Assembly (NCBI GenBank): GCA_036874045.1
Contig: CM072344.1
Span: forward strand, 13,116,501 to 13,180,500
Reading direction: 5' to 3'
Length of the DNA: 64,000 bases
Origin: Cymodocea nodosa
Lineage: Eukaryota; Streptophyta; Magnoliopsida; Alismatales; Cymodoceaceae
This document shows positions 1-64,000 of this stretch, piece after piece. Made by a program: the position numbers and the translations under genes. The notes beneath the pieces were generated by a model that saw only the letters and a program-made list of their open reading frames with translations, had not been told where the DNA came from and made no database searches. Every line of letters begins with the position of its first letter. Position 1 is the stretch's first letter.

Positions 1-3000
1 TCTTGCTTATCACTTCAATATGAATCATTTGGTCTGTGGGGGGTTGCCCAAGTGCAAACTCAAATTCTTCACTCCACCTAGGATATCTGTTGTTCTTGAT
101 CCTCTGGCAACATCAAAGGATGATGGTTTACATGACAAAAATCAAGTATTCTGGGTGTAAATGGAAGAAGCAAGAACCATCTAATTTAGTAATCTGATCT
201 TAATGCAGTCATGCTGATATAACCAAAATTATCAATGGTGGAAGAAGAATAAACATTGTCAACTAGGTAGGAAGTGAGAATAATAAGTAGATGTAACGTG
301 CAAAACAATGGATATTAATCAGTGATCTTATCCTGATACATACTGAAACTTCGTTAACTTTCATGCACTGATATGGAAACGACAGACCTTTGTCCTCCTT
401 TTTTCCTCTCTGAAATGAATCAGAGCATAGGGATTGCTGTGATGCTTCCCTTCAACATTTTCCGCTCTTTCAATGTAAACTATAAGAACACCTGACCTTG
501 ATGGTTCGTGCTGCAAAACATTCATTGAGCTATCCCTCTCGTTGCATTCCAATGTTTTACTCAAGCTCTCGTCATCTTCTTTAAAAGGCTCAAATTTCAG
601 TTCTAGCACAATCTTTCCTCTGTTTCTTCTATTTTGAAGATCATTTGGATTCATATTTTTCAGAAGATTAAGAGTGAATACCCTTGACTCATTAGGAGCG
701 AGCAAACTAAGTGGAATCTCTTGCATGCCCAACTTGTCATGTGCTTTAATCTGAACGGAAAAACAGCCAAACAATGGCATAATGTCTATAAGATTGAAAA
801 GAAAATACGCATTCACATGATAGTTCTAAATTTTTTTAATGACAACTAATGATTATCCAAATCACTATGCATTCACATTCATAGAACATAGAGATTATAA
901 GAACCGGTCTTCTGTTAATGCACAATGATGCTTAAAGGTAGCTAAACCTTTTCCCAGTCGTAGACATCCAGCCGGAGGACCTGAGTCTGAGGATCTCTCA
1001 CTGTTAGTCTAAACAGTTCATTCCATTCAGGGTTCAGATTCCTCATCTGCACTGTGGTCTTCCTTGAATGAAACCTTTCGTTGCTCAATTTAAGCTTGAC
1101 ATAAGGATCAGATTTTCCCAAGAAGTCCATCTTCTGCAGATTAAGAGCTCGCACAACTTTCACATGTAATATGCCAACGGGCTTGTTTGCAGCTCCACTG
1201 TAACAAAGTAATCAAGATGTTCAGTTCTTTTATGTATAGGTCCTTTCTTATCTTTCAGGTATAATTCTTTTTTCAATGTCAATATCTTCAATACTAAACA
1301 CGATGAAATCTTTAAGTTCATTATGTACAACTACCCTAACCTAGTGAATTACATATTGTAAATAATTCATGGTACATACCTAGAAATATCAAGAATTGGC
1401 ACTTCAAGGGTTTTGGGCCAATGGTAGAAGTTTGAAACTTGCTCTTTTATTTTTTCCTGAAAGAGGTAATGGCGTGCTGTCAATGCAATATAATTTTTAC
1501 TTAAGGATTTCCTTGCAGTTGATACAATTTTGTGTGAAGATGCAGAAGCCCAAAGATATAAAGTGGATTCTCTCACCAAATGGGACTAGAGGTACATGAG
1601 CTTTTATCATTAGAGTGGTGTAATATGAAAACTATGAGGATGTCTTTTTCTTGACTTTACTAGAGAAAAATTCTGTTAAGATCATTTCATATGATTAATC
1701 ACAGCAGGCAGGTGTAGCCATGCAGCAAAGCCTAAGCTAAACTTTGTTGAATGAAATGTGTGTGACAAAATGTAGTCGTTTAATGAGAGAAAATTTCTCA
1801 TTTATGTACATGTAATGGAATGCAAAGAAACATAAAATACATGAAAATAGGCACTGTCACATCATATTGGCACTGATACTTACAAGAAGAATGAAAATAA
1901 AAGGGGTAGAGACACAATGTGATTTCCTGATTAAGTAATCCAGGTATTAAACAATTTATTGTCAGTGAACAATTAAAGTCTGCATATGGCAAATACAACA
2001 CTGAAAGAACTGAGATGCTTTTAAAGCTATGGACCTCTTATCAAGGACACATCACAAGGAAATTAGATTACCTGAACAAGTCGGTAGACTCCAGGAAGTG
2101 CCATTACATCTCCACCCATCAACTTAAGTCCAAAATCAATGTGAGGCTGCAAAAATATGAAGTTAGACATGATCTATAATCTTTAAAATTAAAATAGAGG
2201 TACAAAATAAAGTTCACGCCAACTTCAGTCACCTTCTCCATAAGAGATATAAAGACACTTGCAAAGCAAGGAATTGTGGGTAATAGTGGTTTAAGTGTCA
2301 CTCGTGGTTCCATGAATATTTGTAAATCTACCAACTGCAGGTGGACATTTAATAAAAAAAATCTAGTAATCGTGTTAGCATTTCATTTCATTTCATGATA
2401 GCTGAAATATATCAAACCTGCAAGGTCACTACAGCTGACAACCACTTGAGCTCTAAACTAATGTTGGCATTGCCAGCCCATCGAATACTAGACTGGACAA
2501 TTAATTCACTCCCTTGAGTCTTAAAGGCCTTAACTCCTGCAAAAGAATGGAATGACCATCGAACTTGAAACTTTTTTTTAAGATGCAGTTTAAATACTGT
2601 TCTTTTGAAATGGCTTAAAATACTGTTGCTTTAATTATGGTTGAGTGCTTCATATGAGCACTATATAGAAGTTTGAAATGTTGAAAGGGAATAAAACAAG
2701 CAAAAATAGATCTCAATGTTTGATGTAGGAAGGTTGCCAGTCACGATCTAATTAATGTTGTAGGAAGAACACATCAATTTTCATGCATAGGTATAATTAA
2801 TGTTGAAAATGGTTGCCAGTACTGATCTGTTGACGAGGCATAACTAATTCTGCACCAATCCTACAGCTCCGAAACCTTGCAATCCAATAAGCTTGCAAGT
2901 CAGCTATAATTCTCTGCAGGTCAAACGTGTGGCACGTTTGGCTTTTTAATACCTTTAGCAATGAGTTAAAGGCTTAAACCCATAAGGTTGGAGAAAGAAT

Positions 3001-6000
3001 TTCATTCGTTAGACATAAAACATCACGTGTAAATTTTGGTAGTTGATGTCTTCTATAGGTTCAATTTTGGACTTTTGTCTGGTTTATGATTAATTCTTTG
3101 AGTACATAGTGATAATATAAGATATAAGAACCTTAAAACTCAAAAAATTACTAGGAAATCTCTAGGATAGTTTGAGGTTGCGTACATATATATATATATA
3201 TATAGGAACGAATTGTGAATTTCAGGAGCTTCATATGTTGTATTTCCCCTAAATAAATCATACTTCTAAAATGATACATATTATAAACATTAAGCTGCCT
3301 GGTCATTAAATTTTCTAAAAGTTCATGAGGTTCATGTTTTTAGTCCAAGATGTGATTTGAATTATTTGATCGCTTGCTATTAGTCACTAACATCCATACA
3401 AAAATGAGTTTTAAAATTATATTAGTCTATGATCATCTTTTCAGTCACAAGTAAATTAAAAGAACTAAAAACATGTATAATGACCTAGCGATCCTGAATA
3501 TTACAGAACTTTTAAAATAAAAATGAATTAGGGAAAAAATGTTAAACTATGAGGAGTAGGCTATACCATAGGGAGGAAGAAGTGAAAATAAATGATAACA
3601 GCCAAAAATTTACCCACCACTAATAATTGGAGGAAGAGAACCAAGTGTAAGGTGATCAAACTTAATGGACTTTATCTGGAAATGTCCAACGTATAGATCA
3701 AATATTGGTTTTGCTATGCTTTGTATTTCGTCACATATTGTCTGCCACATGAAACTGATATTAGAAAGGCTATATGCATGGTAACCACCCAAGAACTACA
3801 AAGACAACTGAATATGATGGGATTATGACCTTATCCAGGTATGGCCACATAAAAGACACAATTTTGTTCAGCCAATCAACCTGCATAAATGTTCAGAAGC
3901 AATGAGTGACACCAAAATTGAAAAAATGTAGTAAGAATCATTAGATTTTACTTTCAAAAGTATCAGAAAATAATAGAAAAATTTAGAACTCTGAATGCCA
4001 ATCCTTGTAGATTTTAGTATAAAATAATCAAAAAACCATGGACGCTGAATGCAAACAAACCTATTTCATAATTGATATATCCAATTAACCATCAGCAAGA
4101 AGGTAAGTAAACAAAGGCAACTGGAAGTAGAAAATTTTTGGTGATAATTTTTTTTTTCCTGAAAGTTTTGATGCCAATGCAATGATATTATGTGTCAAAT
4201 CTTTTAGAATTAAATCTTCATATTTTAAAAACAATTCCTGGAAATTCGCTTTGTGTGAATTATGAATTCCATAATAGTGAACTTAGATCTACTTTTAACT
4301 AAAGAGATTATAGAATAAGTTAACAATTGCAAAGAAGGCCCTCACTCGTTCATAATCAGGATTCTTCACCCATAATGGAATGTCTGGCATAAGTGAAAGC
4401 ACGGCGCTTCCATCCAACTCATACATGGACCTGGTAACTGGATCCTGTAGTTAAAAGATGACGTAATTACAAATGAATATCTGTTTCAAAAGCAAAGCTT
4501 TCAGTCATGAACAACTGGGGCAAGCTAAAAAATGGCAATATTCAATAATGGAGCATGTCACTCATTGTGGCAAGATCCTATCCATAACGCAAACACAACT
4601 GTATCTTTGGAAGCTATAGGAAGCTTAGAAGGCTCATTTGGACTAACGTTCATGAATAAGGAAGGCTGAGGCATAGGATGAGCTGTGTTTCCTAATGGTG
4701 ATTGATAGACCTACAATGGATATTGATTCTTTAGGCCAACCCTCATTTTGTAGCTCAATAGAAGTAGGTAAGGAAACACTTTTAATTTGACCACCATCAA
4801 ATGTGAATAAGGTTATGACTCGAAGAAAGTAACATCAGCAAATACAAAATACTATTTACTTAGTAGATGATAACATCCATTCCCCTTTTATGTATGAGAA
4901 TATCTAACAAAGATACATATAGGGGCAACCTATCCAAACTAGGTATTAAATCTTGAACAAAAGAAACATATCCAAAAAACCTTTGGAGGAAGAGAAAATA
5001 ACTCAGCCACAAGTTGAAGTCTTTGTAAAAAAATTTCTCCCCCTTATGGAATATAGGACAACTTGTTAATTAAATAAAATGTAGAAAAAATAACATCAAA
5101 TCATGAATACTTTGGAACTCTCACTTACATCATGAGAGTACAAGTGACATCAAGAATATATTGATGCTTTCACTTTGCCACACCATTTTGCTGAGGTGTA
5201 GGTACAAGTAATCTAATGAATGATTCTTAAAGAGTCAATAAGATTGAACAACAATTTGAGTAAATTCCTAAGAATTATCAATTTGAAATCATAACCTCCT
5301 TAGATGCTAAGATTGAACAATTTGCTGTCGTCCACAACCTCCTTAATGTATCCCAGATCTTCTTGGTTGATTTCAGCATCATAACACTATGGGCAATCAT
5401 GAACTCTATGCTATTAGTCATCCACAAAATGACCGCAGCATTTGCAACGACCAATCCTCATATACAGGGTCCTTCACATTTGACAGTGGGTGAGTGACAT
5501 GCTTGGGCACTAAGATCTTTCTTAGGTAGAAGTAGTAGTAACCTCATGTTGAAAGACGTTCCAGACAAGAGATAAAGACCACTGGGTGTGTTGGAGTGAA
5601 TCCAGAAGGGGAAAGACAGGAGGACAGGGAGAATCCAGCCTTAGAAATGCAGAAAAGACAGTTAGGAGAGAACACCACTGGCCGAGCTGCCTACGAACGG
5701 ATGGCAGGGGAAAGGGTCGACCCTGTTACGGCATGCAAAGAAACTACAAGCCTGGGAGGTCCTGGAGGGTCGCCGATCTGGGTAGAGTGGAGAAGAGAGG
5801 GCACCAGCGTTGGCAGGTGGTGATGGTGGAGGGGCCGGACGGTGGTTTTAGTTGGTGTGAGGGGGTGGCGACTGCTGTTGGGTGTTCCCAGGGTTTTTTC
5901 TCCAGCAAATCAGGGAAGCCATCCATTGAAGGCGTCCATCTAAATGTAGTTGAATCAACACGAACACAATCCCTGCAAACAATCTTGTGCAGAAGTAATA

Positions 6001-6635
6001 GATGGACGCGACATGTTCTAAGACAAAAACCATCAGTTCCATATATTGGAAGACTGTGATAGAAGAATCGAAGCCAGCAAAAATCCCTTCTAAGCAATGC
6101 TCACCTTTCGAATCTTTGTGGGAATCTTTCTCCCACAAACAAAATTCCACCAAGATAAATTTATCAACCATTCACAACTCACAGCCCTCAAACAATCCAA
6201 TACGAGGATGGATGTTCTTGTAGAAATCGGTTTCTCTTTTCCATCAATCACTACTATAATCAACCGCTCAGAACATGACTCAATTGAGAATCAGGTATTC
6301 CAATTAAGTAGGGCACAGAAAAGGTAAAAAGCCAACAACCCAGATCAGATCATCAGGAAGATGAAAGCACCGGACCACCCTTCCGGGAAAAAGCCCCAAA
6401 AAAAAAAGTGAGGACCAACCAATAAGAGAGACATAGCGGGACTCTTTCCCTTAGGCTTATCGAATGCAACGCACAACAGAATAAAAAGAGTGTTCTGATC
6501 AAGCAAACCTTCCCGGTCCTTTACCTCGACATCTATGGGCAGGCGGCGCACGAACAGGAAATACCCAAGGAGGAGCCCAAGTAGAAGGCCGAACCAGAAA
6601 CCAAGAGCATCCACAAGTGTGCTGAGAAAACCCAT
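1..6635 (-). CDS. Synaptotagmin (SYT1/2/3 class), 3' end cut by window edge
   Basis: Membrane-anchored lipid-transfer/tether protein of endoplasmic reticulum-plasma membrane contact sites (family knowledge). Exons, read on the minus strand by GT-AG junctions and family similarity: 6635-6525, 4444-4346, 3880-3830, 3741-3618, 2536-2418, 2334-2233, 2146-2072, 1456-1380, 1197-948, 750-388, 103-1 (partial). This gives about 491 residues; the family is usually near 540, so roughly the last 50 lie off the window. Residues 1-37 begin MGFLSTLVDALGFW and hold one hydrophobic anchor. An SMP lipid-binding domain covers about 65-250 (PDIPLWVKNPDYER, TLGSLPPIISG, DLQIFMEPRVTLKPLLP). C2A starts about residue 262 (NLQKMDFLGKSDPYVKLKL, LNPEWNE) and keeps the loop aspartates. 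C2B (AENVEGKHHSNPYALIHF, YPRWSEEFEF) has lost the loop-1 aspartates. No stop or frameshift was found in any exon, so the gene looks functional. SYT2 or SYT3 cannot be separated confidently. Confidence 0.93.
3184..3204. repeat. (TA)n microsatellite in a synaptotagmin intron
   Basis: Alternating TA run in the intron between the exon ending at 3618 and the exon starting at 2536. Confidence 0.9.
4600..5580 (-). pseudogene. Decayed Copia gag/integrase fragment in synaptotagmin intron 1
   Basis: Minus-strand translation gives broken pieces of a Ty1/Copia polyprotein. About 5280-5400 resembles the Copia gag segment (SIEFMIAHSVMM, KKIWDTL). About 5175-5215 reads VPTPQQNGVAK, the hallmark at the end of the integrase core. 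About 4800-5000 resembles the post-integrase connector (FVFADVTFFES, plus a FGYVSFVQDL-type segment). Many stops and frameshifts; no LTRs or target duplications found. It is in the same sense as the host gene. The GC-richer stretch 5590-6060 may be leader sequence of the same insertion or old intron; it has no recognisable coding content. Confidence 0.7.
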
Positions 6636-6840
6636 CTGAAGGATTTCAACTTGGATGGTTCCAAATCAAACCATGGGGTGCAAACAGAGAGAGAGACGGA
6701 GAAAGAGATCTTAGGATCGCAAAGAATTGAGAAAGGGGAAGTGGAAGATGGTGGGATTGCAGATTTGCAGGCGTTTGCTTTCAAGCAACCGTCTCATATT
6801 TGGGCGCGATTGTCAAACACACCTCATATATATATTTTTT
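6636..6840 (-). promoter_or_regulatory. 5' UTR and core promoter of the synaptotagmin gene
   Basis: On the minus strand a TATATATATG stretch lies at about 6825-6835, roughly 190 bases before the ATG at 6635. A transcription start near 6795 would leave a leader of about 160 bases. Inferred from position and composition only. Confidence 0.4.
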
Positions 6841-7574
6841 CTGTAATGTGTACATCACATTAGAATTATCTTTTTTTACATTAGTTTTTTTAAAAGTCAT
6901 ATTTGTCCTTTATTATCTTTTTGAAATCCATTGAATTTTTTTTTAATCGTAGGCTTGGAAACTTAATCTAAGTCAATGTCATAGCAGAAGTTTTTTACCA
7001 TCATAAAATTTTGAATACTTGACTTTCGAACTGTAATAGAATTCAATGGTATGATCTTATCATTAATTTTTTTACTTAAAATAAACCTGAAATGCAAGGG
7101 AATATGATTATTTCGCAGGTCTTTTAATTCTTGCTTAAGGTTAATAAATGGGTGATTAATTAATTTAATTTGATATATTAATTTATAGACACCTAGATAA
7201 AAATTGAAACTATAACATGATTATCTTACATAGATAATAGACCAACTCTACCATAATTACATTTGCAAATGTAAAAAATTAGAGGAGATACAGATAGGTG
7301 AAACTTTTATACCTGAATAGTTAATTACAATAACTCAATTAGTTAGAAACAAAGATATTTGTTATCTTATCCACATCTTAGAAGACAAAGAAAACATTTT
7401 TATGATATTTATTTGGTGTGAAGAGGATTTGCCTCTCTTCTTTCTCGGTCACTACATTTATTTGTATTTTTGTGGATGATAAGCACACAATCCAATAAGA
7501 AATGACCAAGGAGTGGTTATTTATTTTCTAACAATACTTAAAAAGATGAGGCATGATAAGTTTTGTCTCCTTCG

Positions 7575-7610
<36 letters not shown>

Positions 7611-8865
7611 TTTTCTCTCTTCTCCCATTTGATGTTGATTGATAAAGAAGTAGAGGACTTCACTGTCACTAATAAAGATGAATATTTCCTTTTAAGATTA
7701 TTGTTTGGTGGTGTGAGGTTATCCTTGTTCTACAAGTCAAGGTGTCATTTGAAGAAAGAATCAAATTCACAATAGTCCTATTTGTTGTTGTATTACTGAA
7801 GATATCTTAGGAAGTCGATGTCATACTTTTACTTTTAAGGGGAGTAGATTTGGTATTGATTTGCTTTTGATCCCAATTCTTCAATGTTTTGGAAGACAAT
7901 AGCTTTGCATTTTTATTTTTTATAAAATTAAATATAATGAGTGTAGAGATTTTTTTATATCAGCTTTATTTTCTATTTTTTAATTAATTCACATGAGAAT
8001 TTTTAAACAAGATATTAATTGTGCTATAAGAACAAAACTTTATAATTTACTTTAAAATCTTATAATCAATAAAAATTTTAATCTTGAAGATTGTGAAAAT
8101 TCTCTCCTTCTATGCATAATCTTATTAATTTATGTTCCGTATGTGGATTATAATGTAGATTTTATTGAAGTGTAACTTAATATAGATTGTAATGTAAACT
8201 AAATTTTTAATCCTTTATCATTATGAATTTTTTTAGTTATTTGTACATCAAGTAAGACTTTTCTCATGTTTGTGACTTTTATGTCTTTATTTAATCGACA
8301 TTTTATGTATGATAATTGTTTAGAAAATTTATTTAGGTATTTTTATGTGTTTATTATAACTTATTTTATCTTATTCTTGAGTTTTAAGTTGAAATTTGAA
8401 GTTTTTTTTGTTATTTTTACAAAAGTATTGTATTTCTACTAATATGATCTTTACTACATTTTCTTTTTTGAAATAATGATTTTAGATGCCATATTGATAT
8501 TTGAAACCTTGGTTATAACTATTGTGACCTCTAATTATATTTTGATTATCGTTAACATTTTCTATATGAATTTAGTGAAAAATCATTTCCTTTTCCTTGG
8601 TGCACAAACACCTACATAGCATGTAACACATTTTTTGTTTTCAATTATTAATGACATTCTCATTGTCATTAGAGAATGAGAATTGAATAGTTGTTGTCAT
8701 CCAATGTTGGTTCTTCAAAGTTGTGTATCCTGAGGATCCTACTAAGAGATTTCTTCCTTTCGATGTTATTAAGTTCTTTTGAAAGATAGGACATGGAATA
8801 GAGATGCCAAAAAGGAAGAAATAGAATGTTGATTGAGAGCATTACCCTATATCAAAGAAATTATT
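6841..8865. other. AT-rich intergenic DNA, nothing recognised except a GA microsatellite
   Basis: Upstream of the synaptotagmin promoter. I see no coding similarity on either strand. A GA dinucleotide run lies at 7579-7608. Confidence 0.5.
7579..7608. repeat. (GA)n microsatellite
   Basis: About 15 uninterrupted GA units, seen directly. Confidence 0.95.
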
Positions 8866-9270
8866 GATTGAATGGAGACTCCAGTGAAGGGGGATTCTCG
8901 ATTGAAGAAGATGCAACTTCTTCAATACAATTTGGAATACATAAAGGGCAAGATATAAGAACTTACGGAACTAGTGTTGCAACAAGAGAACACCATGAAC
9001 TAACAAAAATTGGAAATTGAGATGCTTTACTTGGAGAATGAAGTGAAGTGCATGTAGAGGGACATGGGGGATAAATTTTAAAAATAGGGTAGGGAGAAAG
9101 GGAAGGGAGTGAGGAAGAGGAGGGTGAGAATGATGAGGAAAAGGAGGTTGATGATGGTAAGAAAGAGGAGGGTGAAGATGAGGAGGCATGTGAGGATAAT
9201 GTTGATAGCAAGGATGGGAAGAAAGATGAAGGTCATGGTAAGGGTGGGGCAAAGGGTGTTAAGGAGTCAT
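8866..9270 (+). pseudogene. Decayed coiled-coil/acidic coding fragment, unrecognised
   Basis: Plus-strand frames show a leucine-rich coiled-coil-like stretch (RLKKMQLLQYNLEYIKGKI, then KLEIEMLYLENEVKCM) broken by stops. A stop-free run at about 9085-9270 follows, rich in Glu/Asp/Lys (EEEEGENDEEKEVDDGKK). It has no start codon and no recognised family. It may be a fragment of a host gene or of a non-autonomous element. The proline/serine-rich and arginine-rich ORFs in other frames here are shadows of the same purine-rich sequence. Confidence 0.35.
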
Positions 9271-9289
9271 TTCACGCAACTATTACATA

Positions 9290-9700
9290 TTTGGTTGAGT
9301 CCACACTCAGTGATCTATAAGTGCTACTTATTGCTTAACAAAAAGTGTCAAGTCCTCATTATCAATTCAAGCTTTTGGTGTCATCACCTTATAAGTGGTA
9401 TAAGAGCACAAGATCATCATAGGATTGAGTCTCTATGTACGCATGGTTGTGTGTGGGGGGGGGGATTGCTTCCACTCATGCGTTGGAGTGTAGTAGCTCA
9501 TGTGTGTCTAACGAAAAGTCCCCAACTGTGGGTGCAGGCATCAAGTACTCCATGAACGAAGGAGTCCCTAGTCAGCCCAAGGAGAGTGCTTGAATGGTTG
9601 AGTTCACATTCAGTGACCTATAATTGTTGTTGACTGCTTAAAAGAAAAATGTTGAGTCCTTACTATTAGTCCAAACTTTTGATGTAGTGGCAACACTAAT
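9290..9700 (+). repeat. SINE-like dispersed repeat, copy 1
   Basis: Shares blocks with the reverse-oriented repeats at 52.4-56.9 kb: AGGATTGAGTCTC (box-B-like), a G run, GTAGTAGCTCATGTGTGTC, AAAAGTCCCCAACT, GGAGAGTGCTTGAATGGTTGAG. Its two flanks (about 9291-9390 and 9598-9700) are imperfect direct repeats of each other, so this is more than one tandem unit. A tRNA-derived origin is inferred from the promoter-like boxes only. Confidence 0.5.
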
Positions 9701-10149
9701 TCTTACAATAATATAATGTTTTAGTTGATTGCATTCTTTGTATATTTTTTTCTTTTTTTCTTTGCAATTATAGATACTTCAACGCTATATTTAATTTGTT
9801 CATTGTTTGTAGGTTTTCCTTTTATTTTTCATGTTGTATTTGGATCTCTCACTTCAAATGTAAATGATAACTTCATATTATTGCTATTCATGTTTCTTGT
9901 TGCTTCATTATCAAAAGAACTTTAAAGACTTAACTCAGACATTTTGGTTAACAAGTCATCAAAAGCTGATTTGACTATTCTATATTGTTAATATGAGGGG
10001 TTACCAACATTAGTTAATTTAAATGTTATAGACTGCAAGTCCCATAACATGAGGGGAGTTAACCTGACAAAAGAGAAAAACTTAGATCTTTATCAATAAT
10101 AGATAAATGAGTTTATAATATAATATGTTGTATGTACTTCCTTATAGCA
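9701..10149. other. AT-rich DNA, nothing recognised
   Basis: No coding similarity, repeat structure or element end seen. Confidence 0.4.
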
Positions 10150-11382
10150 TTTGGTTGTATGTCATTTGTACTATTTTGATATCTCGATTTAATAATCCAT
10201 CTACATAGTATATATACTTATTTAGTAAATGTTATACTTGTTTCTTCTATAAAACACAAAATATGTAACGACAAAGAATTCTCTCATGTTTAAATTTTTT
10301 ACATGAACATCTAGTCTCAAAATTAGCTTTCATATTCAAAATCACAATTTTGGGACTACTTTAAATCTCTAGTTTCGAAACTTCATAATGTGCTTCATTG
10401 TTCACCTTTACTTATCTTTTAAGTAGTATAGGTCGTTATTTTCCTTATTTTCATTTGTATTAATGAAAACATTTTCTTGGTATAAAACTCAATAGCTTTG
10501 ATTTCAATAGGTTTCATTGTCAATGTTTGGAAATCTTCATTTTCTTCTACTTTACAATGTGCCAATAATGCCTTTTCATATTGAATGACAAACTCTAATA
10601 TAGGAGTATGAGGATGAACATACTCATTGAAAAATAAAATTATACTTTTAGCTCTTTGAGTTAGTTGTCATGCCAACCCTGAATACATCTTTTAAGTAGC
10701 AAGGAATGCAATGATTTCAAATATCAAACATTTGATGGAGCTAAGAGTTACCATATATTGTTGGATATTTCTCTTTCAATAACCCACATGTCTATTCAAA
10801 TTGTATAGGACTTTTTAATCCATATGTTTCATTGTTGTAATCGACCTTGAGATTCATATTATTTCTTAACTCTAATACATGATTAATAGCATTTCATTCT
10901 ATATGCCAAGAACAATAATGATATATTATTCCTTGAAATACCTAAGGTATAACTATACACATTGTAATGTCTTGATTTATAATGATGGCCTTTAGATTCT
11001 TTCCATACGTGCATGTTTGAAATGTAGTAAATAACTAATGAAAAGTATCTTTAGTTTCATCAATTAGTAGAACTCAAGCAAATAATGTAGACTATCTATG
11101 ATAGTTTGACTCTAATAAATGATGCAAGTGACATATTGAAATTATTTGTCTTATATGTTGTGTCAAATATAACTACATTTCCAAATTTAATGTATGTCTC
11201 TCAAGCTATTTCACATGCCCAAAAAATATTTTTAAATATGTGATCTTTATCTAATTCAAATTGAAAGAAAAAATTTAGATATTTGTTACTTTATTTATGA
11301 AAATACTTCATTATTGTCATACATTCTCTATCAATGTTATTCTTTCATTTTTTCCTCCTCCCATCTATAACTTGTTGAGTGC
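10150..11382 (-). pseudogene. FAR1/MULE transposase fossil: MULE core and SWIM zinc finger
   Basis: Downstream half of a FAR1/FHY3-type (Mutator-like) protein, split from its upstream half by the Copia element at 11388-16441. Minus-strand pieces in order: FFFQFELDKDHIFKNIFWAC and NVVIFDTTYKTNNFNMSLAS (about 11110-11280), NLKAIIINQDITM and HYCSWHIE (about 10900-11000), DVFRVGMTT and FFNEYVHPHTPILEFVIQYE (about 10580-10720), then a SWIM finger CSCKKFKHERILCRYIFCVL (about 10260-10325). Several stops and small frameshifts break it. In this family the FAR1 domain binds DNA, the core derives from MuDR transposase, and SWIM is a zinc-binding module. It could be a decayed MULE or a dead host FAR1-related gene; no terminal inverted repeats were identified. 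Confidence 0.85.
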
Positions 11383-11387
11383 TTAAG
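11383..11387. repeat. Target site duplication TTAAG (left)
   Basis: Identical to 16442-16446 on the other side of the Copia element. Confidence 0.9.
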
Positions 11388-11579
11388 TGTTGGACTGCGC
11401 GTTTTGGGGGCTCCGATGGTGAATTATTCTAGGTGATAAATACTTTGTGTTATTCACCTCTATTTATAGCATTTGGAGGATTAACAACCTCCACCATCTC
11501 TGCCCCCAACTTCCTCCTTAATTTCCGGTAACCACCGGAATTTGAATTTGAAACTTGGTCTTTTTGACCAATTCCAACA
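11388..11579 (-). repeat. Copia 3' LTR, 192 bp
   Basis: Begins TGTTGGACTGCGCG and ends CCAATTCCAACA on the plus strand. Compared with the 172-bp partner it carries about 20 extra bases around CCGGTAACCACCGG, and a handful of substitutions. Confidence 0.95.
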
Positions 11580-11589
11580 TCTCCCACTT
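11580..11589 (-). other. Copia polypurine tract
   Basis: Minus-strand AAGTGGGAGA directly abuts the 3' LTR start, the expected site of plus-strand priming. Confidence 0.8.
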
Positions 11590-11657
11590 GGTCACAAAGA
11601 CCAACTATATTCTTTTTAATTTCGCTCCCACTACTAGTAGGTAGCACAATTTCAATA

Positions 11658-12131
11658 TTACTCGTGAGAATGTTCCATGTTTCCATTATCTATATAAATG
11701 TTCCTTAATCCCATTAAGTTTACAAACTTAATGTACTTTTTCGCTGGTATTCCTTTTGTCAAAGGATCAGCTATCATATCTTCTGTAGGGATATAACTCA
11801 ATTTTATTTCCCCATTTCCTACAATATCACGAGTATAGTGATAATGTATGTTTATATACTGTCTTTTTGTTGTATTTGCACCACTATATACAAGACTTAT
11901 TGCCGCTTGGTTATCACAATACATTTCTATTGGACCATTTATTAAGTTTAGATTCAAATCATTTATGAATCTTCTGATCCAAACTACATGTGATGCGGCT
12001 GTACTACAGGCAACATATTCAGCTTCCTGTGTGTATTTTGCTACACACCCTTGCTTCTTACTTCCCCAAGATATGGCTGCCCCTCCAAAGATGAATACAT
12101 GTCCTGAAGTTCCCATCATCTTTGTCACCAC
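11658..12131 (-). pseudogene. Copia RNase H region
   Basis: Shifted one frame from RT. Shows the Copia RNase H signature: [54 protein letters not shown], and the C-terminal IPTEDMIADPLTKGIPAKKY. Ends with a TGA-type stop after HSHE, about 80 bases before the polypurine tract. Confidence 0.92.
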
Positions 12132-13638
12132 CTAAATCTACATCTGTATAACCAAGCACTTCAAGCTCATCTGCTTGATAAGTCAATTTATGGTGCAAAC
12201 TTCCTTTTATATATTTCAAAATTCTTTTGACAGCTTCCCAATGTTTTGTACCGGGATTACTTTGATACCTACTTACAATACTTACAACATATGCCAAGTC
12301 TGGTCTTGTACACAACATAACATACATCAAACTTCCAACCACTTGGGCATAAGGTGCTCTTAAAGGTTCCTTCCCTTTCCCAGGACATTGGTCCTTACTT
12401 AACTTTTTCCCTAAAATATAAGGTGTGGGAGCTGAGGAACAATTGTCCATTCCAAACCTTTTTAACACCATTTGTAGGTATCTTTCCTGATTTATACTTA
12501 ATGTTCTTGATTTTCGATCTCTTAAGATCTGAATTCCAAGAACATAGGATGCTTCCCCCATGTCCTTCATTTCAAATTTTCTACTAAGTTCTTCCTTTGT
12601 TTCATTCAACATGTCAGCATTATTTCCAGCAAGTAAAATGTCATCCACATACAAGGATAATATAATGAAGTTACTCCCACTATTCCTGACATATACACAG
12701 TAATCTAATCTGTTTGAAACAAATCCCATTGTGACAATTATATCATGAAACTTATGATACCATTGTCTAGATGCTTGTTTTAAACCATATATTGACTTCT
12801 TCAATTTGCACACTTTTTCCTCATGTCCTTCCACCTGAAATCCCTCAGGTTGTAACATGTAGATTTCTTCCTGCAGGTCTCCATTTAGAAATGCAGTTTT
12901 TACATCCATTTGATGTAATTCCAAATCTAAATGTGCAACTATAGCCAATATAATTCTTATTGATGCGAATTTAGCAACTGGAGAATATGTTTCATGAAAG
13001 TCAATTCCCGGTTTCTGTGTATAACCTTTAGCAACTAAACGGGCCTTATATTTTTCAATAGACCCATCAACCTTTAACTTTTTTTGGAATATCCACTTGC
13101 ACCCTATAGCTTTCCTTCCTTTAGGTAGATCACATAATTCCCACACATGATTCCATTTCATGGAATCAATCTCATCATTCATGGCATCCAACCATAAATC
13201 TTTTTCATGAGATTCGACGACATCCTTGTATGTCACGGGTTCCATGTGATTTTCCTCCATGTCTATCATTAAACAAGAAAGCTCACAGGAATACAAATGG
13301 TAGTCATCCATCCATGTTGGCTGATGTCTCATCCTTTTGTTGCTAATAGGTAAATCCAATTCTCTATCTTCTCCATTTCTATTGTTCTCTTCAATTCCAT
13401 TTATAGGCTCATTTTGGATTTCTCCCATGATTTCCATGGGTTCACGATTGTTTTCATCAGCAATTTCTATAGGTTCATCTATATTTTCAATGTTTCCTTC
13501 TTCTTCAACTCTAGGGTCATTTTCCAGGATATTATTGAAATAGTCATCATTCACCACAAATGGTGGCTCATGTTCCTTTCCTATTTCTTCCTTTTCATTT
13601 AGATTTTCTAGGAAAGTGGCATCCCTATATTCAATAAT
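12058..13638 (-). pseudogene. Copia reverse transcriptase region
   Basis: Continues the polyprotein frame after the TGA at 13639-13641; the longest open run starts at 13557. RT motifs in order: [66 protein letters not shown], and the catalytic [13 protein letters not shown]. The RT-RNase H linker follows ([20 protein letters not shown]). The frame is lost near 12115-12131 at [13 protein letters not shown], consistent with one missing base; RNase H continues in the next frame. Confidence 0.93.
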
Positions 13639-14850
13639 TCACTTTTCTTTACTATAGAACCTATAACCAAAAGAATTTTCACAATAGCCTATAAACCTAC
13701 ATTTAAGAGTCTTTGATTTTAACTTATCCCTTAATTGTTTAGGAATAAGTACATGGGCTATAGATCCCCATTTTCTTAAATGATATAAATTGGACTTAGT
13801 TCCGGTCCATAATTCATAAGGTATGTTAGGTACAGACTTGGAGGGTATTCTATTTAATACATAATTTGCTGTGATCAATGCTTCTCCCCAAAAAACTTTG
13901 GAGAGACCTGAATGTGAAAACATGCACCTAACAGAATTCATAAGAGTTTTGTTCTTTCTTTCCGCCACATCATTTTGTTGTGGTGTATAAGGCATTGTAG
14001 TTTGTCTTTTAATTCCATGCATTTCACAAAACAATTTAAATTCATTAGAATTATATTCCCCTCCCCTATCTGACCTTAACATCTTAATCCTTCTTCCAAG
14101 CTGTTTTTCTACTTCCAACTTGTATTTCTTAAAACAATTCAATACTTGACTTTTATGACTTATTAGATAAATGTAAGCATATCTTGAAAAATCATCTATA
14201 AAAGTTACAAAATATTCTTTGTCATCATGAGTTTTAATACTTAATGGACCACACACATCAGAATGAATCAACCCCAATAATTCAACTGATCTATATCCCT
14301 TACCAAAAGATTTCTTAGTCATTTTCCCAACTAAGCAACGTTGACATTTATTTAATTCCATGTCTTTAATTTCAGGCAACATGTTTAATTTTATCAATTG
14401 TTGTATTTTAGATTTATTAATATATACTAACCTTAAATACCACAAATCAATATCAGATAAACAACACTCAACATAATCAGAAACTATTTCATTTATTTCA
14501 TTAGCAATGACAGAAAGTTTAAACAAATCATGTTCAGGTACAAAAATTCCCATAGCAAAGATCTTTTTGTCTTTTCCTATGGATACACGTTTATTGTAAA
14601 ATCGAACTTCCAAATTATTCTTCAAAAGAGTGCCTATGGATATTAAATTTCGCCTCATGCCAGGTGCATAGAGGACGTCTTTCAAGATCATAATGCTGTC
14701 TCCCAAGTCCAAACGATATGTGCCAATACCTTCCACATCTAAATAAGTATTGTTTCCCATATAGATGCATTGTTGTCCATGACTCAACTCTTTAAATGAG
14801 TCAAGTCCCTTTTTCATTTTGGCAATGTGCCTTGTGGCACCAGAATCAAC
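13639..14850 (-). pseudogene. Copia protease and integrase region
   Basis: In frame with gag after its stop. Protease begins WVDSGATRHIAK (about 14850-14815), where D-S-G is the catalytic triplet. A GAG-pre-integrase segment with a zinc-binding C..C pair (NKCQRCLVGKMTKKSF) precedes the integrase core: first Asp in LIHSDVCGPLS, second in RSDRGGEYNS, Glu after TPQQNDVAERKN. It then reaches the connector RFIGYCENSFGYRFYSKEK, where an in-frame TGA ends the run (13639-13641). The frame continues into the RT region. Confidence 0.92.
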
Positions 14851-14853
14851 CCA

Positions 14854-15744
14854 TCATTCGTTTGAACTAGGGACTACAACATTATTGCATTCCACAACTC
14901 CCACAAAGGCTCTTTTGTTCTTTATGTTCGACTCCGAGGTTCCACCTTTATTTCCATCCCTGTTGGGACAATGTGCCCTAAAATGACCAAATTGGCCACA
15001 AGCATGGCAAGATCCTCGTGCTTTCTTTCCACATGCTTGATTTTGTTTGAAGTTGTTCTTGTTTGGTCCATTTCTTGTTTTGTTGCCTTTTTCAAATCTC
15101 TGCTTTTGAAATATGGCATTGGCTTCTTCCAAATGAGATTCATGTTGCCTCCGACTGACTATTATTTCCTGTTCAATACCCAACCTAGCTGGCAATTTAG
15201 ATAATTGTAGTGGGGTAGACCTAAGAGATGTGGTAACCATATCATAACTGTGTGGCAAACTATTCAATATGGTTGCTATTTGCAATTTTTCTGGTATAGG
15301 AGTTCCTACAGTAGTTAAGTCTTTAGCCATTACCATCATATTATTTACATGTTCCACTACACTTTCTTCCTCTAGCATCCTGCAAGAGTTATATTTCTGA
15401 AGGAGCAACTGTGTGTTCATTTCAGTTGCTTTATTATATTTTTCTTTCAAAGCATTCCATAGTGTATAAGCATTAGTATATGTTTCACAGCATTTTACAA
15501 GACAATCTTCCATGAACATGAACATTAAATTTTTCGCCTTTTTATCATCTTTCCTCCATTGATTTACTCTTTTTATTTCCACTTCAGAAGCATTTTCACT
15601 TATTTCCGGAGGATGCGAACCTATTACATGTTCAATATCTTCATATTCTAATGTTTGATATATTTTCCGATACCACATCTCATAATTTACCCCATTTAAT
15701 TTATCCATCCTTGCCAACTCAGTTGTAAACATCTTCGAAGCCAT
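14854..15744 (-). pseudogene. Copia gag (nucleocapsid) region
   Basis: Starts MASKMFTTELARMDKLNGVN. It carries the Copia-type gag domain (YEMWYRKIYQTLEY near residue 22; LWNALKEKYN near 97; LLLQKYNSCRMLEEESVVEH) and a CCHC zinc knuckle, CHACGQFGHFRAHC, near residue 246. It packages element RNA in virus-like particles in this family. 296 residues to an in-frame TGA at 14851-14853; the frame continues straight into protease. A TGG-to-TGA change is likely because protease is normally preceded by tryptophan here. Confidence 0.9.
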
Positions 15745-16255
15745 ACTTATATCTATAATCGAAATTACTTTCCAATTTCAATAAATAATTACCTTATGAA
15801 CAAAAATGCAAATATTAAATTTAAAATTTCAAAAATTCCGAAAACTATTTGAATTCAAATTACAAAATTCAAAAATCAAATTTAAATTTCAAAATTTCAA
15901 TTTTCAAAAATATTTAAATTTCCAAATTCAAATTCAAATTACAAATATTATTCAATATAATATAATATAATATAATATTTTATCAAAAGGGGGAGATTTC
16001 GATTATCTCTAACCAAATCGCCCGAGGGCGGAAGACCGACGATCCGGGTGCACGCAAGCAGGGGTATGCGGCAGCATGGTGGGGGGTGTGCACGTGGGCT
16101 GCGGAGGTGCGCGCAGGCTATGGAGGTGCGCGCGCAGGCTGCGGAGGTGCGCGCGCAGAGGAGCACGCACGAGCAGCAGGACCGGCGTACGCGCGGGCGG
16201 CGAGACTGGTGGACGCGCGGGCGGTGGGACTGGTGGACGTGAGGGCGGCGGGATT
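15745..16255 (-). other. Copia leader with GC-rich tandem repeats
   Basis: Between gag and the primer site. 15745-15985 is extremely AT-rich, with repeated AATTTCAAA-type words. 16020-16255 is very GC-rich and built of two short tandem repeats: about 20-bp units of the GGAGGTGCGCGCGCAGGCTG type (16098-16160) and about 22-bp units of the GGGCGGCGAGACTGGTGGAC type (16193-16255). The proline/alanine-rich ORFs here look like by-products of composition. Confidence 0.7.
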
Positions 16256-16268
16256 GGCTTTGATACCA
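16256..16268 (-). other. Copia primer binding site (initiator-Met tRNA)
   Basis: Minus-strand TGGTATCAAAGCC, one base after the 5' LTR, differs by one base from the usual TGGTATCAGAGCC complement of the initiator-Met tRNA 3' end. Confidence 0.9.
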
Positions 16269-16269
16269 C

Positions 16270-16441
16270 TGTTGGACTGCACATTTTGGGGGCTCCGATG
16301 GTGGATTATTCCAGGTGATAAATACTTTGTGTTATTCACCTCTATTTATAGCATTTGGAGGATAATAACCTCCACCATCTCCGCCCCTAACCTCCACTTG
16401 AATTTGAATTTGAAACTTGGTCTTTTTGACCAATTCCAACA
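16270..16441 (-). repeat. Copia 5' LTR, 172 bp
   Basis: Partner of 11388-11579 with the same ends. Carries a TATTTATAG motif that could be the core promoter region. Confidence 0.95.
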
Positions 16442-16446
16442 TTAAG
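16442..16446. repeat. Target site duplication TTAAG (right)
   Basis: Identical to 11383-11387. Confidence 0.9.
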
Positions 16447-16930
16447 CACCTTCACATGTAAAGTTTAAGATCACTTGCACCATTTTGGAAAATCCCATAT
16501 GACAATTAGATAAAATACTAACTAATTTTCTTGCAATAAGAGATATTTGCTTATGAGATCTTAGCATTTTTGTTTTGGTTGATGATGTAAGTACATAATT
16601 ATGCTCCATAATAAATTTTGAAATTACTCAAACTCCATTTGAATTACGAATTACATATAGCATTGTTAGACAACCTTTGTGTATATCTACTTTTCTAAGT
16701 ACTTAATCTAAGTAACGGTAATCTTTCATATCTTTTACTCTTTGTTTATAACGAACATAATTATGTGTAATGATCTCATCATTACTTTTGGATTTTCTTT
16801 GCCAATCCATCTTAACTAAGAATACTTTGGTCCTAACATACACATTGTAATGTATATATACATCATTTTCAATTGAAAATTCCATACCAATGTGTGAGCT
16901 TCTAAAATGTTCAACATTGGTATTCATTTA
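16447..16930 (-). pseudogene. FAR1/MULE transposase fossil: FAR1 DNA-binding domain
   Basis: Upstream half of the same fossil. The open piece 16927-16703 reads HIGMEFSIENDVYIHYNVYV then RKSKSNDEIITHNYVRYKQ, the classic FAR1 domain start. Minus-strand translation continues with CLTMLYVIRNSNGV, FIMEHNYVLTSSTKTKMLRS and a LSNCHMGFSKMVQVI stretch, up to the Copia insertion site. The order and spacing match FAR1 proteins; the rest of the protein resumes at 11382. Confidence 0.88.
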
Positions 16931-18776
16931 TTTTGTATCCTTTTTAATGTTGTTAACTCATGTTGCATTTTCTTCATTTTCAATGTTACAATCATTGGTC
17001 GCAATATTAACATAACTTTACATACATTGATATAATTAACTTTTGTTATTCAATAAGAGTTTTATATTGATAGATAATTTCAATAAAAACACACCTCTAC
17101 TTTATCTAAGCCAATGCTAAGAAGATAATATTATGACCATTCTTTTGACATACACTGCTTTCTTTCAAAATTTGTTTCCATCTTACAAATTTGAAAAAGA
17201 TGAAAATAGATCAAAATCCAAGATGAATAGATGAACGAGGGGTGCATCTTATGATGGTACACCTATTTTAGTTGTGTGAAGTCATCTTATGGACAGTAAA
17301 AAATAGATTTCAAAATGGGTTTTTTGCTTTCGAATTTTGTTATCCTCTTCAATTTGATGGGAAACTCTCTCCTTTTTGACGTATCTATGTAGGTAAAAAG
17401 ACAATTCTCTACAAAGAAAACATGTGTATAGGTCAAAAAGTTTTAAGAATTGATAAAAAAATTGTTCCTTGAATATAGTCATCATAGTAGAACGTGAATC
17501 AGATAAAAGTTATAAATTCTTAAATAGACAAAAAGGAAATCAAATTTATATTAGGAGCAAGCACATAATGACCATTGGTTTGGAAATTCAACTTTAGGTC
17601 CAAAAAATAAACTAATACAACTACAAGTAAGGTCACTAAATATTCCTAAACATTCAAGTTTACACCTTAATCTATCACAAAACTTTTAGGAAAAACCATT
17701 TCAAACTTAAACTTACCAACTGAATTAATTCTAAAAAAACACAAAAGCTTAACTACACTACATATTTGGAGAATGGAAAGAACAATAAGAAACAACTCTC
17801 ACTAGTCTGAAGTTTTATTTACTACAAATTAGAACTCATGTGTAACATTAAAATTATAGAGTAAATTGATGATAATACCTCCATCATCAAGATTCTCGTC
17901 CTTCTCCAAGAGGGAGTGTGGCGAACAACCTTTGCATATCTTAAAGCTACTCCTGTCACAGTTCGATCTCATTTCATCTGGGGGAAGTGGAACACCACTT
18001 GTTCTTCTTTTTCCACACCATTGTCGTAGTCCAATCCCTTCTAAGGGGAGAGTGCAGTGGGCAATGGGCGTCTTAGTTTGAGAGCTCACCATAGATCGGT
18101 CCCTTCCAGGAGAGTGTGCGGCAGCATGACTCTCTACTTTTTTTTCTTAGTTGAGAGCTCTCACCTTGTCTGTTTATTTTTCTCTCTCTCTTGTTGTCTT
18201 GCGGAAACACACGACGACGAATGTAGGAGGCTTTCTAGCTTTTCCCTTAGCATAATTGTTCGTCAAAGAATTTTCTTCATTTGCTGTAGTTGTTGTCTGA
18301 AGAGCGGGTGTGCATGCATGCTGAATTTTTCGAAGGTAGGGGCCTTTCCTGAAGTCGTACGTAGCTTTTTCATAACCTTCCGACGGAGTGGCAAGAGCGG
18401 GCTCGTCATGGAAAATAATACAGGAAATGTGAGATCTTGCGTTTCTTGAAGTTTTGATATGTATTTATTTTGTTGTGTTTTGTATGATTTTGTTATCATT
18501 TCATTTCATTCATTTTTCGTTACATAGTATTTTTGTTTCCTTTTTTTTGTTTTGTTTGGCATGTCTCATTTTATATTTAATTTAGACTTTACTTTAGACA
18601 TTTAATCTTTCTATTTAAAATATCTAACTTCATTTTAGGTATTATTTTCGTTCATTAATGTTGTCATTATTATTATTTTTCTTCAATTTTTTATTTTCAT
18701 TTTTTTTTTTTTTGCCATCAACATTTGTAGGCATTCTTTTCCACTTATCTAAGAAAATGATTCAATATCTTGTTTA
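16931..18776. other. Upstream of the FAR1 fossil, no gene recognised
   Basis: AT-rich except for a GC-richer island at about 17880-18440. Short ORFs occur in several frames there, with no family similarity I recognise. The island could be 5' flank or terminal sequence of the former FAR1/MULE element; that is speculation. Confidence 0.35.
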
Positions 18777-19660
18777 AGGATAAAATTCCATAAAAGACTT
18801 ACCATGAAAGAATCATCTAAGAGATTTATTAGATGAAAGATGATACGACATCCCATTTTGGGATAAGATTCCATGGAAGACTTACCATGAAAGAATCATA
18901 AAGATTTATAGAATGAAAAATGATATGACATCTTGTTTTAGGATAAATTTGCATGGAATACTTGCCATGGAAGAATCATTCAAAAGATTTATCAAATGAA
19001 AAATGATATGATAATCCGTCTTGAGATAAAATTCAATAAAGGATTCACTATGGAAGAATAATTTGAAGGATTTATTGGATGAAAGGTGATATAATATCCT
19101 ATCTTGGGATAAAATTCTATGGAGAACTTACCATCAAAAAACTATCTAAAGGATTTATTGGATGAAAAATGATATGATATCTTGTCTTGGGATAAAATTT
19201 CATAGAGGACTCACCCTGGAAGAACCATCCGAAGGATATATTAAATGAAAAATGATATAATATCCCATTTTGAGATAAAATTTCATGGAGGACTACCATA
19301 GAAGAATCATCTAAAGGATGGATATATCAGATGAAAAATGATATAATATCTCATCTTGGGATAAAATTCTATGTAGCTGAAGGATGTATTGGATGAAAAA
19401 TGATATAATATCTCATCATGGGATAAAATTCTACAGAAAACTCACCAAGGAAAAACTATCCAAAGGATGTATTAGATGCAAAATGATATGATATCTTATC
19501 TTGAGATAAAATTCTATGGAAGACTCATCATAGAAGAACCATTCGAAGGATGTATTATATGAAAAATGATATGATATCCCATCTTAGGATAAAATTTCAT
19601 GGAAGATTCACCATGGAAGAACCATCTGACAAACGTATTGGATGAAAAATCATATGAAAG
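18777..19660 (+). repeat. Tandem array of about 83-bp units
   Basis: About eleven imperfect units. Each contains GGATAAAATT, a (T/C)CATGGA(A/G)GACT block, ACCATGGAAGAA, a (A/G)AAGGATGTATT block, and GATGAAAAATGATAT. One unit near 19365-19425 lacks about 20 bases. Units differ by several bases each, so the array is old. Short minus-strand ORFs in it are artefacts of the repeat. Confidence 0.92.
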
Positions 19661-20937
19661 AACCCTTTGAAAAACCTTATTAGGGGAAAACTATTCAAAG
19701 GATTCATTAGACAGCAAGGTCCATGAAAGATTCATCATGGAAAAAGTTTTTAGAAATTTGAGAAAATTCGACAACTCTACCAGAACTTCTGACTGATAAT
19801 CACCATTACTCTGATGACGTCTTTGAAGAACTAGATGGTGTCGACTTAACTATTCGATACATAGTTTTGAAAGCACAGGCAATCATTTGAAAGTTGTCAT
19901 GTCAATCATGTAGGTTATGTTCTTGAGTGCCCAATATCGATAACTTTTCCTTTAAAAGAGTGATCGAGGTATTTTACTTCATTGCTTTAAAAGAGTGATA
20001 AAGTAAAAGGAAACCCTCATTCCACTATTCATTCTCCATCTCCTGCCAATAATAGGAGAGTGGTTGCATAGTTTCCCAATGTAATGACGAAGAAGAACCA
20101 TGCAAGTCATAGAGCTTAGTAACGAAGGACATGGATGAGGTAGGGTAGATAGAGCCGGATGTGGGTGTAGTGGTTGAACTACTTATGTAGAATGGTGGTT
20201 CCGTTGGTAGAAACCACATATGTACAGATGACTTTTAGGAGACATCGTCAAGAAGTGCTAGATCTAGGTGCTTCTAAGGCTGAGTTATAGCTAGAAGCTA
20301 AAACTTGGTATCGAGATTACTAAGTAAGGGACGTCACGTAAGATAGACTAGAAGAAGAAAGAGTCAAGAGAGAACAAGAAATCAAGCTTCAAGAAGAATG
20401 CCTTGAGATTTAGGTGGCTATAGAATCCATAAGAAGAGAAGAGAGAGAGAGAGGCTCGTTGGGACTAAGAACTAAATGAGATGCTTGTTAACTTGAGTTT
20501 TGACTCCAATGAAGGAGAATATATTCCTTAGCTTGTGAGGAGATGATGGAATGTTACAAGTCCTCCAAACATGAAAATTATTCCGTAGGATATATTCCTT
20601 AGCTTGTTGTCATCGTAAAAATTATATTTTATTAGATTTATATTTTGTTACTTTCTATTTTATTTTTAATTGTACATAACCACCCATTATTGACTTTTTG
20701 TAATTTTCTTCCTTCACTTTTTGTAACTTTCTAAAACTTTCTTTCTATTCATTTCCAATACTTTTTACGTGCACAGATAGACCTTAAAGGATCTCCTCAA
20801 TTAGATGATAGGTTCACTCTTCTCTTCCTGTCCTTTAGGATTCCCTATTTATCTCTCTTTGACATTTTCAGAACTAATGTCATCAAGTTCTACACTTACC
20901 TCATCTTGAGCTTCTTTAGAATTGCCACCTAATTGTA
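19661..20937. other. Unassigned DNA between tandem array and hAT element
   Basis: 20290-20480 on the plus strand shows a charged coiled-coil-like run (REQEIKLQEECLEI, SIRREERERG) with stops; probably a decayed coding fragment of unknown family. Nothing else recognised. Confidence 0.3.
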
Positions 20938-21109
20938 TAGGTGTCAATGGGTCAGGTTGGGTTGGGTTAGCCCAAAAAGTAGAAGCACGTTCAGGCTACA
21001 GGTTGGGATAACTCATGGGCCAAACTACGTGCCTCATATATATATATATATTTAAATTTTTTTATATATTTTTTAAATTTCAATTTGATCAAAGTTTTTT
21101 TATTTTTTA

Positions 21110-21510
21110 TATATTTTTTTAAACTTTGGTCTAACCAAAGTTATACTTTAGTCTTATCAAAGTTTTTGATTATATATATATATATATTTTAAACTTCAAT
21201 TGAACTAAAGTTCAACTTTGGTCTAACCAAAATTTTTCATTTTTTATATATTTTTTTAAAACTTCAATTGAACTAAATTCAGTTTGACCAAAGTTTTTGA
21301 TTATATATATATATATTTAAACTTTGGTCTAACCAAAGTTATACTTTAGTCTTATCAAAGTTTTGATTATATATATATATATTTTAAACTTCAATTGAAC
21401 TAAAGTTCAACTTTGGTCTAACCAAAATTTTTCATTTTTTATATATATTTTTAAAACTTCAATCGAACTAAATTCAGTTTGACCAAAGTTTTTGATTATA
21501 TATATATATA
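21110..21510. repeat. Imperfect tandem duplication in the hAT 3' region
   Basis: A segment of about 190 bases with TTGGTCTAACCAAAGTTATA, an (AT)n run and AACTTCAATTGAACTAAA occurs twice in a row, at about 21121-21310 and 21313-21505. Non-coding, just inside the left hAT end. Confidence 0.85.
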
Positions 21511-21984
21511 TTTAAACTTTGATTGGATTGAAGTTTTTGTTTCGATCAAATCGATGTTTTTATATTAAATATATTTTTATTATATTTATTTGTTATAATT
21601 TTATATTAAAATAAAAAAATGCAAAGTTATTCATCATTCAAATTGTGCAACTTTCAAAGTTTGCAAATTGCAACGTTCAAATTTATTTAGCCTTTTGCCT
21701 TCAACATTTGAATTTTGCAGCGTTGAGATTTTATTTATAAAGGAATAAAATATTTTATTTATAAATACATGAACTCATTAACATTAAGATTAAGACATCA
21801 TCAACTCATCATTTATCGATATATTCAAACACAAGTCATAAAGTTAAAATAATTATTTTATTTTTGAATTGAAATTAAAAATACATTATTTTTGTAATTA
21901 CATCAAATATTTTTACCTTCAATGTACATAATTATATTCAAATATTTAAATTTACAAATACATTAGTGAAGTCATATTGTTGTT

Positions 21985-22378
21985 GTTATCCATGAATATG
22001 AGTAAACTCCTAATCTTTAATATACATTAATGCTTCTAAAATATTATTTTTTAATATTGCTCTTCTATTGTCTAATATATTACCACTAATACTAAATGTC
22101 TATTCACATGCTAGAAGTTGAAATTGTTAGTAAATCTTTAGCCATTAATGATAAAATAGGAAATATGTGTTTTTGTGTTTTTATCAATTTATTACATCAA
22201 AATCTAGAAAATTAGAATTATCTCTTATTAAATAGCTATGATTAGTATTATTAAAATTAATTAATCCTTATCTATTTGTTGTGCTGAAATCACTATAATC
22301 ATCAACAAATATACTATAATCAAATGTTGATGATGATGATGATGGTTGTGAAAAATAGGGTGTACTTTGTGTTTGTTG
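21985..22378 (-). pseudogene. hAT transposase, C-terminal dimerisation domain
   Basis: Resumes after the LTR at 22384-24493. Translation gives HIFPILSLMAKDLLTISTS, then (one frame change) FSISGNILDNRRAILKN and EALMYIKD, the C-terminal hAT dimerisation signature (FPILS..A.D.L..P.S...SE..FS..G). Order and spacing support one original gene with 27060-28061 and 24499-25037. Confidence 0.88.
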
Positions 22379-22383
22379 TGATC

Positions 22384-24493
22384 TGTTTGAGTTTTCTCAA
22401 CACTACACCAGAATATCTGATTAGATCTCCAATAACGTACCAGAAAAACTTGGATTTATTACTTTTATTTTTACTTAGTTAATTTATCTTTATGCCTATT
22501 CTTTTCTTTAAGAAGTAAACAAACAACTTTTAATACAATTTAGATATTAATTCTAATTTGTACTTTAACTGCAAGTGCATAGTGTCTATTGTATCTGTGT
22601 GCAAGTACAAGTTGATCCCATAGGAAATTGCTTAAGAGTTTAGAACTATCCGTTTGTTAACAATCAAATTTATATCTTCAATAAGCCCTCCGTTGAATTA
22701 CAGTTAACTCAACAGACAAAGTTCGTTGAATTATGGCTAACTCAACGGACTAACCTCGTAGACTTAAGTTAACTCCACAAGCCTGTCTTTGCTTTTTAAT
22801 ACTGTTATTTACAGAGGAATTTAGCCAACCATTAGGCGATTCCACAGATTGTAAATAACATCAATTAAGCTCTTTAATGTTAGTAAACACTCGATTTATC
22901 ATTAAGCATACTAACATTCAGATAATTCACATAGTAACTATTAAAATCTTTAAGTCTTTTGAACGAACCAATTTCAGTAAACTGTAAAACTAAAACTAAC
23001 ATAAAACAATCACAACACTGATAAATATAACATTAATCACGATACAACACAAACAATACAACACTCAAATACAACATACAAACATAGATAAATTATTTTT
23101 GGTATTTTTGTTTTAATATGAACATGGAAATGGGCGAAATGTGAAATGTAAAGTAATCTCAATTGACAGTAAATACTTCCGTCACTACTTGCAATGCGAT
23201 TACACCACTGAAAATTAAACCACTTACAATTTTGTCTCCTCTCCCTATAGAATCACGAGTCTAGAATTGCAAGATGATCTCCTCTTCAGCATACAGACAT
23301 CAACCCGAAGCCAAGGCTAGAAGTTTTACGATCTCCTGAAATATGAGTCAGCGCTTGGTGAAAATGGCTTCCCTTCCCGCGACGCTATCACTCCTCACAG
23401 TGGTTGTCAGACATTGTGTTTGGCTCGGAATCGACTTGACATCAAGAAAGTATTCTCACAGACCTTCGATGGTTGGTGATTGTGGTGGTTATGGTGGTGG
23501 TAACGATGGTTGGTGTGGTACTTTGGAGAATTGCCGATACTGCCTGTAGAAAGCTCGGTGTTCCTCCTCTGTACACACTGGCCATCCATCGATCACACAC
23601 ACACTTTACTTTTTTTTCTTCTTTTCTTTTATATTTCTTTAGTAGTAACTGCTTCTGCTTGAATGGTCGGTTGGATTTCCTTCATTCATATCAATGACGA
23701 TGCTTTCTTCTCCTTACGCGATACGTGCAATCGTGGTTTTTCTTCCAACTGTCTTGTTTCTGCAACCGCTACAGTGGCATATTAGAAAATAAATAGTCCG
23801 TGGAGTTACAGATAACTCAACGGACTTTCTTCATTAATTTAACTATAAAACACGTGCATAAATTTAACTATCTGATGCTCAGGTGCATTTCGGATACTTA
23901 CAAACTTAACTATCCGATGCTCAGATGCATTTCAGATAGTTATAGATAACTCACCGAAAGTCCACTTAAGTCACTTTACTAGAACATGACACGTGTCCAC
24001 AGCTATTTTATAAATAAAAAGAGATTTCAGAGAGTTACACATATAACTATCCGATGCCCAACTACAATTTCGGATAGTTAGAGATAACTCACCGAAAGTT
24101 CACTTAAGTCATGCATTATGGTTTCGACATGTGTACTTCAGGAAATAATAAAATATTCTTTTAAAACATAACTATTCGGCAGTTTAAACATAACTATCTG
24201 ATACATGTTCAGTCTGTTAAACATAACTGTCTGAAATATGTTCGGTATGTTAAACATAACTGTCCGAAATATTAGAAAATTCGGATACTTAAGAATTTCA
24301 CAGCCTGCAACTTACCGACAGTTCAGAAATGTACTAAATTAACATTAATTCCCCAAAATTAAGTAGTAATTCTAATTAAAGCATATAACAGTGCAATTAT
24401 AACATAATGACTTAATTCTCATATGATAAGCTAAATATTATGCAATTAACCATCATTTAACCGTTAATAATATGCACTTTTTAATTCTAAACA
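22384..24493 (-). repeat. Solo LTR A of the Athila-like family
   Basis: 2,110 bp, reverse orientation (plus strand starts TGTTTGAGTTTTC, ends TTCTAAACA). Exact 5-bp duplication TGATC at 22379-22383 and 24494-24498. No internal Gypsy sequence is adjacent, so it is a solo LTR left by recombination. Carries the family's CCGTTGAGTTA and AACTATCCGA motifs. Confidence 0.93.
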
Positions 24494-24498
24494 TGATC

Positions 24499-25037
24499 CA
24501 TATTTTGTAATATACATATCAAACATGTTATTTAAACTTTCTTTTACATTTTCAATTGTTACATTAAGTTCTATATTTAAAAAATTTTGTATTGTATTTA
24601 TTAAATTTTTAACAACTTTTATTTTAGTTCTAATATCTAAGCAAGAACTTAATGTATATGAGAGAGGTATCTTGTTCCAATATTTTAAAAATTTTTCTTT
24701 CATTTTTAAAATTATACGTATAAAAAATGGATAATTACCATAATTATTAAAAACTATTGTAATATTATATAAATGGTGAATTGCATAAATAGATGTAGAA
24801 TAATATATTACTAATAAATGTTTTATTGCATTATAAAATAATTTTAAAAATTTAATAAAATAATTAACTATTGCAAAATAATTTTTGTTTAATGATGTTG
24901 TACTATCATCTATTCTACCATTATAATAAGTTTTTTTTAGCTTCTTTATAAGGTAAACAATTATTTAACATTAAATATAATGAATTCCACCTATAAGGGA
25001 CATCTATTGTAAATGTTTTATATGGTAAATCAAATGA
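24499..25037 (-). pseudogene. hAT transposase, central part
   Basis: Resumes after the LTR at 25043-27054 with LPYKTFTIDVPYRWNSLYLM (about 24950-25030), matching the conserved D..TRWNS motif of hAT catalytic domains (T replaced by Y here). It continues to MKEKFLKYWNKIPLSYTLSS (24703 downward), the usual M..KF.KYW motif. Interrupted again at 24493 by the second solo LTR. Confidence 0.88.
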
Positions 25038-25042
25038 ATTAC

Positions 25043-27054
25043 TATTTAGAATGAAAAAGTACATAATATTAATGGTTAAATGCATAATATTTAGCTTATC
25101 ACATGAGAATTAAGCTATTATGTTATAATTGCATTATTATATGCCCTAATAAAAGAATCTACATAATTTCAGAAAATTAATATTAATTAAGTACATTTCT
25201 GAACTATCGGAGAATTAAAAGCTTTTTAATTCCTAAGTCTCTGAATTTTCTATTATTTCGGAGAGTTATATTTCATGTATCGGACAGTTATGTTTTAAAT
25301 GCTTAAAGAATATTTTATTATTTCCTAGAGTACATGTGTTGAAACCTTAATGCATGACTTAAGTTATCTTTCGAAAGGTTAGGTGATAACTATCCGAAAT
25401 GCATGTGAGTTTCGGATACTTATAGTTGTAACTATTCGAAACACCTAAACTTGTTAAGTTAGAATTATGCACGTGTTGAATTTAAATATTTTATTATGTC
25501 ACATGAGTTGCATATGTATAACTTATTAAGTTAGCATAATTATACGCGTTGAGTTATTTGAATATATATTAAGGTAATGCATTGTATTAGTGTTATAAGC
25601 TTATAAGTTATTTCTTTATTGCACGTGTTTTATAATTAAATCAATGAAGTAAGTCCGTTAAGTTATACTAACTCTATGGACCATTTATTTTCTAACATGC
25701 CACTATAGTAGTTGTAGAAACAGGAAATTTGAAGGAAAACCATGATTGCATGTATCATGTAGGAATTCACTCATAGAATGAAGAAGAAATCACTATCGTT
25801 GATATGAATGAAGGAAATCCAACCGATCATTTATGTAGAAACAATTACTACTGAAAGAAATATAAAAGAAGAAGAGAAAAGACGAAAAAAGTGTGGGAAA
25901 GAGGTGGAGAACCATACTAATTGTAGGAAGCGTCGGAAGTTCCCTAAAGCTCCACACCACCACCAAAATCACCAACCATCGAAGGTCTATGAGGATACTT
26001 TCCAAATGTTGGGTCGATTTCGAGTCAAACACGGTGACTGACAATCATTGTGAGGAGTGATTGCGTTGCAAGAAGGGAAGCCATTTTCACCAGGCACCGA
26101 CTCATATATCAAGAGATCGTAAAGCTTCTAGCCTTGGTTTCGGGTTGATGCCAGTATGTTGAAGAGGAGATCAACTTACAATTCTTGATTCACGATTCTA
26201 TAGGGAGAGGAGGCAAGACTGTAAGTGATTAAGTTTTCAATGGTGTAATCATGTCGCATGTAATGACGGAAGTTCTTACGATTGATAGAGATTTTTACAT
26301 TTCACCTTTTGCTTATCTTCAGGAACATATCAAAACAAAAATACCAAAAATAATTAATTATCTGTGTTTATATTTAGTATTAAAGTGTTGTATTGTTTGC
26401 TTTATATATTGATTAATGTTATCATTGTCAGTATTGTGAATGTTTTATGTTTGTTTGATTTAGAAAATAGAAAATAGTTTATTGCTTACTGAACTTGATT
26501 CGTGTAGAATATTAAAAATCTTAATGGTTATTGTTTAAAATATCTGAATGTTAGTGTTGCTTAATAACAAATCTCAGATTAACTAACATTAAAAATTTTA
26601 ATTGATGTTATTTACATTCTATAGAACCGCCCAATGGTTGGTCGAATTTCTTTGTGAATAACAATATTTAACTAGAAAGGTAGACTCGTGGAGTTAACTT
26701 AAGTCCACGAAGTTAGTCCGTTGAGTTAACCATAACTTCACGAACTAAGTCTGTTGAGTTAACTGTAACTCAATGGAGTGCTTAACTGAACACATATAAA
26801 CTCCAATATAAAAATAAAAATAGTACACAATTCTTACTCAATCTTTGTGGGATCAACCTGTACTTGCACACAAATATAATATACACTGTGTACTTGTAGT
26901 TAAAATACAAATTAGATTTAATATCTAATTTGTGTGAAAAGTTGTTTGTTTACTTCTAAAAGAATTTATTAATATAAGCATAAAAACAAATCAAACAAGT
27001 TTTCTAGCATCGCCTAATAGACAAGTTTCTGATTTAACTTTTCACAACAATACA
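25043..27054 (+). repeat. Solo LTR B of the Athila-like family
   Basis: 2,012 bp, forward orientation (starts TATTTAGAATGAAAAAGT, first G changed; ends CACAACAATACA). Exact 5-bp duplication ATTAC at 25038-25042 and 27055-27059, inside hAT coding sequence. Its 3' terminus differs from the other copies. Confidence 0.9.
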
Positions 27055-27059
27055 ATTAC

Positions 27060-28061
27060 ATATATGATTAAATTCTTGTTGTTGTCTACCACTAGTTAAA
27101 ATGTAAGCTAATGTAGTTTTAATATTTTTTACAAAAGGTTTTAATTCTTCAACACCTACTTGAACTATAAGATTAATTATATAATATATACATCTTTGGT
27201 GAAATAAATTAAAACCATTTGGTGGAGTTAATCTATTTTTTAACATAAAGATAGTTGCATTGTTATTAGATGCATTATCAAATGTAATACTACTTGCTTT
27301 TTTTTTAATTTCATAAATTCAAAAATATCCATACTAGTCAAAAAATATTTTGAGCATTATGTGGATGATTTATTCTTCTAAATCCTATTAATATTTTTTG
27401 TAAAACCTAATTGTCATCAATAAAATGTGTAGTGACAACAACATATCCTATGCTAGTTCTACCCTCCCAAATATCAAATGTACATGCTATAGATGTGTTA
27501 ATAGAACCTATTATATTAATTAATTTCATTCGAAGTTTATTATAAAATTTAATAATATCTTGTCTAGTTGTATTTCTAGAAGCTTTTTTAAATTATGGAT
27601 AATAAGCTTGTGAAATATAATCTTGAAAATGTTAACTATCACCAAAATTAATAAGTAAATTTTGAACAGCAATAAATTTAGCATGTAATTCTCTAACATT
27701 CCTAGGATCATAATGTCAGTGTTATATTACCGTTAGTGTTAAAATTAACTTGTGTTTGAATCATTTTATTTTTTTCAAGATTTTTAAGTAAGCAATTAGG
27801 TAAATATTTAGATAAATGACTTATATTGCTTAAAACTTTACATGAGAAGTCTGCATTGCAAATGTTACTGTAGACCCTCTCCACTATAGTGCCATCTCCC
27901 ATGTCTTTCATCTTTATTGTAAACTTCGACTATAAATTTGATCTTCTTCTTGATTTAGCAATAGTACTTGAAGTTGATTCTCTACCTTCCATAGTTTGAG
28001 CTTAAGAGTGTTTATTCCTACTCAAAATTATCATTGACAATGCTATTGAAGATGAAGCCAT
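27060..28061 (-). pseudogene. hAT transposase, N-terminal part (BED finger, start of catalytic domain)
   Basis: Likely start MASSSIALSM at 28061. Minus-strand pieces: a BED-type zinc finger remnant (CNADFSCKVLSNISHLSKYL near 27800-27860), a degenerate central part (27526-27711), then FNLFHQRCIYYIINLIVQVG and VEELKPFVKNIKTTLAYIL (27080-27210), which match the hAT core around the conserved Cys/His...NL segment. Stops and frameshifts are frequent. The protein is interrupted at 27054 by a solo LTR. Confidence 0.85.
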
Positions 28062-28562
28062 TAAAGTTGTATGTTATTTTTGCAAAAAAGTTGACTTGAG
28101 AGTAGAAGAAAGTTGAAGCCTGAAAGATGAATTTTGTGTTTTGTGAAAGAAAGAGAGAAGATTGAATAAGTGTAAGTTGTGAAAAAAACTCTAACCTTCT
28201 TCCTTATTTATAGATTTTTCCATCACTTCTTTCCTTACTCTCTTCCTTTCATCCCTTCTCTTAACTTTTTTCATCTTACTATCATCAACGTTCGATTTTT
28301 ACAAGTGTTGAAACCAACATTCGTAAAAAGAGAGAGGTTATTTTAGTATTTTACGAATGCTTTTTCAACATTCATTTTAAATGAACGTACGCCCCCTACC
28401 GTAGGTTGGCCCAACCCAACCTATGGGCCATTATTTCACCAAACCATAGCCTAGTCCAACTTGATTTTTTAAATCAGACCAGGCCAAACTAGCCCATTAC
28501 AGGCTAGACTAGGCTAACCCATAATGGCTCGACCCATTTGACACCTCTACTTAGTTTGTTGT

Positions 28563-30675
28563 TGTTATGCTTAGCCAGCACAACACCAGAAAACTTGTAT
28601 TAGATCTCCAGCAACGCACTAGAAAAACTTGGATTTGTTAACTTCTGTTTTTACTTAGTTAATTTATCTTTATGCCTATTCTTTTTTTAGAAGAAAACAA
28701 ACAACCTTTCACATAAATTAGATATTAATTCTAATTTGTATTTTAACTACAAGTGCATAGTGTCTATTATATTAGTGTGCAAGTACAAGTCGATCCCATA
28801 GGGAATTGCTTAAGAATTGAGAACTGTTCCATTTTTAACAATCAAATTTATATCTTCAATAAGCCCTCCGTTGAGTTACAGTTATCTCAACAGACAAAGT
28901 TTGTTGAGTTATGGCTAACTCAACGGACTAACCTCGTGGACTTACTTTAACTCCACGAGCCCGTCTTTTCTTTTTAATACTGCTATTTACAGAGGAATTT
29001 GGCCAACCATTGGGCAGTTCCACAGATTGTAAATAACATCAATTAAGCTCTTTAATGTTAGTAAACACTCGATTTATCATTAAGCATACTAACATTCAGA
29101 TAATTCAAATAGTAACCATTAAAATCTTTAAGTATTTTGAACGAACCAATTTTAGTAAACTATAAAACTAAAACAAACATAAAACAATCACAACATTGAC
29201 AAAGATAACATTAATCACAATACAACACAAACAATACAACACTCAAATACAAAATACAATCGTAGATAAGTTGTTTTTGGTATTTTTGTTTTAATATAAA
29301 CATGGAAATGGGCGAAAGGTGAAATGTAAAGTAATCTCAATCGATAGTAAATACTTCTGTCACTACATGCGACGCGATTATACCACTGAAAATTAAACCA
29401 CTTACAATTCTGTCTCCTCTCCCTATAGAATCGCGAGTCTAGAATTGCAAGATGATCTCCTCTTTAGCATACAGGCATCAACCCGAAGCCAAGACTAGAA
29501 GCTTTACGATCTCTTGAAATATGAGTCGGTGTTTGGTGAAAATGGCTTTCCTTCCCGCGACGCGATCACTTGTCACAGTGGTTGTCAGGCACTGTGTTTG
29601 GCTCGGAATCGACCCGACATCAGGAAAGTATCCTCACAGACATCCAATGGTTGGTGATTATGGTGGTGGTAATGATGGTTGGTGTGGTACTTCAGAGAAT
29701 TGTCGATACTATCTGTAGAAAGCTCGGTGCTCCTCTGTACGCACTAGCTATACCCATCGATCACACACACTTTACTTCTTTTTTTTCTTTTCTTTTATAT
29801 TTCTTTAGTGGTAACTGCTTCTACTTGAATGGTTGATTGGATTTCCTTCATTCATATCAACGATGATGATTTCTTCTCCCTTCGACGAGTGAATTCTTGC
29901 GTGATATGTGCGATCATGGTTTTTCTTCCAACTGTCATGTTTCTGCAACTGCTACAGTGGCATATTAGAAAATAAATAGTCCGTGGAGTTACAAATAACT
30001 CAACGGACTTGCTTCGTTGATTTAACTATAAAACACATGCATAAATTTAACTATCCGATGCTCAGGTGCATTTTGGATACTTATAAACTTAACTATCTGA
30101 TGCCTAGATGCATTTCAGATAGTTACAGATAACTCACCGATATATAACTTAAGTAAATCTACCAGATCTCAACACATGTCAACAATAGTTTAATAATAAA
30201 AGAAACATTTCGGAGAGTTACAGGTCTAACTATCTAATGCTTAGATGTATTTCAGATAGTTATAGATAACTCATCGAAAGTTCACTTAAGTCATGCGTTA
30301 TGGTTTTGACATGTGTACTTCAGGAAATAATAAAATATTCTTTTAAAACATAACTGTTCGGTAATTTAAACATAACTATCCAATACATGTTCGATATGTT
30401 AAACATAACTGTCCGAAATATGTTCGGTATGTTAAACATAACTATCTGAAATATCAAAAAATTCAGATACTTAAGAATTTCACAGCCTACAACTTACCGA
30501 TAGTTCAAAAATGTACTAAATTAACATTAATTCACCCAAATTAAGCAGATTCTTTAATTAAAGCTTATAACAGTGCAATTATAACATAATGGCTTAATTC
30601 TCATATGATAAGCTAAATATTATGTAATTAACCATCATTTAATCGTTAATAATATGCACTTTTTCATTCTAAACA
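28563..30675 (-). repeat. LTR C of the Athila-like family
   Basis: 2,113 bp, reverse orientation, starting TGTTATGCTTAGCC and ending TTCTAAACA. Flanks are GTTGT (28558-28562) and GTTGG (30676-30680), a near-match target duplication. It sits 13 bases from the hAT right end. Confidence 0.85.
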
Positions 30676-31457
30676 GTTGGTGATAAGGTGGTGGTGATAA
30701 TGTGGTGGTGATAATGGTTGGTGTGGTACTTCAGAGAATTGCCGACACTGTCTGTAGAAAGCTCGGTGCTCCTCCTCTGTACACACTGGCCATACCCATA
30801 GATCACACACACTTTACTTCTTTTTCTTCTTTTCTTTTATATTTCTTCAGTGGTAACTACTTCTGCTTGAATGGTCGATTGGATTTTCTTCATTCATATC
30901 AACAACGATGCTTTCTTCTACCTATGCGATACGTGCAATCGTGGTTTTTCTTCCAACTGTCCTATTTCTGCAACCGCTATAGTGGCATATTAGAAAATAA
31001 ATAGTCCGTGAAGTTACAGATAACTCAACGGACTTACCTCGTTGATTTAACTATAAAACACATGCATAAATTTAGCTATCCGATGCTTAGGTGCATTTCG
31101 GATACTTATAAACTTAACTATCCAATGCCTAGATGCATTTCGAATAGTTACAGATAACTCACCGATATATAACTTAAGTAAATCAATCAGATCTCGACAC
31201 GTGTCAACAGTAGTTTAATAATAAAAGAAACATTTTGGAGAGTTACAGGTCTAACTATCCGATGCTCAGATGCATTTCGGATAGTTATAGATAACTCACC
31301 GAAAGTCCACTTAAGTCACTTTCCCAGAACATGGCACGTGTCCACAACTATTTTATAAATAAAAGGAGATTTTGGGGAGTTACACATATAACTATCCGAT
31401 GCCCAACTGCAATTTTGGATAGTTATAGATAACTCACTGAAAGTTCACTTAAGTTAT
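30676..31457 (-). repeat. LTR D, partial copy
   Basis: Fragment of the same LTR, reverse orientation. It starts inside the TGG/TGA-rich trinucleotide stretch and stops at CACTTAAGTTAT where LTR E begins. It corresponds to about 29650-30290 of copy C. Its TGATAAGGTGGTGGTGATAA variant is shared with copy G, not C. Confidence 0.88.
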
Positions 31458-33689
31458 TGTTTAGAATGAAAAAGTGCATATAATTAACGGTTAAATGATG
31501 GTTAATTGCATAATATTTAGCTTATCATATAAGAATTAAGCCATTATGTTATAATTGCACTGTTATATGCTTTAATTGAAAAATCTGCTTAATTTTGGGG
31601 AATTAATGTTAATTTAGTACATTTATGAACCATCGGTAAGTTGCAGGCTGTGAAATTCTTAAGTATCCGAATTTTTTGATATTTCGGACAGTTATGTTTA
31701 ACATATTGAACAAATTCGAACAGTTATGTTTAACTGACCGAATATGTATCAAATAGTTATGTTTAAATTGCCGAACAGTTATGTTTTGAGAGAATATTTT
31801 ATTATTTCCTAAAGTACGCGTGTTGAAATCAGAATAAATGACTTAAGTGAACTTTCGGTGAGTTATCTATAACTATCCGAAATTGCAGCTGAGCATCGGA
31901 TAGTTATCCCTGTAACTCTCCGAAATCTCTTTTTATTTATAAAATAGCTGAGGGCATGTGTCATGTTCTGAGTAAGTGACTTAAGTGGATTTTTGGTGAG
32001 TTAGCTGTAACTATCCGAAATGCATCTAAGCATCGGATAGTTAAACCTGTAACTCTCTGAAATGTTATTTTATAATTAAAACTGCTATTGACACGTGTCG
32101 AGATCTAGTAGATTTACTTAAGTTATATATCAATGAGTTATCTGTAACTATCCGAAATGCATCTGAGCATCGGATAGTTAAGTTTATAAGTATTCAAAAT
32201 GCACCTGAGCATCAGATAGTTAAAATTATGCACGTGTTTTATAGTTAAATCAACGAAGAAAGTCCGTTGAGTTATCTGTAACTCCACGGACTATATATTT
32301 TCTATCTGTAATTATTGCCACTGTAGCAGTTGTAGAAACAAGACAGTTGGAAGGAAAAACCACGTTTGCATGTATCGCACAGGAGAAGGAAGCATCGTCG
32401 TTGATATGAATGAAGGAAATCCAACCGATCATTCAAGCAGAAGCAGTTACTACTGAAGAAATATAAAAGAAAAGAAGAAAAAAAAGAAGAGTGTGATCAG
32501 TAGGTGATCGGTATGTGATCGATGGGCGGACAGTGTGTGCAGAGGAGGATCGGCGTCACAATTCTCTGAAGTACCATACCAAACATCACCACATCACCAT
32601 CACCACACCATCATCACCACCATAATCACCAACCATCGGAGGTCTATGAGGATACTTGCCTGATGTCGGGTCGATTCCGAGCCAAACACAGTGCCTGACA
32701 ACCACTGTGAGGAATGATTGCGTCGCGGGAAGGGAAGCCATTTTCACCAAGCGCAGACTTATATTTCAGGAGATCGTAAAGCTTTTAGCCTTGGCTTTGG
32801 GTTGATGCCTGTATGCTGAAGAGGAGATTATCTTGCAATTCTGGACTCGCGATTCTATAGGGAGAGGAGACAGAATTGTAAGTGGTTTAATTTTTAGTGG
32901 TGTAATCACGCTGTAAGTAGTGTTGGAAGTATTTACTATCAAGTGAGATTACTTTACATTTCACCTTTTGCCCATTTCCATGCTCACATCAAAACAAAAA
33001 TACCAAAAACAATTTATCTTTGTTTGTATGTTGTATTTGAGTGTTGTATTGTTTGTGTTGTATCGTGATTAATGTTATCTGTATCAGTTTTGTGATTGTT
33101 TTATGTTAGTTTTAATTTTATAGTTTACTGAAATTGGTTCGTACAAAAGACTTAAAGATTTTAATGGTTACTGTTTGAATCATCTAAATGTTAGTATTGC
33201 TTAATGATAAATCCAATATTAACTAGTATTAAAAAGCTTAATTGATGTTATTTACAATCTGTGGAATCGCCTAGTGGTTGGCCGAATTCCTTTGTAAATA
33301 GTAATATTATAAAGAAGAGACAAACTTGTGGAGTCAACTTAAGTCCACGAGGATAGTCCGTTGAGTTAGCCATAACTCAACGAACTTTGTCCGTTGAGTT
33401 AACTGTAATTCAACGGAGTGCTTATTGAATATAAATTTGAATTGTTAACAATCAAACAGTTCTTAAATTCGTCAGCAATTTCCTGTGGGATCGACCTGTA
33501 CTTGCACACTGATACAATAGACATTGTGCACTTGCAGTTAAAGTACAAATTGAAATTAATATCTAAATTGTATTAAAGGTTGTTTGTTTACTTCTAAAAG
33601 AAAGAATAGGCATAAAGATAAATTAACTAAGTAAAAACAGAAGTAACAAATCCAAGTTTTTCTAGTGTAATGCTGGGAAAATCCAAACA
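31458..33689 (+). repeat. 5' LTR (copy E) of the Athila-like element
   Basis: 2,232 bp, TGTTTAGAATG...ATCCAAACA. Contains three tandem 137-138-bp modules, each with the dyad AACTATCCGA...TCGGATAGTT (31871-31905, 32009-32042, 32146-32179) plus a degenerate fourth at 32187-32222. Also has a G-box ACACGTGTC at 32091 and GTTGAGTTA...TAACTC dyads at 32263-32290, 33357-33382 and 33390-33417. Confidence 0.95.
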
Positions 33690-33696
33690 AGTTTTA

Positions 33697-33713
33697 TGGC
33701 GCCGTTGCCGGGG
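33697..33713 (+). other. Primer binding site (Asp tRNA)
   Basis: TGGCGCCGTTGCCGGGG, seven bases after the LTR, is an exact 17-base complement of the plant Asp-tRNA 3' end, the primer usual in Athila-type elements. Confidence 0.93.
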
Positions 33714-33752
33714 AATTGAATTGAATTGAATAGATATAAGTAACAGTTAGAG

Positions 33753-34043
33753 TTGTTTCGTTTTAATAGCCAGAGTTGTGTGTTTTCTTCTGTAATTGAG
33801 AATATGGCATATGCTTATGCTCAAAGATTTCTGAAACCTGTAATTAGTATATGTGAATTCTACAATTTTGAAGGACACAACATTTCTGATTGTTTGAAAT
33901 TGAGACATTTACAGATTGTTAGATCCCATGAACAACAAATGAATTATCCTCAATATAATAGAGTCGAGTATGAGAATCCTATAGTTTACCCAACTAATGG
34001 TCAGTATAGAATGTGTAATATGATGAGAGACATTGAAGTTTAG
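33753..34043 (+). pseudogene. N-terminal pol segment with zinc-knuckle-like motif
   Basis: First open run after the primer site. The more likely start is the in-frame MAYAYAQRF at 33804. A knuckle-like CEFYNFEGHNISDC follows (spacing C-X2-Y-X4-H-X4-C, second Cys replaced by Tyr), as in nucleocapsid. Retrotrans_gag is missing upstream. Ends at a TAG (34041-34043); the same frame goes on as DSYDRLEHSIKQNLDKLEYF. The knuckle is normally the C-terminal part of gag, so its separation from the gag domain at 42.4 kb is odd. Confidence 0.7.
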
Positions 34044-34076
34044 GATAGCTATGACAGACTAGAGCATAGTATAAAG

Positions 34077-34352
34077 CAAAATCTGGACAAACTGGAATAC
34101 TTTGTGTGTCAACAACAAGAAGTCAACCAATTAAACTATAAGGAAGCATATTCAGAACTTAAAAGGAGAGCAAAATCTGGACAAACTGGAATACTTTGTG
34201 TGTCAACAACAAGAAGTCAACCAATTAAACTATAAGGAAGCATATTCAGAACTTAAAAGGAGAGCAAAATCTGGACAAACTAGAATACTTTGTGTGTCAA
34301 CAACAAGAAGTCAATTAATTAAACTATAAAGAAGCATATTCAGAACTTAAAA
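34077..34352 (+). repeat. 94-bp unit repeated three times
   Basis: Units at 34077-34170, 34171-34264 and 34265-34352. The first two look identical; the third has a few substitutions. The unit codes for a coil-like LEYFVCQQQEVNQLNYKEAY segment. 94 is not a multiple of three, so each extra copy shifts the frame. Confidence 0.95.
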
Positions 34353-34962
34353 GGATATAATTTACGAAACTGAAAAAACCATAAAGAAAATTAATCAAAA
34401 ATTGAATGCAATGAAATTAGATGATTTGGAAACAAAATTAAAAGCATTAGACAAAAATGCAATGAAAATACAAGTTATGCAATAGGACAATGAAAATTAT
34501 AATGTTATAAACCTGCATAATTTGTAAAATATACAGCAAACAGAAAATACTAATGCAAGAGAATTTAAAGAATGCACTTTAAGACTAAAAACAATTGAAG
34601 ATCATAATCATGAAAATGATATACAGAAACATTATGAAAGTAACGAAAATCTAGAAGATGTACGTGTAACATTAAGATCTAGAACTGATATACCACCAAG
34701 AACTCAAAATGAAAATGATACGAAGGTGGATAAGAGTAAAAATCAAAATGATAATGAAAATATAGCTAAAAATCTAGAAATCAGTAAAGAACAATTTGAA
34801 TCTGCGATTGAAGCTAAAAATGATCAAACAAATCAACTAAAAGAAAAAGAGTCTTTGAAATCAAAATCTTTAGCACCCTATCTTGAAAGATTACAACAAA
34901 CAATTCCTGAAAAATAAGAAAAAATCAGAGAAATTTTTGAAAAAGTACAAGTTAACATTCCT
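34353..34962 (+). pseudogene. Pol linker, charged coiled-coil region
   Basis: Degenerate open stretches rich in Lys/Glu/Asn between the 94-bp repeats and protease (for example KLNAMKLDDLETKLKALDKN-like and 34726-34917, which ends APYLERLQQTIPEK). A TAA at 34915-34917 interrupts the frame, which then runs on in phase as EKIREIFEKVQVNIPLLDLL. In Athila polyproteins this position is the gag-protease linker. Confidence 0.65.
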
Positions 34963-36429
34963 TTGTTAGATTTATTGCAGAAAATGCCACATTGTGCTAA
35001 ATTTCTGAAGGATTGGTGTACTAAGAAAAGAGAGCGAAAAGTTCTTAGAAAGGTCTTTTTAGCTGAGCAAAGTAGTTCCCTATTTCTACCACAAATTCCT
35101 AAAAAGTTATCTGATCCTGGAATCCCTGTTATATCATGCACCATAGGAAATAACATTCTAGAAAGAACCTTAATAGACTTAGGTGCAGGTATAAATGTTA
35201 TGCCAAGTGATATATTTGCATCCTTAGGATTAGAAGGCTTAACTCCTACTAGTACAGTTATTCAATTAGCTGATAGAAGTATAAGATACCCTAGAGGAAA
35301 AATAGAGGATGTCTTAATTAAAATCAAGAATTTTATATATCCTATTGATATTGTAATTTTGGATTTCCAACAAATTAAGCATAAAAATAGTAATACATCT
35401 TTAATTTTGAGAATGCCATTTTTAGCAACATCAGGGGATGTTATAAATTGTAAAACTGGAGTAATGAAGTTAGCATATGGTAATGAGAATACTCAATTAA
35501 ATATTTTCAAACCAGAAAGGTTTGAGGAGTTAGAAATGTCCTTACACACCATAGACTTTTTAGAGGATGAAGGAGGTATGTTAGATGATGTGATTCAAGA
35601 AGAATTAAATAGGCAAATCAATTCTAAAACTTTAGAAGAAAGTGAAAGCATAAATATAGAAGGAGATTGGGAAGAAATTAATTTAAAAAATGATGATGTT
35701 CAGTTAGGATCTCTAGCTTCTGATGGACAGCATTTAGAATTAAAACCTTTACCTCTTGAATTAACCTATATATTTCTGGAAGATAATCGGACTTGTCCAA
35801 TCATTATTGCTTCAGATTTAAAAGAGGATCAAATAACTAAATTAAAAGATGTAGTAAAAAGTTATAAAGAAGCAATAGGATGGACTATGACTGATATAAA
35901 AGGGTTAAGTTCAACTTTATGCTATCACCACATATATTTAGAAGAGAATACTAAACTTGTTAGAATGCCTGAAAGGAGATTAAATCCGAACCTTAAAGAA
36001 GTAGTCAGGAAAGAAATAGTTAAATGGTTAGATAATGATATAATTTATCCAATTTTTGATAGCTCGTGGGTTAGTCCAATCCATGTAGTTCCCAAGAAAT
36101 CAGGATTAACAGTTATTAGGAATGAAAGTCAAGACTTGATACCTATTAGAATTCAATCAGGCTGGAGAGTATGTATAGACTATAAAAAGTTGAATGCTGT
36201 GACTAAGAAAGATCATTTTCCCTTACCTTTTATAGATCAAATGCTGGAAAGATTAGTAGGGCAAGAATATTTTTGTTTCCTAGACGGGTATTCAGGGTAT
36301 AATCAAATTCTAGTAGCATTAGAGGATCAAGAGAAAACAACTTTCACCTGTCCTAATGGAACTTATGCTTTTAAAAGAATGCCATTTGGATTATGCAATG
36401 TGCTAGCTACCTTTCAAAGGTGTGTGTAG
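34963..36429 (+). pseudogene. Athila-like protease and N-terminal reverse transcriptase
   Basis: Starts within DLLQKMPHCAKFLKDWCTKK, the standard lead-in to Athila protease. Protease active site reads TLIDLGAGINVMPSDIF (D-L-G in place of D-S/T-G). RT begins near residue 315 (WLDNDIIYPIFDSSWVSPIH) and shows GWRVCIDYKKLNAVTKKDHF, FLDGYSGYNQI and AFKRMPFGLCN. A TAG at 36427-36429 interrupts immediately before the catalytic motif; the same frame continues at 36430. No frameshift. Confidence 0.93.
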
Positions 36430-37536
36430 GGCATATTTACTGGAATGACTGAAGATTTTTTAGAAATATTTATAGATGATTTTACTGTGTATGGCAACTC
36501 ATATGAAGTGTGTTTAAGCAATTTAGACCAAATATTAAAATGTTGTGTGGAAAAAAATCTTGTTTTAAATTGGGAAAAATGTCACTTCATGGTTAAACAA
36601 GGAATAGTCTTAGGGCATGTTGTTTCTAAGAAAGGGTTGGAAGTAGATAAAGCTAAAATAGAAGTAATTTGTAATCTACTAGAACCTAAATCAGTAAAAG
36701 ATATTAGATCATTTCTAGGACATGCTGGTTTTTATAGAAGATTTATTAAAGACTTTAGTAAGATAGCTAGACCATTAACTAATCTATTAAAAGATGTTCC
36801 ATTTAACTTTGATAAAAATTGCAAGGAAGCATTTTTCAGACTTAAGACTAGTTTAATTTCAACTCCTATAATTCAAGCACTTGATTGGAACCATCCATTT
36901 GAATTAATGTGCGATGCTTCTGATTTTACTGTAGGAGCAGTGTTAGGACAGAAGATAGAAAACTCTCTTAGAGTGATTCATTATGCAAGCAAAACCTTAA
37001 ATGATGCTCAAGTTAATTACACAACTACTGAAAAAGAATTATTAGCTATTGTGTTTGCTTTAGAAAAGTTTAGATCATATCTGATTGGAGCTAAAGTAAT
37101 AGTATACACGGATCATTCAGCTCTTAAACATCTAATAAAGAAAAAAGAAACTAAACCTAGATTGATCCGATGGATATTATTATTGCAAGAATTTGATCTA
37201 GAAATTAAAGATAAAAAAGGTTGTGAGAATGTAGTAGCAGATCATTTATCAAGATTACAAATAGAAAAATCAAATATTGAAATTAAGGATAATTTTCTTG
37301 ATGAACAATTAATGACCATCAATACAATGCCTTGGTATGCAGACATAGTTAATTACTTAGTTACTTGTTTAACACCTAAGGATTGGAATAGACAGGATAA
37401 GAAATTGTTTCTCTCAAAAGTAAAATATTACTATTGGGAAGACCCATACTTATTTAAAAAATGTCCTGATCTGGTTTTAAGGAGGTGTGTTCCAGAAACT
37501 AAATATTCGAGCATATTGTCTTTCTGTCATGACTAA
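36430..37536 (+). pseudogene. Athila-like RT catalytic part, RNase H, integrase N-terminus
   Basis: In frame with the preceding segment. RT active site is [12 protein letters not shown] (F-I-D-D variant). Then [20 protein letters not shown], the thumb, and RNase H with [37 protein letters not shown] and [11 protein letters not shown] (acidic residues present). It ends in a H...C zinc-binding lead to integrase at SFCHD, where a TAA (37534-37536) interrupts; frame maintained. Confidence 0.94.
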
Positions 37537-38631
37537 GCTTGTGGAGGACATTTTGGTTCAGGGAAAACTGCTGCAAAAATTCTGCAATGTGGGTTTTATT
37601 GGCCAACACTATTCAAAGATGCTCATAAATATTGCTTAAGTTGTTTAAGATGTAAACAAATAGGAAGAATATCAAAGAGGAATATGATGACTCTTAATGC
37701 TGTTGTTGAGGTTGAAATCTTTGATGTGTGGGGAATAGATTTTATGGGTCTATTTCCTATGTCTAATCAATTTAATTACATATTGTTGGGGGTGGATTAT
37801 GTATCTAAATGGATAGAAGCTATTCCTACAAAAACTAATGATAACAAAGTGGTAATACAATTTATAAGAACAAATATATTTGCGAGATTTGGAATACCTA
37901 AAGCTATTATCAGTGATAGAGGAACTCATTTCTGTAATAGAAGTTTTGAAGCCTTAATGAAGAAATATGGAATAAACCACAAAATTGCAACATCATATCA
38001 TTCGCAAACAAGTGGACAAGTAGAAAGTGCAAACCAACAAATTAAATTAATCTTGGAAAAAGTAGTAAATCCTACTAGAACAGATTGGGCTAATAGATTG
38101 ATAGATGCACTTTGGGCTTATAGAACTGCTTATAAAACGAGCTTAGGTATGTCACCTTTTAGGCTAGTATATGGTAAAAGTTGTCATTTACTTGCTGAAA
38201 TAGAACATAAAGCTTATTGAGCATTAAAAACTCTGAACACTAATTTAAATCTAGCTGTTGAAAATAGAAAAATGCAACTAATTGAATTAGAAAAATTTAG
38301 AAATGAAGCTTATTCGAAAACTGTAAGAGAAAAAGAAAAGATTAAATTTTGGCATGATAGAAAAATTATTCCTAAAAGCTTTGAAATAGGACAAGAAGTA
38401 TATCTTTATATGGCTAGACTCCATAACCATCTAGGAAAATTAAGATCTAGATGGGCAGGACCTTACATAGTTCGAAATGTTTATCCTTATGGAAGTATTG
38501 AAATTGAAAATCCTAAAAATCAGAATATATTTAAAGTAAATGGACAAAGACTTAAACCTATTCTGAAAACACCAAAAAACTCCTTTGGAATTATAGAAGT
38601 CAGAGTAGAGGACTACTCGTGCTTTACTTAG
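37537..38631 (+). pseudogene. Athila-like integrase
   Basis: Continues in frame after the TAA: zinc-binding part ([23 protein letters not shown]), catalytic core with D in [12 protein letters not shown] in [11 protein letters not shown] and E in [12 protein letters not shown], and a C-terminal GPF/GPY-type module (LRSRWAGPYIVRNVYPYGSI). No chromodomain. One in-frame TGA at 38218-38220 replaces the tryptophan expected in HKAYWALK. Ends at TAG 38629-38631. All three acidic residues are present. Confidence 0.94.
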
Positions 38632-39225
38632 TAAGAAATCAGTTTTTATGTTTATATATGTATATATAAAAAAAAACATTAAAAATATATATAAAACATA
38701 AAAATAGTTGCGGTTCAACCGACTGGATCTATCGGTATGACCGGAACATTAAAAAAATTGTATATTAATTTTCAGGAAAAAATATTGGTTTTACCGAAAC
38801 ATAGTATCGGTTCAATCGAAAGAAAAATAAAAAAATAAAAAATATTTAGGTCTGACCGAAACATAGTATCGGTTAAACTGGTAAAAAAAAAAAAACCAGA
38901 AAAACTATTCTCTATAATATTTTTATTATATTTGCTTGTACGGGGAGTCCGTTGAGTTACGCTTAACTCAACGAGCTTACTCCGTTGAGTCTTAAGTTAG
39001 TCAACGAGCTTATTCCGTTGAGTTAACTGTAACTCAACGGAGTACTGTAGATAAGACCGTAGATAAAAGAGTAATAGTTGGTTTGGGAAATGACCTGATT
39101 ACTTGTCTAAAACTTAGGGCTTATTTAAACTAAAACCTAGGGTTTTGGGGGCATTATCCGGTAAATCATTTAGAATCTAGAACATTAGAAATCAGAGCGA
39201 TTCCGTGCTCTTGTGTAACTCTACG
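38632..39225 (+). other. Spacer between pol and ORF2 with dyad repeats
   Basis: A-rich, with several CGGTT(C/T)(A/G)ACCGA-like words at 38700-38885 (GGTTCAACCGAC, GGTTCAATCGAA, CGGTTAAACTGG). Then three tandem GTTGAGTTA/TAACTCAAC dyads (38948-38974, 38981-39007, 39014-39041) like those of the LTR. No coding content recognised. Confidence 0.75.
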
Positions 39226-41456
39226 ATGAGGAAGATGATGCTTGAATTCTGGGAAGAGGCTGTTGATACATCAGAATTTTTGAAGGAATCAGAAGAGTGG
39301 CACACGCGGCAGAAGATCAGAAATACGATAAGAGAGAAAGAGCTATAGAAGGTAGAATCAGAACTTTTCAATTTTAGAAGAGATTTAGTAGATTTGGGTA
39401 TACAAATACCCCAAATAATGGAAACACGAATCAGAATAGCAACAGAAATAGTTGTAAGCAAAGAAAGAAAGATACGATCAAACAATGAAGTAGCCCTAGA
39501 ATTAATCCAACGTAAGTCTCGGCTCTGGTTCAAAAGACGAATCTGTAGACGAGCTAAATGGGCAATCTAGGAGCAAGAAAGGAAAGAAAATGAAGAAGAG
39601 ACAACTGAAGAACAAGAGGAACCAACTGCTGAAAGACCTGTTCTTGAGGAACAGGAGTCAGTACCTCAAGTTCAGCCATTTAAGCCATTGGCACAAGCAG
39701 AAATGATGGGGCCTTCGATTGAAGAAGAAATAAGAGAATTTGCAGAACTGGTTCAAGTTGGGAAGAACCAAGGAGAATCAGAAGATTTGGCAGTGGCTAA
39801 AGCACACCTAGTGTTTGATGCACTGTACAAAAAGAGGGCTGTAGAAAAGTTGAAAGCTCAATATAAAATTAAAGTGGAACAACATTAAGAAGCTACTGCA
39901 GAACTGCTGCCAAACCTGCTGCAAAAGGAGATGAAGATGGTCCTTCGAGATCAGTAATTATAGGCAAAGTTAAATAGGAAGAGTTAGTACCTATGACTCG
40001 AAGGCTTGCAGAGCCTATTTTTATAGATTTAATTTCAGAAGATGAAGAGGGAGAACAGGCACAACTAATCAGAAAAAAGAAAGGAAAAGAAAAAGTGCCT
40101 GAATATGAAGAAATTAAATCTGAAGTACCAATTTTTACAAGGCCTATGGAGCAGATTTTTATTAACCTGCTATCCGATTCTGAGGAGGAGCAGGAGGAGG
40201 AAAGAAAAGAAAAAAATCAGGCTGAAATTAGTCTGCAGCCTGTACAAGAAGAAACAGAAATTAGGGTAGAAACTAAATTGCCCGTGACTCCATCCCAGTC
40301 TATTACAGAATCAGAAAGAACAGTAACAGAACAGATTGGTAGTTAGGAGGAAGAAGAAAGAGTAGAAAATGAAGAGGATGAAAGAAGCCATTTGGACAAA
40401 AATAATTTCACAGATTCCACTGAAGAGCAAGAAACTCTTCAGCAAATTAAGGAAAGAATTCAAGACAGAGTGGAGATTTCTGTCGGCTCACCACCATAGA
40501 CAGAAGCAGAAGCAAAAATTTAGGAATCTGAAGAGAATGCCCAAATGCAGCCTATGCTAGAGGAAGATCAAGTACAAACCCCTTTGGAGCAACAAAGTCA
40601 CCTTCCTGACCCGACTGAAACAACAATTTTGAATGAAGTACACTTTAGTAGTCAAGAAGCTTATACTAAATATCAAGAAATAAGGGGTTACGATATTATT
40701 TACAGTAGACCAGTAAATTGGGATGGAATGCAAGAAATCAAAGATCTATTTGAATTCCAAGGTCTACTGCAATTTATATCTCAAGAAAGAGGGCATGTGG
40801 TATATGAGAATTTAGTGCCCTATTTCTATGCAAATTTAAGAGAAGGAGAAGGAGAATTAATTTCAAACGTGGAGGAAGTTGATGTACAGATAACACTAGA
40901 GCTTCTCCACAACATTTTTGGTTTAAAGAATAAAGGAACAATAATTTTGGAAGATACAACTATAGTTGAATGGACTGAGCAGCAAATTAAGGATTATTTA
41001 GCTATCAATCCTAGTGTACCATTATTAAACAGATTGAAGCATTTAAATGGTAAAGCACACATGGTAGCTAACATTCTGATTAAGAATGTCTATCAACGAC
41101 AGGGCCATGACATAGAATTAAGTCAATTTGTCAAATGGGCCACGTATGCAGTTATAAATAAGATCTAAATAAATTGGTCTGTAATTTTTATCTCCAAGCT
41201 GAAAACAGTGAAGAAGAAATTATTTTATGGAGATTTGATTCCACTGCTAATGGTAGATTGTATCGATTTCACTAAATGGACATAAAAAAGGATCAGATCT
41301 AGAACCATTTCAGTGAAAGAATACAAGAATTTTGTAGCTCCAGAACTAGCTGTACCTTCTGGAGGAATTTTGGGAGCAGTAGAAAGGATAAAGCAATTAG
41401 AGCAGCAATTAGAAAAACTCCAAAAGGAAGTAGATGAACTTAGGCATAGAGATTAA
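39226..41456 (+). pseudogene. ORF2: acidic/coiled-coil protein with plant-transposon-protein-like domain
   Basis: Begins MRKMMLEFWEEAVDTSEF. 39226-39888 is one frame with two stops (TAG after REKEL, TAG after KWAI). A frame change near 39890-39990 precedes 39993-41456, also with in-frame stops. The middle part is strongly acidic and holds two short related motifs, EPIFIDLISEDEEGE and EQIFINLLSDSEEEQEEE, that resemble SUMO-interaction motifs. The C-terminal globular part (EVHFSSQEAYTKYQEIRGYD, VVYENLVPYFYANLREGEGE, FGLKNKG) resembles the 'putative plant transposon protein' domain often found in Athila/Tat elements. It ends in a coil, IKQLEQQLEKLQKEVDEL. Function unknown; not an obvious envelope protein. 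Confidence 0.7.
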
Positions 41457-42395
41457 ATTCTATTGATTCGTCTACTTATGTGAAATTGTATGATGTACTT
41501 GTAATGTAATTGATTCATATTAATGAATATAATTTTTCAGATGCAATTTTCATACGTATTTGGATGTGAAATGAATGGAATTTATTGAATATTATGTAAT
41601 TTGTGGAACTTTATGAATGAATATGTGACAAATTTACAATTTGCTGAATGACAAGATAACTGCTTAAAAATTTCTGCATATTATAAGGTAAAATGTAAAT
41701 TCTGCTTAACATAAAATGACCTGCAAGTTAAATCTCTATATAAGATTTAGATTTAAATGAATTTTAATCAAAATGATGCATTAATGACATAGAGTTAACT
41801 TTATTACAGTTAGTAGAATGAAAAAGAAAGAAAAAAAGAACAAGAGGAACTTACGAGAGTAAAACTTAGAAGTTGCTAAGTATTAACTCAACGAAGTAAG
41901 TCCGTTGAGTTAACCTTAACTCCATGAGGTCAGTAATATAATATAAGGTCACTCCGTTAAGTTATCTGTAACTCAACGAAGTAAGTCCGTGGAGTTAGCA
42001 ACAGTAATCGACTGTATTCTGTTGAGTTATCTGTAACTCAACGAGGTTAGTTCGTGGATTAAGCAGAACAGTTATTCTTTTAACCATGAACGAAACTTCG
42101 TCGGTTTAGCGGTTACCAAAATTTGAAATGAGTAGTGGTACACGTACTCATAAAAACAGGAACCACAATGCACGTTGCAAGACACGTTCTTGCAACGAGA
42201 TTTATTCACTTTATGGATGCGTAGTATATATATGAAATAGAATGTTATTTACGAGTTACCAACACTTTTAAAAGAAAGGAGAAGGCATTGGAGGAACTGG
42301 AAGGAGAAGCAGCTGATTCAACTTCATCCGACAATAAATATTTATAGAATGGAAAGCTTCAGATTGGTATGTAATTAATCTTCTGTTATTTATTT
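41457..42395 (+). other. Spacer between ORF2 and gag with dyad repeats
   Basis: AT-rich, non-coding. Three more GTTGAGTTA...TAACTCAAC dyads at 41901-41927, 41953-41979 and 42019-42044. A donor-like GGTATGTAA at about 42365-42373 lies just before gag and may be a splice site; this is inference only. Confidence 0.65.
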
Positions 42396-43739
42396 ATGAG
42401 CACATGGACTCATTCTTTAAGTACTAAACGATTAGTAAGAACACCTACCCAGGAATTTTCATTGCAGAGGAGTACTGGAAAATTTTCTGAACTGAACTTT
42501 AACGAAATTCTTTGGGGTGTAGCTAACCTTTCTATAAAAGAGAACGTAGAGATGACTGCTCTAGTAGAAAAACCATTAGGAGAAATTCTGTATCCTGAAT
42601 TAATTGATGAACCTTCATGTATTCGATTGCCAAACTTTGAGGGAGATAGGTTTGAACTGAAATCTAATTATATTAGTCAATTACCACATTTTCATGGATT
42701 AGAAAGAGAGGATGCCTATTATTTCCTTAGAGAATTTAACGAAGTTTGTCAAATGATGAAAATGCCGAACATGAGTATAGATGCTATTAAACTTAGATAT
42801 ATCCCTTTTTCTTTAAAAGACATAGCTAAGAGATGGTTATATACTCTATCGCTTGATTCAATTTCTACATGGACTGAATTTTGCTCTGTTTTTTTGGAAA
42901 AATATTATCCAACACATCAAACGATTAAAAAGAAGAAAGAAATATTAATGTGTAGCCAAAAACGGGGTGAATCATTCTGGAAATATTTTGAAAGATTTAA
43001 AGATTTACTAACTCAATGTCCACATCATGCAATGAGTAAAGCACAATTAATAGGTATAATTTATGAAGGCATAGATGTTTCAACGAAATCTTTATTAGAA
43101 TCTACTTGTCAAAATGGATTTTTAAAATTATGTAGTGAAGAAGCATGGGCATATTTAGAAAATTTTGTAAAAAGAACTGCATAGTGGGAAAATTCGACTG
43201 AAGCTATTGCAGATAAAAGAATATTGCCAAGAGGAATGCATGAAATAGATTCAAGTACTATGCTTGAGGTGAAATTAAATGAATTAACAAAGAAAATAGA
43301 AGAGTTATCATTAAATCAAAAGCTAGCAGAAAAGAATGCAAACATAAATGACTTAGATATTATTTATGCTAGAAACCAGAGTGATAACTTGGGAAATTCT
43401 TATCATCCTAATTGGAGAAATCACCCGAATTTATCTTGGAGAAACAACAATTTCTAGGGAGGAGAAAATATAAATGAGAAGAACATAAGTTATGAAGTAT
43501 TAATTGAACAAGGAGCTAGAATAGAGAAATTAGAAAAGATAATCCAACAAGTAAACAATCGTTTAGAATTTATATTTGGAAATGCTGCAATTTAAAATCA
43601 GAATAGAAATATATCACTTAGACAAAAGGAACCAATGGAAGTTAGACCTACTAGAGGATTGCCAATACAAGCTATACCTAATCCTGTCAATAGAACGGTT
43701 AATGAAATTGATACCTCTTCTAGGAGGGCAGCTGAATGA
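42396..43739 (+). pseudogene. Gag (capsid) ORF located downstream of pol
   Basis: Retrotrans_gag domain of Athila type: DEPSCIRLPNFEGDRFELKS, QLPHFHGLEREDAYYFLREF, IKLRYIPFSLKDIAKRWLYT, STWTEFCSVFLEKYYP, GESFWKYFERFKDLLTQCPH. Then coils (LNELTKKIEELSLNQKLAEK), the Athila signature SYHPNWRNHPNLSWRNNNF and a second coil. The zinc knuckle normally between these parts is absent; a knuckle-like motif sits in pol at 33.8 kb. In-frame stops: TAG 43182-43184, TAG 43455-43457, TAA 43593-43595, final TGA 43737-43739; no frameshift. Capsid assembly is the family role. Position 3' of integrase is unlike known Athila order. Confidence 0.92.
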
Positions 43740-43929
43740 AGCAGCATATCTGAAGCAACTATCTGTATGTATATATGTTTTTTATTTTTAGTTAATAGTA
43801 TCGTAGAGTTAATTTCTAACTCAACGAACTTAGTCCGTTGAGTTATGCCTTAACTCCACGAGGGTGTGCAGTAGTTATGTTAATTTTTGTCTTTGTTAAA
43901 TTTTTGTTTGTGTTATACAGAATCGACAA
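43740..43929 (+). other. Spacer between gag and F-box ORF with dyad repeats
   Basis: Two more dyads, 43803-43828 and 43834-43862, then a T-rich run ending GTTATACAG at 43920, which looks like a 3' splice site nine bases before the F-box ATG. Use as an acceptor is unproved. Confidence 0.6.
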
Positions 43930-45069
43930 ATGGAATTGATGCAATTACCATTGGATGCACTAAGGGAAGTACTAAGTAACTTGTTAGCTAAAGATCTGTG
44001 CAGGTTGTGTTGTGTATCAAAGGAAATTAAAGACTGTATTGAAGAAAAATATTTTCAGGGACTACAAGCTGCAAAAATGACTAAGATTAGAGATGGATTC
44101 ATATGGAGGTCATTTAATCGTAGTTCAAATACCCATGAATATCTGGCTATGGAAGAAACTACTGGAATTCCACCCAATGCATTAGAAGGAATAAATTATA
44201 TTATGGGGATAGATGAAGGATTAATCATATACAAGATGAGACCAATGTATGCAAGTTTAATATTACCTGATATTTTGATGCAAAATCCTATAACATGAGA
44301 AGAATGGAATATAGGAAGACCTAATATATTTGAAGCGCCAACTGAAAATTGTGGGTCAACTTTAATATTTTCTGATAAAAATTCTGCAATTCCTAAAAAA
44401 TTATATTATTGGAGACCTACAGGAAATTAGGGTGAAGATTTATGCTTAAGTGTGTATAATTTTCTGAACAGATCTTGGAATGAAAATATTCTAATATATC
44501 TAGGACAGAAATCATTAATTAACCAAACACATGTCATACTTGATGGATATATATATCTAGTCACAGAGATATCATTAGCATATGGATCTGATTTATACAT
44601 AGTGAGCATAGACAGTTATGATGATTATATAGAAATTTTACCTGTACCGAGTGAAATAGCTAAATCACCATCTGTAGAATTTAATGAAATTCAAATAGGA
44701 ATGTGGTATAATGAAGAAGATGATCCTACTTTATGTCTAATAAGATGGTGGGATGAACTGATGAGATTTCAAATATGGATTATGGAAGACATGAATGAAT
44801 GGAAGTGGGAAGAGGAGTATATTGAAATAGATGTAGAAATAGAAATTGCTACATTACCCTGGAACCAAAAAGGATCCCTTTCTGCATTACATATCATTAA
44901 TGGTAATACACTCGTATTTGGAATTTATAATATATTGCATGTTTACAAATTAAAAAGGAACAAAAACTACATTAAAACAGAATTAATAGCAAGAAGAACT
45001 ATGCCTAAAAAGTTTGCTTGGACTGATACAATTATTCCATTTGTTCCTACTTTTCAATCATGTTCTTAA
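43930..45069 (+). pseudogene. F-box-like ORF inside the Gypsy element, two in-frame stops
   Basis: 380 codons in one frame, interrupted only by TGA 44296-44298 and TAG 44428-44430. The N-terminus reads LPLDALREVLSNLLAKDL then CRLCCVSKEIKDCIEEKYF, a good F-box (the SKP1-binding module of SCF ubiquitin ligases). The rest resembles an F-box-associated/kelch-like propeller: repeated Trp/Tyr-rich blades such as VILDGYIYLVTEISLAYGSD, LCLIRWWDELMRFQIWIM and LHIINGNTLVFGIYNILHVY. No transmembrane or envelope-like feature seen. It lies between gag and the 3' untranslated part, in element sense. Most likely a host F-box gene captured by the element, or a lineage-specific accessory gene; a decayed neighbour with separate origin is possible. 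Confidence 0.75.
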
Positions 45070-46843
45070 GCTGTGATTTTGTGTGTTTAACGTTGTGTAT
45101 TCTGCATTTATTTTTAGAAAAAAAAGAGGAATTTTGAAGTTTTCATGTTCATTTTATAAAAAAAAACAAATAAAACAAAATATCAATCCAGTTTGTTGGT
45201 ATTTATTCTGGGAAACCAATTGGCTTACTTGTGAGCCACCAAAGGCATAGGAGCCTAGGTTCCACACAAGATACTGAATTATCAATATCTATTAAATGTT
45301 ATTTTGTTATATATTTTGTGTTTATTTGGGAATGAAAAGTTTTTCAGAATCAAAAATTGGAATATGCAGAAGGAGATACAAATGGAACAAGGTATGTAAC
45401 CAATTATTTATCCTGAATTTTAAATCAAACAAAACTTTATTCATGCCTACTACAATTACTATATTTATTGTCAAATTTTTACATTAAGGACAATGCAAAA
45501 TGTAGGTATGGGGGGAGGTAATTAAAGTAACAGCCATGTAAGTATGTTAATTAAATAAATTAAAATGGTACTACAAAGTTTTGAGAAAATTGAAAATTTT
45601 TTATGAACTTGCTGTAACTATCCGATAATTGAGACTGTAAAATTTTTATAAACTGCTTGAATGTTATATTTAGAAGGCTATAGAAGATGCTATAGAATTT
45701 ATTATTTATGTAAATCTAGATATAGTATCTTATTTTTTTTTCTGAATTTCATGAGTTTAAGAGTTTCACGATTTTAAAATGAAATCCGAATACTTAATGC
45801 TTAATCAGAAAATTATCTGAAGTCCTGAAGGAGCTGAGATGTGAATTCTAGATTAAATAAAACACATATGATTAAAGATACATTTAATTTGACTAATTGA
45901 ACTTGTAGAATGATTTATGTGTAGATCTTCTTAAACTATAGAAAAAGTATGAGCTTATTGAGATGGATTCATATTTTCAGTAAATGATAGAAGTAGAACT
46001 ATATGAGGTTGGTGTTTTACTACATCTGTATTAATGAAATACGTACATATATAGTATGTGATTAAGTTTTTGTTTTGTGTTTGTAGTTTTGATTAAAAAA
46101 AAAAAAAAAGAGAGGAAAATTTTGAGAGTTTATTGACTTGTTTGATCACGAGCCTTTTGTACTTGAGCAGATAGGTTTGTTAGGATTGTTGACCTGAAAA
46201 AGGACTTTTGAAATCTGGCAACCTAAGATCCTGATCAGATCTGGGATTGTTGACTGAAAGCTCGTTACATAGGTACATTAGAAAGCTCTTGTATGATTCA
46301 AGCTTGTCAAATTAACTCTTAATGAAAAAAAAAAGAAGAAAAAAAAAAAGAGAAAGAAAAAAAAAAATACTGTTCTTAAAAGATACTAGTGTTTTGTGAA
46401 ATACAGATATCTTATGAATCGAGTATATTTTCTGTTATCTAGAATTACTGAAATATGAATCTGGAATTGACTTTTGAAGTTGTTTAATGGAGATACAATT
46501 CTTTATTCTGCTTGTCTTAATCAGATTGAATTGGATTGTACTTTGATTCGTATGTTGTTGAAATTTCTTCTAGAAATCTTATTGGAAAATTCAAGATGAC
46601 AGATGATGAAAAGAAGAACAAATGATAATATAATTAAGACCTATATGAAGATGATATACTTTGTATGTAATTTACATATATTCTAAATATCTTTGCAGGT
46701 TGATTACTGAAACATACAGAATATATTTTTATGCTAAACAGAAGAAAAAACAAAAAGGGAAGAATTAATTCTAGCAGTTTTAAAAACCAATTAATTAGAT
46801 CTTAGTTTGCTAAAGGACTAGCAAAATTTAGGTATGGGGGAAG
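45070..46843 (+). other. 3' untranslated region of the Athila-like element, with internal polypurine tract
   Basis: No coding content recognised. 45487-45517 reads GGACAATGCAAAATGTAGG then TATGGGGGGAGG, closely matching the tract before the 3' LTR at 46814-46843 (GGACTAGCAAAATTTAGG then TATGGGGGAAG). A-rich runs lie at 46094-46110 and 46323-46368. Confidence 0.75.
46831..46843 (+). other. Polypurine tract before the 3' LTR
   Basis: GGTATGGGGGAAG immediately precedes TGTTCAGAATG of LTR F. Confidence 0.85.
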
Positions 46844-47959
46844 TGTTCAGAATGAAAAGGTGCATATTATTAACAGTTAAATGATGGTCAATTGCATAAT
46901 ATTTAGCTTATCATATAAGAATTAAGCCATTATGTTATAATTGCACTGTTATATGCTTTAATTGAAGAATTTGCTTAATTTTGGGGAATTAATGTTAATT
47001 TAGTACATTTATGAACTGTCGGTAAGTTGCAGACTGTGAAATTCTTAAGTATCCGAATTTTCTGATATTTCGGACAGTTATGTTTAACAGATCGAATATG
47101 TATCAGATAGTTATGTTTAAATTGCCGAATAGTTATGTTTTGAGAGAATATTTTATTATTTCCTGAAGTACGCGTGTCGAAACTAGAATGAATGACTTAA
47201 GTGAACTTTCGGTGAGTTATCTATAACTATCCGAAATTGCAGCTGAGCATCGGATAGTTATCCTTGTAACTCTCCGAAATCTCTTTTTATTTATAAAATA
47301 GCTGAGGACACGTGTCATGTTCTAGGTAAGTGACTTAAGTGGATTTTAGGTGAGTTAGCTGTAACTATCCGAAATGCATCTGAGCATCGGATAGTTAAAC
47401 CTGTAACTCTCTAAAATGTTATTTTATAATTAAAACTGCTGTTGACACGTGTCAAGATCTGGTAGATTTACTTAAGTTATATATCGGTGAGTTATCTGTA
47501 ACTATCCGAAATGCATCTGAGCATCAGATAGTTAAGTTTATAAGTATCTGAAATGCACCTGAGCATCAGATAATTAAAATTATGCACATGTTTTATAGTT
47601 AAATCAACGAAGAAAGTCCGTTGAGTTATCTGTAACTCCACAGACTATATATTTTCTAATATGCCACTGTAGCGGTTGTAGAAACAAGACAGTTGGAAGG
47701 AAAAACCATGTTTGCACGTATTGCGTAGGAAAAGGAAGCATCGCCGTTGATATGAATGAAGGAAATCCAACCGATCATTCAAGCAGAAGTAGTTACTACT
47801 AAAGAAATATAAAAGAAAAGAAGAAAAAAAAGAAGAGTGTGATCGGTAGGTGATCGATATGTGATCGATGGGCGGACAGTGTGTGCAGAGGAGGATCGGC
47901 GTCGCAATTCTCTGAAGTACCATACCAAACATCACCACATCACCATCACTACACCATCA
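46844..47959 (+). repeat. 3' LTR (copy F), truncated
   Basis: First 1,116 bases of the LTR, nearest to copy E (both share GGCGGACAGTGTGTGCAGAG). It breaks off inside the CAC/CAT trinucleotide stretch, so no 3' end or downstream target duplication exists. Confidence 0.9.
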
Positions 47960-47972
47960 AACATAAAGATTA

Positions 47973-49967
47973 AGTACAGGTCAATCCCATAGGGAATTGC
48001 TTAAGAATTGAGAACTGTTCCATTTTTAACAATCAAATTTATATATTCAATAAGCTCTCCGTTGAGTTACAATTATCTCAACGGACAAAGTTTGTTGAGT
48101 TATGGCTAACTCAACGGACTAACCTTGTGGACTTACTTTAACTCCACGAGCCTGTATTTTCTTTTTAATACTGCTATTTATAGAGGAATTCAGCCAACCA
48201 TTAGGCAGTTCCACAGATTGTAAATAACATCAATTAAGCTCTTTAATGTTAGTAAACACTGGATTTATCATTAAGCATACTAACATTCAGATAATTCAAA
48301 CAGTAACCATTAAAATCTTTAAGTCTTTTCAACGAACCAATTTCAGTAAACTGTAAAACTAAAACAAACATAAAACAATCACAACACCGACAAAGATAAG
48401 ATTAATCACAATACAACACAAACAATACAACACTCAAATACAAAATACAATCGCAGATAAGTTGTTTTTGGTATTTTTGTTTTAATATGAACATGAAAAT
48501 GGGCGAAAGGTGAAATGTAAAGTAATCTCAGTCGACAGTAAATACTTCTGTCGTTACATGCGACACGATTACACCACTGAAAATTAAACCACTTACAATT
48601 CTGTCTCCTCTCCCTATAGAATCGTGAGTCCATAATTGCAAGATGATCTCCTCTTTAGCATACAAGCATCAACCCGAAGCCAAGGCTAGAAGCTCTATGA
48701 TCTCCTGAAATATGAGTCAGCGCTTGGAGAAAATGGCTTCCTTTCTCGCGACACGATCACTCCTCACAGTGGTTGTCAGGCACTATGTTTGGCTCGGAAT
48801 CGACCCGACATCAGGAAAGTTTCCTCATAGACCTCCGATGGTTGGTGATAAGGTGGTGGTGATAATGTGGTGATAATGGTTGGTGTGGTACTTCAGAGAA
48901 TTGCCGACACTATCTGCAAAAAGCTCGGTGCTCCTCCTCTGTACATATTGGCCATACCCATCGATCACATACACTTTACTTCTTTTTCTTCTTTTCTTTT
49001 ATATTTCTTCAATGGTAACTGCTTCTGCTTGAATGGTCGATTGGATTTCCTTCATTCATATCAACGACGATGCTTTCTTCTCCCTGCGTGATACGTGCAA
49101 TTGTGGTTTTTCTTCCAACTGTCTTGTTTCTACAACCACTACAGTGGTATATTAGAAAATAAATAGTCCGTGAAGTTACAGATAACTCAACGGACTTACC
49201 TCGTTGATTTAACTATAAAACACATGCATAAATTTAACTATCCGATGCTCAGGTGTATTTTGGATACTTATAAACTTAACTATTCGATGCTTAGATGCAT
49301 TTTAGATAGTTACAGATAACTCACCGATATATAACTTAAGTAAATCAACCAGATCTCGACATGTGTCAGTAGCAGTTTAATAATAAAAGAAACATTTCGG
49401 AGAGTTACAGGTCTAACTATCCGATGCTCAGATGTATTTCGGATAGTTATAGATAACTCACCAAAAGTCCACTTAAGCCACTTTTCTAGAACATGACACG
49501 TGTCCACAGCTATTTTATAAATAAAAGGAGATTTCGAGGAGTTACACATTTAACTATCCCTTGCCCAACTGTAATTTCGGATAGTTATAGATAACTCACC
49601 GAAAGTTCACTTAAGTCATGTATTATGGTTTCGACACGTGTACTTTAGGAAATAATAAAATATTCTTTTAAAGCATAACTGTTCGGTAGTTTAAAACATA
49701 ACCATCCGATACATGTCGGTATGTTAAACATAACTGTCTGAAATATTAGAAAATTCAGATACTTAAGAATTTCACAGCCTGCAACTTAACGACAGTTCAG
49801 AAATGTACTAAATTAACATTAATTCACCGAAATTAAGTAGATTCTTTAATTAAAGCATATAACAGTGCAATTATAACATAATGACTTAATTCTCATATGA
49901 TAAGCTAAATATTATACAATTAACCATCATTTAAATGTTAATATTATGCACTTTTTCATTCTAAATA
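47973..49967 (-). repeat. LTR G, reverse orientation, 5' (plus-strand left) end missing
   Basis: Begins AAGTACAGGTCAATCCCATA, about 220 bases inside the LTR end, and runs to TTCTAAATA. About 12 unrelated bases separate it from copy F. F and G together form an inverted repeat with arms of about 1.1 kb. Confidence 0.88.
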
Positions 49968-51085
49968 GTTGCTCAATAGCTATTCTTAAGCCACATCTTT
50001 ATGCTTATATAATATTGACCCATTAAAGGTGGCATTTTTTATTAGGATTTTAGTTTTGATGATGAATGATTTTATTTTTATATGAAAATGGGTCTAAGTT
50101 AGTCTAAGTATAAGTCTAGCCAAAGTTGCATAGCTATAAGGTTAAGTGTTTTAAAAAGTCAAAGAATTATCATAAAAAACTCATATAGTTATGTTTTACT
50201 CATGTGTGTTTTATGTCTTAAGTTATTCATGTGTTTTCCATATATGATTTTTGAAGAAATCGAAGAGTTAAGATAATTGTTCGAGTTTTACATATGACTA
50301 ATGTTATAAATTAAGTATTGTAGGTCATGTATTTTGTAGGTGAAAAACTCAAAGAATTATCAAATAAATGTTTGAGATTTTATAGGTTTAATTGTTCAAC
50401 TAAAACAACAACTTAAACAAAAACACTATGAATCTCCAGAAGCTTGTTCTCGACAAATCTAGAATAGAAGATTATGGGAATCATGTAAAACGTAGACTTA
50501 AAGAATGTGATTGATTCAAAATTTAAAAGAACGTGGGATCATGGAAAAATGTCAATAGTGGATGAACATGCATATTTAATTTGAAGACTATAAATAAAGG
50601 ATCCAAGTTGTACTTCAAGACAATCCCATCTTATAACAATCCCTCTCATAGATATCCCATAGATACATACATTCTTTGCTATCTTATACACCACTTATAA
50701 ACTAAAGAGTTTTAGAAATTTCACTACTTTATAGCAAATTGTTTACACTACTTGAGATTTACTTGAAGAGCTCAAAGTTAAAAGGGTCAAAGTTGAAGAT
50801 TTACAAAGCATTTGAAGGAAGGATTTCAATAGCTAAGGAAGAGCTTGGTAGATCATGTGATTACTTAAATATCAAAAAGTGTAAGTCTAGTTTGCAATTT
50901 CTTTTTACAAAAGGGTAAAAATCTATAGAATTCTATTATCTCCTTACCTTGTTTGTACTTGTGTAAAAATCTTATTCTTAATAGAAAATAAAGTTTAGAA
51001 AAGGTTTTTACTATGTATTGTTTTGTGCTTTATTGATAAAATGATTTGAATTTACAATTCACCCCTCCTCTTGTGGAGTCATTTC
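49968..51085 (+). repeat. Probable Copia LTR remnant
   Basis: From about 50036 (TTATTAGGATTTTAGTTTTGATGATGA) to about 51078 (ACAATTCACCCCTCCTCTTG), both words typical of the two ends of a plant Copia LTR family. Plus orientation, opposite to the adjoining integrase fossil. No partner LTR seen. Confidence 0.45.
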
Positions 51086-51089
51086 AATC

Positions 51090-52400
51090 CTCACTTTCAA
51101 TTTTCTCTCTCAAAATCTTCTTATTTTGGTCATCTTATAAATGATAATCAAACTTCTCTACTCTATAGCCAATGAAAGAGCAATTTCTCATTTTGAGATT
51201 TAATTTATCCCTAACATCAGCATCAATGCATATATAGTTGACACATCCAAACACTCTCAAAGTAGGAAAGATTCACTTTTCTACTTAATCATTCCTCTTC
51301 AAGAATCTTCAGATCTAGGGGTGCTAATGCATCCTTATTGATTAGATATGTAATTGTGCTCACTACTTCAGCTTATAACCCCTTGGGTAAGCTGCTTGCA
51401 ATCTCTTGCTTCTAGCCTTCTTAGTCAACATATTGTTCATCCTTTTAGTCACTTTATTTTGTTATGGATTTTTAAGAGCCATCCTAATTATCTTGATTCC
51501 CACTTCAACATAGTAACTTTTGATATTTGAGTTGTCATATTTGCCACCATTATTGGATTTTAGACACTTAATCTTCTCAACAATTTCATTTTTAACCTCA
51601 ACTCTCCATTGCTTGAAAGTTACAAACACATTACACTTATTTCTCAAGGTATTAACCCAAACCTTCCTAATGGAGTCATTTATGAATTTGATATAATACC
51701 TTAAGCTACCTAGGGACTTTACAAGTACTAGTCCTCAAATATTTGTGTAGATCAACTCCAACTTTTTGGTCTTCAACATCCTTACTACATTAGAAAGATT
51801 ACTTTCTTTTGCTTTGCATAAACATAGTCTTCATAGAATTTCAAGTTCATTGTCTTCTAATCTGGAAGCTTCCCCTTCGATACCATGACTTTCAACCCCT
51901 TCTCTCTCATATGCCCCATTCTCTTGTATCACACACTACATTGATCAAGACTTTCTACAACAATTGCAATAATCCCTTTCATTAAATGTCATATAGAGGG
52001 CTCTCCTCTTCTTCCCTTTGACTATCACTATAGCTCCTCTCGTTACTTTCTAATGCCCTTTTTCAAATCTAGCAGTGTAACTTTTATTATATAGTTGACC
52101 TATGGGGATGTTCTTTATTATATTAGAGACATATTTGACATCCTTTAACTTTCACACTATGTTGCTATTAGTCTTGATATTGACATCTCTCTTTTCAACT
52201 ACTTCTAGGTACCTATCATTAGTAAGGTATATCATTCTCTTTTCAATGGCCACATAGTTTTACAGTAATTCTCTCTAGTTGATGGAATGAAAAGAAGCTC
52301 TAAAGTCTATAATTTAGGACTCAATTATGGCCACATAGTTTTAATGCTTTATATTAACCACAAAAGTGACCCTCTTGTTACAATTCTAACACATAACATC
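51090..52400 (-). pseudogene. Copia protease-integrase fossil
   Basis: Minus-strand pieces in order: IIDFRASFHSI (decayed D-S-G-A-S protease site, about 52300), MIYLTNDRYLEVVEKRDVNI (about 52215), integrase VFVTFKQWRVEVKNEIVEKI then KCLKSNNGGKYDN (second catalytic Asp now Asn, 51510-51620), QQNKVTKRMN (about 51440-51470) and the connector TLRVFGCVNYICIDADVRDK then RNCSFIGYRVEKFDYHL (about 51120-51250). Many stops. RT and RNase H are not next to it. Confidence 0.85.
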
Positions 52401-52409
52401 CTTCTTATC

Positions 52410-52819
52410 AATTTTGATACCAATTCTTAAGATTAGGTGCCTAATCCACTATACCAAAACCTTGAGGTGATAATGAGTGTGTACACATTCCTCTTAAAGA
52501 GGATTAAAGGCACCACATCATAAGTCATTGAGTGTGGACTTGACCATTCAAGCACTCTCCCTAGACTAATTAAGGACTTCTCCAAACCATGAAGAACTTC
52601 CTTCATGCCTTCGCTTATAGCTAGGGACTTTCCATTGGGCACACATGAGCCACTACACTCTAGTGTGGGAGGACACCTAACAATTCCCCCTCCCCAACCA
52701 TGTGTAACCACATGTGTACTTGGGGACTCAATCCCATGACCCTAAGCTTTGATACAAATTCTTGTCATTGGGTATTCAAATCACTACACCAAAATCCTAA
52801 GGTGATAGTGAGTGCATAT
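52410..52819 (-). repeat. SINE-like repeat, tandem units (copy 2 and start of copy 3)
   Basis: Reverse-oriented. Read on the minus strand: box-A-like TTGGTGTAGTGATTTG, then 50-60 bases later box-B-like GGGATTGAGTCCC, a G-rich stretch, CACACTAGAGTGTAGTGGC, GGGAGAGTGCTTGAATGGTC, and a second box-A-like GGTTTTGGTATAGTGGATTA at the end of the unit. Unit length is about 340 bases. A tRNA-derived SINE origin is inferred from the boxes. Confidence 0.55.
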
Positions 52820-54370
52820 TGCTTGGATTTAGATTTGCTCAAGTTACGAAGCAATTCTTGAATGAGACTTAAATTAATTAAATTTATTCGTTTACTTAAC
52901 TATAAGTACATAACATTTGTTGTAAAAGTGTACAAGTATAGGTCGAACCATAGGGAGTGATTAGAATCAGTTTCTAGGTTGCTTTTAGTCAGTGGCAGTG
53001 TTTTACTAATTAAGTCTCTCACTTCGTTGAGTTAACACTTAATGGATAAGTTCGTAGACTTAAGTCTAGTATAGTTGTTTGCACCTGAATTCAGCCAACC
53101 ATTGAGCGATCCCAAAGGATGCAAACAACTCATTATATGCTTTCTGATTGCTACTTATCTCAGATTTAACAATGAATAGATTTAACATCCAAATGATCTC
53201 AAATAACAATTAGTTAAGATACAATTTCAGAGATTTAAAATTAACTAGTTTTAAAATAAAGTTAGATAGTTTCATACTGAAATGAAAAGTAAATACAAAA
53301 CATTTGACAATCATGAACAAATAATATAGACATAAACAAAACATAGTATATATGTAACTATAAATGTTAATGTTAATGTTCCTTAAGGTGGACGATAGAT
53401 GAATGACAATACTCTCTATTGAAAATCAACAACTTCTAAGCATATATGTGATGCGGTTACACCTTTGAAAATTTAATCACTTATTATCAAGTGTTCCTCT
53501 CCTTATTAAATTGCAAACCTAGACCTTTGTAAGGTGATCTCTTCCTCGGCCAATTGGCATAAACCTAACACTAAGGCTGGAAGCTTTAATCTTTCCATTG
53601 AGAGATGATTTAGTGCTTGATAGAGAAACATTTCCTTCTTATGATATGATCATTCCTATGCAATAATTGTTAGTTACCATAGTTTGATTAGAATCGATCC
53701 AACTCTAAAAATGGCTCTACAGACCTCTAATGAATAATGGATGATGGTAGAAGGATATCTCCAACACTCTCTATAGTGAGCGTCCCTTCCTCCCCATTTT
53801 TGCTGAATTTTTTTTAGTCATTTTATATTTCTTTTCAATAACAACTATTGGCACCAATTTAAATGGTTGGATTCTTCTTTCCTTTGCATTAATGGCTATA
53901 ATCTATTCTTCATTCCATGACAGAGATCATGGGCATGAGTTATGCAATGTGGGTTTTCGATGCAATTCTTGTAACTACTCATGATCATATATTAGATAAA
54001 AAAACTAGTCCTTGGAGTTAACATAACTCAATGAACTAATTTCGTTAATTATTACTAACTCAATGGAATGGATTGGTTTTGTTGAGTTATATGATAACTC
54101 TACTATCTTTGTTTGATCTTGTTCTTCAATAAAATAAACATGTACTGCATAGGTGTAAACAACATTTACTAGTATTTTTAGAAGACATTTTGTAATAATT
54201 CTAAAATAATACTTGATTAACGTTAATTTCTTTTAATTATGCATATATTTCAATTAAGCTTTAGATTTTTGTAAACATAATATAATGATCTAATTCCTAT
54301 CTAATTAGTCATATAATGTCCTTAATTGTTAATTTAAACTTTAAGAATTATACACTTTTCACTCTAAACA
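52820..54370 (-). repeat. Solo LTR I, divergent relative of the Athila-like LTR
   Basis: 1,551 bp, plus strand TGCTTGGATTTAG...CACTCTAAACA. Near-exact 5-bp duplication CATAT (52815-52819) and CATAC (54371-54375). Shares ordered blocks with the main family (GTACAAGTATAGGTCGAACC, CAGCCAACCATTGAGCGATC, a GTTGAGTTA motif) but lacks most TCGGATAGTT dyads and is much shorter, so it marks a second subfamily. Confidence 0.85.
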
Positions 54371-54518
54371 CATACACCTCCTCTTAAAGAGGTCTAAGGG
54401 CAACATGTGTGGACTTGGCCATTCAAACTCTCTCCTTAAACTATCCAAGGATTTCTCCTAGTCATGAATCACTTTCTCCATGTCTCTACCTATGGCTAGA
54501 GACTTTCTATTAGGTACA
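54371..54518 (-). repeat. SINE-like repeat copy 3, middle part
   Basis: Continues the unit split by LTR I: CCTCTTAAAGAGGTCTAAGG, TGTGTGGACTTGGCCATTCA, TATGGCTAGAGACTTTCTAT, matching 52480-52640 of copy 2. Confidence 0.75.
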
Positions 54519-56770
54519 TGTTTAGAATGAAAAAGTGCATATTATTAACGGTTAAATGATGGTTAATTGCATAATATTTAGCTTATCATATGAGAATTAA
54601 GCCATTATGTTATAATTACACTATTATATGCTTTAATTAAAGAATCTGCTTAATTTTAGGGAATTAATGTCAATTTAGTACATTTCTGAACTGTCTTTAA
54701 GTTGTAGGCTGTGAAATTCTTAAGTATCCGAAATTTCTGATATTTCGGACAGTTTGTTTAATATACCGAACATATTTCGGACAGTTATGTTTAACAAACC
54801 GAACATGTATCAGATAGTTATGTTTAAACTACCGAACAGTTATGTTTTGAAAGAATATTTTATTATTTCCTGAAGTACACATGTCAAAACCATAATGCAT
54901 GACTTAAGTGAACTTTCGGTGAGTTATCTATAACTATCCGAAATTGCAGTTGAGCATCAGACAGTTATATGTGTAACTCTTCGAAATCTCCTTTTATTTA
55001 TAAAATAGCTGTGGACACGTGTCATGTTTTGGGAAAGTGACTTAAGTGGATTTTCGGTGAGTTATCTATAACTATCCGAAATGCATCTGAGCATCAGATA
55101 GTTAGACTTGTAACTCTCCGAAATGTTTCTTTTATTATTAAACTGTTGTTGACACGTGTCGAGATCTGGTAGACTTACTTAAGTTATATATCGGTGAGTT
55201 ATTTGTAACTATCCGAAATGCATCTAGGCATCGGATAGTTAAGTTTATAAGTATCCGAAATGCACCTGAGCATCAGATAGTTAAATTTATGCAGGTGTTT
55301 TATAGTTAAATCAATGAAGAAAGTTTGTTGAGTTATCTGTAACTCCATAAACTATTTATTTTCTAATATGCCATGGTAGCGATTGCAGGAACAGACAGTT
55401 GGAAGAAAAGACCACGATCGCACGTATCACGTAGGAATTCACTCGTCGAAGGGAGAAGAAATCATTGTTGTTGATATGAATGAAGGAAATCCAACCGACC
55501 ATTCAAGCAGAAGTAGTTACCATTGAAGAAATATAAAAGAAAAGAAGAAAAATAAGTAAAGTGTGTGTGATCGATGGGTATGGCCAGTGTGTACAGAGGA
55601 GGAGCATCGAACTTTCTACAGACAATGTCGGCAATTCTCTGAAGTACCACACCAACCATCGTTACCACCACCATAATCACAAACCATCGGAGGTCTGTGA
55701 GGATACTTTCTTGATGTTGGGTTGATTCCAAGCCAAACACAATGCCTGACAACCACTGTGAGGAGTGATCACGTCGTGGGAAGGGAAGCCATTTTCACCA
55801 AGCGTCGACTCATATCTCAGGAGATCGTAAAGCTTTTAGCCTTGGCTTCGGGTTGATGCCTGTATGCTAAAGAGGAGATCACCTTGCAATTCTGGACTCA
55901 CGATTCTATAGGGAGAGGAGATAGAATTGTAAGTGGTTTAATTTTCAATGGTGTAATCGCGTCGTATGTAGTGACAGAAGTATTTATTATCGACTGAGAT
56001 TACTTTACATTTCACCTTTCGCCCATTTCCATGTTCATATTAAAACAAAAATACCAAAAACAACTTATCTGCTATTGTATTTTGTATTTGAGTGTTGTAT
56101 TGTTTGTGTTATATCGTGATTAATGTTATCTTTGTTAGTGTTATGATTGTTTTATGTTTGATTTAGTTTTACAGTTTACTGAAATTGGTTCGTTCAAAAG
56201 ACTTAAAGATTTTAATGGTTACTGTTTGAATTATCTGAATGTTAGTATGCTTAATGATAAATTCAGTGTTTACTAACATTAAAGAGCTTAATTGATGTTA
56301 TTTACAATATGTAGAACTACCCAATGGTTGGCTAAATTCCTCTGTAAATAACAGTATTAAAAAGAAAAGACAAGCTCGTGGAGTTAATATAAGTCCACGA
56401 GGTTAGTCCGTTGAGTTAACCATAACTCAATGAACTTTGTCCCTTGAGTTAACTGTAACTCAACGAAGAGTTTATTGAATATATAAATTTGATTGTTAAC
56501 AAATGGACAGTTCTCAACTCTTAAGCAATTTCCTATGGGATCGACCTGTACTTGCACGCTGATACAATAGACACTATGCACTTGCAATTAAAGTACAAAT
56601 TGGAATTAATATCTAATTTGTATTAAAGGTTGTTTGTTTACTTCTAAAAGAAAAAGAATAGGCATAAAGATAAATTAACTAAGTAAAAACAGAAGTTAAC
56701 AAATCTAAGTTTTTTTAGTGCATTCTTGGAGATCCAATCAGGTTTTTGATGTGCTGGGAAAATCCAAATA
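54519..56770 (+). repeat. Solo LTR H of the Athila-like family
   Basis: 2,252 bp, TGTTTAGAATG...ATCCAAATA. Flanks GTACA (54514-54518) and GTATA (56771-56775), a target duplication with one change. Removing it rejoins the SINE-like repeat exactly (ATTAGGTACA with CATGAGTCAC). Same length class and 3' end as copy E. Confidence 0.93.
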
Positions 56771-56775
56771 GTATA

Positions 56776-56890
56776 CATGAGTCACTATACTCCAGTGCCC
56801 CCCCCCCCCCCCCCCCCCCCAACTATACATACCCACATGTGCATGTCAAGGGAATTGATCTTATGACACTAGTTGTAAAGTAGGATTGTC
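56776..56890 (-). repeat. SINE-like repeat copy 3, head part with 23-base C run
   Basis: CATGAGTCACTATACTCCAGTG, then 23 consecutive C at 56798-56820, then the box-B-like region (CAAGGGAATTGATCTTATG). The C run replaces the shorter CCCCCTCCCC stretch of copy 2. Confidence 0.7.
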
Positions 56891-58599
56891 GATGGTAAAC
56901 ACTCACAACACTCTTACTCTTTACTATTCTCACATAATTAAGATGGTGGAAGAAGAAAGAAAAAGATTTAAGCACATGACATAAGAGGACACTAAGATTT
57001 TACGTGGTTTGACAAAACGACCTACATCCATGGCAGCATTGGTAATTACTATTCTATCATCCCAATACATTGTAATACAACCCCTTAAATAGGGCAAACT
57101 TAGGGTAGTATACCCTCATTACATTGTAAAAGACAAAGGACTCATTGAGACACATTACATTTGTTTTATTCAATGGTTTTAGCTAAGAGATGCATGTGAC
57201 AACTTAAAGACTTCACATGAGTGTGCTCTAGGAAATACTTGAACATTCACCTTGTTCGGTTAGACTCCATCAAACATTCATGGTGTCTAATGAGGCTCCA
57301 TCAAACGTCTCCATTTGTTTGGCGCCCAACCACTAGTCATCTAATCCCCCCATTTGGACTTCGTCAATAGGCTTTGGATCTTCATCGAACATTCACACAT
57401 GTTTAGTTTGGGCATCATCAAACAATCTCATTTTTTTTAGTCCAATTGAGTTGCTCTTCAATTCTTTTGTCTATGTGTTTGGTTCAATTGAACCTCCATC
57501 TTCGATAGTCTCCACACCCAACAAATGAAATTACTATCCAATTTAATTCTAAGAGTAAATTAAGAAAAACCCATATATACAGTGTGAATGAATCTTAAAT
57601 GTATAAGGTTGTGATATGACAAATCATAAGTTCAAGTAAGCACTTTATGTACACATAGAAGAAGATGTTAAGCACCTCATACACTGGAGTTACTTGGCCT
57701 TTCAAGTGATCTTGGTTAAGTGGGTGAGTTTTAAGCATCTAAGGGTTTGCTCGCTAGACATGTATAAAGTAAATGAACTTAGGTTTAAAAATAAATGAGA
57801 TGAGAGGAATAGACTCATGGAGCTCTTGGGGCATGAAATAAGACAGGGAAGAAATGAATATTGGAGAAGAAAATGACCTAAAAAGGTAGAAGGGATAGAA
57901 AAATCATAACTTTATTTCCTCTTTCACGTGTGAATGTGTTGGGAAATGCTCTAAATGTTTACGTGTCCTAAACATCATGGGATGAAATTATTAAGTTAAT
58001 AAATAAGTGGAATCAAGTGTAATGCTTGGGATGTGACATGAATGCATGCAAATGCAAACCACAAAATATACATGATTTTATTTACTTAGGTTTAGCTTTT
58101 AATTAGCTTGTGTGATTAATTTCGGGAGTAAAATATGGTGGGCCAACCATGAAATTCCTTTAAAAAATTCACTATTTGAATAATCTTTTTAGGTATAGCT
58201 TAGTTATTAACCTAATTGAGAAACGAGGAGTAGACTAGGCCCATGTGACCTAAGAAGAGAATGAAAGAGGGGGTGTGTGTGTGTGTGCTATCCTGCGTTA
58301 TATTTGAAAAGACCCTTTGCTTCTCCAAAACGTATCCCTTGGGAAGAATAAACGAGAAGGAGAGAGACATTTGGGCTTGTTTGTGTTAGTTGAAAATAGT
58401 AAAAAATGTTAGAATTTAATCTTGATGTTTTAAAGATGTTTGTGTACCATGCAAATGCCAAAATTAAAATTTGACATTTGTTGTTGTATAAAAGAAGTTG
58501 AGAATAAAATGTTCGTCCTTGCCCTTTGAAAAATCGTAGGAAAACATAGAGCCCATCCTATATCCTTAACCCTTGTCCTTCCTTGATCCCAAATCCCCC
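56891..58599. other. Probable old Copia LTR/leader sequence and unassigned DNA
   Basis: 56940-57530 has LTR-like words (TTTACGTGGTTTGACAAAAC, CCTACATCCATGG) seen in plant Copia LTRs; orientation minus is likely because the RT fossil at 58.6-59.4 kb is minus. A short GT run lies at 58275-58288. No coding content recognised. Confidence 0.35.
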
Positions 58600-59400
58600 A
58601 TCCTCCTCCCTTCCAACTATAACTTCAAGATACACAAGTCTATACCAAGGAAACTATATATCTACTTTGAGAAAGATCAATTCCAATCAAAGTGGTTATA
58701 AATTCCATACCAAGGAAGAAATGGAGAGGCCCCAATTGTTGACAATCAAAATGGGTGCACAATGGGTAATAAAAGATTGAATTAGAGAAGAGTAATTGCC
58801 TATGAAAATTGTCATCCACATACACAAGGATGATAAGAAAAGATGTACCTTGATGTTTAATAAAGAGTGAAACATTAGAATGACTATTATAGAAACCACT
58901 TAATAGGAGGTATTGATGGAAGTGAAAATACCATGATTGTAGGGATTGTTTTAGGCCATAAATGGCTTCTCATAAGTGGTAAACATTATCTCACTGGCAA
59001 GGGTCTTGGAACCTTGGTGGTTGTTGTATAAAGACCTTCTCCATGAGATCACCTTGTAGGAATATGTTGCACACATAAAATTGCTCTAAGGGGCTAGTGA
59101 TGTGTAGCCATTGGTGATAAGATTGTTTGTATTGTTTTATGTTTTTCAATGAGACTAAACATTTGCTCAAAATCTTGTCCACATTGTTTATGTAAGCTTT
59201 TGGCAACTAGTCAAGTTTTATATTGTTCAATATACCTTGTGTTTGTTTGTTTAATCCAAAATATCCACTTACATCCTATTAAATTGTGGTGTGCTTGGCA
59301 AGGTACTAATTCCCAAGTTCCATTTCATTATAGCACATTGTATTCTTCCTCCATAGATTGAACATAATGGGGGTACCTTTTAGCCTTAGTGTATGAGTTG
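58600..59400 (-). pseudogene. Copia reverse transcriptase fossil
   Basis: Minus-strand pieces: ELGISTLPSTPQ and KWVF-like region (59280-59340), LPKAYINNVDKILSKCLVSL (the LVAKG..Q segment, about 59170-59220), NIFLQGDLMEKVFIQQPPRF (AFL.GDL motif, about 59000-59070), the catalytic MYVDDNF (58825 down) and LGPLHFFLGMEF with LSQSRYIVSL. Stops and frameshifts throughout. 59400-60000 may be its degenerate connector region. Confidence 0.85.
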
Positions 59401-62400
59401 GGTTCAATGAGAGTTGTGTTTGTAAGTTTAACGTGCAAAGCTCATGGAACTGGATGTTGCCCATGGTGATAAATGCTTGATAGAAAATAGGTTTTCTAAT
59501 GAGATGTGGATCAACTAGAAGTAGTTGGATGGTTAGGTGAGGTTGTAGGTGTATTCAATAAAGGTTTAGGAGGAATGTGTTAAGGTGGGGATTATACAAA
59601 GGTGATGGGAGGATTGCTTGTAGAAGTAGTTGGAGGAGTACTAGGTAGAGTAGGATTTGGGAGAGGATGTATGCCATCAATATGAAAAGATGGTGGTGGT
59701 GAAGGAGATGTAGAAGAAGGATGTTGCTTAGCTGAAGTTTGTTTCTTGGTTTAAGAATGAGAGGGTAGCATGCACATTCAAAAATTCATAAGGCATTATA
59801 ATTAGGTGGAGTATTGTAGAAAATTTCATAGGAAATATTATTGTTTATGTTTGTATAACACTCTAGGCATCATAGAGTAGAGCAAGACTTTACTAGATCC
59901 TTATTTGCTCCATACTAAAAAGGGATAGGAAAAGAGATGGAATTGCCACCTAGATTAATCTAAGAGAAGATTAAGAAAAACCTATGTGTAATGCATAGAT
60001 ATATGCCAAAAAAAAGAGAGTTTGTGAAGTCTTTCTAACTAGAGAGTTAGGTAAGCATTCTTGATGTGCATAGGGAAGATGTTAAGTACCATACATACCT
60101 AATTTCCTAATCTCTCGAATGTTCTTAAGTATGTAATGTGAGGCATTTTGGTGTCTATTCGTATTAAAAGTAGAAGAAATGAAAAAGAATAATTTTTACT
60201 CATATAGACGAATAAAACTGAAAGTACAGGAGAGAAGTCATGTAAGCATTCCTACGCTCGTATGGTGATGAGTGAGAAATGATCCTTATATGGTCTTAAT
60301 TTAAATGTTTTAATATAGTATGACCAAAACAAATAAACAAAGTAGACAAAGTAATAAGATGCAAAAGGTATGCATGCGATGTAGAATGAGTGGCTCGGGG
60401 ACATGTGAAATGGATTTGTCTATTTTAACCCTTCTTGAGGAAAATCTTAGTTGATTTTTATTAAATTAATTTATTATCACTTGTAAAAATAGAAAACTTA
60501 GTAATAACCTAAAAAATAGGAGAATTATAAAATTTTGTCCCAAGAGATGTGAAGAAGGAAACTAAGGTGTACGTGTGACGTGCAAACTTAATCTTGTATG
60601 ACATATTGGATGCAACCCTATGGCTTCGCTTGACTAAGGAAAATATCCTTAATATAAACTTTATTCTTAGATTTGTGAGATTTTATTAATTCTAGAGATG
60701 AAAAATAATTTAGAAATATTATCTATCTATGATTTTACTATAAGTAGACTTGATTTCTATATGCTATATTTTAAATGGTTAATAAGTTGTTATGAAATAT
60801 TATCTGAAGCGTATGATTAAAGATTACACACGTAACTTTAGAGTCTAGCCGCATGCAAATTCAGATCCATAAAACTATGAAATTCTGGAAACAATAGATA
60901 TATGGCGATGGATGTGATTTTACACTCAAGTTCGGCCATGCACGTAAAAGCAAATCTATGCTGTGGAAAGTGTGCTTCAAGTTCCAAATCATGATACTCT
61001 ATTATAGTTAAAATCATGATTTAGATTTTGTTTGCATATTGTCTAATACAAATCTAAGAGATGATTGCTAAGTATTAGTGATTTTTAACAAACATGAATA
61101 ACAAAATAGTAATATACATGCATGAGTGAAATATGGTATATCACAAATTGATCGAAGAAATGGACATATTTAAGTATAAATTGACAAGCATAACATTCGA
61201 TGCTAGCAAACATGGCATTCAAAGATAGTAATCATCATTAGTTGATCGGGGGAATATGCCTTGAAATGCTAAGTGGTCTACAGAAATACACAAATTTTGG
61301 AAAATTAGATGGAAATTTGCGCCAAACGAAAAATCATGAAACAGGTGCCAAATCAAAGCACATCAAGTTTGCGATCTAAAAAATATATATAACCAAACTA
61401 TTAATGCACATAAGGCCTATAAAACAACATATGAAACTTGGGGTGCATCTAAGATCAATGGCATTATCTACCAATGTAATAGAATTTGCAAATTTATAGA
61501 GAAATGCTCGCTAATCCAAATGATGTAATTTAAGATGCAAATGAAATCAAGAGGTTTGCTTTATGAAAAATTATAAGAAAAAAAAATCAAGTTCACTTGA
61601 AAGGCAGTTGGTGTTTCTAAATTGATGTGCACACCTTATGATAGACACATTTATTTGCAGTTGAAAATAAATTTGAAAATTCAAATCTCCTCAACCATAA
61701 AGCGGATTGGTACAATTCGAAATGCAAATGAAACATCACAGTCCCACTTTCATGGTAAAAATCATGGTCTAGGTGTTTAGGGGTTGATAGAAGTAGGAAA
61801 GTGAGATCAAACTATAGTGGTGCAAATAGTCATTTCTACAAAATGTAGAATGCGCCTACAGCTTGAGAAAATCACGACATAATATAGAAAAATCGAGCTG
61901 ACTTGAAACAAAATTCTAGAGAGAGATGGAGAACATGATAGCATTAAAAAATATAAAGCAGGCATTCAGAGTAGTACATCCGATCGAAATGATTGAAACA
62001 TAATAAAGTAGTTGGGTCTACCTCTAGCTATAAGATAGTAAACATACCTAGAATCTGGAGAATTTTATCTCCACGAATAATGCATACAATTGTGTCATCT
62101 AAGCTTTGTTTGAAATTTGGGATAATTCTCCATTGAAGAAAAATAAGAAACCTTCATGTTATTTACCAGTTTGATAAGAATAATTGGATGAAATATCATG
62201 TTCAATCACAGTTTCGGTAGATGGATAGTGTGCATTAGCTCATTTTGAAAAATCATATCTATAAATCTCTGAATTAAAATGTAATGAAATAAATCACATA
62301 CGAAGCCTGAGAAGTTAAAAAAATGATAGACAAAGATTCCTCTAAACATATCATAATAGAGAGGAGATGGTCAGAGAAGGTGCATCTTAGGAAGATGGTA

Positions 62401-63480
62401 ACATAGGACAACATTTGAGGATTTATAACTTTCCATCCACTAGATGGATTTCAAAGATTAAATAGGTATTGGAAAACTCATCTCGTAAGTATCAACGTAC
62501 TAAAATTTCATCCAAATCCGACTATCAGATCTAGAGACACAAGTAGTTACAAGAGAAGGTGTAGAGAACTACCTATGCTAACGAAACGACAGTGATGGGC
62601 GACATGTGTGACGGAGCAGTGGCGGCACAACAGTGGTGAATGGTGTTTCCATGCACGAACAAAGAGTGGTTGACGTTCAAAAGGGTCGCATGAGCATAAT
62701 AGGGATGTTTGTAGCTTTGGAGTCGCTAAAGAATGCCTCCTCGTTGCTCATGGACAAAGGAAAAATTGAACTCCTAATCTTTCAACCATCATGGTGGGAG
62801 GATGTGGCGATGATGTCCAGCGTGCTAGAGGAGTTGAGTTGGCAACACATGGATGGCTAAGATGTGTTAAATCTAGGCGATGATTAAGTCATGGTCTCTT
62901 AGAGATCAAATTTTTAATCATGCGATCTAAACCATATAATGTGATTTGGATGATTTGATTTTAATCATTGATCTTTGATCGGATCTCATCCATTGGATTT
63001 AAAGTACATCAAATCTTGGTCATTAGATCTAAGCGATCAAACTAAGGATGATGTGATCTAAGTTATCGAATCGAATCTAGTTGACCTAATCTTTATCATT
63101 GATTCCAGATGAAATCTTATCTATTAGATGAAAAGTAGATTAATTTTCAATTATTGGAAGAGATTCAAATGATGTACTTTAGATTGTTAGATTGAAAGAT
63201 GAGATGATACAATTTAAATCATTAGATTGGATCTAGATGGTAAGATCTAGAGTGTTGAATTAGATCTAGGTAGAGGAACGTAGACCATCAAATTTGATTT
63301 AAAATAAGTTGATCGATGTGGCACTAACATAACCAATGACGTGATAATCCACTATTATGTGTCAACTCTTGATTGGTCAAAGGAGTTGACATTAAGTGAG
63401 TTGACCAATGAGAAGTTGTCAAGTGGTGGATGACATGGCGGACGTCATGTAGACGTTAATGTGGCAAAGCAAGATGATGA
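59401..63480. other. AT-rich DNA, nothing firmly recognised
   Basis: 59640-59760 has GGTGG/GAAGG-rich degenerate sequence possibly from the Copia connector. 62880-63300 is rich in GATCTAA/TTGGATCTA words in imperfect repeats. A short ORF at 62633-62860 starts MVNGVSMHEQRVVDVQ; I recognise no family and no supporting structure. Confidence 0.35.
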
Positions 63481-63489
63481 ATGATCATC

Positions 63490-63775
63490 AAACCATTTGG
63501 GCCTACAAAAAGCGATAACGGACCTTTTTAGCTCACGCAAAGGAAATATGGGTCTTTTGACCTAAACAAAAGGTGGTGGACTTTTGAGCCCACGCAGCAA
63601 AATAATGGGCCTCTAGGCCCAACCAAGATAATGGACCTTTGAGCCCGAATAAGGAAGAAAATGAGACGTAAGGCTTGAACAAGGAAAATTATAGGTTGTA
63701 GGGCCTACATAAGAGAGCGATGGATTGTAAGATTCATGCAAAGGGCTAATTATGGGTTTGTAGAAAGGAAATTGA
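63490..63775. repeat. Tandem repeat of about 30-bp units
   Basis: About eight imperfect units of the form (G/A)GGGCCT.TTAGGCCCA followed by AC(A/C)AAG(G/A)AAAATAAT: for example ATGGGCCTCTAGGCCCAACC (63607-63626), GGACCTTTGAGCCC (63633-63646), GGTTGTAGGGCCTA (63695-63708). Each unit's core is a small dyad. Confidence 0.75.
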
Positions 63776-64000
63776 TTCATCTAAGACAAGTTAGGATTAG
63801 TCATTGAGAAGAGATTAAAAATAGGAATGTCAACAGCTTAAATTAGGTAAACGGTTTATAATGTGGCATGCTTTTTGAAAAGCAAATACCCAATGTTTAG
63901 CAAATAATCCAACTTGAAACAATAAGCTACGGGCTGTCTCACCCAGTTGGCGATGATGGCATTTGACAACCATATTTTAAGAAGGGGTGTATGGGCAAGA

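Follow-up and report, generated by a model that had tools for sequence, protein, structure and literature searches.

The locus described here raises the question of how an LTR retrotransposon comes to carry its gag gene behind pol, and whether this represents a genuine architecture or merely damaged or stacked elements. To our knowledge, the gag-before-pol order is regarded as fixed in LTR retrotransposons. The explanation put forward here, i.e., that the element is an LTR retrotransposon from an Athila-like lineage whose gag is located downstream of pol, is given a probability of approximately 0.82 as a whole, its inferred expression and origin included. The window, i.e., the whole stretch of 64,000 nucleotides of Cymodocea nodosa DNA that was analysed, contains one copy, designated E, with the following features (domain calls by Pfam on stop-free pieces):

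31458-33689, + strand: 5' LTR, 2232 bp, TG..CA ends
33697-33714, + strand: primer-binding site (PBS), complement of the tRNA-Asp 3' end
33804-34914, + strand: pol head, with short N terminus, CCHC knuckle and linker
34918-36621, + strand: protease and reverse transcriptase, in-frame stop at 36427
36883-37194, + strand: RNase H
37543-38628, + strand: integrase, with zinc-binding and core domains and C-terminal part, stop at 38218
38929-39046, + strand: palindromic CCGTTGAGTTA array upstream of ORF2
39122-39129, + strand: TATTTAAA, between the CCGTTGAGTTA array and ORF2
39226-41165, + strand: ORF2, one frame change, five stops in two counted stretches
last base 41540, + strand: splice-acceptor-like TTTTTCAG in the pol-gag spacer, score rank 9/1025 AG sites, intact in 7/8 copies
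41860-42048, + strand: palindromic CCGTTGAGTTA array upstream of gag
42225-42233, + strand: TATA-like box upstream of gag, TATATATA in 7/8 copies
42367-43920, + strand: GT..AG interval enclosing gag, precisely absent from the gag-less relative C17:2413090-2427950
42396-43739, + strand: gag, with Retrotrans_gag and NHPN region, stops at 43182, 43455 and 43593
43801-43863, + strand: palindromic motif copies between gag and F-box
43930-45069, + strand: F-box ORF, stops at 44296 and 44428
45504-45519, + strand: internal polypurine-tract-like copy
46830-46843, + strand: polypurine tract adjoining the 3' LTR, the same in copies C5a and C14
46844-47959, + strand: 3' LTR, truncated

The order in E is consequently LTR, tRNA-Asp primer site, zinc-knuckle head, PR-RT-RH-INT, ORF2, gag, F-box and truncated 3' LTR, with all domains on the + strand and in the sequence that the first-pass annotation had claimed. 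The primer site, whose tRNA we take to be tRNA-Asp, is the sole site in the window with three or fewer mismatches to the tRNA-Asp complement, a match found in 0/100 shuffles. The LTR pair shows a K2P distance of 0.050 (51 transitions, 2 transversions), and the 3' LTR is cut at LTR position ~1156, where an inverted LTR adjoins; with this LTR truncated, target-duplication evidence comes from other copies. RVT_1, RT_RNaseH, H2C2 and rve, together with a weak aspartyl protease match (E 0.0017, below cut-off), all lie within 34.9-38.2 kb, and no second RNase H precedes the integrase, with no above-cut-off domain between the RT_RNaseH end at 37194 and the H2C2 start at 37543. The pol head is no longer intact in E, a 94-bp sequence being triplicated at 34075-34356 and three or more stops falling within 34041-34527. 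Further downstream, Retrotrans_gag was recognized in 42375-43181 (E 5.8e-20, above cut-off) and an F-box domain in 43900-44295 (E 4.8e-9, above cut-off). The gag N terminus is of the MSxW..RLVR type common to outside relatives, and the NHPN-type signature noted earlier is indeed present as SYHPNWRNHPNLSW within 43185-43454. The F-box ORF had no homologue at E <= 0.001 in a comparison with 1243 candidates that share words with it, and the C-terminal part of ORF2 matches PF20167 weakly (E 6.6e-4, 20.1 bits, cut-off 45). By eye, the loss of ORF2 in copy C5b resembles a plain deletion.

The arrangement is not particular to the window. Of 20 gag places examined in the host genome (374.6 Mb), 17 have integrase upstream in the same orientation and the other three pieces were too short; PR-RT behind gag inside its own element was seen in 0/20, the view behind gag being limited to ~0.8-1.5 kb in eight of these. 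Among the matches listed, 21 of 150 integrase matches have a gag match within 10 kb, 19 of them on the same strand, and by coordinates gag is downstream in every one of these 19 pairs, 2.5-5.7 kb away; random placement yields a mean of 0.79 and a maximum of 4 such pairs. Neither the 20 gag places nor the 19 same-strand pairs among the matches listed include an intact relative whose gag lies 5' of pol. Three families (E, A and B) share the order, and at least 146 genome places encode gag at 92-100% identity to that of E. The pol-gag spacer is shared by 8/8 aligned E-family copies, as is gag.

Other copies with target duplications, which the first-pass annotation had proposed to seek, are also present. 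Perfect 5-bp duplications flank C5:4627798-4644008 (GTCTC), C14:12130652-12146911 (GTATT) and C9:340271-354480 (CTACA), all three with gag behind pol, two being E-family elements and one belonging to a family whose gag is ~50% identical. These three elements thus combine an LTR pair, PBS, PPT and 5-bp target duplication. In C11, the fourth full element, the flanks differ (TACAT/GTAGA), but the comparison is blurred because about the first 24 bp of its 5' LTR seem to be missing. Judged from the three perfect duplications, insertion of whole units with gag behind pol produced target duplications in both E and A. The proposal of a rearranged architecture, as opposed to stacked elements, is supported by the order shared among copies and by target duplications around whole units, and gag behind pol is a trait of the lineage rather than of a damaged copy.

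Gag also appears to have functioned where it stands. Excluding the scrambled stretches 34041-34527 and 39886-39977, the stops seen and those expected from the LTR deamination rate are 4 and 5.7 for pol, 5 and 4.0 for ORF2, 3 and 2.3 for gag, and 2 and 2.1 for F-box. Among E copies, dN/dS is 0.44 for the gag N terminus and capsid and 0.68 for the gag C part, compared to 0.46-0.51 for pol, 0.47 for INT, 0.32 for ORF2 and 0.38 for F-box; gag values against C17 were disregarded, as they derive from a neighbouring second-family element. Judged by these measures, gag was open at insertion and purifying selection on it is comparable to that on pol. Because the stop load fits the LTR clock and dN/dS resembles that of pol, gag is considered to have worked from its position behind pol.

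The zinc knuckle is divided from gag in a manner that bears on origin. In E it heads pol as CEFYNFEGHNISDC (33852-33893), the second Cys being Tyr in the window copy; a canonical C..C....H....C is found in 3/5 E-family, 1/1 C17-type and 4/4 group A/B pol heads. A canonical knuckle in gag was seen in 0/8 E-family copies (window included) and 0/8 group B loci, and is kept inside gag in 2/3 group A loci and in L040. The earlier claim that the knuckle heads pol and is absent from gag is thus borne out in E. The split is only partly clean: the post-knuckle part is kept in both head and gag, by eye as an LRSR-type motif in the pol head and an LPxxxxPNP-type motif in gag; in conventional gags this part follows the knuckle. 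We propose that gag was duplicated, so that pol came to be headed by a shortened gag C terminus, consisting of the knuckle and linker, with a complete gag downstream of pol. Both knuckles would then have persisted in group A, and the gag knuckle would have been lost in E and group B.

The proposed mode of expression starts from the layout: a first ORF would supply the CCHC knuckle and PR-RT-RH-INT, followed by ORF2 (in E), a separate gag ORF, the F-box ORF (in E) and the LTR. As read from this layout, a Gag-Pol fusion is ruled out, and from the layout alone Pol would be made without Gag. Pol may be packaged by binding genomic RNA via its own knuckle, comparable to foamy-virus Pol, whose recruitment depends on RNA and not on a fusion to Gag. 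Gag could be made from a subgenomic RNA in which a donor in the LTR is spliced to an acceptor within the spacer that separates pol from gag. A donor-like GTAAGT lies at 32878 in the 5' LTR and is present in 9/10 aligned LTRs (GTAAGC in the tenth); by eye, acceptor-like TTTCAG occurs in the pol-gag spacers of 5/7 group B loci and CAG in those of 2/3 group A loci. A leader intron before pol finds no support in the home-made score, by which the site just 5' of the pol ATG ranks only 403/1025.

Alternatively, Gag may stem from an internal promoter, the array plus TATA upstream of gag. The possibility that this promoter (composed of the palindromic array, a 10-bp palindrome and the TATA box at 42225) drives gag in place of a spliced LTR transcript, with the intron serving F-box only, is a tentative one: array plus TATA before gag and ORF2 is similar to the LTR, which has its own array (32245-32292) followed by TATATATT, and TATATATA is conserved in 7/8 copies, yet TATA boxes arise easily in AT-rich DNA, the motif is missing from the INT-gag spacer in 11/11 other-family loci, and acceptor-like sites such as TTTTTCAG (7/8 E copies) stand in the pol-gag spacers.

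A gag-less relative on C17, flanked by the target duplication AAAAG/AAAAG and with GA instead of CA as its last LTR bases, bears on the gag interval itself. At its junction, known from this one element (n=1), both sides match the exon sides (0/500 shuffles equally good for each), whereas the intron sides do not match (462 and 236 of 500 shuffles equal or better). By the home-made rule used for splice-site scores, donor 42367 ranks 14/739 and acceptor 43920 ranks 7/1025. Since C17 lacks exactly the GT-AG interval with gag, gag is probably removable by splicing, and splicing of genomic RNA followed by reverse transcription is probably the best explanation of its absence. Removal of the gag intron would favour F-box. 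A fuller reading, to which we give an even chance, is that gag is an alternatively retained intron, retained for coat protein and spliced for F-box protein; Pol would have taken over the knuckle from Gag, and spliced genomes without gag would themselves be copied and inserted. The F-box protein might then be a ubiquitin-ligase adaptor that acts on host defence.

The insertion of the C17 relative with a target duplication could also mean that the 3' gag, though real, is not required, conventional gag-pol elements mobilising the family in trans while gag has another role, for example regulation of, or interference with, particles. This is unlikely, given conventional order in 0/20 gag places, constraint on gag about equal to that on pol, and the order seen in three families. 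More improbable still is that the gag-less state is the older one and that gag later entered the E lineage as an intron-like insertion; an inserted intron would equally give exact GT..AG boundaries, but groups A and B, farther from E than C17 in pol, already carry gag behind pol.

LTR traces near 41.5-43.9 kb, named beforehand as a sign of nesting, amount to a short LTR-shared palindromic motif, and no buried LTR was demonstrated beyond it. The LTR tail, PBS and leader were aligned with the spacers that precede gag, ORF2 and F-box, and matches at least as good came from 9, 174 and 271 of 300 shuffles, respectively; for two further LTR parts aligned with the stretch upstream of the gag array, the counts were 23 and 12 of 300. 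As a control, a diverged LTR copy gave 0/300 and a far higher score. A nested-LTR origin of the spacers is hence unsupported past the short motif (closest 9, 12 and 23 of 300). Separately, the 3' UTR compared with the spacer before gag gave 2/300 shuffles. A faint old LTR may lie in the spacers; as the spacer is the same in 8/8 aligned E-family copies, any LTR-derived origin would be old. That a foreign gag fragment landed behind pol as a chimera or nested insertion unique to the window copy is hardly tenable, and refuted because other copies share the order and carry target duplications: the short LTR-like motif in the spacers and the rearranged 3' end of the window speak for it, while against it stand spacer and gag alike in all eight aligned copies, target duplications enclosing whole units, gag stops that fit the time since insertion (3 vs. 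2.3 expected), a single PBS, and a search upstream of gag that found no clear LTR tail.

In an RT tree, the elements group together among Athila-like relatives, in a tree without named Athila references; nine own rows fall on one side of a branch with SH-aLRT 91 (moderate support, midpoint root). The gag tree unites 19 own rows and the metagenome protein P0007 (support 100/99). RT identity to E is 84-86% for C17 and 61-64% for groups A and B. P0011 and P0119 are among the relatives recovered by pol; P0013 was sister of E in a PR-RT tree without other host copies, a position lost in the RT tree with them. No relatives were found among viral contigs by gag, RT-RH or gag-alignment scans, nor among genome contigs by scan, and a PDB sequence search with gag gave no match at E <= 0.1. 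No description of gag behind pol was found in the literature searched, a search that was incomplete.

Several plant families in reverse order indicate that gene order can change and that nucleocapsid and capsid are separable into different proteins, and a reversed lineage makes constraints on gene order testable. According to the available text of PMC6317226, a reference survey of plant elements dropped those of unexpected order as likely mispredictions; such lineages may therefore have been filtered out.

The present element resembles Athila members (Athila4, Calypso, Diaspora, Bagy-2) in its tRNA-Asp site, PR-RT-RH-INT, long LTRs and extra ORF behind pol, an env-like, PF20167 or PF03078 ORF standing behind pol in some Athila members. 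Athila belongs to the OTA clade of Ty3/gypsy and is without a second RNase H, which is absent here too. It differs from Athila in that gag is a separate ORF behind pol, the knuckle heads pol and, in E, an F-box ORF is present. The second RNase H marks Tat, and the domain order of Athila/Ty3-gypsy is given as GAG-PROT-RT-RH-INT (available text of PMC6317226); here that order is not found as a whole, although RT-RH-INT is found within pol. For Diaspora, the available text of PMC1142308 reports a tRNA-Asp primer site and one gag-pol ORF with the knuckle within gag. The likeness to foamy viruses, animal retroviruses that are no close kin of plant elements, lies in Pol without Gag-Pol fusion, here read from the ORF layout only. 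In foamy viruses, spliced RNA yields pol rather than gag, and gag is located 5' of pol. In these viruses (Spumaretrovirinae), Pol is made apart from Gag, and RNA bridges the two (available text of PMC3196705). Gag-less elements are known as Retand clusters without GAG (available text of PMC11963269) and, per a title in the reference list of that paper, as BARE-2, and resemble the C17 relative in this respect, yet gag is there missing rather than moved. Finally, in Ty1/Copia EVADE, GAG is supplied by a short RNA that is spliced and ends early, and the full-length RNA codes GAG-POL (available text of PMC8892269): EVADE is likewise a plant element whose splicing separates Gag from Pol supply, but it belongs to a different superfamily and its full-length RNA still encodes GAG-POL.

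Element E, the window copy of an Athila-like LTR retrotransposon, comprises the following features.

31458-47959, forward strand: element E
31458-33689, forward strand: 5' LTR, TG..CA
33697-33714, forward strand: exact tRNA-Asp primer site, 7 bp after the 5' LTR
from 33804, forward strand: first ORF, opening with a zinc-knuckle sequence
34528-38628, forward strand: protease, RT, RNase H and integrase, in a single frame with four stops
39226-41165, forward strand: ORF2
42396-43739, forward strand: gag (Retrotrans_gag, E-value 5.8e-20)
43930-45069, forward strand: F-box ORF
46844-47959, forward strand: truncated 3' LTR
38929-39046, 41860-42048 and 43801-43863: palindromic CCGTTGAGTTA arrays in the spacers, also present in LTRs of the family

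The primer site is the sole such site within the 64-kb window, and two polypurine tracts are located between the F-box ORF and the 3' LTR. The first-pass annotation had placed gag behind pol, and this is borne out, as gag follows the integrase on the same strand. This layout rules out a Gag-Pol protein that begins with Gag. In E the head of the first ORF is scrambled over 34041-34527, where a 94-bp unit is present in three near-exact copies (34075-34356) and no fewer than three stops occur.

The order recurs in other copies in the host genome. A gag-domain search was performed, the best 150 of 4640 candidates being scored, and 20 gag places were inspected, among them that of the window and a copy that came up by chance. 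Integrase was found upstream of gag on the same strand in 17 of these, while the remaining three, all E-family, had less than 1.2 kb of upstream sequence in the piece viewed. ORF2 lies between integrase and gag in the E-family copies, with one exception in which ORF2 is lost. Protease or RT was found behind gag within the same element at none of the 20 places (several kb viewed in 12, ~0.8-1.5 kb in eight); ~5 kb beyond a gag of the second family a separate element with its own LTRs begins, and copy C5a is followed by the remaining half of the element that it interrupts. Furthermore, 21 integrase matches among the best 150 of 10194 candidates have a gag match at most 10 kb away among the gag matches listed (best 146 of 6732 and best 150 of 4640 candidates). 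Two of these pairs are on opposite strands and 19 on the same strand, with gag downstream in 19/19, compared to a mean of 0.79 and a maximum of four under random placement (200 trials); as these lists comprise the best matches, integrase matches without a listed gag are uninformative. A gag protein search located gags 92-100% identical to that of E at no fewer than 146 places.

Target duplications surround two E-family copies whose LTRs enclose head, pol, ORF2, gag and F-box, i.e., C5a (C5:4627798-4644008; GTCTC), which landed within the integrase of another element, one of the second family that itself carries gag behind pol, and C14:12130652-12146911 (GTATT), whose F-box match is without the N-terminal part. 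Two more E copies, on C7 and at C5:11190254, have broken 3' LTRs. In groups A and B, other families with gag behind pol, the group A element C9:340271-354480 has the duplication CTACA and 96.5% identical LTRs, and yielded no match to ORF2 and F-box probes, while the flanks of the group B element on C11 differ (TACAT vs GTAGA), its 5' LTR seemingly being without its first ~24 bp, which keeps this comparison from being clean. The window also holds two solo LTRs of the E LTR family, at 22384-24493 (reverse strand; TGATC/TGATC) and 54519-56770 (forward strand; GTACA/GTATA), a Copia-type element with long open frames (11658-15744, reverse strand) and an ORF (361-816, reverse strand) that by eye resembles part of a C2-domain/synaptotagmin gene.

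In a midpoint-rooted RT tree of nine host elements and 118 relatives from other sources, a branch with SH-aLRT 91 separates the host elements from the relatives. They fall into three subgroups, E, A and B, the RTs of A and B being 61-64% identical to that of E. In the gag tree, host-element gags and the metagenome protein P0007 form one group (support 100/99), and the histories of gag and pol agree to the extent examined. Six of 120 listed relatives have at least 330 residues upstream of the protease motif, the knuckle pattern occurring in three and the NHPN pattern in three; in P0011 and P0119 both patterns run straight into protease. E is Athila-like on the features tested but not in domain order, and is therefore classed as a variant rather than a canonical Athila.

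The knuckle had been described as heading pol and missing from gag. Canonical CCHC was found in gag in 0/8 E copies (and 0/8 group B loci), and at the head of pol in three of five E copies inspected, the exceptions being the window copy and C14. The canonical head motif is also present in an E-related element on C17 and in 2/2 heads each of groups A and B, and canonical CCHC occurs in gag at two of three group A loci and at locus L040. With a knuckle in both places, group A may thus represent a stage that preceded loss of one knuckle in E and B.

The LTR pair of E differs by 51 transitions and two transversions over 1115 sites (K 0.050), with changes at 17/74 CG, 20/94 CHG and 14/240 CHH sites, a pattern of methyl-cytosine decay; the remaining LTR copies in the window are at K 0.08-0.12 from those of E. 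E seems to have inserted into an LTR belonging to an older element on the minus strand, in pieces 30676-31457 and 47972-49965 (K 0.074; 49 transitions, five transversions). The 3' junction of E, where a target duplication would be read, appears to have been removed by deletion. Stops expected from the LTR decay rate, excluding the scrambled stretches 34041-34527 and 39886-39977, compare with those observed as 5.7/4 in pol, 4.0/5 in ORF2, 2.3/3 in gag and 2.1/2 in F-box, so that gag probably had an open frame at the time of insertion. Values of dN/dS among E copies are raised by neutral decay after insertion. In gag they are 0.44 over N terminus and capsid and 0.68 in the part that follows (28 pairs each); pol gives 0.46-0.51 and integrase 0.47 (10 pairs), ORF2 0.32 (six pairs) and the C part of the F-box 0.38 (21 pairs). 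The F-box ORF, constrained among copies, has no outside homologue at E <= 0.001; its product might act as a ubiquitin-ligase adaptor.

The gag interval is bounded by intron-like signals. The spacer upstream of gag is alike in 8/8 aligned copies, all with a donor-like GTATGT (42367 in E, 29 bp upstream of the gag ATG), and an AG acceptor-like site precedes the F-box in 7/7 aligned E copies (TATACAG, 43920 in E). The C17 element (C17:2413090-2427950; L012, L034) has head, pol, ORF2 and F-box without gag, LTRs 75-85% like that of E, the target duplication AAAAG/AAAAG and final LTR bases GA. Its match to E ends at the last base before 42367 and resumes at the first base after 43920, so that the gag interval is missing exactly at GT..AG. 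On each exon side 0/500 shuffles were as good, while the intron sides do not match E (462/500 and 236/500 shuffles as good). This single element looks as a reverse-transcribed spliced genome would be expected to look.

Other signals may serve gag expression. The LTR carries a donor-like GTAAGT in nine of ten aligned copies (GTAAGC in the other), and acceptor-like sites occur in the pol-gag spacer of 7/8 E copies and, by eye, at 5/7 group B and 2/3 group A loci. The CCGTTGAGTTA palindromes, possible MYB-type sites, have 44 matches in the window vs 0.63 expected, two of them (53024, 54056) lying outside family LTRs and E spacers, and were found in the integrase-gag spacers of other families at 0/11 loci. 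Within E, TATA-like boxes follow them at the LTR and upstream of both ORF2 and gag, and internal promoters are possible. A 10-bp inverted repeat, CGTTGCAAGA/TCTTGCAACG, is located at 42173-42197, 27 bp upstream of the gag TATA-like box.

A reference survey of plant elements states that those with unexpected domain order were discarded (PMC6317226). E differs in its gag behind pol, an arrangement not described in the consulted sections on either system, from foamy viruses, in which Pol is produced apart from Gag and recruited via RNA (PMC3196705), and from the Copia element EVADE, in which a spliced short RNA serves Gag (PMC8892269).
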